Shown: positions 1-64,000 of the stretch, piece after piece | Layout of the letters: every line of letters begins with the position of its first letter | Numbering within the stretch: the first letter of the stretch is position 1 | Assembly (NCBI RefSeq): GCF_024679245.1 | Contig: NC_090180.1 | Coordinates: forward strand, 16,214,507 to 16,278,506 | DNA: 64,000 bases | Direction: 5' to 3' | Source: Pseudorasbora parva | Lineage: Eukaryota; Chordata; Actinopteri; Cypriniformes; Gobionidae | Notes under the pieces: generated by a model | Told to the model about the DNA's origin: nothing | The model's input: the letters and a program-made list of their open reading frames with translations, nothing else | Database searches by the model: none | Made by a program: the position numbers and the translations under genes

Positions 1-240
1 CACATATCTGCGCTAATTTGTGTATGCGTACTGTATGCTATATTGTACAGCAGCAGCATGTCTTACTTGCTCACAGAACCGTGTCTGTAGATACATTGGC
101 ATTAGCAGCGTAGAAAATCTATCCCACCAATAGCAAATATCATCATTGTCATATCCATTACCATGCCAAACACTCTTAGTGTTGTCATGACAGAAATATG
201 AAAATTGTCAGGTACTAGTAAGTACAAATGCAATGTGAAA

Positions 241-243
<3 letters not shown>

Positions 244-319
<76 letters not shown>
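244..319. repeat. (TC)n microsatellite
   Basis: About 38 uninterrupted CT/TC units. It creates artificial Ser-Leu and Arg-Glu repeat reading frames on the two strands, which are not genes. The flanking few hundred bases (1-240 and 320-846) are AT-rich, and I recognise nothing in them. Confidence 0.97.
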
Positions 320-321
<2 letters not shown>

Positions 322-846
322 TTAATGGTTTTATTTACATACATTAACATTTTTTTTATAATTTCTTTGCGATTTGTTATATTTGGTTTATTGAAATAAA
401 TTATTTGTGAATACAATCTGACTTTTTTAAATGGCATTGATTTTAATGTTTTTGCAAATGTATGTTGAGTTATTGCAAAAACAAACACTTCCAGAATTTC
501 TGTTCAAAAGATAGAGGATTTCCATCTTTTTCCATGTAATAGCCACCAAAAGCCTCCATAAATATAATGTTTTTTTCCTGCATCTTGTCTCCCCACCACT
601 GGTTACAATTCATCACACTGGAGTTATTACTAATACAGACAGTATACTGTTTTTGCACACTATTAATTATTAATGTAAATATAGGGACGAGCAATTCTCA
701 CAGTATATACACAAATGTCACATATAAGGTCAAAATTGCAATACATTTACAACACTAATGCTTGTTTTCTCTAGCAGTTTTCTCTAGTTTTGTATTTTGG
801 TTCAATTGGTCTTAAAAATACAAATAAGAAAATTTCATAAACTTAC

Positions 847-938
847 TTTGCATCGTTTTGCTGAGTCTGCTCTCGTAATAAATCCCTGAATCTGTGTTTA
901 AGAGGCAGGGATGCCACTTCGTTATCATGTTTAGCCAT
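847..938 (-). CDS. Candidate first coding exon of an unidentified gene
   Basis: On the minus strand an ATG in a strong context (AAACATGG) opens a 92-nt reading frame of 30 codons plus two bases, starting MAKHDNEVASLPLKHRF and ending at a textbook donor, GCAAA followed by GTAAGT. The short peptide is charged and Gln-rich at its end (REQTQQND) and could begin an amphipathic or coiled-coil stretch. I do not recognise the protein, and no matching downstream exon is obvious in the 846 bases left before the window edge, so the rest of the gene would lie to the left. The call rests only on start context plus donor. A chance match in intergenic DNA is quite possible. Confidence 0.35.
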
Positions 939-1660
939 GTTTCTCCAACAGCTTTAAAAAAACAACTCCTTTCAAGATCACGATAACTTCATATAAGCCC
1001 TCAGTTTTTCTTCTTTGACTTTTTCCAGTTGTCCAGCTGCAAAAAAATATCAAACTGTGATTCCTGTTTCACTCCCTTTGTCTCTCTTCCTGCACATAGG
1101 CAAACACTCACGTCTGGTAAGTGTGACTGATAGACAGACTAAATGACTATTGATGTCATTAGTTGAATGTCAGCGACTTCCCCTCAGCATCAGCATCTTC
1201 TCATAGAGCAGAGGCATAATGCCATGGCCACCAGGGGGCCCTCAAGAGCTAGCAAAATGTCAGCTTGATTTCATTTTTAATCTTTTTAATATGTCAATGG
1301 ACAATGGAAATAATACAAAACCGCAATTTAAAAATAATAAAAACCTGCAATATTATGTCAACGGGCTGAAGGATGCAAACCCGGTCAGACTATGACTGTG
1401 ATTATTGAAGCTGATAGAAGAGGCAGCAGCATTGCAGCATCAATGTCACAAAAATTACATATCTCTCCGGTGTTGAGAAAAGAAAAAAGAAGGGGAAAAA
1501 AACAGCAAGATAAAGGTATGTTAAGAAAGTGTATGTAAACTAAACTAGCTATTTTGTGAGTTAATGTTAGCTGGATAGTTTTAACATAGCCTGGGTATCT
1601 TCTTGTATTGGGAAAGTTCATATAGGGGTGTGCAATATCACTATTTTTGCTCATGGATGA
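939..1660. other. Non-coding stretch, no recognisable feature
   Basis: AT-rich unique-looking sequence. If the exon at 847-938 is real, the part next to it would be its 5' untranslated region and promoter. A minus-strand frame at 1385-1654 has no recognisable protein features. Confidence 0.5.
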
Positions 1661-1664
1661 TTAA

Positions 1665-1925
1665 AGGTCCCATGACATGAAAATTTCACTTTATGAAGTT
1701 TTTTTAGCATTAATATGAGTTAGCCCTAGCCTTTCTAGGGTCCCCTAGTGGCTAGAAATGAAGATAGGTATAAACCAAGCCCTGGGTATCCTGCTCTTCC
1801 TTTGAGAAAATGAAAGCTCAGATGGGCTAATCTGGAATCTTCCCTATATGTCATCAAATGGGGCAAAGTTACCTCCCCTTTCTCTGCATTGCCCGCCCAG
1901 AGAATTTGGAGAACATGATTTTATT
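1665..1925 (+). mobile_element. Left part of a TTAA-flanked DNA element (Kolobok-like), truncated
   Basis: The sequence begins AGGTCCCATGACATG directly after a TTAA at 1661-1664, the same arrangement as several complete elements in this window. It continues as a repeat type I know to be abundant in cyprinid genomes. No matching right terminus is found; around 1925 it gives way to another repeat-like stretch containing AAAAAGTTGGGACA. The family name is inferred from the TTAA plus AGG boundary only. Confidence 0.45.
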
Positions 1926-2099
1926 TACATTTACAAACCCGATACAAAACCCAACAAAAAGTTGGGACACAGTACAAATTGTGGGGGAAAAAGACTGCAA
2001 AGATGTGGAATTTTAAAATTTCAATATTTATTCACAATAAAACAATTACAATTACAACAATTACAACAATGAGAAGTTTAAAATGAGAAAAATTATAAT

Positions 2100-2740
2100 T
2101 GTCATCACTTTCTCCTCAGTCACTAACCTAGGGGTTTGGTTTGACCCCCAGCTGACCTTTAATGATAATATTAAACATATCTGCAAAACCTCCTTTGCCC
2201 CCTTCGATACATCTCCAAACTTTATCCCCTTTTAAACTTTCCAGATGCAGAGATACTTGTCCATGCCTTTGTATCCAACTGCAACTTTGGACTACTGCAA
2301 CTTCAGCGGGATTTCTGGCAGGAATATCCAGATGCTTCAATACATCCAGAACAGTGCTGCCAGAGTCCAAATGAAAGTCCATAAATATGGTCACAAAACT
2401 TTCATCATACACTCAATGCACTGGCTTCCTGTTTTATCACAGATCAACGACAAAATCCTCCTGCTCACACATAAATGCATCACCGGACATGCACCACCAT
2501 ATCTACATGAACTGGTCACTCTGAAATCCTCCACCTGCACCTTCAGATCATCAGGCCACCTGCTTCTTCAAGTTCCCACCAGCAGGCTTCGTACCATGGG
2601 AGATCGAGCTTTCTGCTCGGCTGCACCGCGGATTTGGAACGACCTTCCCAGTGAGTTGAGAGCAGTACAGAGCCTGGAACAGTTTAAAGCAGAACTAAAG
2701 ACTCTTCTGTTCAGAAAGGCTTTTATGTGTTGATTGTTTG
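2100..2740 (+). pseudogene. 3' end of an L2-like LINE reverse-transcriptase ORF
   Basis: The frame at 2245-2733 carries the C-terminal signature of fish L2/CR1-clade LINE polymerases: a degenerate LDYCN block, IQNSAARV, then LHWLPV-like (here MHWLPV), APPYL, FCSAAPRIWNDLP and a final FKAELKTLLF before the stop. This region lies downstream of the reverse-transcriptase catalytic core, so the element is 5'-truncated, as most LINE copies are. The upstream part is frame-shifted (2100-2245). There is no endonuclease or catalytic YxDD in the window, so it is a dead fragment, and no poly-A or TSD could be assigned with certainty. Confidence 0.8.
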
Positions 2741-2836
2741 TATTATTCGAAATTTTTACTTTTTTATTAATTTTTGTAATTTTTCCCTTTTTCCATTGTT
2801 GCACTTTGAGATTCTAGAGATAAAGTGCGTTATAAA

Positions 2837-3305
2837 AAAACATGTTGTAATTGATGCAGTATGTGGTCTGGCATTGTCATGTTGGAAAATGCAAGGTCTT
2901 CCCTGAAAGAGACAACATCTGGATGAGAGCATATGTTGTTCTAGAATTTGGATATACCTTTCAGCATTGATGGTGCCTAAAAAACATGTTGTAATTGATG
3001 CAGTATGTGGTCTGGCATTGTCATGTTGGAAAATGCAAGGTCTTCCCTGAAAGAGACAACATCTGGATGAGAGCATATGTTGTTCTAGAATTTGGATATA
3101 CCTTTCAGCATTGATGGTGCCTTTCCAGATGTGTAAGCTGCCCAAGGCACACGTACTCATGCAACCCCATACCATCAGAGATGTAGGCCTCTGAACTGAG
3201 TGCTGATTACAACTGTTGTTGTCCTTGTCCTCTTTAGTCCGGATGACATGGCGTCCCAGTTTTCCAAAAAGAACTTCAAATTTTGATTTGTCTGACTACA
3301 GAACT
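2837..3305 (-). pseudogene. Tc1-like transposase fragment with internal tandem duplication
   Basis: Minus-strand reading gives characteristic Tc1 transposase pieces: LMVWGCMST, GTINAERYIQILEQHM, and FQHDNARPHTASIT, which holds the second catalytic Asp of the DDE triad (QDNA type). The first catalytic Asp region lies in the degenerate part toward 3300, and the block with the final Glu is missing. A 144-bp segment (48 codons) is present twice head to tail, so the fragment reads GTINAERY...ITTCF twice in frame. The plus-strand left edge abuts the LINE fragment. The right edge is cut at 3306 by a DIRS-type terminus. No inverted repeats remain, so it cannot move. Confidence 0.8.
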
Positions 3306-4066
3306 GTTCCCTATCATAGGAACTCGAGCTGCGTCACCGCTTTGGGAACACCTCTGTGTGATTGCGTCGTGAAGCACCTAGGTCATCAGTCCAATAGGAA
3401 GGCGGAACGTCATAGGCGGGTGACGTCAAGGACCCGGAAACTAAAGAGCACACCGGCAAACACGCCGTTAGTTTCTGTTGTCTTCAACAAGAGCTCTGTG
3501 TCATTTGTCTGTCCTAATATCTGTTTGTGTCTGAGTTCAGACCCCTGTTTCACAAGTTTGCACTCACACTGATATTAGAGGAAGGAGATTATGGTAAGCG
3601 AACGATCGTACAGAGAGTGTGTTCCTTCCTGTCCTCGCTACATCACGGACGGGGATACACACTCTATGTGCATTGTTTGTGTGGGTGAGTGCCCAGTCGG
3701 CACTCGAGGGTGCCGGCTCACATTCTCCGTGGCACGGGCACTGCTGCTGCTGAGGCACGGCGGCAGCTCGCGGGGTTCGCATATGGATCTGACAGAGGGG
3801 TGTGAGACGGGCCAGCCCTTTCTCAGCCTTCACCCGCCAGATCCAGTGCCGCTTCTCTGGGTTCAGGAGCCCGCACTGCGGTTTCTTCTGCCCGGGGTGC
3901 GGCCATGATGCTGCAGATGTCTTCCTCCGAGGAGGTGGATGTCTGCAGCGTCGATGCAGGGGTTGTGGACTCGCCAATTCAATCCTCTGCCAGTGAGGAG
4001 CATCATGAGAGAGTCTGTGTAAAAAGCAGGCTCGAGGAGCACAGTAGTATTTTTAAATTACTCTGG
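3306..4066 (+). mobile_element. 5' portion of an old DIRS retrotransposon (terminal repeat and gag start)
   Basis: It starts GTTCCCTATCATAGG, and GTTCCC is the terminus shared by the other DIRS copies here. It interrupts the Tc1 fragment exactly at that point. A GC-rich leader follows, and then an ATG at 3591 whose product begins MVSERSYRECVPSCP and includes a Cys-x3-Cys, Asp-Thr-His, Cys-x2-Cys arrangement. This matches the start of the DIRS gag products at 15887 and 62763 (C-x3-C...DGH-x2-C-x2-C). The frame breaks near 3690 and resumes in another frame (AQSALEGAG). The element ends near 4066, where a different repeat begins. It is a third DIRS subfamily, distinct from copies 1-3. Confidence 0.6.
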
Positions 4067-4640
4067 CCCATAGACTGTAAAAAAATATGGACGTAGTGTC
4101 CGTGACGTCACCCATAGGATTCTGATAAGCCGTTCTGAAGCTTAAAGTAGGGGCGAGCTGGGCGTTGCCATCTTGTGAGCGAGTCAACGGGTGTCACTCC
4201 CGGATAACAGAAAATGGGCAAAAAGGCGGGATGTGCGCGGAGCTGAGGTGACGCAATAACTATAGACGGCGGATAAATGGCTATCCACTTGTAACCACGC
4301 CCTTAATTATGCAGAACCTTAAGGCTTTATATAACGTAAACGAATGAGTTATAAAAAAATTCACCCCCCTCAGAGTTGTCATGAAGATCAAAATTAGCCT
4401 TATAAGCCAAAACCACAATTTGTACCAGGCTGTAAACATGTTTTTTTCTGCTTTAAAGTTGAGAATTTTAACATGGGGCTCAATGAGATTCTGCTCCCTT
4501 CTGGAGCCTGTCCCTAGTGGCCAGATTAGGAATTACAGTTTACATTACTTCCGTATTGGCTTCAAGAGAGATTGCGGGAGCTTGCTCTGGCCTCGGGGTT
4601 TCCCCTATGGGTTTCCCATCCGTCACTTCACCACGTGACA
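4067..4640 (+). mobile_element. Non-autonomous DNA element beginning ATAGACTGTAAAAAAA
   Basis: The sequence from CCATAGACTGTAAAAAAATA through ATGGACGTAGTGTCCGTGAC and TGACGTCACCC is a widespread cyprinid interspersed repeat as far as I recognise it. It has no coding capacity. A clear inverted copy of the start is not present at the right edge, so the copy is probably truncated and its right limit is approximate. Confidence 0.4.
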
Positions 4641-4659
4641 GCAGTAAGCAGGCTCCTCA

Positions 4660-4860
4660 TTGGTAGAATCACGCGTCAGCTACTTGCGCACGAATCACGC
4701 GTTCAAAACGCTCAATTCACGTGATCATTGCCGCGTCATTCACGCGAATCGGGCCATTCGCGCTGCCTCATTCGCGCGAATCGCGTCTCTGCATTGACTT
4801 AACATGTAAATCACTCGCGCGAATCGCGTCATTCGCGTGCGGTGTGAACGCAGCATTAAG
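4660..4860. repeat. CpG-rich cluster of ATTCGCGCGAAT-type palindromes
   Basis: Within about 200 bases the words ATTCGCG, ATTCACGCGAAT, ATTCGCGCGAATCGCG and CGCGTCATTCGCGTGCGG recur, several being palindromic. CpG density is far above the surroundings. No exon, promoter element or transposon terminus is identifiable here. Confidence 0.5.
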
Positions 4861-7593
4861 GCTTGTTCGACTTCACCTAGCGATGCGCAGACCGATCGGC
4901 GGCTGACTTGAAGCAGTGCATGCCGGTTAGAAATTTTGTCCGACTTGAGACAGCGCCGACGGCACGTGACTGTGACGTATGTCAACAAAGTACCGCGAGA
5001 GCGATTCGAGAGCAGCCGGCTGATGCAGCCGGTGCAGATTCTCAAGAGGGACTGCAGGAGGCTGCTCGAGCTCTGATGACGACACAGCTGATCCACGATT
5101 GGCCGGATTCACCGCATGACAGCGACTACGTGTGTTTCATGTTTATTCTAAAACCTTATGTTACACTAATGCTCACAAATCATTTATTTATAACAGTAAA
5201 ACCTCTTTTCATGTAGTCGCGATGTTATATTGTAATGTTTATCAAACTAAAACGGATAAAAACCGTAGACAACACTTCATTGATAGTGTAGGTTTATATG
5301 TTGAACTTTAATCTTTTTCCAAATAGACGCTTTATTAAACAGTACATAAAGTATTGGATGAAAATATCATTTGAAACATCTGTGTATTTGAGAAATACTG
5401 CATTTATTTAACTTCAGCTGTGATAAAGTTTGCAAACACAGCTCAAGCGTCACCACGGGAAGCAGAAAGTGTCCGACTTCACATCTCCGTTTGCAGCTCC
5501 TCCCCGCCTGCACTCGGCTACTCTCGCCGATCGCATCCATCCAGCCGCAGCCGATGTCGAACACACCTTTAGACTTCAGTTTATAGTAACACAAGCATCG
5601 GTGTACATGTGATACTGTTTGGTGCAAGGCATGCATTCAGCTCCTGAGAGTGCTGGCTGTGTTTCATCTTCGCACCTGTGGTCTTTCATCTTGAGGGATG
5701 AAAGCCAAATATGTTGTAAACGGATCGTATCTTGCGTTTGCTGAGGCAGTGTAAAGATGACGATTCCGTATGAATAAATATGAATATTAAAGCAGTATCA
5801 TCTGGTGAGTATGGCTGATTTAATTCTGAGAAATTAAAATTAAAAATGAACTGACTTTGAGGAGTTAGATATGTTCTTTCAGTCTATCATTCGGACCATG
5901 TTCATTGATGGGTGATTATGGTGACTTTAATTCTGAGGAATGAAATAGGATTTATCTGACTTTGAGAAGCTAGAGATTATCAGCCTATCTTCCATATTGT
6001 AAAGAAATGGTTATGGATTGATGCCATGGGTTTAAAAAAGAAAAAACACTATGGCAAAGACCTGGTCGCCACAGAGGCATTTTTGGTTACGAGCTCCTCG
6101 CACATGGCGCAACAAAAACAGAGCGTCGCCTCAGGCTACTGGTCGGCGCTCTTAGGCGCAGCCTTCTAAGTGTAAAACTGATCTGAGGACAGTTATTATT
6201 TAAAGAAAGACTGCGTCGAAGAAGTCCTTACGCTACAGCGTTCAGGGCTGTGAGGGTTATCCCCTCCGGGGTCAGACGGTTTCTCAGTACACGGTACCCG
6301 TCTGTCCTCAGCGCCCTCACAGGGTCGATCCACCAACCCTGTCCGAGCACCGGGGCATGGAGAGACCTCGCGGATCATCCGAGGATGGCTTGTTCATAGT
6401 ACTAAATTTGGTCAGTTCTTTACATTTGCATATGTTTTAATTCACTTTGTTTTTGGTCAATTTAATCAAAAAAGCAGTTGAGGATCATGTTTTTAACCAT
6501 TACTCATGTTAAACTTCAATAAGTGACAAATAATGTTTGGCATCAAATATTCCAACACAACCTTTGCTGCTGGAAGCAGGTCTATAGAATAATATTTAAA
6601 TAAAATGGAATGTGCTGCTCATTGTCCTCTAACAAACACAACAGCAAAAATTTGCGATACGAAAGGTTAAATCATCCGATCAAGGATGTGGATATGTTTG
6701 CACCAGTTTTTGAAGTTGACCTAAGGACTCTGAAGGTATGTGTAGAGTTTCAGGAGATGGAAGAGGTCTCCTTTTACTGTACTGACCGTTACATGAATGT
6801 AAAGATTTTACTGTCTGTTGCATGATAAATGGTACTGGAGTTGTGCAGTATATCAGTACTGGGAAAATACAGCTATATATTTTATTTCAAATGGTACAAG
6901 ATTTTGCTCATTGCGGTACTTGATATGCAAGTTGTTCTGAAGTCCACCGCTTGGTGGCAGTGTGCTACCCAAAACTGACATGAAACCAAAATGAATGAAG
7001 AACCATCAAACTTGCCCACTTGCCCATCCTGACTTGTACAAGACCTAAAGACATTGACAGGTGAGTGCTTCATTCAAACAGTCTAATTTAGACATTTATT
7101 TTCTTTTAACACTGATTAGCGCACAAGATAAGATCATATCATATCATCATATTTGACCATTTAAGGAAAGACGACTCAACTTGAAGTGCGTGAGCTTTTT
7201 ACATGCAGCTGGTGTATGCGTTGTTGGTGTAACTAATGTGCAAAGTAAATTCTCAAAAATCTTTCAAGTACAATTTAATGATATAAAATTGGATGTTCAA
7301 ATTGGCAAGATTTAAAAAAGATGTGGTCCTGTTGTAGATCGATAAGACCAAAAGTTGACCCAGTATGTTTCTTCTATTGATCCTAAAAATAGTCGTTAAA
7401 CAGACCGTTGTTGATCAGTGATCTGTATGGACTAGGCCTCATAGTTTGTCACACATGTGATTTGCAGATCAATTGCAAGTTTAACCACAATAGAGTTAAA
7501 GGTTAGTTTTGCCCGTTTTTGGATGGACACATATTATGTCAGTCAAAATACTTGTTTTTGGTAAATTTTCTTGTAAACATATTCAGTTGTGTC
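4861..7593. other. No gene seen; one GC-rich patch
   Basis: I see no supported coding region in this 2.7 kb. A GC-rich patch at about 6200-6390 stands out against AT-rich flanks and may be a remnant of a retroelement, but I cannot assign it. The rest looks like ordinary intergenic sequence, with many short frames and no recognisable products. Confidence 0.4.
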
Positions 7594-7597
7594 TTAA

Positions 7598-7895
7598 AGG
7601 TGCACTGTAATATTAAGGAGGATCTATAGACTGAAATTTAATATAATATATGTAACTAATGTTTTCAGTGATGTGTAAAGACCATCGTTATGTTTTTATT
7701 ACCTTAGAATGAGCCAATTCTATCTGTACATACACTGCCGGTCCCCTTACTGTAAAGTCGCCATTTTGGTTCACCATGTTTCTACAGTATCCATAAACAG
7801 ACAAACTGCTCTACAGAGCGCTAGCTGCTCTCTGCTGTTTAAGACGATGACATCTTTGTCCTGTCTCAGCCACTGTAGCTTCTCCATGTACTTTA
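7598..7895 (+). mobile_element. TTAA-flanked DNA element, left part
   Basis: AGGTGCACTGTAATATTAAGG follows a TTAA at 7594-7597, and the interior contains CGCCATTTTGGTTCACCATG and AGACAAACTGCTCTACAGAG, which I recognise as a common cyprinid repeat. A right inverted terminus is not found, so the copy is truncated or its end has decayed. Confidence 0.4.
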
Positions 7896-8056
7896 AAAGG
7901 ATGCATATTTTTATACACATTTAATCAGTAAATTTGTGAAAATAACACCATTATTTTTTATTGCATATTAAAAATGTATAATACAAAAACACAAGTTGTC
8001 CTGAGAGTCATGTGCTGGTAAAAAAATAAATAAAACACGCAAAGCATGACAATCTG

Positions 8057-8062
8057 TTTATT
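8057..8062 (-). promoter_or_regulatory. Polyadenylation signal AATAAA for the b3galt2-like gene
   Basis: The plus strand reads TTTATT, i.e. AATAAA on the minus strand, 20 bases past the stop codon of the galactosyltransferase. Further AATAAA-type words lie near 8022-8035. The very short 3' untranslated region this would imply is unusual, so the downstream signals may be the ones used. Confidence 0.45.
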
Positions 8063-8081
8063 GGACCTTTTATCCTATTGT

Positions 8082-9188
8082 CTAGCAGGGATTGTGTTTG
8101 TTGCTCTGTATGTCTTGCCAGTACTGGATCATCTCATTAGGTTGAAGCCCATGTGAAGTGATCAGGTTGCTGTACTTACAGCGGGAGTAGGGCACTCGCC
8201 AGTGATTAAACAGATCATTTGGTGTTGGCTCTGGCGCTATCTTTAGTTTTTCTAGACAAATACCCACATAAACATCTTCTAAATGTATCCTGGGTATGAT
8301 CAGAGACGCCGCATATACCCTCTGAGCCACGTCACCTGAGAAAACATACCCAGTTCCCGAACAAAATGTGGGGTATCGATTACTGGGGTACTCTTCTGGG
8401 GACATGTACCATTTGCTGTTTTGGTTTCGAAATGGAGAGAAGCCACTCATAATATGTCCTGTAAAATACTTTTGTGTTAGTTGCCCCTTGGGCTTGAGTA
8501 ATTTCTGTATGAGATATTCGGTATTGACAAACATGTCAGTATCTGTCTTCATGACATATTTGGCCTCTGGACAATACTTTGTGATCCAGTACATCCCCAT
8601 CAGCGTCTTGAGGGTAAGGTTGTTGTAAGTGTCCATGTAATCTTGCTGGATGATGTCATGATGCTGTTGACTTTCCTCCTCTATTTTCTTTCTTTCTGTG
8701 TCATCATTTACACCTAAGAAGAACAGACGGATGAAACCCAAGTCCCCTTCCATACTTTCATTGCCCCATGTTTTCCTGATGGCGTCCCTGGCTTCTGATT
8801 TCTTGGGCTCAACTTCAATCAAAAGCACTAAAAAAGGAGCCTGCGACTGACATGCGTTCGGCTCATTAAGGATGTACTCATAAGGCTCAACTTCAAGTGT
8901 ATTCAATGCTCTCATCTTTTCACTTGAACTGATGTTCAAAACATCCAAATTTGAGATAAAATTTTCGTTTGATATTATAGGTGTATGGGCCGCTTCTTGC
9001 TCTCTCAGCCATTTTGAATATAACGTGAAGTTGAAGTTTTTCATGGTTTGGAGCCACTGAGTAGCAAACCCATCCTGGTAGATTTGATAGGGCCAATGCT
9101 GTCCCTGAATAATGAGGCTTCCCACAACCACAAGCAGAATAAGGAAAAGGGCAGCCCTGCTGTATTTGTTTTTCAGATTCCATCGCAT
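8082..9188 (-). CDS. b3galt2-like: Beta-1,3-galactosyltransferase 2-like (GT31 family)
   Basis: Complete single-exon coding sequence of 368 residues, starting MRWNLKNKYS. The start is chosen because a good splice acceptor (pyrimidine tract then TTTTTTTGCAG) lies at about 9248, so longer frames run into intron. The protein is a type II Golgi enzyme. A short basic cytoplasmic tail is followed by one membrane segment at residues 11-27 (RAALFLILLVVVGSLII), a stem, and a lumenal catalytic domain. The family transfers galactose from UDP-Gal in beta-1,3 linkage, usually onto GlcNAc ends of glycans. Family motifs are present: AIRKTWGN (136-143), the metal-binding DxD as TDTDM (Asp216, Asp218), and EDVYVG (304-309). 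Possible N-glycosylation sites are Asn53, 85, 143 and 190. The end, NKHNPC, and the IQYW block resemble B3GALT2 more than other members. Fish carry many such paralogues, so acceptor specificity is not certain. Confidence 0.93.
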   Translation of the reverse strand: MRWNLKNKYSRAALFLILLVVVGSLIIQGQHWPYQIYQDGFATQWLQTMKNFNFTLYSKWLREQEAAHTPIISNENFISNLDVLNISSSEKMRALNTLEVEPYEYILNEPNACQSQAPFLVLLIEVEPKKSEARDAIRKTWGNESMEGDLGFIRLFFLGVNDDTERKKIEEESQQHHDIIQQDYMDTYNNLTLKTLMGMYWITKYCPEAKYVMKTDTDMFVNTEYLIQKLLKPKGQLTQKYFTGHIMSGFSPFRNQNSKWYMSPEEYPSNRYPTFCSGTGYVFSGDVAQRVYAASLIIPRIHLEDVYVGICLEKLKIAPEPTPNDLFNHWRVPYSRCKYSNLITSHGLQPNEMIQYWQDIQSNKHNPC

Positions 9189-9247
9189 GATCTCTTTGGG
9201 TTTGTTGGATTTGTCAAGCCTCTTTATGAGTATAAATACGCAGAAAC

Positions 9248-9637
9248 CTGCAAAAAAAGAAAGGGTTGGACTTTTAAAAAAATTATTTAATGTTACTACA
9301 AACAAAATTGCAATACATTTTACAAGTGTATATTATGGGTTTAAACATGGCATATTTTTTAAACAGAGCTTAGTGTAATATACTCTGGGAATCACAAAAG
9401 TCATAAACATTTTATTTGCTGTGTAAAATGGAGTGTTATAGAATTTGGCAAGTTTTAGATGAATGAATCAAAAGTATAGCCTACACTTAATTGAACTGTG
9501 ATCTTTACTAGCGTCTACACAATTCTCATTTAACCTGCAACCAGAAAGTGCACCAATTAATATTTTGTTTTCGTAGGCTAGACAGCTGTTATGTTATCTG
9601 TACAAAATATAAAAAGAGCTGATGATATGTATTATTT
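9248..9637 (-). other. Intron upstream of the b3galt2-like coding exon
   Basis: The acceptor at 9248-9249 on the minus strand implies at least one 5' untranslated exon further right. I cannot place it: the next kilobases are mobile elements. Confidence 0.5.
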
Positions 9638-9957
9638 TACTTCACTGCTTTTTCATATTAAACTATTTTATTCCCTTAACTAAGACGAGTTGATACATAC
9701 CTCTCTTGTCTCAGTGCGTGCACTTAATCGCTCTGACGCATGATGACATTCTGATAGCATTTTTCTTAGCAATAATAAAATATCTTCTGAGAGTATTTCG
9801 ACTCGGTGCAGTAAAAAGTCCCGGCTGAAACATCCTCCCTCAAATGTCACCGCGCGTCAGAGTGATTAAGTGCACGCACTGAGACGAGAGAGGTATGTAT
9901 CAACTCGTCTTCGTTAAGGGAATAACATGTAATATGAAAAAGCGGTGAAGTATCCCT
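9638..9957. mobile_element. Foldback (MITE-like) element with about 100-bp inverted arms
   Basis: The left arm (about 9638-9739: ACTTCACTGCTTTTTCATAT ... CTCAGTGCGTGCACTTAATC) is repeated in inverted form at about 9855-9951. The right end reads CCCT followed by TTAA (9958-9961), so the inverted terminus is AGGGATACTTCACC behind TTAA. The left terminus has decayed. About 115 bp of unrelated sequence forms the loop. There is no coding capacity; movement would have needed transposase in trans. Confidence 0.75.
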
Positions 9958-10138
9958 TTAAACACAGCAGATCACACAAACTGTTTTAAATGTTGGGCCC
10001 CATATATTGACATATCTGCAAATAAAAATTAAAAATAAATACTGGAATCTTAAATAAATTAAATAGTTGTATGCATTCAATCTCACTTCATTGACCAATC
10101 TCACTTTATTGACCGATGGAGTTGCTGCTGACCTTTAA

Positions 10139-11333
10139 AGGGGGGGTGAAATGCTGTTTCATGCATACTGAGCTTTTTACACTGTTAAAGACTTGGATTC
10201 CCATCCTAAACATAGACAAAGTTTCGAAAACTAATGTTGGACGTTTGATGGAGTATTTCTGTGTTAAAAATACTCCTTCCGGTTTCTCACAAGTTTCGGA
10301 GAGTTTTTTTCGAGTATGGCTCGACTTGACGTTAATAGACCGGAAGGTCCTTGTATGGGCCGTACGGGCTCTTCTCCCGGTAGGGTGCGCGTGCGTTACT
10401 AGAGCGAGAGAGGAAATGCACGCCCATAAACATTGCTCTCAAGCTGCAGATCCAGTCGTCCGTGAACACTTATGTCGATTATAGTTCGCACTGCACTCCA
10501 CTTCATTCCTCCACTTTGAAATGAAGCGACTTCAACGCTTCAGCACAGCATTCCGGGAAGGCAGCGCTGCTTTTGAACCGATTTGAACGCAGAAATGACG
10601 GGAAACTTCACAATATCGCTTCAGTCGCATCGCAAAGTGGATCTCCACACTCCAAGAAGTGTGTTTTTGACGGAGCGGTCCCAGCGATAAAGGTTCGGTC
10701 CTGCTTTGGAAGCAGCCGGTGAGTAAAACTGCTTCAAATGTCTGTGCTGTTGCTTATCGTCGCGTGAGTAAACATCAGTAAACGACACGATCGTGTGCTT
10801 CGTCATTCAAATGCGCTAACGGTTAGTCCATTGTTGTTCTATATATAACGTTACACTAGTCTGACGTGCAAAACCGTTTTGCTTGCTACTGCTAAAGTTA
10901 GTCGCATACAATAGTCCATAAACCGAATCATGTCCTCATAAACTGCGAGTAAAGACACACAAATGTTGACAGGCCACTAAATACAGTACATACCACAGAG
11001 ACGGACGTCCTGCTGCTGGTTTTCCTGTTCAATTTATTTCAGCCTCCAAATTTGATTCTAGATCATATCTATTAGCTGAGATCGATAGCAAGGGGTTCTC
11101 CAAGCTTGAGGACGTCACCGCTTTGCGCATTCGTCATTCTTTAGCTCCACCCACACGATACGCCTCCAGGCGCTCGTTTTTTTCCGGAAAGACTCGGTAC
11201 AGCCTATATTTCAAATGGTTTTATAAATATAATAAAACTAAAGACTTTTCGGAGATATGAAGGATGCAATACTACTCTATAGGTACTCAAGATTGACATG
11301 AGATTGACTGAAACTGAGTGTTTCACCCCCCCT
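10139..11333. mobile_element. Complete TTAA-flanked non-autonomous DNA element (Kolobok-like)
   Basis: The element is 1195 bp long. Its ends are exact inverted copies, AGGGGGGGTGAAA and TTTCACCCCCCCT, and each is directly flanked by TTAA (10135-10138 and 11334-11337), which is the target-site duplication. The TTAA target fits both piggyBac and Kolobok. The purine start (AGG) fits Kolobok better, because piggyBac termini start with C. The interior is CpG-rich, with frames of up to about 120 residues that resemble nothing I know and contain no transposase motif. Confidence 0.8.
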
Positions 11334-12299
11334 TTAATGATTCAGTTGAACCATATGCAAAAAAATAAATTCATTTTCGTTTTGTTGGGGAAGTAAGTGT
11401 AACCTGAGGATTACAACCTCTTGACCTTCATGGCTATATACAAAATATTACCATTAAATTTCAAGCAACTCTAACTGCAAAATTTGTCACATGGACAATC
11501 TTTATGATACTTTAATTTTTTTGTAAAATTGGAAATTAGATGTATAAATTAATTTTTAGCTGACAGCAAGTTAACAATTTTAATTTTTTAATGGCATTCC
11601 AAGCACTTATTGTTAATATCAGTACATTTCCATATTTCATCCTTTTGTTATTAGTTGCTGACTGTTTTTTATTTTGATTTTTTTTATTTGATTTTTTATT
11701 GGGGATGGTGGTATCTTGAGAGGGGTGGCGATGCCATAGCCTGCTGTATCCCACAGATTCACACTATTTAAAGATGGTAAAAACACATTCACATTAAATA
11801 CTCAGAGGACATGTAGTTATTTTATTTATTTACTGAATTAGAAAAGTCATTTGAGATTTAAATAATCATAAATTAAATGTGTCTGTGACTGTTGATCTTT
11901 ATGGAATCTTGGTAAATTTTCCCAAATGAGCTTAATTACCAATATTCTTAAAAGTAAATTACAGAATAAATTACTATTAAAAATTCTGGTTGCTCTATCC
12001 CTTTAACACCAACTGTAAATATGGCCACAGGTGTGTCTCTTAGATCAACCCAGGTGTGTCTTTTTCCTTGTCGCCTAGATCATAATCAGATTTACTGCCA
12101 AGTGCAGTAGGCTCTCAAAATTTAACATGTAAAATACATTTGTCTGGTACACTAAATAATTTTTCGAGATTGAGTGTACACTATAGAACCTTTCTCTTGT
12201 CACTAGCTAACGCTTGTGAATACACACGTCAGAGTCTGAATGCTTTTTTCATGTTTAGCCAGAAATAAAAGTAAATAATTTTTTTGGCATCTAGATAAA

Positions 12300-12302
<3 letters not shown>

Positions 12303-12335
<33 letters not shown>
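12303..12335. repeat. (CA)n microsatellite
   Basis: About 16 CA units; a second short CA run follows at 12496-12510 next to another copy of a 'cctcataaaccacat' word. Confidence 0.9.
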
Positions 12336-12337
<2 letters not shown>

Positions 12338-12809
12338 ACTTTCTCAAAAAAAACATCATTTAGTATGTTTTTAAAACTATTTGAATTATGAGGACATTTG
12401 AAATGTCCTCATAAACCACATTTATAGTGTAATACCAGTGTAATACCCATGTAGTTATACAAATTTGTGTCCTCATAAACCACATAAACAGGCACACGCA
12501 CACACACACACATCAAACACAGCATTTTAGTTTGACTTACTTCATTTAAACCAGGATTGCTGGAAAGAATGAATTGCATCAAAACAGCGTCGAATAGACC
12601 AAGCGTCAGATGATATCTGGTTTTATGTTTGGGATAAATGTTCTTTGTCTGCTCCAGCAGTCCAACACCTTTTATAACTTCTGCCATTCCAATCTCTTCC
12701 TCCTCCTATGTTTTGCCACTCCTTTGCTTCTCATCTCTTCAATTGACAGCTTCTGTTCTGTAGACTTCACAGATGAGGTTGGTGAGTTACCTTGGCTTTA
12801 AATGTTTCC

Positions 12810-15442
<2,633 letters not shown>

Positions 15443-15661
15443 GTTTCCTTTCGTTCAGTCACTCTGACGTCACGTCAGTGACTGACGAATGGGGGTTTCG
15501 CTTAGAAGCCTATCATCTCCGAGACTAAAAAGCGCCCAATGGCAGTGCCAATGCCATGGGCATGCGAGATTTGCATGTGTAACTCCGCCTACCCACGTGG
15601 GTATATAAGGAAGTAGCTTGCATAATCGCATTATGTTTTAATGCTTTGGAGCCAAGGGTTA
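15443..15661 (+). repeat. Left inverted terminal repeat of DIRS copy 1, with TATA-like promoter
   Basis: Matches, in inverted orientation, 20086-20290. It includes the words CCAATGGCAGTGCCAATGCC, CCACGTGGGTATATAAGG and ATAATCGCATTATG. The GTATATAAGG after a CACGTG E-box is a plausible TATA promoter for the element's transcript, about 280 bases before the gag ATG. The promoter role is inference from spacing and motif. Confidence 0.85.
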
Positions 15662-15886
15662 CATACCTTTCACTCCTATAAGCCTTCTGAGTTAAGTCAG
15701 TTCTTCGAGACGATCAGGATCTTCCAGTCGGTGTTGGTGTTCGGCGCGTTCCAGCGGTCACATACTTCCTGCCTGCTGGTCAGACGATTGGTTTACAGTT
15801 GGTGTGTGGTCCCCTGGGCGCTTCGGCATCGACTGCGAGGTTAATCCTCTCACAAAAGAGCTCACACGTGGCACGTCCTTTTCAGG

Positions 15887-17260
15887 ATGTCTCGCCCGTG
15901 TGCTTCTGGGTGTGGCCGGTCTCTACACTCTTCTGATGGGCACTCGCACTGTCTGGCATGCTTGGGCTTCCAGCATGCTCAGGCGGCGCTTGTGGATGAG
16001 TCATGTTCCCACTGCGGGAACATGGCCATCTCCGTGTTGCGGTCGAGACTCAATAATCTCTGTGCGGCCGCCGGAGTGAGAGTCCCCTCCGTCACCCCCC
16101 GATCTGACGTGTCCGCGGCCTCGGTATCATCCGGTCCAGGGCGACCTGAGGGTGATGGTGTGCTCCGACGCTCATGCCTCGGCCCACACCCCCCTCTGTT
16201 GCACCGGTACCCGCGAGCGTTTTGATGGAGCCGCGGCGGGCTAGTTTTGAAGGTGGGCTAGAGTCCTCCGAGGATGATGATTCGGCTGTGCTGCCGCCTC
16301 CGGGCGCGCCAGCATTGTCCGAGTCGGACCCGGAGCTGACAGCCATGCTTGCCCGGGCAGCCACGGCGCTTGGTCTGGAGTGGAACCCTCCGCCCTGGCC
16401 AGAGCGTTCGCGGCTTGATGATTGGTTTTTGGGTGCCCCCAATTCCTTTCTTCCCGGAAGTGCATGAGGAGGTTGCGTCTTCTCGCGAGCGCTTGGCAGC
16501 CTCTTCCGCCTTCTCCGCCCTCGATGGGGCGGCGGCTAGAGGGCACACTGGGGTCCCCCCGGTGGAGCGTTCTGTGGCGATGCAACTGTGTCCCCAGAGC
16601 GCCTCCTCCTGGCGTGGCGATCCTAAGCACCCCTCCAAGGCCTGTAGATTCACATCTTCCATGGTGTCGAAGACCTACAGAGCTGCGGGGCAGGCCGCCG
16701 CTTCTTTGCATGCCATGGCAACTCTTCAGGCCTATCAGGCCAAGTTGCTGTGCGACTTGCACGAGGGTGGGGCCGACCCAGGGCTCAGAGATGAGCTGCG
16801 TGCCGCGACCGCAAGAAGCCGCCCCAGTCCGCGCCAGCCCCGCAGCCCGCTAAACGCCAGGCTAAGCGGCGCTCCTGACGCGGACAGCTCAGAGATGGGC
16901 CGTTCTTTCCAGGAAACGGCAGCAGGGCCGCTCCTTCCCCCGGTGGAGGGCCGGGGGAGAATCTTTCGTTCCGCTGCCGCCCCCCGGGGTGGCAGCACCC
17001 TATTGAGGTTAAAGAAAGAACTGACATACCCATCTCTAAGCACCCAGAGACCGGTGACGGCAGTGTGCGCCGCCCCCGGGCCACGCCGCTCTCGTCCCTC
17101 TCTGTCGCCAGCCCCCTCTCAGAGCAGACCCCAGTGGAACGCGAGTCCTTCTCTGGTCTCCTCTGTCAGGGCGCAGCCGTTACCGCCGCCCCAACACCGG
17201 GCCGCTATGCCACCCGAGTCCGGGCCGGTAACGCTGCCTCGCTGCCCCACTGAGGATACG
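15887..17260 (+). pseudogene. DIRS copy 1 gag-like gene, frame-shifted and internally deleted
   Basis: The start MSRPCASGCGRSLHSSDGHS gives a compact Cys/His cluster (CASGC, DGHSHCLAC, CSHCGN) suggestive of metal binding, followed by a proline/serine-rich linker. Relative to copy 3 the frame is lost near 16135-16160 by a deletion and again near 16430. It then continues in the frame that begins at 16349. The conserved block that follows LRDELRAAT in copy 3 (ALRATK ... QERHLWLNL ... FLDAPIS) is deleted here at about 16810, replaced directly by ARSRPSPRQP. The product would be the nucleic-acid-binding structural protein of the element, but this copy cannot make it. Confidence 0.75.
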
Positions 17261-17299
17261 CCGGTGCTCCTCATGACCCCGTTGGTACACTCCCTGGGA

Positions 17300-19100
17300 G
17301 CGTGGCTACAGCTGCCGGGACTGTCCCATTGGGTCGCACGGACCCTCAGGCTCGGCTATGCGAATCAGTTCGCGCGAGCTCCTCCCCGCTTCCGGGGTGT
17401 CTGGTACACCATGGTGGGATCCAATGCCCCAGTCATGCGTGCGGAGATCGCGACCCTACTGGCGAAGGGCGCGGTCAAGCTCGTCCCTCCAGCCGAGATG
17501 AAGTCCGGCTTTTACAGCCCTTACTTCATTGTACCGAAGAAATCCGGTGGGTTACGACCGATCCTGGACCTTGGCGTCCTGAACCGATCCCTGTACAGGC
17601 TTCCGTTCAGGATGTTGACTGTGAAACGCCTTTTTGAATGTGTTCGTCCATGCGATTGGTTTGCAGCGATCGACCTGAAGGACGCGTACTTCATGTGTCC
17701 ATCCTTCCGCGACACAGACCGTTCCTACGGTTTGCGTTCGAAGGGCGGGCATATCAGTATGCCATACTACCATCGTCGAGGCAGCCCTTGCGCCACTCAG
17801 GCAACAAGGGGTTCGCATCCTGAACTATCTCAATGACTGGCTCATACTGGGCCACTCTCGGGACCGGGTGTGCGAACACAGAGATCTGGTTCTCCACCAC
17901 TTAGCTCGTCTGGGCCTTCGGGTCAACTGGGAGAAGAGCAAACTCTGAGAGGATCTCTTTTCTCGGTATGGAGATCGACTCGGTCGCCATGTGTGCGCAG
18001 CTTACCGGCGTGCGCGCGCAGTCACTGCTGACTTGCCTCCGTCAGATAGAGAGCAAGAGTGAGGTTCCACTGAAACTGTTTCAGAGGATCCTGGGGCATA
18101 TGGCATCTGCAGCCACGGTGACGCCGCTCAGATTGCTTCATATGAGACCGCTTCAGCACTGGCTTCGCGATCGAGTCCCAAGATTGGCATGGCAGTCTGG
18201 CACGCTCCGGGTCCCAGTGACTCGGGCCTGCAGACAGACACTCACCCAGTGGTCGAACCTCAGCTTTCTACGGGCAGGTGTGCCCTTAGAACGAGTTTCC
18301 CGGCATGTTGTTGTGTCAACAGATGCGTCCACCACGGGCTGGGGTGCCATGTGCAATGGAGATGCAGCCGTCGGCTCTTGGTCAGAGAGCCAGAGCCGCC
18401 TGCATATCAATTGCCTCGAGTTGCTGGCAGTACGGTTCACCCTGCACCGCTTCCTAGCGTTGCTGAAGGGTCAACACGTACTAGTCAGATCGGACAACAT
18501 GGCCGTAGTAGCATACATCAACCACCAGGGAGGCATACATCTACGCTCCCGCCGCATGTCTCAACTCACCCGCCATCTCGTTTTATGGAGTCAGAAGCAC
18601 CTGAGGTCCCTTCGTGCTGTCCATATCCCGGGGATCCTGAACCGTGCAGCCGACGAGCTCTCACGGGTTCAGCCAATCCCTGGGGTGTGGAGACTCCATC
18701 CCCAGTCGGTCCAGCTGATCTGGGATCAGTTCGGGGACGCACAGGTAGATTTGTTTACCTCCCACGACTCGTCCCATTGCAGTCTGTACTATTCCCTGAC
18801 CGAGGGCACGCTCGGCACGGATGCACTGGCGCACAGCTGGCCGCAGGGCCTACGCAAGTATGCGTTTCCCCCAGTGAGCCTTCTTGCACGTGTTCTGTGC
18901 AAAGTCAGGGAGGACAAGGAGCAGGTCATTTTGGTCGCCCCGTACTGGCACGGCCGGACCTGGTTCCCAGAACTAGTTCTCCTTGCGACAGCCCCTCCCT
19001 GGCCGATTCCTCTGAGACAGGATCTACTCTCTCAGAGACGGGGCACCCTGTGGCACCCATCCATGTGTGGCTCCTGGACGGGACGCGGCAGGTTTGAGTA
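17300..19100 (+). pseudogene. DIRS copy 1 reverse transcriptase and RNase H, broken
   Basis: RT blocks are readable: GFYSPYFIVPKKSGGLRPIL, LNRSLYRLPFRML and the catalytic FAAIDLKDAYF at about 17658-17692. A frameshift follows near 17700, and the YLDD motif appears as YLND (17826-17837), losing the first catalytic Asp. A second frame opened at 17968 carries RNase H with STDAS, HINCLELLAV, VRSDNMAVVAYIN and NRAADELSR, i.e. all four acidic positions of the family. A stop (TGA at about 17946) separates the RT end from the RNase H frame. The enzyme would copy the element RNA and remove it from hybrids; here RT is dead by two independent defects. Confidence 0.88.
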
Positions 19101-19109
19101 CCCTACCAC

Positions 19110-19654
19110 CTACGGTGGTGGCTACCATCACTTCCGCTCGGGCCGAGTCCACGAGACAGGCCTATGCGTTCTGTCTAAGACAGAACCTCTTCGTCAATTG
19201 GTGCTCTTCTCACCAAGAAGACCCCTGGAAATGCCCGATCGGGTCTGTGCTTTCTTTCCTCCAAGAAGGGTTGGATCGAAGGCTGTCTCCATCCACCCTG
19301 AAGGTTTATGTGGCCGCTATCGCCGCCTATCATGACCTCTTGGACGGTAAAACGGTAAGTAAGCACAACATGGTCATCAGGTTCCTGAGGGGTGCGAGGA
19401 GACTACATCCTCCTTGTGCTCCTCTCGTACCCTCTTGGGACCTCTCAGTAGTTCTAAGTGCTCTGCAGAGGGCCCCATTTGAGCCTTTGCGGCCAGTAGA
19501 TGTTAAGTTCTTGTCTATGAAGACAGCGCTCCTGACCGCATTGGCCTCCGTCAAGGGGGTAGGGGACCTGCAGGCATTTTCGGTTGACGAAGCGTGCCTG
19601 GAATTCGGGCCGGCTGACTCTCACGTGATGTATTTCCACCGTAAGCCTCCTTGA
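19110..19654 (+). pseudogene. DIRS copy 1 tyrosine recombinase, N-terminal half only
   Basis: The frame overlapping the RNase H end encodes the core-binding domain (SARAESTRQAYAF, LSFLQEGLDRRLSPSTLKVY, IRFLRGARR) and enters the catalytic domain at LTALASVKGVGDLQAFSV. In copy 2 this last block reads KRVGDL, so the first catalytic Arg is Gly here (codon 19556-19558). The frame stops at 19654 and the remaining catalytic half (HxxR and the nucleophile Tyr) is absent: 19655-19940 contains non-coding sequence only. The copy therefore cannot integrate itself. Confidence 0.85.
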
Positions 19655-19940
19655 GCGGGTGTATTCCCTTGGCAACCTTGCCACCCCCTGGGGTTAAAAA
19701 TCCACCTGCGGCTCGTACCCCAGTGATCTTCCGTATGCAGCCCCCCGGGGTCATACGTGTATTCTTAAGTCCTCCCTACGGGTAGGCATCTTGGCGCATA
19801 TGTCCTCCTGGAATATGCCTCCCAGTGTACCTTGGTATTCCTGCGTTAAGTAGAGGCATTTGACCGTCCTAACGTGCATCAGGGCTTTCACGCTTGCGCA
19901 GGGCACTGGAAGACAGCCGAGTGGCGTTATTTCATTGGGA

Positions 19941-20048
19941 CCCCCATTCGCCAGTCACTGACATTACGTCGGAGTGACTGAACGAAAGGGAACGTCTCGG
20001 TTACGTATGTAACCCTCGTTCCCTGAGGAGGGAACGGAGATGTAACGT
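19941..20048 (+). other. Internal complementary region (ICR) of DIRS copy 1
   Basis: The first half (19941-19993) is the reverse complement of the element's left end (15443-15495) and the second half (19991-20048) is the reverse complement of its right end (about 20271-20328). The halves overlap at a shared AAC. In the DIRS replication model this region templates completion and circular joining of the two termini, so it spells out the circle junction. It sits between the coding part and the right terminal repeat, the canonical location. Confidence 0.88.
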
Positions 20049-20085
20049 CCCGTTGCCACATCCGCTGTACCGCTGGAACGGAGTT

Positions 20086-20328
20086 CAACTTGGCTCCTCA
20101 GCAGGTAAAACATAATGCGATTATGCCAGCTACTTCCTTATATACCCACGTGGGTAGGCGGAGTTACGCATGCAAATCTCGCATGCCCATGGCATTGGCA
20201 CTGCCAGTGGGCGCTTTCTAGTCTCGGAGATGATAGGCTTCAAAGCGAAACCCCCATTCGTCAGTCACTGACGTTACGTCTCCATTTCCTCCTCAGGGAA
20301 CGAGGGTTACATACGTAACCGAGACGTT
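20086..20328 (+). repeat. Right inverted terminal repeat and right-end extension of DIRS copy 1
   Basis: 20086-20290 is the inverted counterpart of the left repeat. 20270-20328 is the unique right-end extension (TCAGGGAACGAGGGTTACAT ... CCGAGACGTT), which recurs in DIRS copy 2 and in two short remnants at 30920 and 39069. Confidence 0.85.
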
Positions 20329-20663
20329 CTGTATATCCTATCACCTTTTAAATTGCCCTGTCAATCATAATATCACAGTAATCATCTGCATGGGTACATT
20401 TTACCTTCTGTTGGTTTTAGGTATACAGCGACCCCTGGCAGTTCTAGTGTTAATATGTTTATAAGTAACTGAAAAAAGCTCAAATGTCAAAGATTGTCAA
20501 ATGATAATATTTGTGGTCAATAAAACAAAATAAATTTGACTTATGATAACATGACAATGTGAAAAATAGTAATGAAAGGCTCAAAAGTTGGAAAATGTCT
20601 GTTTATTTTTTTCTTATCAGTCAGTCTGAGGCGTTGCCATAACGCGTTGCTATGGGTTGCGTG

Positions 20664-21178
20664 TAGCCTGACAAGCCAGACCCACATCAAGATGTTTGGT
20701 CTGGAAACTCACCATTGACAGGGCTCAATCTGAGGGGCGGGATAAACGGTTGTCTTTCAAACTCCCTCTGCACGCGATAGGATAGCGTTACAACCAACCA
20801 GAGCAACGAAGGTGAAACAGAGCTTGTTGATAGATTAAACATTCGCCGAATAGGTCGGCAAAACTCCGAACACATCTTCCCTTTTTAAGAATGATTTCAG
20901 TGCCATTCTTTGTTCTTTTCTCAGAGAAAAGCTTAACTCCAAGTCTTCTAGAGTCGCGGTCAAAGCTGATTCAACATACCGCCTTTCGCCAGTTTCTGTG
21001 TTAACTAGAAGCACGCAAACGCAACTCGGCCGTCGTCATTATGGCCCCGCCCGCCGACTCTATACAAGATGTGATTGGCTGGCAAGAGTTAGGGGATTAC
21101 AGCTCAGAAGGGTATTGAGAGTTGCTAGACGACACTCGCAGGCAGATAAGATTTGCTGATTTCTAGATTTCTAGGCTA
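20664..21178. mobile_element. hAT-like non-autonomous element (515 bp)
   Basis: Imperfect inverted ends, TAGCCTGACAAGCCAGA and TCTAGATTTCTAGGCTA, are flanked by GGTTGCGTG (20655-20663) and GGTTGTGTG (21179-21187), a 9-base direct repeat with one mismatch, or 8 bases as hAT elements make. No coding capacity. The interior contains CpG-rich, repeat-like sequence. Confidence 0.65.
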
Positions 21179-21561
21179 GGTTGTGTGCGTTTTACTGGCT
21201 GATTTTCCACAGTCTATTCGGAAACGGCTCTCGAGCCATATGGTTCTTTCAGAGAGCTTCTGGCTGTGGCTTTACGGGGAAAAAATAAACCAATTTTTTT
21301 TTTCATCAAAGCTAATTTAATCAAAAATCTCTATTATACCTTTTAAAATATTACATAATTCATAAATGCCTGTTTGTCATGTATAATAACATTACACCAA
21401 CCAATGGTGATTTGGCAAAACAAGATAAAACAAATCAGTTGAAAATTGTATAAATCAAATAGAATGGCTGACAGGATTTAACTGACAAACAAAAAAGAAC
21501 TGCACAAAACCATGCATCACCAAAAGTCGCAATAATGGTAAGTAGTGTTACTTGTATTTAT

Positions 21562-22727
21562 TAGGGGTGTCCTCGACTAAGGATTTACACATTCGAATCA
21601 GAATTGTCGAATCTTTCTATGGTCGGCCGATAGTCGAATCATCTATGTGTTTGTGAATGGGTTGGGAGGGGCACGATACTAGTCTACTAATAAACTAAAC
21701 CTAATAAACCTTAAAAAAATTACCTACCTAGAGAGGAAGAGAGAACTTTGAGTGCGTTTACATGCATGTTCCTAAGCCGATTGTGCCTAAAGGCGGTGTG
21801 CACACGAAGATCAGCGCTGTGTCTCAGGATCTCACACCAACCGTGCACATTATATACGCGCAAGCTCAATTTTGAATCGACTTCTGACAGAAGAGCTGCA
21901 CGATCTTGTAGCACAGGGTGAAATCAGTATACATTGACGATTTCTTGGAAATATACATTTAAAGCCCATCTTTTAATTTAACTGCTTTCATACACGTACT
22001 CCACAGTACATGTGAGCTCTTTTACATTATGTCCGTCAAATACTAAGAGGTGAGTAGTATAACAGCTGATTAAGTTCGGAATTCCAGCTGTCCAGTTATG
22101 TTGTTCAGATATACGGCCCAAACGCTTGACATCTGCAGAAGCAGAACATGCGGACACCTAGGTCTAAAACCATTTCTACAAAATTTCACGATAAACTATG
22201 TTGTGTAGAAATTCACAGAATTTCTATCCCTATCCAGACTAGCTGACCGTCACAGATGTAAGCTATAGCCTACATCCTACAACATTCATTTAAAATCTGG
22301 GATCTAAATTAATTATTTTAAGACACATGTTGCTGGCATAGATGGTGACAATCTACATGAATGCTTGAAAAACAACAAAGTCGACAGCAATATTGCAAAA
22401 TATGATTTATTAAAGATACTACAATGTGATAAACATGGAGACAACGTTAGCCACAATTAGCTAAACCCTGTGGACACTCACCAAGACACCTGCCCAATTC
22501 TCAACCGATTCTTCTCACACCACAACTCTATCTCTATGCTCTGTCCATTTACCCTTCCCATTAACTCTCCCTGACCCCTCTCTCGCCTAGGCGGCTCGTA
22601 ATTATATGGAAATGGCCCATCGTAAGAGTTGACATTTATCCCAACTGCAACCTCCTCACTAGCTGCATTTCCATTTCAGCACCGTATATCGATGCATCGA
22701 ATCTTCGACTAATCGGGGTCACCCCTA
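21562..22727. mobile_element. hAT non-autonomous element (1166 bp) with perfect 8-bp TSD
   Basis: GTATTTAT is present immediately on both sides (21554-21561 and 22728-22735). The ends, TAGGGGTGTCCTCGACTAA and its inverted counterpart TCGACTAATCGGGGTCACCC followed by CTA, are recognisable inverted repeats. The 8-bp duplication is diagnostic of the hAT superfamily. No transposase motif is visible inside. Confidence 0.85.
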
Positions 22728-22735
22728 GTATTTAT

Positions 22736-23985
<1,250 letters not shown>

Positions 23986-23989
23986 TTAA

Positions 23990-24651
23990 AGGTGCACTAT
24001 GCAACTTTCCATCCACTGGAGGGCGCCTATTCAAAACAAATGCGTAGTTTGATGACACAAAGTTTGAGAGCAGCATCTTGGGACATGTGGTCTTCGACTC
24101 ACAGCCGGTGGAAAATAGGACTCGGGCAGAAATCACATTCATGCATGCGGTTATTAATGTTACTGTAGTGTGAAGAAGAGCGGGACCGAGTGCTGTGGAG
24201 CTGAGCACAGCTGCTGGAGCGATTGTTAAACAAATACCCGCCTCGCGAACACCGGACTTTTATTATGACGGGACGGGACACAGTCGCCGGGCGCCTGCAC
24301 TGATCCACTCTTCCGGTTATGATTATGAGGTAATGGAGCTCTGTTTATCATATTAGATACATTTAAGTGTGTTGAAAATGATGTCATGACGTTACTCTGT
24401 GCATTCACTTCATACTGCTAAGAGTAAAGCGCTCCTGCCAAATAAAACCCGAAACCGAGGGTAGCGCAGATATGACACAATTGACAGTGAAGTCTATGCT
24501 GAAACGTCCCGGTCCTTAGTTCAAATAGCAATTTTCTCACAATTTGCAAATAGTTGGAAACATTTGGGATATTACTCAACTAAACAAAATATATAACAGC
24601 GGCCTAGTGGTTTTTGGATATTTTACTGCAAAAATACTACATAGTGCACCT
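23990..24651 (+). mobile_element. TTAA-flanked DNA element, copy A (662 bp)
   Basis: Ends AGGTGCACTATG and CATAGTGCACCT are perfect inverted repeats, each flanked by TTAA (23986-23989, 24652-24655). A second copy, 679 bp, lies in opposite orientation at 43194-43872. Both have the words TCCACTGGAGGGCGCC, CCGGTGGAAAATAGGACTCG and GCATGCGGTTATTAATG or their complements. No transposase is encoded, so it is non-autonomous. Confidence 0.85.
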
Positions 24652-24655
24652 TTAA

Positions 24656-25960
24656 CTGAAAGAATGTGGCCCTCCAGGCCAGGGGCTGATATTGACAAAT
24701 TGTCTTCAGGAAATTAAATTAAGACAATCTGAACTGATATTCAGTACAATATAGCAAATCCAAATTACCACCTTTGACTTTGATGATAAAGGTATTTTTA
24801 AATATCTTTAGCACTGATTGGCCTTGAGACTAAATTAAATTAATCTGACTCACCATTGCATTTGTGGGAATTTTTTCTCTTTCTCTATCTCTCTGTTGGA
24901 AGGAGAATCTGCCAAAAGGCCCAAACACCAGCCATGCAGCGTGTTACCAGCACAGATATGGAAGAGCCTTAAGATTTAAGGAATATTTTTTGCATAATTT
25001 GATATAATACTGTATACATAGCATATTACCCAAGATCTCTTATTTTAACTTATCCAAGATAATGAAACTCTTACGTTGCATTATATTCACTTGGATTATT
25101 CCTTTAAACCCTAATTGTAACCAGAAGTTTTTGTTCCTTTTCTTCTCAGTTCCTGAGAACAGGTTTTGTACGATGTTAACTCATCAGTATGTTTGTTTGT
25201 TTTGAACCAAAAAAAGGGTAGCATAAAAACCTGTTTAACGAGTTTTTGTGATTCCATTAATCTATTGTCAGCCGAACACAATTGGAGTTAACTCTATGTG
25301 AAGGAGATGTTTTGTACTGCATGAGGTAAAAGGGTGGTCACACCATACTAACTGGTTTTCGGTTTATATTTGAAATATAAACATTTAAATGGTGGCTGTC
25401 ATAAAAACTTGCCATGCAAATAGCATGCCTTGTTGGCAAGTGCTATTTGCAATTTCGCATTAGCTCTTCACCTGATAATGCCTGGCTGTGCCAAACAACA
25501 TTTAAAAAAAAATGCCCACAGATCAATGTCCTCAGTGTTGCAATCAGTAAAGCGTATGCATAGCTAATAGATCACTGTTTTGTTGAACCTGGGGTTCTAA
25601 CCCACCTTTTGCAAAGCTTGCTCTTCTCTCATTTCTCATCACAAATCACATCGGAAAGGCATTTTCAATAAAAATTAAGAGAATGTTCTAAATATGGAAA
25701 TAAAGTGCCAGACAAAATGTTTAATAATAATAAAAGCATTTAATAGGCAGGGTTAGGGATATGTGTAAGGGAGGCTTTATTGTCCCTTTAAGGTGGCATT
25801 CCATTCAATGATTTAAATAAAAATAATAATTTACTAATAAGAGGGGCAAATGGTATGTATCTGTCAACATAAATGATAAATTACAATTACTATTTATATG
25901 GCAAAGAATTGCTACTTTTATATGGTGTAAATAGAATATATCACTATTTTCACTTTGTAA
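24656..25960. other. No gene seen
   Basis: AT-rich intergenic sequence with no recognisable protein or repeat termini. Confidence 0.4.
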
Positions 25961-26801
25961 TTGTAGGGAGGGAAAATAACACGGTATTTCAGCGAGAATG
26001 CTGGGATAATGTCTCGTCAACTACAGCGACTTTTGACAAGGAGTCAGACTCGGCGGACATCATATCCGATCACTGGCTGAGGTAAGAGTCTCATTCTATG
26101 ATATTTATATCGTGTGGCTGCACATTTGTGTTGGTAATTGTTTTAAAGCTGTTGTTAGCATTTCTAATCAGTGTTCAGTCACATAACTGGCGTTAAGAGG
26201 AAAACACTGAACATCGCAGCAGGCCTTTTTCAATGTTCCATCTGTTTTAAACAAGAAAGATTAACTTAGTGTTATTCAAAAAGTTTGAAAGGTTGTTTAG
26301 GAGGTAGTAAACGTTACCGCCATTAACGAAGTCTCAATCTCTTTTGAAACTGAACTAACTGTTATAGGCCTAACGTTACAGGAAAGCAGATGATACTAAA
26401 ATACAAACATAATAAAATGCATATTGAGTGCATCTGCTTACAAAACCGCACAGTATGCATATATTAATCTTTCAATTAATTAACAAATAAACATATTTTT
26501 TTGGGGCTGCCCTTAGGGAAATTGTCATCGAATATTAGATATTGTTAGTTGGTTATGAAAATTGTGTCGATCCAGATGATTGGACAGTTAACGGTACACC
26601 CCTTGATAGCAATATGATGCAGATGAGTCAAAAAAATATAATCTTACTTTAATTATAAATACTATAAATTTAGTTTCGCTTAGAGCACAGTAGGTTGAGT
26701 GTTTGCATTGTCTCAGCAAAACATGCCGGCATGGTTAAATTCATGTAATCCTATTTTTTATTTGTATTCTTTATTTATTTTTGTTTTTTGTGTGATTTCA
26801 G

Positions 26802-26849
26802 GTCATGTGGAAAGACTGGAGACTACAGCAGATGAGCATTACAATGCAG
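26802..26849 (+). other. Candidate internal (5' untranslated) exon
   Basis: A 48-base block is bounded by a good acceptor (pyrimidine tract then GTGATTTCAG) and a good donor (AATGCAG then GTGAGG). A consensus donor also ends a plausible upstream exon at 26081 (GGCTGAG then GTAAGAG). Together with 28724-28759 these would form the 5' end of a plus-strand gene. No coding potential can be judged from so little sequence. Confidence 0.3.
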
Positions 26850-26942
26850 GTGAGGAATAAGTGTACTGTTCTTCTCATTCAAAAAATTTGCATTTTATCA
26901 TGCAGCTGTTTTGTACAGTATTTTTGTTGTAATTGTAACTAG

Positions 26943-26995
26943 AATCATTCAGAAACATGGCTTCTCCTATCACTGCTATCCTGACACATCTCTCT
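26943..26995 (+). repeat. 53-bp direct repeat, first copy
   Basis: AATCATTCAGAAACATGGCT and the following 33 bases recur almost exactly at 29551-29603, 2.6 kb away. The first copy ends where the foldback element starts. Confidence 0.85.
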
Positions 26996-26996
26996 A

Positions 26997-27875
26997 CACT
27001 GTAAAAAAAAATACCCATCAAATTTACGGTAAAAAAACGGCAGCTCTGGTTGCCAGAACTTCACCGTAAAAAATGCGGCAGTAACGTTTTAGATTTTGCG
27101 GGACAGCAGCATATAATTTAAAGGTTTATAATGTGGTAAGTGTGGTTAAAAACTGTTTATTTTACAGTTAAAAACCCTATAATTTGAAAGTTTATATTGA
27201 AATAATTATGTGTACACAGTACACTATAAAACAATACGGTAAAAAAAAATTTTTGAACTGAAATATTAAATTATCAACTTGAAATGCTAATATCTGTTAT
27301 GTACCTTTTATATAATTTGACAATCACCAATTACAGTGGTGATGAGAATCACATGATGAATCAAAGCTCATCCCACGCAGCTTTTGGAGGAACAATATTA
27401 ATATAGAAGGTGCACACACAAACACTAAACACCAAACACCATCATGGTAACACACATGATGTTTTAAAAATGCAATAAACATTAATTTAACAACATTAGA
27501 TGTAACATAAAACCTTAATGTACATAAGTGATTAGAAAAACTAAGAAGAAACAGTTAATTCAATGAAAATGCATCAAATGCGAAGTGTCGTGTAGGGAAT
27601 TCTGGGAATGTCAATTTATGTTTTTTCACTGTAAATTACACAACAACCTGTTCTTTTTCACTTCGAAAAACTGTAAATTTTATGGCATTTTACTGTAAAA
27701 TAAAATAAAATGTATAAACCTTTAAATTATACAGTTTTGAACTGTAAAATAAATTATTACATTATAAAACTTTAAATTATATGCTGCTGTCCCGTAAAAC
27801 CTAAAACGTTACTACTGTATTTTTTACGGTAAAGTTCTGGCAACCGTACGTTTTTTTACCGTAAATTTTATGGGG
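26997..27875. mobile_element. Foldback DNA element beginning CACTGTAAAA, about 150-bp inverted arms
   Basis: The left arm (26997 to about 27145) with AAATTTACGGTAAAAAAACG, TTGCCAGAACTTCACCGTAA and GGGACAGCAGCATATAATTT recurs in inverted form at about 27725-27875. The CACTG start would fit the CACTA (EnSpm) superfamily, but I see no 3-bp target duplication because the right terminus is ragged. It has no coding sequence. A related left end lies at 38687. Confidence 0.7.
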
Positions 27876-28723
27876 ATCTTTGATAGTGGCTGCTACAGTA
27901 GACTGCTATTTCAGTAAGCTGTGTGTACGTATTAAACAACAGTAACCCAGCCAACTCAAGGACCAGGAAAGCAAGTTTTGACAGTTCACCTGACGGCCCC
28001 ACCCACCAAAAACACTTCCACACACACCATAAAATATAGCAGTGTGGCATGCCTAAACTTGCTATGCTCTCTTTTTACCACCAATATCGCACAGTGCATT
28101 GATTATAGTACGCGCAAGTACGGTATCACTTTATTAAAATGACCCAGAGACACTCATTTAGTTGGTTGGAAACAGTTGCAAAAATGGATCAAAGGTCTAG
28201 TAAATGTATACATTTTAAGTGTGATCTAAGTGAATAAATATACTGATATAAACGTATACATGTAGAAATATAAATATTGAGGCGCGTTTTATATGCCGTG
28301 TGCACATAACGCTCCCTAGTTGTTGATTAGGGTGTCTACCGTTTTCGATTAAACAGGCATTTAAGCAATATTAAAATGGCGTTCAATAAAATATTTTCTA
28401 AAGTAATACAAAAAACACAACAATTATGAAACAGAAAAAGCAAACTCTATATAATGAAAACCACAAAATAGATTTCGGCGTGGTTCTCCAATCAGGCAGT
28501 GAGATGGACACCGTTGGGGCCTTTTGCGCTTAAAACAATGTTGTCACCGTTCTGACGTTCTCTTTACCCGCAGTCAGAGGAAAGGTATGGCGAGCTTCTG
28601 TAATCTCTGACAGAATCGGTCTGAAATATCCAACATCCTGTCTTTAAAGTAATCAAATATGTATCGGAAGGATTTTACATTAATATATCGATCATATCAT
28701 GCCTTTATTTCAGGAATTTATCC

Positions 28724-28759
28724 TCTCATCCATCGCTAATCTACAATGGCAGAGGAAGG
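28724..28759 (+). CDS. Candidate exon with start codon (MAEEG)
   Basis: The acceptor CTTTATTTCAG at 28713-28723 and donor GGAAG then GTGAGTGA at 28760 bound a 36-base exon. It contains CTACAATGGCAGAGGAAGG; the ATG (28746-28748) opens Met-Ala-Glu-Glu-Gly. If real, it is the translation-start exon of a plus-strand host gene whose next exons I cannot find in this window. Splice-site quality is the only evidence. The gene is not recognised. Confidence 0.35.
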
Positions 28760-28983
28760 GTGAGTGATTGCTTCTCACTATTCTACTTACTGATGGCGCA
28801 GGCATACAGCAACTTCAAAGTATGCAATAGATGCAATAACTTAATTTTTAAAGGTAAAATGTTTTAAATACCCATGACTGTTAAGCTTACCCACCCTCAT
28901 GTTTCAAAATCATGGGACTTTTAGTGCGTAGTGTATTGAGCTGCATAATATAACAAAAGCAAACGATGACCAGAGGCTGTTAA

Positions 28984-29545
28984 AGGGTCATGAAACCCTA
29001 CAGCTAAATTTTTGAGATTTTAACAGAAGTATGTGTGTTGTACATCATTGAACATAATGTTAGCATCTGTTAGATTTAATTAAAAGGGGAATCTGGTCAA
29101 TTTTTATGTTTTTCACCCTATTTTCGTCTTCCGGGTTTAAAAACTACATTGCGTCCACGTCACAGCTTGTGACGTACCAGCGCACTAATAGTGCTACGTG
29201 ACGCATATGTGTCTCATTATTATTAATGAGGCTGAGTTCTTATCCTATGAGAAGACACTGTCTCTTAATTATTCATGACAGCACGTGGTTCTTTCAAATG
29301 ACAGAAGTGACAGTCTGCTGTTCACGGAGTAGATGAGAGGAGTTTATGATCATGGGTCATAAGTGTTTGTTTCCCTGGTGTAAAGGTTCGGGTGTGTTGC
29401 ATGGCTTTCCACGCGATGCTTTCAAGGCTAGTCTCTGGCTGCGGGCTGTTAGTTGGCCATCAACTAGCGATACCTTAAAGCTGTTTGTGTGTAACAAGCA
29501 TTTCCTTCGCAATCACGGAATGAGCTAACGGTTTGAATTAATAGT
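28984..29545 (+). mobile_element. TTAA-flanked DNA element, left part, with THAP-like ORF
   Basis: AGGGTCATGAAACCCTACAG follows TTAA at 28980-28983. The interior reaches a THAP-like reading frame at 29346-29528. No inverted right end is found before the 53-bp repeat at 29551, so the element is truncated. A THAP domain next to a TTAA-AGG terminus is the combination expected of Kolobok transposons. Confidence 0.55.
29346..29528 (+). CDS. THAP-type zinc-finger fragment (transposon-derived)
   Basis: A 60-residue frame with MGHKCLFPWCKGSGVLHGFP, a central Trp (SLWLRAV) and VCNKHFLRNHG. The order is Cys-x4-Cys, then about 35 residues later Cys-x2-His-Phe, with FPRD between, which is the C2CH signature of the THAP DNA-binding domain. 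Only the domain is present; the frame ends in a TGA right after it, with no transposase catalytic part. It could be a first exon of a longer transposase (donor not evident) or a remnant. It binds DNA in known families; here it probably recognised the element's own ends. Confidence 0.55.
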   Translation: MIMGHKCLFPWCKGSGVLHGFPRDAFKASLWLRAVSWPSTSDTLKLFVCNKHFLRNHGMS

Positions 29546-29550
29546 ACTCG

Positions 29551-29603
29551 AATCATTCAGAAACATGGCTTCTCCTATCACTGCTATCCTGACACATCTC
29601 TAT
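29551..29603 (+). repeat. 53-bp direct repeat, second copy
   Basis: Near-identical to 26943-26995. The 2.55 kb between them holds the foldback element, the candidate exon and the THAP element. Confidence 0.85.
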
Positions 29604-30089
29604 ACCCTTCATTCCATGAAGGATCTCAGCCTGCTTGATGGAAATTTCCAACCTTTACCTGTAATGATACAAAGAGAGTGGATGCAAATGCAAAAGCTCT
29701 TTATTTGATTGGCACAAGCCACGAAGAAACAGGGTCAGACGGTCACAATGACAACGAATGCAGGGACCTCGGTGGACAGCGTGGTGAAGGTGCTCCAATC
29801 CTGTGAGTGATCCAAGTGAAGTGCTCTATCCCGGTGCTGAGTGGAACAACCAGACGACAGCACACGTCGAAGAACGGGCAAATTCCAGGGACCATGAACA
29901 GTGGGGAACAGCAGGAACCCACACACACACAAACCACAACGATCTGACAACATGAGACACCAGTTACTGAACATATAAAGACACACACTGATGATAACCA
30001 GCTGGCGCTGCTGATCAGTGCTGATCAGTGACCACGCTCACAGACAGTTCACAAGACGAGAGAGAGACAGCGGATTCATGAACCGTGAC

Positions 30090-30560
30090 ATTACCTGGAA
30101 GAGTGGAAGAGCGACCTTTACCTTCAACTCAACCTTGCCAAGAAGGAAGTGGTTTCAGCCAGCCCTGCCTTTGTGTTATAATTGATTAGTTAAACTTCAC
30201 AGACCACATTGCTAGATCAGCCGATCTTGCAGATTTGCCTTATACAGCATTGGGATGATCAGGCCATTCCTATCAGAACATGCTACATAACTCATCCAAG
30301 CTCATGTTCCAGCCACTGGCATCAATGTCTGCTTACAGAACAACAACTGGTTCTGCACCCTACACCTAAACTCACTGCTTCAGATTTATGCGTCCTCCAG
30401 AAACTTGTGCTCTGAAGACGAATGGTGCATTGTGGTGCCATCCCAAAAAGGCACAAAATCACTTTCACAGACCTTTACCTGGACTGTTCCAAGTTGGTGG
30501 AATAACTCCAGTCATTTTCAGGAGACCGCTAAAGATGCATCTTTTTGTGAACACATGACC
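30090..30560 (+). pseudogene. Decayed L2-like LINE reverse-transcriptase C-terminus
   Basis: Readable in pieces across frames: EEWKSDLYLQLNLAKKE (the block after the catalytic YxDD in L2-type RT), then APYT, VVPSQKGTKSLSQTFTWTVP followed by SWWNN, and RPLKMHLFVN at the end, the usual FxxxLKTHLF-type terminus. Several frameshifts and stops break it, and a large part between the first and second blocks is missing. The stretch 29604-30089 before it holds nothing I can assign. Confidence 0.55.
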
Positions 30561-30796
30561 CATTAATTATAGCTATTTTCTGTTTAACAAAATAAATAAA
30601 TAAATAAATAAATTCCTAGACTATCTAGAAATTGTCACTGCACTTATTGCTGCTTCCATACTCTTCATTTGTAAGTTGCTTTGGGTAAAATGTAATTGTA
30701 GTCCTGAGACCCAGGATGTCTCAGGTTGTGAATGTGCAGATTCTGTACTTTATTTTGTAAATGTAACAAATTGGCTGTAATGGTTGCTATTTATGT

Positions 30797-30820
30797 AAAA
30801 AAAAAAAAAAAAAAAAAAAA
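30797..30820 (+). repeat. Poly-A tract
   Basis: About 24 A residues; could be the tail of a retroposed sequence downstream of the LINE relic, but the link is not proven. Confidence 0.7.
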
Positions 30821-30919
30821 GGTCTACTTAATTTAGAGGTTAAAGTTGTGAGTGGTTCTGTAAAAATAAAAATTACTGTAAATATGCATTATAACTATAA
30901 ACTATAAATATAAACATTT

Positions 30920-31001
30920 GTTCCCTTTCAGTCGGTCACTACGACGTACGTCTCCGTTCCCTCCTTCAGGGAAGGAGGGTTACATACGTAACCGAGACGT
31001 T
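30920..31001 (+). mobile_element. Solo DIRS remnant: left end fused to right end (82 bp)
   Basis: Starts GTTCCCTTTCAGTCGGTCAC, the left terminus of DIRS copy 2, passes through GACGTACGTC, and continues as the right-end extension of copy 2 with a single difference in about 59 bases, ending CCGAGACGTT. Both ends carry GTT, as intact copies do, and there is no target duplication. Everything between the termini, about 5.5 kb, is gone. Confidence 0.85.
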
Positions 31002-32109
31002 TTTCATGAGCTGTATGCCAAAATCATCAGTATTAAAACAATAAAAGACCTAAAATATTTCAGTTGGTGTGCAAAGAGTCTAAAATATATGAAAGTTTAA
31101 TTTTTATCATTACATTATGGAAAAAAATTAACTATCACAGTATGCCAATTTTTTTGAGAAGGACCTGTATATGTAAGTGTAAACTTTTGAAATTATGTTT
31201 ATTAACAAAGATTCGGGAGGAGCGTGTCATAACTGACACAGGTGGAGAGCACTCAGCTAATCAACAAGAGTTGTATATACTGAATACGCAGCAGTCTTAC
31301 CTCCGTTTCTGTTGACACTTTATCAGCATCCCTCCACCACCCCTTCTCCACATTTTGCTCTTTTAGTTAACCACTTACATACACTGGAGGTACTCTGGGT
31401 TAAGGCCAAGTTCGAGCTCAAAGCCCTCCCCCCGGACAGCATGCCAAATACGCACTCTACTCGTGAAATGCAACGTGAATGACAGTGCGGCCAAGAATCG
31501 ATGAAAGAGTCCCCATGTGCATTTTATTTTCGGCTTAGAATTAGGGACAGTTCTAGGATGGGTTGCATGAATGGTGGGTTCATTAGCCTATTATTTTTAA
31601 TGAAAAACGCAACAACAAAACAGTACAATGACAAACTCACTTCAATAGGTGCTTTTACATATTCTTAATCTTAATCATCACAATCATCTTAACATCAGCT
31701 CCTCACAAGTGATGGGAGTCGACTCCAAAAGAGTAAATTCCTCTGAATAGCCCCAGAGTCGGGGTCAACTCCAGCACAGGAATCGACTCTTGGTGTCAAC
31801 TCGGTTGCTGGTCTGAAATCGCTCACTTTTTTACTGATTTTCTAAACCCTAAAAAGGGTATGGCAGTTGAGTGCACTATAAGCAAGAAATTAATGAATTC
31901 CATAGACTCCTACAGTGGGAGTCGGAATTAAAACCTGGAATCGAACACCCCTAGTCCCCAATCTCTTACGATACAGTCTGACAAGGAACAATTGTAAAGG
32001 ATTATTATAAATCGCACAGTGTGTCACTGGCTTTAGTCTGTGGATGTGCACGAATAGTTGGAATATTTGAATTAGGGCTGGGTAAAAGAAAAATATAGAT
32101 TTTTCAATT
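31002..32109. other. No gene seen
   Basis: AT-rich intergenic sequence without recognisable coding or repeat structure. Confidence 0.45.
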
Positions 32110-32198
32110 TTAAAGGTCCCGTTCTTCGCGTGTTTTCAAAGCTTTGATAATGTTTACAGTGTGCAATATTACATGAGTTCATTTTTCGCGTGTAAAAA

Positions 32199-32420
32199 AA
32201 CGTCTCGGTTACGTATGTAACCCTCGTTCCCTGAAGGAGGGAACGGAGACGTACGTCAGAACTGAACCGACGAATGGGATCTTACTTTAGAGACCAATCC
32301 TACTTCGAGCATCTAACAACGAGCCAATGAAATTTGGCATGCGATCACGCATTCCACGCTCCGCCCCGCAGCGCGGGTATAAAACAGGAAGTGGAATGAT
32401 AGATCAGCGCTTTTCCTGCT
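32199..32420 (-). repeat. Right inverted terminal repeat and extension, DIRS copy 2
   Basis: 32248-32420 is the inverted counterpart of 37585-37749 (shared words GCGGGTATAAAACAGGAAGT, GGCATGCGATCACGCATTCC, TAGAGACCAATCCTACTTCG or their complements). 32199-32257 is the right-end extension. Confidence 0.88.
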
Positions 32421-32635
32421 GAGGAGCCGAAAGGTGACCGGACAGCCACGTTTCACAAGCATACGGGTGCAGGCCTGGCGTCAGACGGTCCGCAACGTCT
32501 GACACCGGAGGGGTGACGGAGGAGCTCGACAGGGTTAGCCGGTTTCCCGGGGAACACAACTGGAGACAATAGACGCACGTATCCGGCCCAGAGGGCGGGA
32601 GTGGCGTTTCGCAAGCCGACACTTAGAACGGGCAC

Positions 32636-33640
32636 TTAGCGCTCCTGGCCACTGGGGGCGAGGATGCGGGAAGATACCGGCTCTACACGTAAGCTATAGA
32701 ATCTAGCAAACGTGTTAGGTGTCGCCCAGCCCGCAGCTCTACATATGTCTGTCAGCGAGGCACCTTGAGCCAGCGCCCAGGAAGAAGCAACACTCCGAGT
32801 GGAGTGAGCTCTTACACCGAACGGGCAAGGCACGTCTTGGGACTGGTAGGCCAAGACTATAGCATCCACTATCCAGTGGGCTAACCTCTGCTTGGAGACA
32901 GCCTTTCCCTTCTGCTGGCCTCCGTAACAGACGAAGAGTTGCTCTGAGGTCCGAAGGCTTTGGGTCCGGTCAACGTAAGCGCGAAGAGCGCGGACCGGAC
33001 ACAGCAAAGCCAGGGCTGGGTCTGCCTCCTCCGAAGGCAGCGCTTGCAGGTTCACCACCTGATCCCGGAAGGGAGTGGTAGGAACCTTGGGCACATATCC
33101 GGGCCGGGGTCTCAGGACAACGTGAGAGTTACCTGGCCCGAACTCTAGGCACGATTCGTTGACCGAAAGTGCATGCAGGTCCCCTACCCTCTTGATCGAG
33201 GCCAATGCCGTCAGGAGCACTGTCTTCATTGACAAGATTTTCAGCTCACAAGACGCCAAAGGCTCGAAGTGAGGGCTCTGAAGTGCTCGGAGCACTAGAG
33301 CTAAGTCCCAAGAGGGTATCGAGGATGGACGAGGAGGATTTAGTCTTCTCGCACCTCTGAGGAACCTGACGATTAGGTCGTGCTTCCCCACGGACTTACC
33401 TTCTACTACATCATGGTACGCTGCTATTGCTGCAGCATATACCTTGAGGGTGGAGGGAGACAGCCTTCTCTCCAACCCATCTTGCAGGAAGGAAAGCACG
33501 ACACTGATCGAACACCTTCGGGGGTCTTCCCGGCGGGAAGCGCACCACTCAACGAACAGGTTCCACTTCAGCGCATAGAGGCGCCTCGTAGAGGGGGCTC
33601 TAGCTGAAGCGATGGTGTCTACGACAGCTTGTGGTAGTCC
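32636..33640 (-). CDS. DIRS copy 2 tyrosine recombinase, apparently intact
   Basis: About 334 residues read without interruption in a frame that also stays open upstream through the RNase H region. The core-binding half is TIASARAPSTRRLYAL ... FLQDGLERRLSPSTLKVYAA ... FLRGARRLNPP. The catalytic half has the first Arg in ASIKRVGDLHALS, HxxR in VRAHSTRSVASS, AGWATPNTF, and the nucleophile Tyr in FARFYSLRV, i.e. Arg, His-x-x-Arg, Tyr in the order of the tyrosine-recombinase family. It would join the circular DNA intermediate to a target through the AAC/GTT core. The start codon is uncertain, as DIRS recombinases are expressed from a frame overlapping RT/RNase H. This is the only open reading frame of an intact replication enzyme among the DIRS copies here. 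Confidence 0.85.
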   Translation of the reverse strand, partial: GLPQAVVDTIASARAPSTRRLYALKWNLFVEWCASRREDPRRCSISVVLSFLQDGLERRLSPSTLKVYAAAIAAYHDVVEGKSVGKHDLIVRFLRGARRLNPPRPSSIPSWDLALVLRALQSPHFEPLASCELKILSMKTVLLTALASIKRVGDLHALSVNESCLEFGPGNSHVVLRPRPGYVPKVPTTPFRDQVVNLQALPSEEADPALALLCPVRALRAYVDRTQSLRTSEQLFVCYGGQQKGKAVSKQRLAHWIVDAIVLAYQSQDVPCPFGVRAHSTRSVASSWALAQGASLTDICRAAGWATPNTFARFYSLRVEPVSSRILAPSGQER

Positions 33641-33642
33641 AT

Positions 33643-35795
33643 CTAGAACCTCCGCGTCCCGTCCAGGGACCAGACATGAAGATTCCAGAGGTCTGGACGC
33701 GGGTGCCATAGTGTGCCCCGTCCCTGAGAAAGAAGGTCCTTCCTCAGGGGAATCGGCCAAGGAGGGGCTGTCGCGAGGAGTGTGAGTTCTGGGAACCAGG
33801 TCCGGTTGGGCCAATACGGCGCAACTAACAAGACCTGCTCCTCGTCCTCCCTGACCTTGCACAGAGTCTGTGCAAGAAGGCTCACTGGGGGAAACGCATA
33901 CTTGCGTAGGTCCCGGGGCCAGCTGTGCGCCAGTGCATCTGTGCCGAGGGTACCCCCGGTCAGGGAATAGTACCACTGGCAATGGGTCGAGTCCGGAGAG
34001 GCAAACAGGTCGACCTGTGCGGCTCCGAACTGGTCCCATATCAGCTGGACCGCCTGGGGGTGGAGTCGCCACTCTACCGGAGGTGTCGGCTGACGAGAGA
34101 GCTCGTCGGCTGTCTGGTTCAGCACACCAGGGACATGAATGGCCCGAAGCGACCTCAGCTGCTTCTGACTCCACAGGAGGAGGTGGCGGGCGAGTTGGAG
34201 CAAACAACGGGAGCGTAGACCACCCTGACGGTTGATGTACGCAACGGCCGTGGTGCTGTCCGTACGGACCAGTACATGCTTGCCATGCAGCGGCCCCTTG
34301 AGGCGGCGGAGTGCCAGATGTACTGCCAGTAACTCGAGGCAATTGATATGCCAATGCAATTGCGGCCCCGTCCACAGACCAGCAACTGCATGCCCGTTGT
34401 ACGTGGCCCCCCAGCCTGTGGTGGAGGCATCCGTGAATAGCACAGCATGCCTGGACACTTGTTCTAGGGGCACCCCGGCCCGGAGAAACGAAGTGCTGGA
34501 CCACGGGCTGAAGGTTTGGCGGCAGTAAGGAGTCACTGGGACCCGGTACTGACCGCTCTGCCACGCCCACCTCGGGACTCGGCCATTGAGCCAGCGTTGA
34601 AGCGGTCTCATATGAAGCAATCCGAGCGGCGTGACCGCGGCTGCAGATGCCATATGTTCAACACCGACTGGTTGACCAAGTCCAGCTCCATACCGAGATA
34701 AGAGATCCTCTGTGTAGGACAGAGTTTGCTCTTCTCTCGGTTGACCCGAAGGCCCAACTGGCTGAGGTGACTGAGCACCAAGTCCCTGTGTTCGCACAAC
34801 TGGTCCTTCGACTGGGCTAGGATCAGCCAACCGTCGAGGTAGTTGAGAATCCGAACGCCGCGTTCTCTGAGCGGAACAATGGCTGCCTCCGCGACCTTCG
34901 TAAAGACGCGGGGCGACAGGGACAGCCCGAAGGGCAGGACCTTGTACTGATATGCTTTCCCCTCGAACGCCAAACGTAGGAACGGTCTGTGTTGAGGGAG
35001 AAAGACACACGGAAGTACGCATCCTTCAGGTCGATCGCTGCAAACCAATCCTGGGGACGGATGCATTGGAAATGCGTTTCTGCGTCAACATCCTGAACGG
35101 GAGCTTGTGCAGGGCCCGATTCAGAACTCGCAGGTCCAGGATTGGTCGTAACCCACCCCCTTCTTGGGCACAATGAAGTAGGGGCTATAGAACCCCGTCT
35201 TCATATCGGCTGGAGGAACCGGCTCGATCGCGTCCTTCGCCAGTAGGACCTCGATCTCTGACCTCAAGACCTGAGCATCGCTGCTTCGCACGGAGGTGAA
35301 GAGGATGCCCCTGTACTTGGGCGGCCGGCGCGCGAACTGAATCGCGTAGCCGAGTCTGATGGTACGGATGAGCCAGCGAGACGGCCCGGGGAGACCTAGC
35401 CAGGCCCCCAGAGACCGTGCAAGCGGGACCAACCGCACCACAGACATGCCCGGGGTGGGGCAGCGAAGCGGAGTACTCTGGCCCGACTCGGGAGGCCCGG
35501 AGGCGGCCCGAAGTGTTGCCTGAGCACTCCTGGTTTGGACAGAGAGTGGGTGAGAAGGCCCGGAGGCGTCCTCGGAGCCCACTCTGCTGCCCACTGCCCG
35601 GAGGCAGGGAAGTGAAGCACTCAGCCCCGACCCGGGAGGCCCGTGGGCGGCCCGGAGTGTTGACTGAGTGCTCACGAGAGAGGAAGTGTGTGGGTGAGAA
35701 GGCCCGGGGGCGTCCTCGAGGCCCACACAACTGCCCCCTGGCGACGGGAGGGTAGGAAAGGAGTGACAAGGCCCGTGGGCGTCGCACACTGCCAA
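33643..35795 (-). pseudogene. DIRS copy 2 reverse transcriptase and RNase H, frame-shifted
   Basis: The N-terminal RT runs from GAWLGLPGPSRWLIRTIRLG to GFYSPYFIVPKK (in the frame 35121-35795), where the frame breaks at a run of G. LNRALHKLPFRML and DWFAAIDLKDAYFRV follow in other frames, then AFEGKAYQYKVLPFGLSLSP and the catalytic motif as YLDG at 34830-34841 (second Asp lost), in 34608-35066. The RNase H frame (33643-35022) carries FTDASTTGWGA, HINCLELLAV, VRTDSTTAVAYIN and NQTADELSR, all acidic residues present. At least three frame changes and the YLDG change make the RT non-functional; RNase H alone is readable. Confidence 0.87.
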
Positions 35796-35830
35796 CCTGA
35801 CCCTCTTGGGGCCCAGAGAGAGAGGAAACA
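35459..35830 (-). repeat. In-frame 144-bp tandem repeat in the gag-RT linker of DIRS copy 2
   Basis: A Pro/Arg/Ser-rich unit (minus strand: GPSHP, STLRAAHGPPGSG, SASLPCLRA) recurs at about 35459, 35603 and, partially, 35747. A period of 144 bases keeps the frame (48 codons). The function is unknown; it lengthens a low-complexity linker. Confidence 0.7.
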
Positions 35831-36330
35831 GCTCTTAAAATGTGGGTACCGCTGGACTCCGGAGAGCCAGTGGCAGAACCGAAACCAGTCAGGGCCCCCC
35901 GGTCCTCCTCCGGGGGGGTGGGGGAGGGATGCGAACATCGTCTCCCCCGAGCAGCTCCTGTTCTCCCTAGCCGGCCCGTCTCAGGGCCGCGTCCCCTTGC
36001 GCTTGCCTGCCGGTTAGCGGGCCCTGGACGGGTTGGGCGTCCCTCGCGTCCGGCACCCTGCTCCTCCAGTGGAGGCTGCTGCTCGGCTCTAGCAGGGTGG
36101 AGGCGGACGCAGGAGGGGATGCCCTCGGCGACGAGCCGGCAGAGGCGCTGCGACCGACGACCGAGCAGCTGGTCGTCGGCACCCTGGTGCAACGCCTCCG
36201 TCTGCTCTTGGGCCACCAAGAACTGCTGGGCAAAGTTCTCGATGGTGCCGCCGAGGAGGCCAGCCCGACAGACAGGCTTTTCTTGCGCATATCTGCCAGG
36301 TTAGCCCCCTATTCCTGGACCACTAGTGTG
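35800..36330 (-). pseudogene. DIRS copy 2 gag C-terminal remnant
   Basis: On the minus strand, LADMRKK-type sequence followed by SGLFGGTIENFAQQ-like and VAQEQTEALHQGADDQLLGR parallels the part of copy 3 gag that reads WLNLADMRDAERTRF ... ISQAGLFGG. Frames shift within it. The N-terminal Cys/His cluster seen in copies 1 and 3 is not found upstream, where a run of 20 A (36481-36500 plus-strand T) interrupts. Confidence 0.55.
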
Positions 36331-37584
36331 GACATCGCCTGACCCAGGGAGCGTGCAGTGATTTTCGTCGCCCATAGGGCGAGGTCCAACACCGCACGCA
36401 GTTCCTGCACAACCCCTGGGCTGGGACTACCCTCGTGCGTGCAGGGCAGAGGGCAGTGAGAGAGGGAAAACAATGATACTTTTTTTTTTTTTTTTTTTTT
36501 GGCCCTTTTGACCCTCCATATTTCCCTCTCTCCGATGCAGCAACTGACATCTGTCCTCTGCCAGAGCCAAAAATGAAACGCTAAGCCCTTTTCTCTTTAG
36601 GATCAGCGATTCCACCTTCAACTACCAGCAGGCATGCGAGACAGTGAACGTGGCCGTCAGAATGGCACACAGCGCACTGAGCGCTCAAGCCTCTAAGAAG
36701 AAGGCAAGGCGAACAATGCCCTGACGTGGTCGTGTTCTCATGAGAGAATCCGTACCACCCACGAACAGAGTCTCAGCATGCTTTTGATGCGATAGAGGAG
36801 TGGGGGCCCGAGGGGATTTACCCGGCGGGGAATCCCCACTGTAATCCTCAGGCCACCAGCGCTTATCAGCCAAAGTAGCCCTTTTCCAGTAACACTAGAA
36901 ATGAACTAGATAGGGGGATAGGCGAAGGGACTCGACCCCATCTGAGGTTTCATAGTCTCGACCGCGCATCTAGAGCGCCGACTGACGCGCGCCGGTTGTC
37001 GTGACAACCACCGCTGTCAGCAGGCCTCTCGACGGCACACGGCGCGCTGAACACTCGAGCCCTTTATGAGAAGGGGGAGACGAACAACGCGCCGACGTGA
37101 CCATGTTCTTTTACCAGAACATGAATCACCCACGATCGCAACCGTCAAAGAGGACAGGAAACAGTTGCATACCAGGAATACACGGTTTGAATGACATCTT
37201 GAAAAAGACGCAGGGTCAAACCGTGTTGCTCTTTTGTGAATGGAAAGCTGCTCTTTTAGTGTGCTGAAGCACTCAGGGAGATGACCGCGGCTCCACACAG
37301 TTCGTGCTGCAAGCCTGTGTGAGCTCTCAGTGATGTGTATTTGTGTGTGTGTAACGCCCAGCGAACCAACAGTTTGTATGGGAAACGCTCAGCGAACCAA
37401 CAGTTTGTATGGGAACGCTCAGCGAACCAACAAGCTCCTTTAGATCGCTTGATCACTGATCAGACGGTCTCTCACTGACGCGCCGTATCACCCGCACTGG
37501 CAGACTCTCTCACTCAACACTCTTTGACTCGTAGTCAGACACTCTTCGTAGGAAACAGTAAGCACTGCTCGGCTCCGAAGTAGA
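36331..37584 (-). other. Leader region of DIRS copy 2 with internal duplications
   Basis: Contains the 20-base T tract (36481-36500), two related segments 370 bp apart (36664-36780 and 37034-37150, both starting GGCACAC and sharing the arrangement CGAACAA...TGACGTGG or CGACGTGACC), and three 30-bp units CAGCGAACCAACAGTTTGTA at 37360, 37390 and 37420. No gag start like those of copies 1 and 3 is visible. Confidence 0.55.
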
Positions 37585-37773
37585 AAGCGCTGATCTATCA
37601 TTCCACTTCCTGTTTTATACCCGCACTGCGGGGTGGAGCGTGGAATGCGTGATCGCATGCCAAATTTCATTGGCTCGTTGTTAGATGCTCGAAGTAGGAT
37701 TGGTCTCTAAAGTAAGATCCCATTCGTCGGTTCAGTTCTGACGTACGTCGAACGTGACCGACTGAAAGGGAAC
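37585..37773 (-). repeat. Left inverted terminal repeat, DIRS copy 2
   Basis: The inverted counterpart of 32248-32420, ending (plus strand) in ACTGAAAGGGAAC. It includes TATAAAA on the minus side of ACTTCCTGTTTTATACCCGC, a possible promoter for the element's transcript. Confidence 0.88.
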
Positions 37774-38686
37774 AGTATTTTTCACACAATTTACTTATCT
37801 GTATACCGCTGTTTCCTCTGTCCTAAAAACGGCCTGATGATATCCTTGTTCTATGAAGTCCCTCCTTCAGAAACACGTAACAAGTTGATTGGTCCAGCGC
37901 TTCCCGTGTTGTGATTGGACAGCAGCTTAGCGCACTTTGCCCGGAAAGGTCCCGCCTCTTACCATAACGGGGAGATGCAAGCGCTGAGCGCGTGCTCTTC
38001 TCCACGTGGGAGAGCAACAAGACCACACCCCTATTTTGCGTGTTCTTGTGGGTGGAGGGTTAGTCAACAAACGGTTCTAGTGACGTCATTCATGCCAGGA
38101 AGTGCAGGGCTGTAGTCCAAACCGACCGTTCGCTGTATGCTTTGACAGGGAACTTCTGTTAAATAAAATATCTCGCTTGGCATTGAACTTTGAGCTTGAT
38201 AATTTTACAGGTATTATTTATGCTCTAACAGCAACATTTCACACTAACTAAAGTTTGACAGATGGAATCGTGAAGAACAGGACCTTTAATCAATTCTCAT
38301 TTTTTACTAACAGATATCGATTCTTTTAAATCCTAAGAATTGATTATTCATACTGTTTTCAGTTAATGAATGAATGGGACATTGTAGCGCACCTCCCATC
38401 CAATAAATCACAATAATCGTTGTGCTTTGTTACTATTGATATGAAACAAAGTCTCAGATTTCAAATGATGTCCATTTTATAAAATAATTCCAAAACATAA
38501 ATACGGTTTTGGTGCTGTGGCTTGAGATTGCTCTAATGCAGCTCGGCTCAAGATCTTCTCTTCCGTCTTAATACCAGTCACAGTGTGAAATAAACATGAA
38601 TGAGCATTTGAATGTGTGTTAAAAGACACATAGTAAAGTAGTAAAGTTTACCAAAATCCACATTGTCACATTGAATCGCTCAATCC

Positions 38687-39060
38687 CACTGTAAAAAAAA
38701 AAAACCCGTAAAAAAAATGGTAAATCTCTAGCAGTAAAGTTTCCAGACGGATTCCGTAAAATTACAGTAAAAAACCTTTTCACAAAATTACGTGCAATAA
38801 ACCATAAAAATACAGATACCATTTTACAGTCAAAACGAATTAAATGACAGTATATTGCTGTAAATTAACTGATAAATTATGTCAAATTACACATAAAACA
38901 TAATTTTTTTACACATAAAAAGTTAATTTCTGCAAATTTAAGGTTTTATTTCTAGAGTTATTTTATAAATCTGATCTGTCTATCTACAGTAATTTACTTT
39001 TAAAATACAGGTTTTCCATGTACAATAACTAAGATATTTATACAAATTCAGTAAGCACAA
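38687..39060 (+). mobile_element. Relic of a CACTGTAAAA foldback-type element
   Basis: Starts CACTGTAAAAAAAAAAAA and contains CCGTAAAAAAAATGG, CAGTAAAGTTTCCAG and ATTACAGTAAAAAACC, like the arms of the 26997 element but diverged. The other arm is not clear. Confidence 0.4.
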
Positions 39061-39068
39061 ATTCAAAA

Positions 39069-39155
39069 AACATCTTGGTTACGTATGTAACCCTCGTTCC
39101 CTGAAGGAGGGAACGGAGACGTACGTCGTACCGAAGTTGGTTCAGTACCTTCAAC
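39069..39155 (-). mobile_element. Second short DIRS end remnant (possible solo)
   Basis: Plus strand AACATCTTGG through GAACGGAGACGTACGTC matches the right-end extension of DIRS copy 2 with three differences in the first ten bases and none after. Beyond the palindrome GACGTACGTC the sequence (GTACCGAAGTTGGTTC ... TTCAAC) does not match the known left end except for the first few bases, so it is either a solo of another subfamily or a truncated end. Confidence 0.6.
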
Positions 39156-40640
39156 TTTGCAACAGAACAGCAGTACTTGAGTCAACAAAACATTCATTTT
39201 GTGTCAATATATACAATGGTTACACACTCAACCATTGTTAAGTGTTTATATATTTCTTAAGACTGGCGAATCTATAAAATAATGGCAAGGAAAACTAACT
39301 TTATCATGCTCCAAGAGCATGGTAGTGGTCAGGAGCATTTCCGTTGTGTTGTGGCTTTTCCGCTGTGTTGTAGCTTTTTCAACAATTTCAACAACAACTA
39401 GAATAAAGGGATAGTTCACCCACAAATGAAAATTATCCTATGATTTACTCAGCCTAAAGTCATTCTAGGTGTATGACATTCTTCTTTCAGACAAATTCCA
39501 TCAGTTATATATATAAAAAAAAAAAAAAAAAAATCCTGGCACGTTTAGATGCAGTTTTATGGACTTCTAAGCATAAACAGACATTCGCTGCCATTATAAA
39601 GCTTGGAAGAGCCAGGACATTTTTGGTATAACTGATTGTATTTGTCTGAAATAAGAAAGTCATATAGACCTAAGATGACTTTAGGGTGAGTAAATCATGG
39701 TCTATTTTTCATTTTTAGCTGAACTATCACTTTAAAGCGTTAGTTCTCCCAAATTTTTGAACTCTGTCATCTTTTACTCACATTGACTTACATCGTATTT
39801 TTTCTATTCTTTTATGATAATTTTCTAACTACCATCTTGTCCTGACTAAAACATGTCAATAAGTGATTTGAATTAGTATGCACAGAGGTCATAGTTGTGC
39901 TTTATTGTAAATAAATATTATTATTCATCCTTCAATAATCTTCCAAGACAGGCACCACACATTTTGTCTATACCATATACATACCTTTTTTAATGCAGAA
40001 CAGAAAGGACAATCATCTGTCAGCCTTGGTTTCATTCTAGGGAATTGTCAAAAATCTATGTTGATGCGGCTGTTGAACTTGATGCTTCTGAAGACAGAGA
40101 CATCAGAGAGGTCAAATTTTCTGCGCAAAACAAATGAGGTGAACATTTTCAGAAAAAAACCTTCATGAAACAATCCTGCCTAAAACTTTGTCACTGATTT
40201 TGCACAAAAATAGCCTTCCTTTGTTAGTCATTTCATCTGCATCTTTGAATCTGGATTTCTACCTAATACAAATCAGACACAAAGATTAAGCAGTGCAATA
40301 AGATTACAGTTTGATGAATGAACGATATTAAAGAATGTAAGTGAAAGCGTTAACATTTCTCCGTCTGATGCAAGTTTCTTCAGGGAGGCCACTGTGCATG
40401 GCTCGTCTGTATAAAACTCTTAAGCAGCCTTTCAAGCAGCATAGCTACTGGATGCGTTTTCCAAGACATAAATACATTATGATACATTAAAGATACAGAT
40501 TAATATAGGTGTGGGATACTTACTTTTTTGGCGTTTTCTCTGTTTCGGTGTTTTCTCTGTTCTCTGTGATACGGTGCAAACTCCGTGTGCACCGCATCAC
40601 GAGCCTCAGCCTAGTCCGAGAGAAAGGTTTAGGCGCGTTA
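39156..40640. other. No gene seen
   Basis: AT-rich sequence. It contains an A-run at 39511-39532 and the repeat-like word GGGTGAGTAAATCATGG near 39690, which is common in fish repeats. No recognisable coding. Confidence 0.45.
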
Positions 40641-41130
40641 TTAAAGCGTCAAGTTATATATCGTTATAAAACAATATGTCCTAAAAAACTTATTGCAAAT
40701 TAGGCAAAAACACTTACTTTCGGTAAGTGTTTCCCTTATACAAGCAACCCTCCACATCGTCCGCTCCATATCGCGAGTCAAAAAATGCAGCATGTGAAAA
40801 AAGTTGTCTCGTTTAAGCGCGCAGAGCATTCAGACATCGTTTTAAATCAATATGTTATAAAATACATATTGTAAATTAGGTAAACACTTACTTACGGCGT
40901 TTCCCTGTTAAAAAGCAACCGCCTCAGGTCTGCTTCGAATCACACGTCAACGAAAATGCCTGTATGAGAGCTGTTTAGCCGGGCACAGCACATACATAGG
41001 TATAAAACAATATGATGTAATAAAATGCATATGTAAATACGATGAAACCGCATAAAACACGCAATATCAGCGGTCCACATCGCGAGTTAAAAAAAATGGC
41101 GCCTGTGAGAAAAGTTTCAGCTTGTGTCGC
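40640..41130 (+). repeat. Three diverged tandem copies of a unit of about 170 bp
   Basis: The order TATAAAACAATATG, a short gap, GCAAATTAGG or GTAAATTAGG, AACACTTACTT, then CACATCGCGAGT recurs at about 40664, 40836 and 41001. The copies differ by many substitutions, so this is an old array. Confidence 0.55.
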
Positions 41131-41179
41131 CGAAATGCCTCGGATGTAATTTTACTCTCTCTCTCTGTGTTGAGATTTA

Positions 41180-41315
41180 ACTCTACATATGTTCACCGGC
41201 CAGAGAGTGTGGTTTACACTAGCAGTGTTAATTCAACACCAGAAATGTAACACTTTACTCTGAGAGTCCTTAACACCAGGATTTTAACACTGGAGATTTT
41301 GCTGTGTACAGTTGT
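41180..41315. mobile_element. Right end of a CACTA-like element with GTGTTAA subterminal repeats
   Basis: Dense repeats of TTAACAC/GTGTTAA, TTTAACTC and CACCAG precede a terminus that reads, on the minus strand, CACAGCAAAATCTCCAGTGT. Subterminal repeats behind a CAC-start fit the CACTA/EnSpm pattern. The left end is not located; the tandem array at 40640-41130 may be part of it. Confidence 0.35.
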
Positions 41316-42061
41316 ATTTTGTAATACAAAATAAAATTAACAAAGTGAATAAGTGGATAAATCACTACTTACTGCTTGCAGAAATACAGTTGCCCCTTTC
41401 TTCAGTTTAAGACGCTGAGCGAAGCTTGCTTGAAATGGGCAGAACAAACAAAAGATTTTGAAATAAATTGTTGTGGTATCCGATAATAATAAACCTCAAC
41501 CATGACTGTTGACATATGAAAAGTCCAGATGGCCCCTGCACAGCCTGAACATGATGTGTGTCCATGAGAGTTGCCGTTTTTGCTATCCTCCAGTGTCTTG
41601 TTGCAAACTGCAGTCCCAGTTACCGTCAGTTCCGCCAGACAATGCATGTTTGGACAAATGCAAATGTTGGGGGCGTCCATATAAATTATCCCCAACGCTT
41701 CCGTCATGGTTGGGTTTATGTTGAGAAGCACTTATTTTTCCATGGTTTTTGATTCACGAGATTTACATATGAAGGAGAAGGCAATGGTGTTTGAGACTCA
41801 CAGTATGTGATGTCCATGTACTGAACTCTTATTATTTCACTATGGCAAGGTTAATTCAATTTTTCATTCTAGGGCACCTTTAAGCACCTGGCTAGTAATG
41901 AACTTGCCCACACTACTGGTTGAGAGTACCAAGGTCTTTGATAACCTGGCACAGCAACAGGAAAGTATAAAAACATTATCAATAAATCACTACTAGTATT
42001 CCTACATGTGCAGTTGAATTTCACAACAAGCTAGCTAATAATCTAACTAACCGTTTTCCAG

Positions 42062-42556
42062 TGTTTGTTTGTTGAGGTGGAGAACAGGGAGCAAAGTAAG
42101 AGTAGGACATTGTTTGATCAAAGGCCAGGGAGAGTCAGGAAGACAGCCAAAGCAAATAGACCGGTCTACTTGGTCAAAAGAATTAGCTATCCATGCTCTT
42201 CTCGGTTTTCCACTGAGGCAACAAGGTCAATAGTATAAGACACAATCAGAGGCGGACATTAGTAAAGTATTTTTACTTTCTACTCAAGTCACAATATCAA
42301 AATGCACAGTTTATCTATATACTGTATATATACTTTCCAGGTTCAAGCATCAGGGTTCAACATCAAGCCAGACCTGCCCTGGATTGGAGCAACACCTGAT
42401 GGAGTGGTAACATGCACTTGCCATGGTGACGGAGTACTTGAGATAAAATGCCCTTTCAACAGCAGGGACTGTTCACTCACTGAAAGCTGCAAAGGTCCAT
42501 CATTCTGTTTAGGCATGATGGGACAATGACACTTAAGAGAAGAAGTCTTTCAAGTA
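42062..42556 (+). pseudogene. Two-exon relic of a YqaJ-type nuclease gene (transposon-associated)
   Basis: The first exon (acceptor TTTTCCAG at 42054-42061, to about 42224) reads VEVENREQSKSRTLFDQRPG, like the segment before the nuclease core in eukaryotic YqaJ proteins. The second exon (acceptor TACTTTCCAG, 42341-42556) reads VQASGFNIKPDLPWIGATPDG then VLEIKCPF and CKGPSFCL, donor CAA then GTAAGA. The PDG Asp and the E-x-K of LEIKCP are the PD-(D/E)xK nuclease residues, conserved. A frameshift near 42520 and missing flanking exons make it a relic. YqaJ genes of this sort travel with DNA transposons such as ISL2EU in fish; the superfamily assignment here is inference. Confidence 0.6.
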
Positions 42557-43189
42557 AGAGGGACTTGTGGTGTTTCATAGTTTTACCACAAGGTGGTAGT
42601 GTAATGCTTAAGTATTAAGGTGGTAAGAGTAATCTGGTAAAATAGAGGAAGAGTGTGTTCCATGTGAATGTGTGTAGGTAGCAGGTGTTGAAATAAAGAG
42701 CCTGAAGGGAGACTTATTATGTGTTTAGTGCTACAAAACACAACACGTGACAGTGACACTAATATTTGAACGTATTGAGTACTAACCATTTCAAGTTTTT
42801 CAGATTATAATTATTGTTTAGTTTTCTGTCTAGAGTAAGTATGAGTGAAACAAACATTGCATTTTAGACATTGTCACCTGTGGAATAAAGGTGAATTGCA
42901 CTTATTTTGTCATTATAGATTCATTTATTGTTGTGAAGGGGGGAAAAAGACATGCGTACACATCTTGTTTTGTTAGAAACCCCATAAAGTTTTTACCAAA
43001 CAAAAAAACAAGTGGAAAAACAAGCATTCAATTATAATTGTATTATTATTATTGTACTTTATTTTTTCTTGTTATATAATGGATTGATGAATACTAAAAA
43101 GGTTGATTTAAAAAAAAAATGAATGAGGAGGAGGGTAGTGAATGATGCCGCTAAAGTAAGGTATGTATAAGGGTTAAAGTTGCTTTCAG
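42557..43189. other. No gene seen
   Basis: AT-rich intergenic sequence with no recognisable features before the TTAA element. Confidence 0.45.
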
Positions 43190-43193
43190 TTAA

Positions 43194-43872
43194 AGGTGCA
43201 CTATGTAGTATTTTTGCAGTAAAATATCCATAAGCCACTTGGCCAATTTTATATATTTTGTTCAGTTGAGTACCTACAATATCCCAAATGTTTCCAACTA
43301 TTTGTAAATTGTGAGAAAATTGCTATTTTAACTAAGGACCGGGACGTTTCAGTATAGCGTCTGAGGAAGTCGCCTGTCAATTACGTCATATCTGCGTTAC
43401 CCTTGGTGTCGTGTTTTATTTGGCAGACGCGCTTTACTCTTAGCAGTGTGAACAAGTGAAGGCACATAGTAACGTCATGACATCATTTTCAACACACTTA
43501 AATATAGATGTGATAAACAGAGCTGCATTACCTCATAGTCATAACCAGTAGAGCGGATCAGTGCAGGCGCCCGGCGACTGTGTCCTGTCCAGTCACAATA
43601 AAAGTCTCGGTGCTCGCGAGCCGTGTGTTTGTATAACAATCGCTCCAGCGGCCGTGCTCAGCTCCACAACACTCGGTCCTGCTCTGCTTTACACTACAGT
43701 AACATTAATAACCGCATGCATGAACATGATTTCTGCCCGAGTCCTATTTTCCACCGGCTGTGAGGTAAAGACCACATCTCCCAAGATACTGCACTCAAAC
43801 TTTGCGTCATCAAACTACGTATTTGTTTTGAATAGGCGCCCTCCAGTGGACGGAAAGTTGCATAGTGCACCT
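43194..43872 (-). mobile_element. TTAA-flanked DNA element, copy B (679 bp), inverted relative to 23990
   Basis: Same perfect inverted ends AGGTGCACTATG and CATAGTGCACCT, flanked by TTAA (43190-43193, 43873-43876). The internal sequence is the reverse complement of copy A with scattered differences. Non-coding. Confidence 0.85.
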
Positions 43873-43910
43873 TTAAAACAGCTCAAACATGCATTTTAGT
43901 CTGGGACTGC

Positions 43911-44088
43911 ACTCTTAAAAATAAAGGGTTCTTAAATATTTCTTTGGCAGGGTGTATGGTTCTATGAAGAAACTTTAATATTCGAAGAACCTTTTCATTT
44001 CACAAAAAGGTTCTTTGTAGTGCAGAAAGGTTATTTAGACAATATAATGGTTCAAATATATATATTAACCGTTTTGTGAAAGGTTCTT

Positions 44089-44168
<80 letters not shown>

Positions 44169-44275
44169 AAGAACCTTTCACAAAACGGTTTTGGGGAACC
44201 AAAAAATGGTTCTTCTATGGCATCACTGTGAAAACCCATTTTTGGTTCTTCCTGGCACCTCTATTTTTAAGGATG
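43911..44275. mobile_element. MITE-like repeat folded around a (TA)n tract
   Basis: Starts CTCTTAAAAATAAAGGGTTC and ends CTATTTTTAAGGATG, roughly inverted. Inside, AAAGAACCTTTCACAAAACGG and its inverse flank the TA repeat (44094-44166), giving a long hairpin. Many copies of GGTTCTT or AAGAACC motifs occur. This repeat type is common in fish; no coding. Confidence 0.6.
44094..44166. repeat. (TA)n microsatellite inside a hairpin
   Basis: About 36 TA units forming the loop of an inverted repeat with arms of about 30 bp. Confidence 0.95.
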
Positions 44276-44700
44276 TAGGCTTATGCCTTGTCTGTAAAAC
44301 CGGGCGAAATTGTGCTGAATAACAAATGACAAAACATTTCCTCAGGCTGTTAGATTAGGTAATTGAGTTACTTTCTACATCCTGTTTGTTTGTATTTTTA
44401 CATAACATAATATAGCATTCCCATTGCACTTCTAATACTACACTGTGAATATTTGAAGTGCTGTAGTTGTTTGGCCACAAGGAGGCAGCGTTACGTTTTT
44501 CATTTCAAAATGCGCTTACTTCATGTTGTTTTTCACACCCCTCAGTTTATAAAAGGATTTCATGCGTTTGCCCAACATGTCTTCTGCAGCACATTTCCAT
44601 GCATGCACGAGTGTGTTTACAGTATGAATGTTGATCAATAAGAAAATAACCAGCTGATATGTGTAATTATGTGTTGTGTGTTGATAAGCAACATAATGAA

Positions 44701-44789
<89 letters not shown>
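44701..44789. repeat. (GT)n microsatellite
   Basis: About 44 TG units, immediately followed by the repeat-like sequence ATGGGGACAAAATGTCCCCA. Confidence 0.97.
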
Positions 44790-44790
<1 letters not shown>

Positions 44791-44921
44791 CCTGGTAATC
44801 CCTACGTTATGGGGACAAAATGTCCCCACAAAGATGGCAATATCCAAAATACATTTTTAGGTCCCCATGAGGAAAACATCTTATAAATCATACAGAAGGA
44901 GTTTTTTTTTTTTTTTTTTTA

Positions 44922-45243
44922 GAATGTAAAAATGCAGAATGTTTCCTGTGATGGGTAGGTTTAGGGGCAGGGGCAGTGTAGGGGGATAGGATGTACAGTT
45001 TGTACAGTATGAAATCCATTACGCCTATGGGAAGTTCCCATAAAACATGGAAACACACGACATGGAACATGGAAAAACATGGAAACACGATATCAAATGT
45101 CCTCATAATTCAAATGGCCTTAAAAACATACTAAATGATGTTTTTTTGAGAAAGTAAAAATGCAGAATGTTTCCTGTGATGGGTAGGTTTAGGGGCAGGG
45201 GCAGTGTAAGGGGATAGAAAATACGGTTTGTACAGTATAAAAA
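44922..45243 (+). repeat. Two direct copies of a 'GGGTAGGTTTAGGGGCAGGGG' repeat
   Basis: AAAAATGCAGAATGTTTCCT followed by the G-rich box and GTTTGTACAGTAT occurs at 44922-45021 and again at 45152-45243. A shorter relative is at about 52820-52862 and a fragment at about 56335-56370. It is a known type of fish interspersed repeat to my recollection, often adjacent to GT microsatellites, as here. Confidence 0.7.
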
Positions 45244-45249
45244 CCATTA

Positions 45250-47141
45250 CTCCTATGGAGAGTCCCTGTAAACCACATAGACCAACGTGTGTGTGTTTGT
45301 GTGTTCTGTTCATTGTTATTTTGCAATAGATGTAATATAAATACCAGCAAATACAACACTAGATATGTCAACTCACTTAATCGTTTGGATTGTGACTTTA
45401 TTGGTGAGTTGTCTTCATTTCCTTCAGTAGACAAGAAGCAAACCCAAGAAAAGCACTCCATGGACTACATAAAAACATCATCATGTAAGCATATGATGAA
45501 GATCGTCATGAGGTCAACCAATAAAATCAGAACACAATATGTTTATTGGAGGAAGTATTGTATGTACATGCTATCACAAAGAAGCACACAATATATATTT
45601 ACAGTAGAAATGTTCCAGGGTAGATTGCTGTCGAGCATAACAACTGCATAATATTGAAGTTAGGAATGTATCTTTGCTTTGAGATATTCAATAGACTCAC
45701 AGCACTCCTGTTGATTAGGAATCTCATGTGCAGTAAAAAGACAGACCTATTTACGGTCATGCAAGAATCAATGTGCCTTTGTTTATACTGATGCAACAAT
45801 CACCAATACGGTGACATCACTTAATAATTTATAGATACAAATCACAACAGAAGAAGGGTTCTGTAAATGGAAAAAAACAATACTATACCAACAACAATGC
45901 AACAGATAGGTGCGCTCATGCAATGATCAAACAAATGCAGCTTGAACTATAGTTCTGTCGATATTTAACATGGATTTCAAAAGTAGCTTGGTTTTACTTC
46001 CATTCATGCAGTTTACTGATGAAAATTCTTTACAGAGAATTATGAAAAAACTGATTTAATTCACAAACTGCTGGTGTACAGTTGTCTGGTTTTTACCATC
46101 CATCGGGTATTTGATTAAATAAAAGGTTGTTTAAAACCCTGCAGACCATTTTCAAAAGTTAGATCTTATAATTATCCATCACTCTCACTTCAAGTGGGCA
46201 CTAGGTGAATATTGTTATTCATAAAACTTGTAAAAAAAAAATATTTTTGTGATTTACAATTATTTTTAAAACATAGACAAGAATGGGGTAAGATGAGAAA
46301 TTTTTCATATGTCAGGATATCTAATATTAATTGCTATTATGAGAGCATTTTGAAAATATATTGGGCCATTGAAAAAAACTTCATCCTATTTAAAAGTGTT
46401 CACCCCCCTGCTCTTAATGCATCATGTTTCCTTCTCGAGCATCAGTTTGAACATTTTTTTAATAGTTGTATTTGAGTCCCTCAATCGTCCTCAGTGTGAA
46501 AAGATGGATCTCAAAATCATATAGTCACTGCTGGAGAGGGTTGAAATACGGCAAAGAAAATTGAAGAGTTTGCAGGACCTGGATGATTTTTTTGAAGAAC
46601 GTTGGACAGTTTAACTGCTCAGGAAAAACAAGGGAGTCAGGAACAACCATCACAAAACAAAAAACAGCAGTGGATCATCCAGGTAAGGGCCCACAGTGAA
46701 TCAATGGTTCATAAACCTTTAATTGGGTCATTTTTAATAAATTCAGCCTTTTTTTGTCTTGTGGACCATATTTAAACATTTTAATGTAAAATATCTAATT
46801 CAGGACAGCACATAATAAAATATATAAATAACACATTTTGTATATTCTCTTTCATTTTGTTAAAATTATTCACATTTTCACAGATTCTGCAAGCGGTTCA
46901 CTTTTTTTCTTTTTTTCTTTTTTTTTTGTAACTGTACATCAGGTCCCCAACAAGCATGATATAGCTACAGAAGAGCCATCACATGGGAACTTTGCAATGG
47001 CTAGATTTTAAAGCAGTTACACAAATGCTTGTTTTCTGTTAAAATGTGGTTTCAAATACCTATAGTTCAAAACTGTATTAAGTTCCTTGACCCATATCTT
47101 TTTCCTGGGTAAGGTATACCTTGAAGCCAGAACTTCCAAGG
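45250..47141. other. No gene seen
   Basis: AT-rich intergenic sequence; a pyrimidine-rich run at about 46900-46930. No recognisable coding. Confidence 0.45.
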
Positions 47142-47143
47142 TA

Positions 47144-48372
47144 CACTGATCAGTTATAACATTATGACCACGGACAGGTGAAGTGAATAACACTGAATAT
47201 CTATTAATCACAGCACCTGTTAGTGGGTGGGATATATATCCTCAAAGTTGATGTGTTAGAAACAGAAAGAATGTACAAGAGTAAGGATCGAGCGAGTTTG
47301 ACTGGAGCCAAATTGTGAGGGCTAGACAACTGGGTCAGAGCATCTCCAAAACTGCAGCTGTTTTGGGGTATTCCTGGTCTGCAGTGGTCAGTATTATCAA
47401 AAGTTGTCCAAGGAAGGAGCGTGGTGAATCGGCGACAGATTGATGTCCGATAAAACAGATGAGTTACTGTAGCTCAACTTGCTCAAGTAGTTTATGCTGG
47501 TTCTGATACAAAGGTGTCAGAATACACAGTACATTGCAGTTTGTTGTGTGTGTTTTGCACAGCCGCTGACCAGTCAGAGTGCCTATGCTGACCCCATCCA
47601 TTGCTGAAAGCGCCGACAGTGGGCATGTAAGCATCAGAACTGGACTACGGAGCATTGGAAGAAGGTCTGATGAACTCACGTTTTCTTTTACATCACTTGG
47701 ATGGTAAGGTGCGTGCGTCACTTATGTGGGGAACACATGGTACCAGGATGTACTATGGGAAGAAGGCAAGCCGGCAGCGGCAGCTTAATTGCTTTAGGCA
47801 ATGTTCGGCTGGGAACCCAGGTGAAAAATATTTAATATTAAATGCATTAAAAGTGTACTCGAGTATGTTTCTAGTACAATACAAATATACTATAATGACT
47901 TTTCAATGCATTTAATAGTCTTTTTCACCTGGGAAACCTTGGGTCCTGCCATCAATGTGGATGTTACATTGACACTTACAACCTACCTAAGAATTGTTGC
48001 AGACCATGTACACCCTTTCTCTGGTGGCTGTGGCCTCTTTCAGCAGGATAATGTGCCCTGCCACAAAGCAAAAATGTTTCAGGAATGATTTGACGAGTAC
48101 AACAATGAGTTTGAGATGTTTACTTGGCCTCCAAATTCCCCAGATCTCAATCCAATCGAACATCTGTGGAATGTGCTGAACAAGCATGTCTGATTCATGG
48201 TTGCTCAACCTCGCTGCTAAAAGGAACTGCTGCTAACATCTTGGTGCCAGATACCACAGCACACCTTCAGGGGTCTAGTGGAGTCCATGCCTTGATGGGT
48301 CAGGGAGGTTTTGGCAGCAAAATGGAGACCAACAAATTATTAGGTCATAATGTTATGCCAGATCAGTCAGTG
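47144..48372 (+). mobile_element. Tc1/mariner-like element A (1.2 kb) with decayed transposase
   Basis: The ends CACTGATCAGTTATAACATT and its inverted counterpart (AATGTTATGCCAGATCAGTC ... GTG) are each flanked by TA (47142-47143, 48373-48374). The interior has transposase remnants in plus orientation: FQQDNVPCHKAKMF and WPPNSPDLNPIEHLWNVLN, holding the second Asp and the final Glu of the DD34E triad. Stops and frameshifts abound, and a small MITE is inserted in it at 47823-47935. It belongs to a different Tc1 family from elements B and C. Confidence 0.85.
47823..47935. mobile_element. Small MITE inside Tc1 element A
   Basis: CAGGTGAAAAATATTTAATA at the left and AGTCTTTTTCACCTG at the right are inverted, with AAATGCATTAAAAGT and ACTTTTCAATGCATTT as inner arms. 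Flanking GGGAACC and GGGAAACC resemble an imperfect target duplication of about 8 bases, hence hAT-like. It interrupts the transposase coding remnant, so it inserted after Tc1 A. Confidence 0.65.
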
Positions 48373-48679
48373 TACAATAATTTTACCTACACATTGACCT
48401 TTAAAATTATGAATAATAGACCTGCCCTGAGAATTATTTACTGGAGTAAATGGTGTGACAGCTAGGGTTATACTCAATTCTGCTCAATTCCATCACAAAG
48501 AGCCAAATATTATATCTTTAAAAAATTGTGCAGTTTCCTAGATACAAGAGGTGTCTCATCTTACCCCACTCACTCAGACTGTGCCTTGTGAATGTATTCA
48601 AACCCTGGAAAAACGAATCATTTGCTGAATTACAACTCCTGTAGTTTGTTTAATCATTCTTCATTAAAACCATGAGATA

Positions 48680-50314
48680 CATTGCCTTGCGAAAGTATTC
48701 GGCCCACTTGAACTTTGCAACCTTTTGCCACATTTCAGGCTTCAAACATAATGATATAAAACTGTAATTTTTTGTGAAGAATCAACAAGCGGGACACAAT
48801 CATGAAGTGGAATGAAATTTATTTATATATTTCAATCTTTTTTAACAAATCAAAAACTGAAAAATTGGGCGTGCAAAATTATTCGGCCCCCTTAAGTTAA
48901 TACTTTGTAGCTCCAACTTTTGCTGCGATTACAGCTGTAAGTCGCTTGGGGTATGTTTCTATCAGTTTTGCACATCGAGAGACTGAAATCTTTGCCCATT
49001 CCTCCTTGCAGAACAGCTCGAGCTCAGTGAGGTTGAATGGAGAGCGTTTGTGAACAGCAGTTTTCAGTTCTTTCCACAGATTCTCGATTGGATTCAGGTC
49101 TGGCCTTGACTTGGCCATTCTAACACCTGGATATGTTTATTTTTGAACCATTCCATTGTAGATTTTGCTTTATGTTTTGGATCATTGTCTTGTTTGAAGA
49201 CAAATCTCCGTCCCAGTCTCAGGTCTTTTGCAGACTCCATCAGGTTTTCTTCCAGAATGGTCCTGTATTTGGCTCCATCCATCTTCCCATCAATTTTAAC
49301 CATCTTCCCTGTCCCTGCTGAAGAAAAGCAGGCCCAAACCATGATGCTGCCACCACCATGTTTGACAGTGGGGGTGGTGTGTTCAGGGTGATGAGCTGCG
49401 TTGCTTTTACGCCAAACATAACGTTTTGCATTGTTGCCAAAAAGTTCAATTTTAGTTTCATCTGACCAGAGCACCTTCTTCCACATGTTTGGTGTGTCTC
49501 CCATGTGAATATCTTTAAGAAATGGCTTTCTTCTTGCCACTCTTCCATAAAGGCCAGATTTGTGCAGTATACGACTGATTGTTGTCCTATGGACAGAGTC
49601 TCCCACCTCAGCTGTAGATCTCTGCAGTTCATCCAGAGTGATCATGGGCCTCATCTCTGATCAGTCTTCTCCTTGTATGAGCTAAAAGTTTAGAGGGACG
49701 GCCAGGTCTTGGTAGATTTGCAGTGGTCTGATACTCCTTCCATTTCAATAGTATCAAGTATCACTCCTTCCATTTCATATAGTTTCAATAGTAGAGCACA
49801 AATGCTTGCACAGTGCTCCTTGGGATGTTTAAAGCTTGGGAAATCTTTTTGTATCCAAATCCGGCTTTAAACTTCTCCACAACAGTATCTCGGACCTGCC
49901 TGGTGTGTTCCTTGTTCTTCATGATGCTCTCTGCGCTTTAAACGGACCTCTGAGACTATCACAATGCAGGTGCATTTATACGGAGACTTGATTACACACA
50001 GGTGGAGTCTATTTATCATCATTAGTCATTTAGGTCAACATTGGATCATTCAGAAATCCTCACTGAACTTCTGGAGAGAGTTTGCTGCACTGAAAGTAAA
50101 GGGGCCGAATAATTTTGCACGCCCAATTCTTCAGTTTTTGATTTGTTAAAAAAGTTTGAAATATCCAATAAATTTAATTCCTCTTCATGATTGTATCCTA
50201 CTTGTTGTTGATTCTGCACAAAAAAATTACAGTTTTATATCTTTATGTTTGAAGCCTGAAATGTAGCAAAAGGTCGCAAAGTTCAAGGGGGGCGAATACT
50301 TTCGCAAGGCACTG
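48680..50314 (-). mobile_element. Tc1/mariner-like element B (1.6 kb)
   Basis: Long inverted ends of about 200 bp, with outermost CAGTGCCTTGCGAAAGTATT (right end) and CATTGCCTTGCGAAAGTATT (left end), are flanked by TA at 48678-48679 and 50315-50316. It contains one transposase pseudogene on the minus strand. It is closely related to element C at 59512. Confidence 0.9.
48897..49925 (-). pseudogene. Tc1 element B transposase, one frameshift plus damaged N-terminus
   Basis: Minus strand. The helix-turn-helix half near 49654-49925 is readable only in pieces and contains a small duplication of CTCCTTCCATTTCA. The frame 49094-49654 gives [26 protein letters not shown] (first catalytic Asp), [13 protein letters not shown] and [14 protein letters not shown] (second Asp). 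The frame then shifts at about 49094-49118 and continues [17 protein letters not shown] (catalytic Glu, DD34E) to TKY at 48897. The enzyme would cut and paste the element at TA; this copy is inactive. Confidence 0.88.
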
Positions 50315-50347
50315 TAATTTTACATTTAATATTCTTTTCAATATTAA

Positions 50348-50348
<1 letters not shown>

Positions 50349-50412
<64 letters not shown>
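50349..50412. repeat. (TTA)n microsatellite
   Basis: About 21 ATT units. Confidence 0.95.
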
Positions 50413-50416
<4 letters not shown>

Positions 50417-52138
50417 CTATTCATTATTTTGTCTGTTTTAACGTGGCTCTCCAGTCCTCACTGATAAAAACATCTTTAAAAGAGATTAATGGTATTCAAA
50501 ATTTGTATTCATTGTAATACATCCATTATATTATGAAAATTCATTAAACAGTACTTCAGTATATTTTTTCTGGAAATGTTAAAATAGAATGAAACAAATG
50601 TCACACAAAAAATGATTGATATATATTTATACATAAAAATATTGAAATATTGAAAATGAAAGGGGTTTGAACACTTTTGCAAGGCACTGTAGTTTAATTT
50701 CAATTTGTTTAAATGTAGTGGGTGAATATTTTACATTAGCAAGCATTGAAAACATCTGAGAAAGTGTTTTACATGGTATATGCACATTTGTTGAAAACCT
50801 AAGTAAATAAGTGCAAACATAAGGATAAAGGCCTGTGCACACCAAAGACGATAACTATAAAGTCTGAATAATTATACACTTTTACATCGTAGGCCCAAAC
50901 CTTTTACTTAACTGCTCCATTCCATGCCGATCCGGCCCTTGTAACAGGAATGTAATTTAAATGTGTCAGGTATTGCCATGGTATGACAACAGTTTACTGA
51001 TGATATGAGATGTAAATAGCAACCACGTTATGGAGAATGATCAAATATTTCTTTTAATTTTATTATTAATTTGTGTTTACATCGCTCAAATAGCATGAGG
51101 CGAGAGGCTTCAAAGCTTTTGCCCATCGGGATTACTCAGGGTCAGGGTCAGGTTTACTTTTTCAAGTCGGCTTGCTGACATTTTAAATATGGATATTTTT
51201 CCATATTTACAGAAACGTGCCACTTCGCTTTATTAACCTCCTGGAGCCATGTTAATAAAGTTATATGATGGATAGATGCACTTTTATGAACTTCAAAAAT
51301 AACCCAAAAATTCACTGCCATTATAAAGCTTGGAAGAGCAATATGACATCATGACTTTGCGTAAACATACACGGCACTTTCTAAAGCCAAGTGGCGTGTT
51401 ATCTGTACGCATTTTGAGCTATCCGCGTGTATGTTTACGCCGTGTGATTCCGCATGTAAGTCTACGGCGAAACGAACCATCATCTCCGCTTGTATATGTA
51501 TGCCATGTGATTACACCAACCTGATCTCACAGAATTAATATTTATAGCCTAATTTTATATTTTGGCGCAACTAACTCCACTTCTACCCTAAACCTACCCA
51601 CTCTCAACAATATAAAACACGTAACAGCTAAATAAATGTCACATATCAGTCACATGTATTTATTGCAAAAACTGACCAAAAAAACTGTATAAAAAGTATT
51701 AACTCATGTTTCATTCCAAGTCTTCTGAAGTCATAAGATATTTTCATGTGAAGAACAGAGTTGATCTTAATGTTTTAGTCCTTGAAATGATGATCGTGCC
51801 CCTTTGTGAATAGAACACACACGCACTCGTTAATATTTCGCATTCACATAATACACACGACACTTTAGCATGACGCAATTGGTCACATGACGCATAAAAG
51901 CCAATGGCATTTTACAATCAAAGCTGACGTAATGACACAATGGGTCACGAGACATATGTCAGCAAATGCTGTCAAAGCTGATGTGACGTTTCCAACCCTA
52001 ACCTAAAAGATGTTTTAATTCACAGCAAACTGCAAACAGCACCTAATTATAATAAAAGTAGTATTATTAAATATTTCACGCCCCTAAAATTCATCAAGAG
52101 TAGGTCCACGGGTCGGATTTTTCATTTACCTCATGTTC
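50413..52138. other. No gene seen
   Basis: AT-rich intergenic sequence; several low-complexity stretches, no recognisable product or terminus. Confidence 0.45.
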
Positions 52139-52440
52139 TGAACGCTCGAGCTTCTAACTGTATATACTTGATATTCTGTTCCAAATGTAGAAGACAGTAC
52201 ATTGGGGAGACCAAAAATCAACTGCAGTATCGTATATACAGACACATATATAACATCAAACACAAGATCGAAAAGCGCAGACAGGTGGTTCTACATTTTC
52301 TGGCCCTTGGACTGACCTCTCTGCGGTTCTTAGCTCTACAGACGTGTAACTTTTGGACCCTGAGTGACTGTCTTAGGGCAGAAAGGACTTGGATAAAATG
52401 CCTGGACATGATGTTCCCTTAAGGTCTTAATGAGATTTGA
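52139..52440 (+). pseudogene. Penelope-like element C-terminus (GIY-YIG endonuclease relic)
   Basis: The frame reads NARASNCIYLIFCSKCRRQYI and GETKNQL, i.e. the Cys-x2-Cys linker and the YIG part of a GIY-YIG endonuclease, then RIYRHIYNIK, VVLHFLALG, and RAERTWIKCLDMMFP followed by a stop where related proteins continue GLNE. This is the end of a Penelope-like retroelement ORF (reverse transcriptase upstream is missing). It is a short, dead fragment. Confidence 0.6.
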
Positions 52441-53266
52441 GTGGTTCGTCTTTTACTTCACAGGAGTGACCGGCACGGAAACCCTTATAAAACCGACCCT
52501 CACACCCTCAATCTGCCTAAAACCTACCCTCACACCCCCAGTCGACTTAAAAACCTACCCCGGACAATCACACCCCACCTAAAATATTTGAAATGTATTA
52601 TTAATCTTTGGCGGATGGACTTGACGTTACTGATCACTTTTGGGGATTTTCTTCACACAAATCAATCGTTTGGCCTTGGAACACTTGGGATATTTGTACT
52701 TTCTGAATAAATTGTAGTTGTATCTGCCTGTTATATCCTGTTTTTTATAATACACAAATGGGTAGGTTTAGGGAAGAGTTTGAGTTACGCGTTCAAAATG
52801 TATCTGAATTTGTGTGTGATGGGTAGGTTTAGGGTTAGGGGCAATGTAGGGGGATAGAATGAAACAGCGCTGATAGACACGCTAAAAAGCGATTATGCTT
52901 CTTGATAGCATGCCAAAATGTCATACGAATTGGCGTGTCATGCATACGCCATTTCATGAGATCCAGGACATTTTTAATATAACTGAAAGAAGAATGTCAT
53001 ATACACCTAGGATGGCTTGAGGGTGAGTAAATTATGGGCTAATTTTCATTTTTGGATGAACTAACTCTTAAGGACCTTGAGCATTTAATGCGGCAGTCGG
53101 GATAATTTCAAGGCTCGCTTATTATATACAGAAAATGATCATCTGGTGTTGTTGTGGAAGCCAATTATTGTTACAGTTAACTTTCTTGGTGTGAACAGGC
53201 TTTTCAAATATGGAATCTGCAATCTCAGAAATCCAACTGGAGTGTTCAAATTTTGTGAGTATTGTG
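52441..53266 (-). other. 3' flank of gpr158
   Basis: Probably includes the 3' untranslated region of gpr158 (minus strand, running leftwards from 53266). It contains another GGGTAGGTTTAGGG repeat (about 52757-52860) and the word GGGTGAGTAAATTATGGG at about 53020. A polyadenylation signal could not be chosen with confidence. Confidence 0.4.
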
Positions 53267-55003
53267 TCATGCACTCTTCCCTGACAACTCATCAAAGTCC
53301 CATGGGCAAACTTCAGCCATGTTGAGGTAAGTGGACGGTGTACGTGTTGTTTGGTTCTCAGTTGTTGGAGGGTTTTTATCATTAGAGGTAACACTTGGCA
53401 ATGATTCTGTCTCCCAGGAACAAGCATCAGCACGTTTACTGCTGCTGATGGCGGTGTCTCTACTAGAGCTTCTCCTCCTGCCATATGCCACCATGGCAGC
53501 TTGGTCTCCCTCTGATGATTGGCTTGTGCGTCGTTTCTCGGAGGGTTTGCTTGAGGAGCTTCTCCGTTCCTTGTTGGACCTTCGTTTATCATCCTCTTTA
53601 TCCTTGGCTTTCTCTTTGGAAGAGCAGGATCCTTTTCTTTTTGAGCAAGAATCTCTTCTCTTTGAATGGTGTGTGGGACTGGAAGTCTGGACCTTATTGG
53701 GGGACAGAGGGGGATCATAATCCCAAGGGCAGATATCCACCATGAGAGTTGGAGGCTGCAAAAGGCTTCCTGTGGACTTTGAGATATCTGAGAGGACAAT
53801 CTTGGGCTTTCCATCTGTGGGTGTGACACTTTTCTTGCGTCGTGTTCTCTCAGGGGACAGTCCTGCAGGTTCCATTGGTTGGATTGTTGGATCCTCAAAG
53901 TTCCAAGGACTAGTGTCTTTATGGGCAGTGAGGTTAAGGGGTGATTTGGGTTTCCTCCCTTCCTCCCTGTCCCCAGTCTTATCTCTGGAGCGACGTCGAT
54001 TTGACGGAGATTGGCCCAAACCTTTTTGTTTGTGTTGAGACTTGTGTCCAGTTTTTGCATTGCTCCCATGGATCGTGTTGGTTTCGGTGGGGGCAATGGA
54101 AACATGCTTTTGGGACTTCCCCTCCGATGGAGTGGGTAACTCCTCCATTTCCCAAGGGCACACCTCAGAGAGGTCATACAGGTCCTTGCTCTTCCCTGGT
54201 TCAGAACAAATGGAGGGCTGACTGCCACTCACCTGCTGCTTCATGATGCCCATCTTACTAGGTGTTTTGGTGTACTCAACCGACTGGCTGATGATCATTT
54301 TTGGTAAACACTCTGGGGATTCAGCAACTTCCGAAAGCGCTGTGCTGTCCTTTGCTTTGAGACCTTTTTTACTGGCATCTTCCACACTGTGGGTCTTCCC
54401 TGCAATGCCCAGCGTCCTTTCTCTGGCGTTAGCAATGACAGACAGTGACTTCTGTAACATTGAGGTTCGAAGAAGTGCAGGCTTTTTTTCTGCTGCTAAA
54501 TTATGTGCACTGGCGGACTTGCACACTAAGGGCACTGACTCAGTAGATTCAGCTAACTCAACCTTTGGCACCTCAGGGTTCTTCTTGTTGGTCCTCCGGC
54601 CCATCAAGGTATCAAGCAGAGAAGCCTCAGTAGTAGAGTTCTCCATTTTATCTTCAGGCACCCCACTGATTTCCCCACCTTGGTCATGTGTATGGTCATA
54701 GCTATGAGATCTTTTCAGTGAGAACATCTTTCTCTTCAGCGAGTCTTCCCTTGACTTCCCAGAGTGAGATGGGTCAAATGGGTTTCTCCTCAGGGTGCTT
54801 CTGTTACTCCCATGGTCACTTCCATCTCGATCTTCCCGGCTGTACTGTCGACTCACCGTCTCAGGTATTTCCGTGATGCGACGCATAAGTGTCCGTCCAA
54901 GTCCCCTCTTGGAACTGCGTTTTTTCTGTAAGTGAGGGTTGTTAGCCAGCATCTTCTTTCTTTTATAGATCTCCAGTTGGGAATAGAGTTTCTTGAGCTC
55001 CTC
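53267..55003 (-). CDS. gpr158: GPR158-type orphan receptor, last coding exon (cytoplasmic tail)
   Basis: 578 codons plus stop. A consensus acceptor (TTGATTATTTCAG) precedes EELKKLYSQLEIYKRKK at 55003, in phase 0 with the previous exon. The tail begins with a coiled-coil-like segment and the block MLANNPHLQKKRSSKRGLGR, MRRITEIPETVSRQ, which I recognise as highly conserved in GPR158, then SVPLVCKSASAHNL and RTSMLQKSLSVIA. Repeated Cys-Pro-Trp-Glu-like motifs follow: EVCPWEMEE, DICPWDYDP and EVCPWDFDE near the end, with degenerate TSPWNFED and ACSWETES. These motifs are characteristic of GPR158/GPR179 tails, which recruit G-protein-regulating (RGS7-Gbeta5) complexes. The few motifs argue for GPR158, since GPR179 has many more. 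Basic Ser/Arg/Lys-rich linkers lie between. Reading is uninterrupted. Confidence 0.92.
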   Translation of the reverse strand, partial: EELKKLYSQLEIYKRKKMLANNPHLQKKRSSKRGLGRTLMRRITEIPETVSRQYSREDRDGSDHGSNRSTLRRNPFDPSHSGKSREDSLKRKMFSLKRSHSYDHTHDQGGEISGVPEDKMENSTTEASLLDTLMGRRTNKKNPEVPKVELAESTESVPLVCKSASAHNLAAEKKPALLRTSMLQKSLSVIANARERTLGIAGKTHSVEDASKKGLKAKDSTALSEVAESPECLPKMIISQSVEYTKTPSKMGIMKQQVSGSQPSICSEPGKSKDLYDLSEVCPWEMEELPTPSEGKSQKHVSIAPTETNTIHGSNAKTGHKSQHKQKGLGQSPSNRRRSRDKTGDREEGRKPKSPLNLTAHKDTSPWNFEDPTIQPMEPAGLSPERTRRKKSVTPTDGKPKIVLSDISKSTGSLLQPPTLMVDICPWDYDPPLSPNKVQTSSPTHHSKRRDSCSKRKGSCSSKEKAKDKEDDKRRSNKERRSSSSKPSEKRRTSQSSEGDQAAMVAYGRRRSSSRDTAISSSKRADACSWETESLPSVTSNDKNPPTTENQTTRTPSTYLNMAEVCPWDFDELSGKSA

Positions 55004-55199
55004 CTGAAATAATCAAGATTTTCATACTTATGTCCCTTTAGAAGAACAATTTAATTAAAATATGTATTACGTGAAAAAGAACCCAGTTCTCTTTCTATTC
55101 TTGATCGCTTTATATGATGAACAGATTGACCTTAGACTTTTATATACATAAATATTCATCAACATAAACAGAAGCTTGAGAATGTCCGCTTGATGTGTG

Positions 55200-55975
55200 A
55201 CAACCAATGAGGTTCATTCTTGTGTTACACAGCACATTTGAGCTTCTGCAAGAAACAATGAGGTTCATCCTCATGTTATGCAGCACATCTGAGCTTCTGC
55301 AAGAACCAATGAGGTTCATTCTTGTGTGTTATGCAGCATGTTTGAACTTTGGCAAGACCCAATAAGGTTAATTCTTGTGTTATGCAGCACATAAGAGCTT
55401 CTGCAAGAACGAATGAGGTTTGTTCTCGTGTTATGCAGCATGTTTGAGCTTCCACAAGAACCAATGAAGCTTGTTCTTATGTGTTAGGTAGCATGTTTGA
55501 GCTTCCACAAGAACAAGTGAGGTTCATTCTCATGTTACAAAGCACATTTGAGCTTCAGAAAGAATCAACAAGGTTAATTCTTGTGGGTTACATGAATTTA
55601 GGCTTTTATTCACATAAACCTTCATCCACTCACACATCAGTAGTGGTAAATGGAAGCTCAAGCATGTCCACTTGACATGCAACGATTAATGAGGTGCATT
55701 CTTGTGTGTTACTCACCACATTTGAGCTTCCACAAGAAGCAATGAGGTTCACTCTTGTGTGTTGTGCAGCATGTTATGCAGCACGTTTGAGCTTCCGCAA
55801 GAACTAATAAGGTTCATTCTTGCGTTACGCAGCACATTTGAGCGTCCGCAAGAACCAATGAGGTTCATTCTTGCGTTATGCAGCACGTTTGAGCTTCCAC
55901 AAGATCCACTGAGGTTCGTTCTCATGTTATGCAGCATGTTTGAACTTTGGCAAGAACCAACTCCAGTTACCCCAA
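55200..55975. repeat. Minisatellite (51-53 bp unit, 12 copies) in the gpr158 intron
   Basis: The unit CAAGAACCAATGAGGTTCATT CTTGTGTTATGCAGCACATTTGAGCTT-like recurs with its GAGCTT or GAACTT anchor at 55240, 55291, 55344, 55395, 55446, 55499, 55550, about 55730, 55789, 55840, 55891 and 55945. Spacing is 51 or 53 bases. The array is split by a longer unit: the flank at 55137-55205 (TCAACATAAACAGAAGCTTG, GTCCGCTTGATGTG) is echoed at 55590-55690 (TGGAAGCTCAAGCATGTCCA), i.e. a second-order duplication. Introns on either side remain spliceable. Confidence 0.9.
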
Positions 55976-56412
55976 ACGCTAAGTGTCAGGGCCAGAGGCA
56001 GACCGTAGTGAAGTTTTTCACGTTATCACTTTTCACTTTATTTATTTTTTTGTTGAAAACTTTTAGGTCACTACATTACAAAGCATAATGTCATACTTTT
56101 CATTATGCACTATGTTTCATGAATAAAATATGTTGTTTTTTTACCTTTAATTTACATTACAACTGTAAGAACGTACTAAATTTTTAATGCAATTAAGGAT
56201 TACATGATATTCAGTATGTAAGTAGTGCAGTAAAAAGTACAATATCATGCTTTGGAATGTTTTTCAAAGAAGAACACTTATAAACTACATATACTTGTAC
56301 TTTATCACTGATCAAAACACTATTCAGCCTCAACCACATTGGAAAGTTCCCATAAAACATGGAAACCTAACATGTGTGTGTGAATGATCAAGGACCAGTA
56401 AAGAAGTCTTAC

Positions 56413-56559
56413 CCTAATGTCCTCAGGGTCCAGACTGTGCTCACTCCATGCTGATGTTATGCTGCTGTTCAGGCAGGAGCCTGAGTGACCCATATCCAGT
56501 TCTTCTTCATAAGCCTCGGTGGCTATATCCTCTCGTGTTTGAGTTCCAGTAAAGAAGAA
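56413..56559 (-). CDS. gpr158: GPR158 exon upstream of the tail exon
   Basis: A 147-nt exon, 49 codons, phase 0 at both sides. The acceptor (TTCATTGCAG) precedes TTCTTCTTT and the donor AGG then GTAAGACT. It encodes FFFTGTQTREDIATE, YEEELDMGHSGSCLNSSI and SAWSEHSLDPEDIR, the juxtamembrane cytoplasmic segment between membrane segment 7 and the EELKKLYSQL helix; joining gives EDIR followed by EEL. An acidic stretch and a SLDPEDIR helix cap are visible. It belongs to the same transcript as 53267-55003 and 56678-56783. Confidence 0.88.
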
Positions 56560-56677
56560 CTGCAATGAAGGATGAAACAATCTATGAATATTTCATTAAA
56601 ACAGTACAGTGAAAATCTCCATAAGCTGCTCTACAGATTTCTATTCTACATTCTATAGATTTAAGGACAATAATTAC

Positions 56678-56783
56678 CTTTGGAATGAGAAGTAATCCCA
56701 GAGTAACTGTCACTGTCAGGTGTGTATGGACAAAAAATAACATTAGCATCCAGTCTGGATGCAGCCCAGTGCCAAGAGAGAAC
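56678..56783 (-). CDS. gpr158: GPR158 exon with transmembrane segment 7
   Basis: A 106-nt exon: acceptor CTCATTTACAG, donor CCAAAG then GTAATT. It starts with one base of a split codon and then reads FSLGTGLHPDWMLMLFFVHT followed by HLTVTVTLGLLLIPK, a hydrophobic 20-odd residue span. That is the seventh membrane helix of this class C receptor, followed by Pro-Lys at the cytoplasmic face. The next exon begins FFF in phase 0. The six other membrane segments, the extracellular cache-type domain and the signal peptide are not found to the right within the window, so those exons lie beyond 64000. Confidence 0.87.
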
Positions 56784-59511
56784 CTGTAAATGAGACCAAT
56801 GCTTTTTCAAGGTGCAAAAAATGATGTTTGACATTTTCCTAACTTCTATCACTTTAACTCCAGTAGGCTGTTCCCCTGACTTTTTTTCAAATGGCAGATC
56901 AAAGCTAAATGAAAGAGAGAAACATTTTAGGATCTGGCGCAAATGTATATAATAAAAATAGCGGTTCAAACAGCATAACGAGGGCAAATGTAATTGAATG
57001 TGGTGTGACATCTAAGGGCTTGCTCTGTTTATTTAAATGCTGTTTAGTCAACAGGGTTAGGTATCCTGGTGATGTAGGGGTAATGAAGGTCACCGTTTCT
57101 CCGTTATGCAAAGAGTAATGAAATTCAGGCTCATTAATCACACCGCCTTGCTTTGGCAAAGCATCAAAACAGGGCATCACCACTTTTCAGACAAACAGAG
57201 CTTATCTGCAAGAACCAGACATTGGCAAAGAATGAGAGTGTGGAGAAAAATATTCTGTTAAAACGGCTAGTCACTATGATACCTCCATCATAAATATCAC
57301 CAGTTTATTTTTACTCTGCATGTTTACTTTCTAGGGCAAATGTTTTGAGCATTGGGAAAAGTGGAAGCCCAATGCTCTACCAAAAAAGTTTATTGTACAA
57401 ATATAAACAAATAAATGTCCTTAAAATCCTTCTTGTGTGCACTTCTCATACTCAAAAACTTAATAGCATATTTGGCTCAGTGTTTGTTGTTTTATGCATT
57501 AGTCTGTTAAAACATGTATGCATTTACAAAAAATGTTATTAAATATTCAGCATGTCATGTTAATCATTGTGTATTTTATGATGTCTTGATTTTGTTTTTG
57601 GGTGTACTAGAATATTTTTTTATTGTCTGCAAGCAGAGATTTTACAGTATGTTTCAGATCGGTATGTTGTCCTGGTAATTTTCTTAGATAAAATATAATC
57701 CACCATTTAATCATATTTGTTGAAAATCTATGGTAACACAAAAAGTAATTGATCACAAAATAATAATTTTATAATAATAAAAAGAGGCCGGTGACAAAAG
57801 CAAGAGCTTACAGAAGCATACAGTAAACACTATGCTACATTACACTAAACAATCAATATTGTAATGTTAGTTAGCAGGCTAGCAAAAGCAAAGCTTTACC
57901 CATTGTTTACATCATAGCTATCATAACAACTACATAAAACGTATAATTGAACTGTTAGTAGAAAACACATCTACAAATAATAAGACATACTTACTACATA
58001 CATACGTAAGTTTTAATCCATAAATAACAGATTGTCCTGACAAAACGGGAATCGCCTCGTCTTTCCAGAGTAGCTCTACAAGAACAGAGAAAAAAGTTCT
58101 CGCTCCCAGTGCTGCGAGAACAAAATTATGTCATTTTGTTCTCGCAGCCCTGGTTTGGGAATTCTTGTAGCTTGTTCTCGACACATCGCCTGAGCAGAAC
58201 TTTTTCTTATGTGTGTCCGAGAACTACTGTGTGATTAGTCCGAAATTTTAAGTGGGCGAAGTTAATGCGGTAAAACGCAGATGTTCCGCACCTGCTTTTC
58301 TCGTGAAGTATGGAATGTACTGGCCAGAACAAACTATGTTCTTATTCTAGCCATCTCAAGAAAACAAATACATTTATTTGTTCTTTCAGAGTATGTCTTA
58401 GGCGTTTTAGACTTTGAGATTTTTTCCTGGCTTCTGTTTTGTTTTTTGATTATATTTTCTTGTTACCATTTTGTAGATTTATGAACGTATCTTTCTGGAC
58501 TTTTAAGTTTTAAGTTTCTGGACTATACTTTCTTTGATGTTTAATAAAATCGCTTCTGTTTGGATTACCCTTTTTTGTATTGCCTCTCAGGGAGAGTTGT
58601 TGGATTTTCCGTGTAGCACACCTAAAGTCTTTTAGTCTAAGACTTTTGCTATTATTTATTTTTTTATTTTTTTCTTCTGAAGTAAAGAGGCAAAGACGGG
58701 GACACACCGGATATGCGAGTTCGATCCCCAGCTGAGTCATAAAAGGTGTTTATATGCACTCAACCCATATACATTCATTCTGACATCACTTGAACACAGC
58801 ATGTGACCTATTTTTGGGTCATAATCTACTAGTTAAGAACCACAGCTCAAGGGAAGGCTATTTATCATGAATTCTGCTTAGCATTTGAAATATTTCTGAA
58901 CCTACCACTTGCTGGATTGATGGTTTGACATTATTCTTTATTTAAGAAATAAACTAAAATATCTCTGTAGTCAAAGAGAGTAAAAATTAAGGAGCAAACA
59001 AGCTGAAGATGGCAGACTGAGAGTGAGACAGGAACAGGGTAAGTGGGTTTATTTTAAGCAGAGCAGTTTTATGCGTGAGCTGTCTGAAGCAGACATATTT
59101 TATGAGCCTTCTCTCATGTGGCTTATCAGTGCCGTCTTCACGATGCTTGTCGTTTAGCTGAGGCCAGCTGTCTTCACCTTCTTACAAGTTTAGTGAGAAG
59201 TTCTGCTGATGTGACCCAAGTTTTACATTCTAATTGGGGCCCAGACAACTTTACGTCATTCTTAGGGGGCATGGTTACACACAAATCCAACAATTCATGT
59301 TAAACAAATCCCTTTAAATTTGCAATACAGTGTCACACTAAATAACGGCTGGAGATATGGTGTCTACCTGTACATAAAGCCACCATAAACCTGGTAACTT
59401 TAGTATTCTAATGCAAGAAACTGATGTGGCATCCCTTCTGGAAATAGTACACTTTTGCATACTTTTAAGAGGCGAGTACTCATTACGGAAAAATATATAT
59501 TTTGTAATGTA
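56784..59511 (-). other. gpr158 intron; no further exon found
   Basis: Non-coding, AT-rich. Minus-strand frames here (for example 56905-57183) show no receptor-like sequence or splice-site pair. A 15-bp perfect hairpin lies at 58111-58148. The intron continues through the mobile elements to at least the window end, i.e. more than 7 kb. Confidence 0.55.
58111..58148. repeat. Perfect 15-bp inverted repeat with 8-base loop
   Basis: GCTGCGAGAACAAAA, loop TTATGTCA, TTTTGTTCTCGCAGC. Words AGTTCTCGC and CTTGTTCTCG nearby share the GAGAAC core, so it may be the centre of a larger foldback MITE. Confidence 0.75.
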
Positions 59512-59888
59512 CAGTGCCTTGCAAAAGTATTCGGGCCTCTTGAACTTTGCAAACTTTTGCCACATTTCAGGCTTCAAACAGTAATTTTTTGTGAAGAATC
59601 AACAACAAGTAGGACACAATCATGGAGTGGAATGAAATTTATTGGATATTTCAAACTTTTTTAACACATAAAAAACTGAAAAATTGGGCGTGCAAAATTA
59701 TTCGGCCCCTTAACTTTCAGTGCAGCAAACTCTCTCCAGAAGTTCAGTGAGGATCTCTGAATGATCCAATGTTGACCTAAATGACTAATGATGATAAATA
59801 GAATCCACCTGTGTTTAATCAAGTCTCCGTATAAATCCACCTGCACTGTGATAGTCTCAGAGGTCCGTTTAAAGCGCAGAGAGCATCA

Positions 59889-60825
59889 TGAAGAACAAGG
59901 AACACACCAGGCAGGTCCAAGATACTGTTGTGGAGAAGTTTAAAGCCGGATTTGGATACAAAAATATTTCCTAAGATTTTAACATCCCAAGGAGCACTGT
60001 GCAAGCGATAATATTGAAATGGAAGGAGTATCAGACCACTGCAAATCTACCAAGACCTGGCCGTCCCTCTAAACCAGAAGACATTTCTTAAAGTTATCCA
60101 TAAAAAGTTTCGTTTAAAGTTTGCCACAAGCCACCTGGGAGACACACCAAACATGTGGTTTTACATGAACTGATAATAATGTAAACTGTGTACCTTGAAT
60201 GCAATGTAAGTCGCTTTGGATAAAAGCGTCTGCCAAATGCATAAATGTAAATGTAAATGTGGAAGAAGGTGCTCTGGTCAGATGAAACCAAAATTGAACT
60301 TTTCCGCAACAATCCAAAACGTTGTGTTTGGCGTAAAAGCAACACAGCTCATCACCCTGAACACACCATCCCCACTGTCAAACATGGTGGTGGCAGCATC
60401 ATGGTTTGGGCCTGCTTTTCTTCAGCAGAGACAGGGAAGATGGTTAAAATTGATGGAAGACCATTCTGGAAGAAAACCTGATGGAGTCTGCAAAAGACCT
60501 GAGACTGGGACGGAGATTTGTCTTCCAACAAGACAATGATCCAAAACATAAAGCAAAATCTACAATGGAATGGTTCAAAAATAAACATATCCAGGTGTTA
60601 GAATGGCCAAGTCACAGTCCAGACCTGACTCCAATCGAGAATCTGTGGAAAGAACTGAAAACTGCTGTTCACAAACGCTCTCCATCCAACCTCACTGAGC
60701 TCGAGCTGTTCTGCAAGGAGGAATGGGCAAAAATTTCAGTCTCTTGATGTGCAAAACTGATAGAGACATACCCCAAGCTACTTACAGCTGTAATCACAGC
60801 AAAAGGTGGCGCTACAAAGTATTAA
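59889..60825 (+). pseudogene. Tc1 element C transposase, multiply broken
   Basis: MKNKEHTRQVQDTVVEKFKA then GFGYKNIS with a stop, STVQAIILKWKEY and NLPRPGRPS give the N-terminal DNA-binding half. After the LINE-tail insertion, [15 protein letters not shown] (first Asp) and [13 protein letters not shown] follow. A deletion of about 40 bp at about 60462 removes part, then [14 protein letters not shown] (second Asp) and [16 protein letters not shown] (Glu) follow, a stop at about 60747, and TKY. All three catalytic acidic residues survive in sequence, but the frame does not. Confidence 0.87.
60159..60256 (+). mobile_element. LINE 3'-tail insertion (98 bp) in Tc1 element C
   Basis: It contains GTAAGTCGCTTTGGATAAAA and GCGTCTGCCAAATG, the 3' terminus of an abundant fish L2-type LINE and its SINEs, with an (AAATGT)n tail. 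ATGTGG occurs on both sides (60153-60158, 60257-60262). Element B has one uninterrupted ACATGTGGAAGAAGG at this point, so it shows the empty site. Confidence 0.75.
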
Positions 60826-60830
60826 CTTAA

Positions 60831-62205
60831 AGGACAACTTCGGCAAATTTTTACGTTTATCTTGATCGTTATATCTTTGTGAGTACAGTCTACAGAAGAA
60901 AAAAAACGAACCGGATTGGTGCTTGCAACATGGATTTATTACAGTTAATGCCCAGAGCCCCCCCCTCAGCTAAAACTGGGCAGCTTTGGGGGCATACACG
61001 TAAAGGGTGTCTTTGTGCCTCTTAACAGACACAAAATGCAATTAAAATGTCTGTCCAACATAAACAGGTCCCTTACATGACAACAAGATGCGTTTAGCCA
61101 CTTAGCCATTGTTTAAACTCACCTGTTTTAGACAGCTAGCTGTGTCTCGCGCTGAAGTCCCGTGGGGACTCAGCGGTAGCTGGGAAAAAGGCAGGCCAGT
61201 TAGGAAGAGCGTTGTGTGTGTAAAGCAAGATTATTTTAAATTACTACACATCTTTCCTCAAGCCGGGTGTGCCCAAATGGAAGGATAAATAAAGTTTACA
61301 TTACCTCCACAGTGGTTGCACCTGTCTTTAATCATGGAATGGCATTTTTCTTCAACCGGCCCGGCTGTGTTGCGTCTTTATAAGTTAGTCAAGTGTTCGC
61401 TGCAAATTTTTACAATTCGGAAAGGCACAAACGCGACCATTTCTTCTTCACTCGTGAGCCAGATCGGATCATCACTCTAGTGATGTCCGGTCATGAACGA
61501 ATCGTTCTTTTTATCCAGTTCTTTTGAACCGGGTGAACCAGTTCACCAAATCGGACTGAATCGTTCTAAACGGTTCGCGTCTCAAATCAGCGCTGATCAC
61601 ACAAGTTACTTTAGTTACTCACTTTCTGACATGAGTGACAGTCCCTCCGAATAGAAATAAACTAATGTCTTGAATTATATGTTGTAACTCCAACCGTTCA
61701 CTGAACTGAGTCATGAGAGATCTAATCTTTGCTGAGAGATCTGATGAACTCACGAGCCGCTGATACTGAGCATGCGCGTGTAACTGAATGAGCAGTGGTC
61801 CTCAGGATCAGCAGTACAGAATCGAAAACAGTTTCTCTCAGACACGTTCAATACTGAGGAGCGACGAGCCGATGAGCAGAGCCTCTTCATAAACACAATG
61901 CTCTTCTCGACTGGACTATTTTTCCGGCTACCACTGAGTCCCCACGGGACTTGAGCACGAGGCACAGCTAGCCGCCTAAAACAGGTGAATTAAAACAATG
62001 GCTAAGTGGCTAAACGCATCTTGTTGTCATGTAAGGGACCTGTTTATGTTGGACAGACATTTTAATTGCATTTTGTGTCTGTTAAGAGGCACAAAGACAC
62101 CCTTTATATGTATGCCCCCAAAGCTGCCGTTTTAGCTGGGTGGGGGCTCTGGACATTAACTGTAATAACTCCGTGTTGCAAGCACCAATCCGGTTCGTTT
62201 TTTTT
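60831..62205. mobile_element. TTAA-type foldback element inserted in Tc1 element C
   Basis: Starts AGGACAACTTCGGCAAA right after TTAA (60827-60830). The arms, about 60895-61165 and 61945-62195, are inverted: AAACGAACCGGATTGG, GACAACAAGATGCGTTTAGC and TTAACAGACACAAAATGC recur as complements. The right terminus itself (about 65 bp) and part of the Tc1 target are missing. The centre (61480-61900) contains another repeat type with GAACGAATCGTTC. No coding. Confidence 0.75.
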
Positions 62206-62318
62206 TTCATGATTGTGTCCCACTTGTTGTTGATTCTTCACAAAAAATTACAGTTTTATATCTTTATGTTTGAAGCCTGAAATATGGCAAAAGGTCGCAA
62301 AGTTCAAGGGTAATCAAG

Positions 62319-64000
62319 GTTCCCTTTCGTTCAGTCACTCCGACGTAACGTCAGTGACTGACGAATGGGGGTTTCGCTTAGAAGCCTGTCATCTCCGAGA
62401 CTAGAAAGCGCCCAATGGCAGTGCCAATGCCATGGGCATGCGAGATTTGCATGCGTAACTCCGCCTACCCACGTGGGTATATAAGGAAGTAGCTGGCATC
62501 ATCGCATTATGTTTTTATGCTTCGGAGCCAAGGGTTACATACCTTTCACTCCTACAAGCCTTCTGAGTTAAGTCAGTTCTTCGAGACGATCAGGATCTTC
62601 CAGTCGGTGTTGGTGTTCGGCGCGTTCCAGCGGTCACATACTTCCTGCCTGCTGGTCTGACGATTGGTTTCCAGTTGGTGTGTGGTCCCCTGGGCGCTTC
62701 GGCATCGACTGCGAGGTTAATCCTCTCACAAAAGAGCTCACACGTGGCACGTCCTTTTCAGGATGTCTCGCCCGTGTGCTTCTGGGTGTGGCCGGTCTCT
62801 ACACTCCTCTGATGGGCACTCGCACTGTCTGGCATGCTTGGGCTTCCAGCATTCTCAGGCGGCGCTTGTGGATGAGTCATGTTCTCACTGCGGGAACATG
62901 GCCATCTCCGTGTTGCGGTCGAGACTCAATGATCTCCGTGCGGCCGCCGGAGTGAGAGTCCCCTCCGTCACCCCCCGATCTGACGTGTCCGCGGCCTCTG
63001 TCTCTTCCGGTCCGCGGGGCGTCTCTTCGGCTGGTGGCCAGGGTGACCTGAGGGTGATGGTGTGGAATACAGCTCCGACGCTCACGCCTCGGCCCACACC
63101 CCCCTCTGTTGCACCGGTACCCGCGAGCGTTGTGATGGAGCCCGCGGCCTCGGTCTCGGCCGGTCCGCGGGTTTCGTTCGGCGCGCCAGAGGAGGATGAG
63201 ATGTCGGTGACCGCATCGCAAGGTGGGCTAGAGTCCTCCGAGGATGAGGATTCGGCTGTGCTGCCGCCTGTGCTGCGCGCCAGCATTGTCCGAGTCGGAC
63301 CCGGAGTTGACAGCCATGCTTGCCCGGGCTGCCGCGGCGCTCGGTCTGGAGTGGAACCCTCCACCCCGGCCGGAGCGTTCACGGTTAGATGATTGGTTTT
63401 TGGGTGCGCCACGACAGGACAGCCGTCCTGCCGTGCCCCCAATTCCTTTCTTCCCGGAGGTGCATGAGGAGGTTGCGCACTCGTGGAGGGCCCCCGTGTC
63501 TTCTCGCGAGCGTTTGGCAACCTCTTCCGCCTTCTCCGCCCTCGATGGGGCGGCGGCTAGAGGGTACACTGGGGTCCCCCCGGTGGAGCGTTCTGTGGCG
63601 ATGCAACTGTGTCCCCAGAGCGCCTCCTCCTGGCGTGGCGACCCTAAGCACCCCTCCAAGGCCTGTAGATTCACATCTTCAATGGTGTCGAAGACCTACA
63701 GAGCTGCGGGGCAGGCCGCCGCTTCTCTGCATGCCATGGCAACCCTCCAGGCCTACCAGGCCAAGTTGCTGTGCGACATGCACGAGGGTGGAGCCGACCC
63801 AGGGCTCAGAGATGAGCTGCGTGCCGCGACCGACCTCGCTCTCCGGGCGACGAAGGTTACCGCACGCTCCCTGGGCCGGGTGATGTCCACATGCGTGGTC
63901 CAGGAGAGACATCTATGGCTCAACCTGGCCGATATGCGGGACGCCGAGCGGACTCGTTTCCTCGACGCCCCCATATCCCAGGCTGGGCTATTCGGCGGTG
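62319..64000 (+). mobile_element. DIRS retrotransposon copy 3, 5' part (runs off the window)
   Basis: Starts GTTCCCTTTCGTTCAGTCAC. The left terminal repeat (62319-62540) is nearly identical to that of copy 1, including CACGTGGGTATATAAGG. The gag gene follows. It is the same subfamily as copy 1 but lacks copy 1's gag deletions. RT, RNase H, recombinase and the right end would lie beyond the window. Confidence 0.92.
62763..64000 (+). pseudogene. DIRS copy 3 gag-like gene, one frameshift, open to the window end
   Basis: It starts MSRPCASGCGRSLHSSDGHS with the same Cys/His cluster as copy 1 (CASGC, DGHSHCLAC, CSHCGN), then Pro/Ser/Val-rich linkers. One extra base near 63270 (CCTGTGCTGCGCG against CCTCCGGGCGCG in copy 1) shifts the frame. 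From there the other frame continues without a stop to the last base: SESDPELTAMLARAA, LDDWFLGAP, VPPIPFFPEVHEEV, SKACRF-like KACRFTSSMVSKTYRA, DELRAATDLALRATK and VQERHLWLNLADMRD, ending ISQAGLFGG. These blocks are the conserved part of DIRS gag proteins. Without the single frameshift it would be a full gag, so this is the best-preserved gag here. Because it has no stop inside the window it is easily missed. Confidence 0.8.

Follow-up and report, generated by a model that had tools for sequence, protein, structure and literature searches.

Recurring solo derivatives of DIRS elements in a fish genome and their probable origin by deletion across a direct repeat hidden in the element ends

How might a retrotransposon with inverted terminal repeats give rise to a short unit that consists of little more than its two outer ends? 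This question is raised by an 82-bp unit in a 64-kb stretch of fish DNA, hereafter the window, out of a genome of 1.23 Gb. A sequence-only reading had described the unit as both termini of a DIRS element fused at a shared palindrome, and we find that its coordinates and anatomy were right (Table 1). We describe below the full copies in the window, the unit itself, its kin across the genome and the possible routes by which such units arise.

Table 1. Features of the window related to the DIRS copies and the solo unit (positions are those of the window).
Feature	Position	Strand	Remarks
DIRS copy c1	15443..20328	+	4886 bp; subfamily other than that of c2
c1 internal complementary region (ICR)	19940..20049	+	
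Solo DIRS unit	30920..31001	+	82 bp; bounded by GTT on either side
Solo left extension (lE) part	30920..30942	+	23 bp; first 20 as c2 left end
Solo join, palindrome GACGTACGTC	30943..30952	+	
Solo right extension (rE) part	30953..31001	+	49 bp
Solo right flank	31002..31172	+	part of a dispersed repeat found beside DIRS right ends
DIRS copy c2	32199..37773	-	5575 bp; without ICR, about 590 bp deleted relative to L052
c2 right extension (rE)	32199..32247	-	49 bp
c2 right inverted terminal repeat	32248..32430	-	palindrome at outer edge, 32248-32257
c2 tyrosine recombinase region (putative)	32636..33673	-	last 345 codons of ORF 32636-34570
c2 left inverted terminal repeat	37569..37749	-	palindrome at outer edge, 37740-37749
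c2 left extension (lE)	37750..37773	-	24 bp
Isolated right extension and palindrome	39069..39127	-	57/59 as c2
DIRS copy c3, left part	62319..64000	+	cut by the window end

Besides the solo and an isolated right end, the window holds three DIRS copies, of which c1 and c3 are 93% alike over 830 bp and belong to another subfamily than c2. The coding strand of c2 is the minus strand, so that the right end of the element lies at position 32199 and the left end at 37773; the sequence-only reading had located these termini properly and had their orientation reversed. The inverted terminal repeats of c2 (183 bp, 96.2% alike) are accompanied by extensions of 24 and 49 bp, and its minus-strand ORFs include a reverse transcriptase (PF00078, 6.9e-18) and an RNase H (PF17917, 1.2e-6), with no Pfam family for three of the five ORFs. 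An ICR is present in c1 (score 94 versus a random maximum of 17) and in all of the full copies sampled from the genome (10/10), whereas in c2 it is absent (score 11 versus 18 for random sequence). Because c2 is 98-99.6% alike to the copy at L052 and has lost the ICR together with the rest of a segment of about 590 bp relative to it, c2 is a deletion copy, and this comparison rules out that it represents an element type without an ICR. Each end of c1, of c2 and of the window solo carries GTT, and their flanks are otherwise unlike. We assign the parent family to the DIRS1-like elements, with what appears to be a 3-bp core and no further target duplication. The left extension of c1 (15443-15465) lies outside the inverted repeat and yet is complementary to the c1 ICR. 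Left extensions had previously been seen only in fungi and amoebozoa, according to the available part of a survey of DIRS elements (PMC3266345).

The putative recombinase of c2 is 72-85% identical to fish-named matches, such as those of Leuciscus, Carassius, Labeo and Myxocyprinus (among 120 listed of 2005), and some of its fish homologues bear the name Tyr recombinase. Across 17 recombinase sequences, residues H290, R293, W316 and Y326 are invariant and R162 is nearly so, a set that we take to be the tyrosine recombinase motif; c2 is predicted to carry a tyrosine recombinase. No Pfam family was assigned to this region, its integrase match falling below threshold, and searches for related solved structures and for the recombinase in viral contigs gave 0 matches each. 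The structure model that we obtained (mean pLDDT of 43) is too poor for use. A protein recorded as that of Micromonospora sp. RP3T (P0032), from a contig of 3918 bp, shares 80% identity with this fish recombinase and is probably fish DNA inside a bacterial assembly.

The solo is made of a left part, one palindrome and a right part, each closely matched by c2, and it represents the joined ends of an element of 6 kb. In the left part, 32 of 34 aligned columns are identical to c2, including the outermost 20/20, and in the palindrome and rE the agreement is 58/59. When the ends of c2, taken as its first and last 300 bases, are spliced in two pieces, the solo scores 76, as compared with 65 for the right end alone and 16 for the left end alone. 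The palindrome, which the sequence-only reading had reported near both ends of c2, is indeed at both of these, and it has four matches in the window altogether (30943, 32248, 37740 and 39118) versus 0.01 expected from shuffles. Random splices inside c2 share at least 10 bp at the join in 4 of 200,000 draws; this and the shuffle expectation rule out a chance likeness of the solo to DIRS ends. For the palindrome and rE of c2 (32199-32257), the predicted fold comprises an outer stem and two hairpins, with z of -5.8 for c2, -3.8 for the solo and -2.5 for c1. At the isolated right end, no lE or inverted repeat was demonstrable inward of the palindrome (39128 on), where three of four candidates were no better than shuffles and the fourth was equalled by 43 of 1000 shuffles.

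A bigger rearranged DIRS body around the unit is ruled out, as its flanks match only runs of A elsewhere in the window. That both flanks are unrelated to any repeat is also ruled out, since the right flank (approximately 31002-31172) belongs to a dispersed repeat, which comes immediately after a DIRS right end at seven other fetched places. A left end was found in five of these seven, and their common left flank is unlike that of the solo; judged by these flanks, the DIRS insertions beside the repeat are distinct from the insertion of the window solo. The repeat looks like either a favoured target or a co-amplified insertion. At L052-L055 and L057 (and also at L056 and L058), DIRS elements occupy an identical position next to a repeat of roughly 170 bp, which at some of the L052-L058 loci is also present in inverted orientation on the other side, again as expected of a favoured target or of co-amplification. 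Other repeats in the window are a perfect 144-bp tandem duplication (2835-3122), a minisatellite with a unit of about 51 bp (55202-55960) and two dispersed repeat pairs (23983-24662 with 43183-43879, and 48678-50316 with 59510-60833), the copies of which are 85-93% alike.

Searches outside this genome yielded no relatives of the unit. Read as a protein, the solo gave no candidate; the rE and lE patterns had 0 matches each in viral contigs; c2 had no match among plasmids; and sequence words did not occur in open-licence papers. Eight bacterial records (genome contigs) match the rE pattern, but their alignments with the solo span no more than 17-21 bases and were rejected as chance.

Within its own genome, the window solo belongs to a repeatedly found class of solo DIRS derivatives, in which both outer termini are kept and the body is absent. 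A 121-base query gave at least 43 matches (40 of 1246 candidates scored), and complete units of lE, palindrome and rE occur at 23 fetched sites, alongside a further unit (L073) whose right end is broken. Other copies exist, as had been forecast, and the window solo as a single case is ruled out. One of the 23 sites stands for 14 loci, to which the solo was copied along within a repeat of about 2.8 kb. This repeat, which extends from GGGTCAATGAC to GTCATTGACCC, carries the solo at one point at 14 loci or more; loci of the solo-bearing repeat are L028-L033, L035, L040, L042, L043, L045-L048 and L059-L062. When the 300-base flanks of the 24 sites are compared, likeness is seen only at L016, L017, L073 and L075, in the form of short DIRS-end-like stretches near the units. 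GTT is present at both ends in 18/23 solo sites. The solos at three unrelated sites (L013, L015 and L018) equal the joined c2 ends without difference, and all others, L073 aside, differ at 1-6 positions. By type of join, the majority (16/23) have the 24-base lE up to the palindrome, three have a 23-base lE, three (L016, L025 and L075) show an additional T like that of the right repeat, and one (L036) switches to right-repeat sequence seven bases before the palindrome. The right-repeat sequence of L036 is also present in another subfamily, at L026/L056.

Full copies far outnumber these solos. The exact solo join has 16 matches at 15 places in the genome, and the pattern in which the same left part runs on into the inverted repeat has 925, with 0 for the control in either case; this is the count of solos against full copies that the sequence-only reading had proposed. 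As sampled pairs of full-type matches consist of an internal copy and a left end that has a flank of its own (10/10), the 925 matches correspond to approximately 460 full elements, all 10 of the sampled copies having a complete right end. The solos thus amount to a few percent of the full copies, a rough ratio given that the two patterns fix 29 and 32 bases. The ends of the full copies are nearly identical to one another (10/10 sampled). On C1, three full-type left ends (50830369, 50830675 and 50830981) follow one another at an exact spacing of 306 bp, an apparent tandem array of the left terminus.

The anatomy of the DIRS ends suggests how such units could form. All three copies have a left terminus that is close to a palindrome over about 46-54 bp, and as a consequence the outermost 34 bp at either end make up a direct repeat like that of LTRs. 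One member of the pair is lE with the palindrome (34 bp), the other the 34 bp at the outer margin of the right inverted repeat, both in the same direction. In c2, 30 of 36 columns agree, the last 10 bp perfectly, for a local score of 20 versus a maximum of 11 in 500 random draws; with the palindrome removed, the score of 12 exceeds the maximum of 11 in 1000 draws by a narrow margin. The repeat is weaker in c1, with 25 identical columns, 2 mismatches and 14 gap columns (ends counted). The palindrome had been taken to be the only direct repeat, of 10 bp. This view does not hold, as the repeat measures about 34 bp and 4/23 solos have their crossover outside the palindrome.

We consider it probable, at roughly 0.6, that the window solo and its kin are the DIRS counterpart of solo LTRs, formed by deletion in place across this 34-bp repeat. 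Recombination or slippage between the two stretches would remove the body and one repeat and leave lE, one palindrome and rE, and the two stretches may be brought close to each other when the long inverted repeats pair. We infer that a full copy once occupied every solo site, was deleted in place and was helped in this by pairing. The right-repeat letters outside the palindrome in 4/23 solos indicate that the solos arose more than once, and homology-driven deletion would predict the observed spread of crossovers, most of which lie at the perfect 10 bp and a few at other points of the 34-bp repeat. Several observations stand against deletion in place. A 23-base lE is present at 4/15 join places (the window, C21, C23 and C25) versus 0/100 listed of the 925 full-type matches (Fisher p of 0.0002). 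An inserted base in rE likewise occurs at 5/23 solo sites versus 0/18 full right ends (p of 0.056), the 18 being 10 sampled copies, 7 of L052-L058 and c2. Both variants could point to lineages of solos, or else to older parents outside the sample. The weaker direct repeat of c1 also counts against this reading, as does the score for a one-piece origin of the window solo from a right end, which comes close to that of the two-piece splice.

Such variants are also what one might expect if a short unit, once born by such a deletion, were moved in trans by the DIRS recombinases, which we regard as unlikely. Complete ends, with GTT at 18/23 sites, would be in keeping with movement, and the solos share variants across places: a TAC variant is common to the window solo and the four-unit array on C25, and a TTC variant to C23 and C21, neither being seen in 100 listed of the 925 full-type matches. 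Four sites, moreover (L016, L017, L073 and L075), have units that adjoin a further DIRS piece with one GTT in common. At three of them (L016, L017 and L075) the adjoining pieces differ in kind, which insertion into an end already in place would predict. In the C25 array (L017), four solos share GTT at a 79-bp period and are joined by a mini-element with short inverted repeats; L016, L073 and L075 hold tandem DIRS mini-units that share GTT as pairs of unlike units. A moving sublineage would insert at GTT beside T and into DIRS ends, giving shared-GTT arrays with a 79-bp period. However, tandem units may also come from tandem full insertions that lose their bodies or from unequal exchange, and the solos are few compared with about 460 full elements. 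Bending a 79-bp circle would cost about 37 kT versus 0.5 kT for the full element (a textbook estimate), and no TATAAAA-bearing inverted repeat remains in the solo. The first base after the final GTT is T in 19/22 solo rows and also in 8/10 full copies, and a preference so alike in both says nothing about the short form. Identical solos at unrelated loci, which the sequence-only reading had regarded as a sign of mobilisation, do exist (L013, L015 and L018), but with full-copy ends nearly identical to one another, they are also expected from independent deletions and are no proof of it. It is doubtful whether the sublineage with the 23-base lE moves as a minimal recombinase substrate rather than consisting just of scars.

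The deletion may instead have occurred in a replication intermediate, either cDNA or a circle, with the short product integrated once. DIRS elements are thought to replicate via circular DNA, as stated in the available part of one source (PMC5633606), and this, like the exact termini at the solo sites, speaks for such a route. The same stiffness of a 79-bp circle speaks against it, and we hold it to be improbable. Least credible is that the window solo is a mere fragment from the right-hand side of an element with an lE-like right repeat, broken by chance at GTT. Its right-only score of 65 is not far below the two-piece score of 76, but 23 sites with the same two ends, 18 of them with GTT at both, largely refute this.

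Deletion in place across the 34-bp repeat resembles the formation of solo LTRs in that the body and one repeat are lost between two direct repeats and the termini are kept. It differs in that the DIRS repeat is short (34 bp), imperfect and hidden in the inverted-repeat ends, and in that the DIRS solo keeps a different extension on each side. Inverted-repeat transposons of bacteria undergo nearly precise excision by slippage between short direct repeats. The likeness lies in short direct repeats beside long inverted repeats, although that process is known from bacterial transposons and is a parallel by analogy here. Among tyrosine-recombinase retrotransposons, Ngaro elements in Cafeteria likewise leave isolated termini, as solo AB repeats attributed to recombination of the 5' and 3' repeats in the part of the report available (PMC8547959); their split direct repeats make solos expected, whereas DIRS1-like elements have inverted repeats. 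Wang et al. 2021 predicted that ectopic recombination removes DIRS internal sequence, a process that, to their knowledge, was uninvestigated (PMC8498967, available part). The deletions considered here would likewise remove internal sequence by such recombination, but between the outer edges of both ends, whereas theirs would proceed via repeats shared with the ICR (PMC8498967, same part). Piednoel 2011, which defines lE, rE and ICR, contains no word beginning with 'solo' in its available text (PMC3266345), and DIRS solos are likewise absent from the accessible portions of PMC2685390, PMC7599744, PMC9210276, PMC5941688, PMC5006619, PMC8969392 and PMC5753468. We found no description of DIRS solos in the accessible text of the open-licence literature searched.

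By analogy with retroviruses and their solo LTRs, DIRS elements may leave scars in the form of solos. The loss of DIRS elements has been inferred from read-depth ratios in a genome-size study (PMC8498967, available part), and DIRS solos would give a direct and countable mark of that loss. More generally, inverted-repeat elements with a near-palindromic terminus would carry a hidden LTR-like repeat. If some of the solos do move, their size would, in our judgement, be unusually small for a recombinase substrate in an animal genome.
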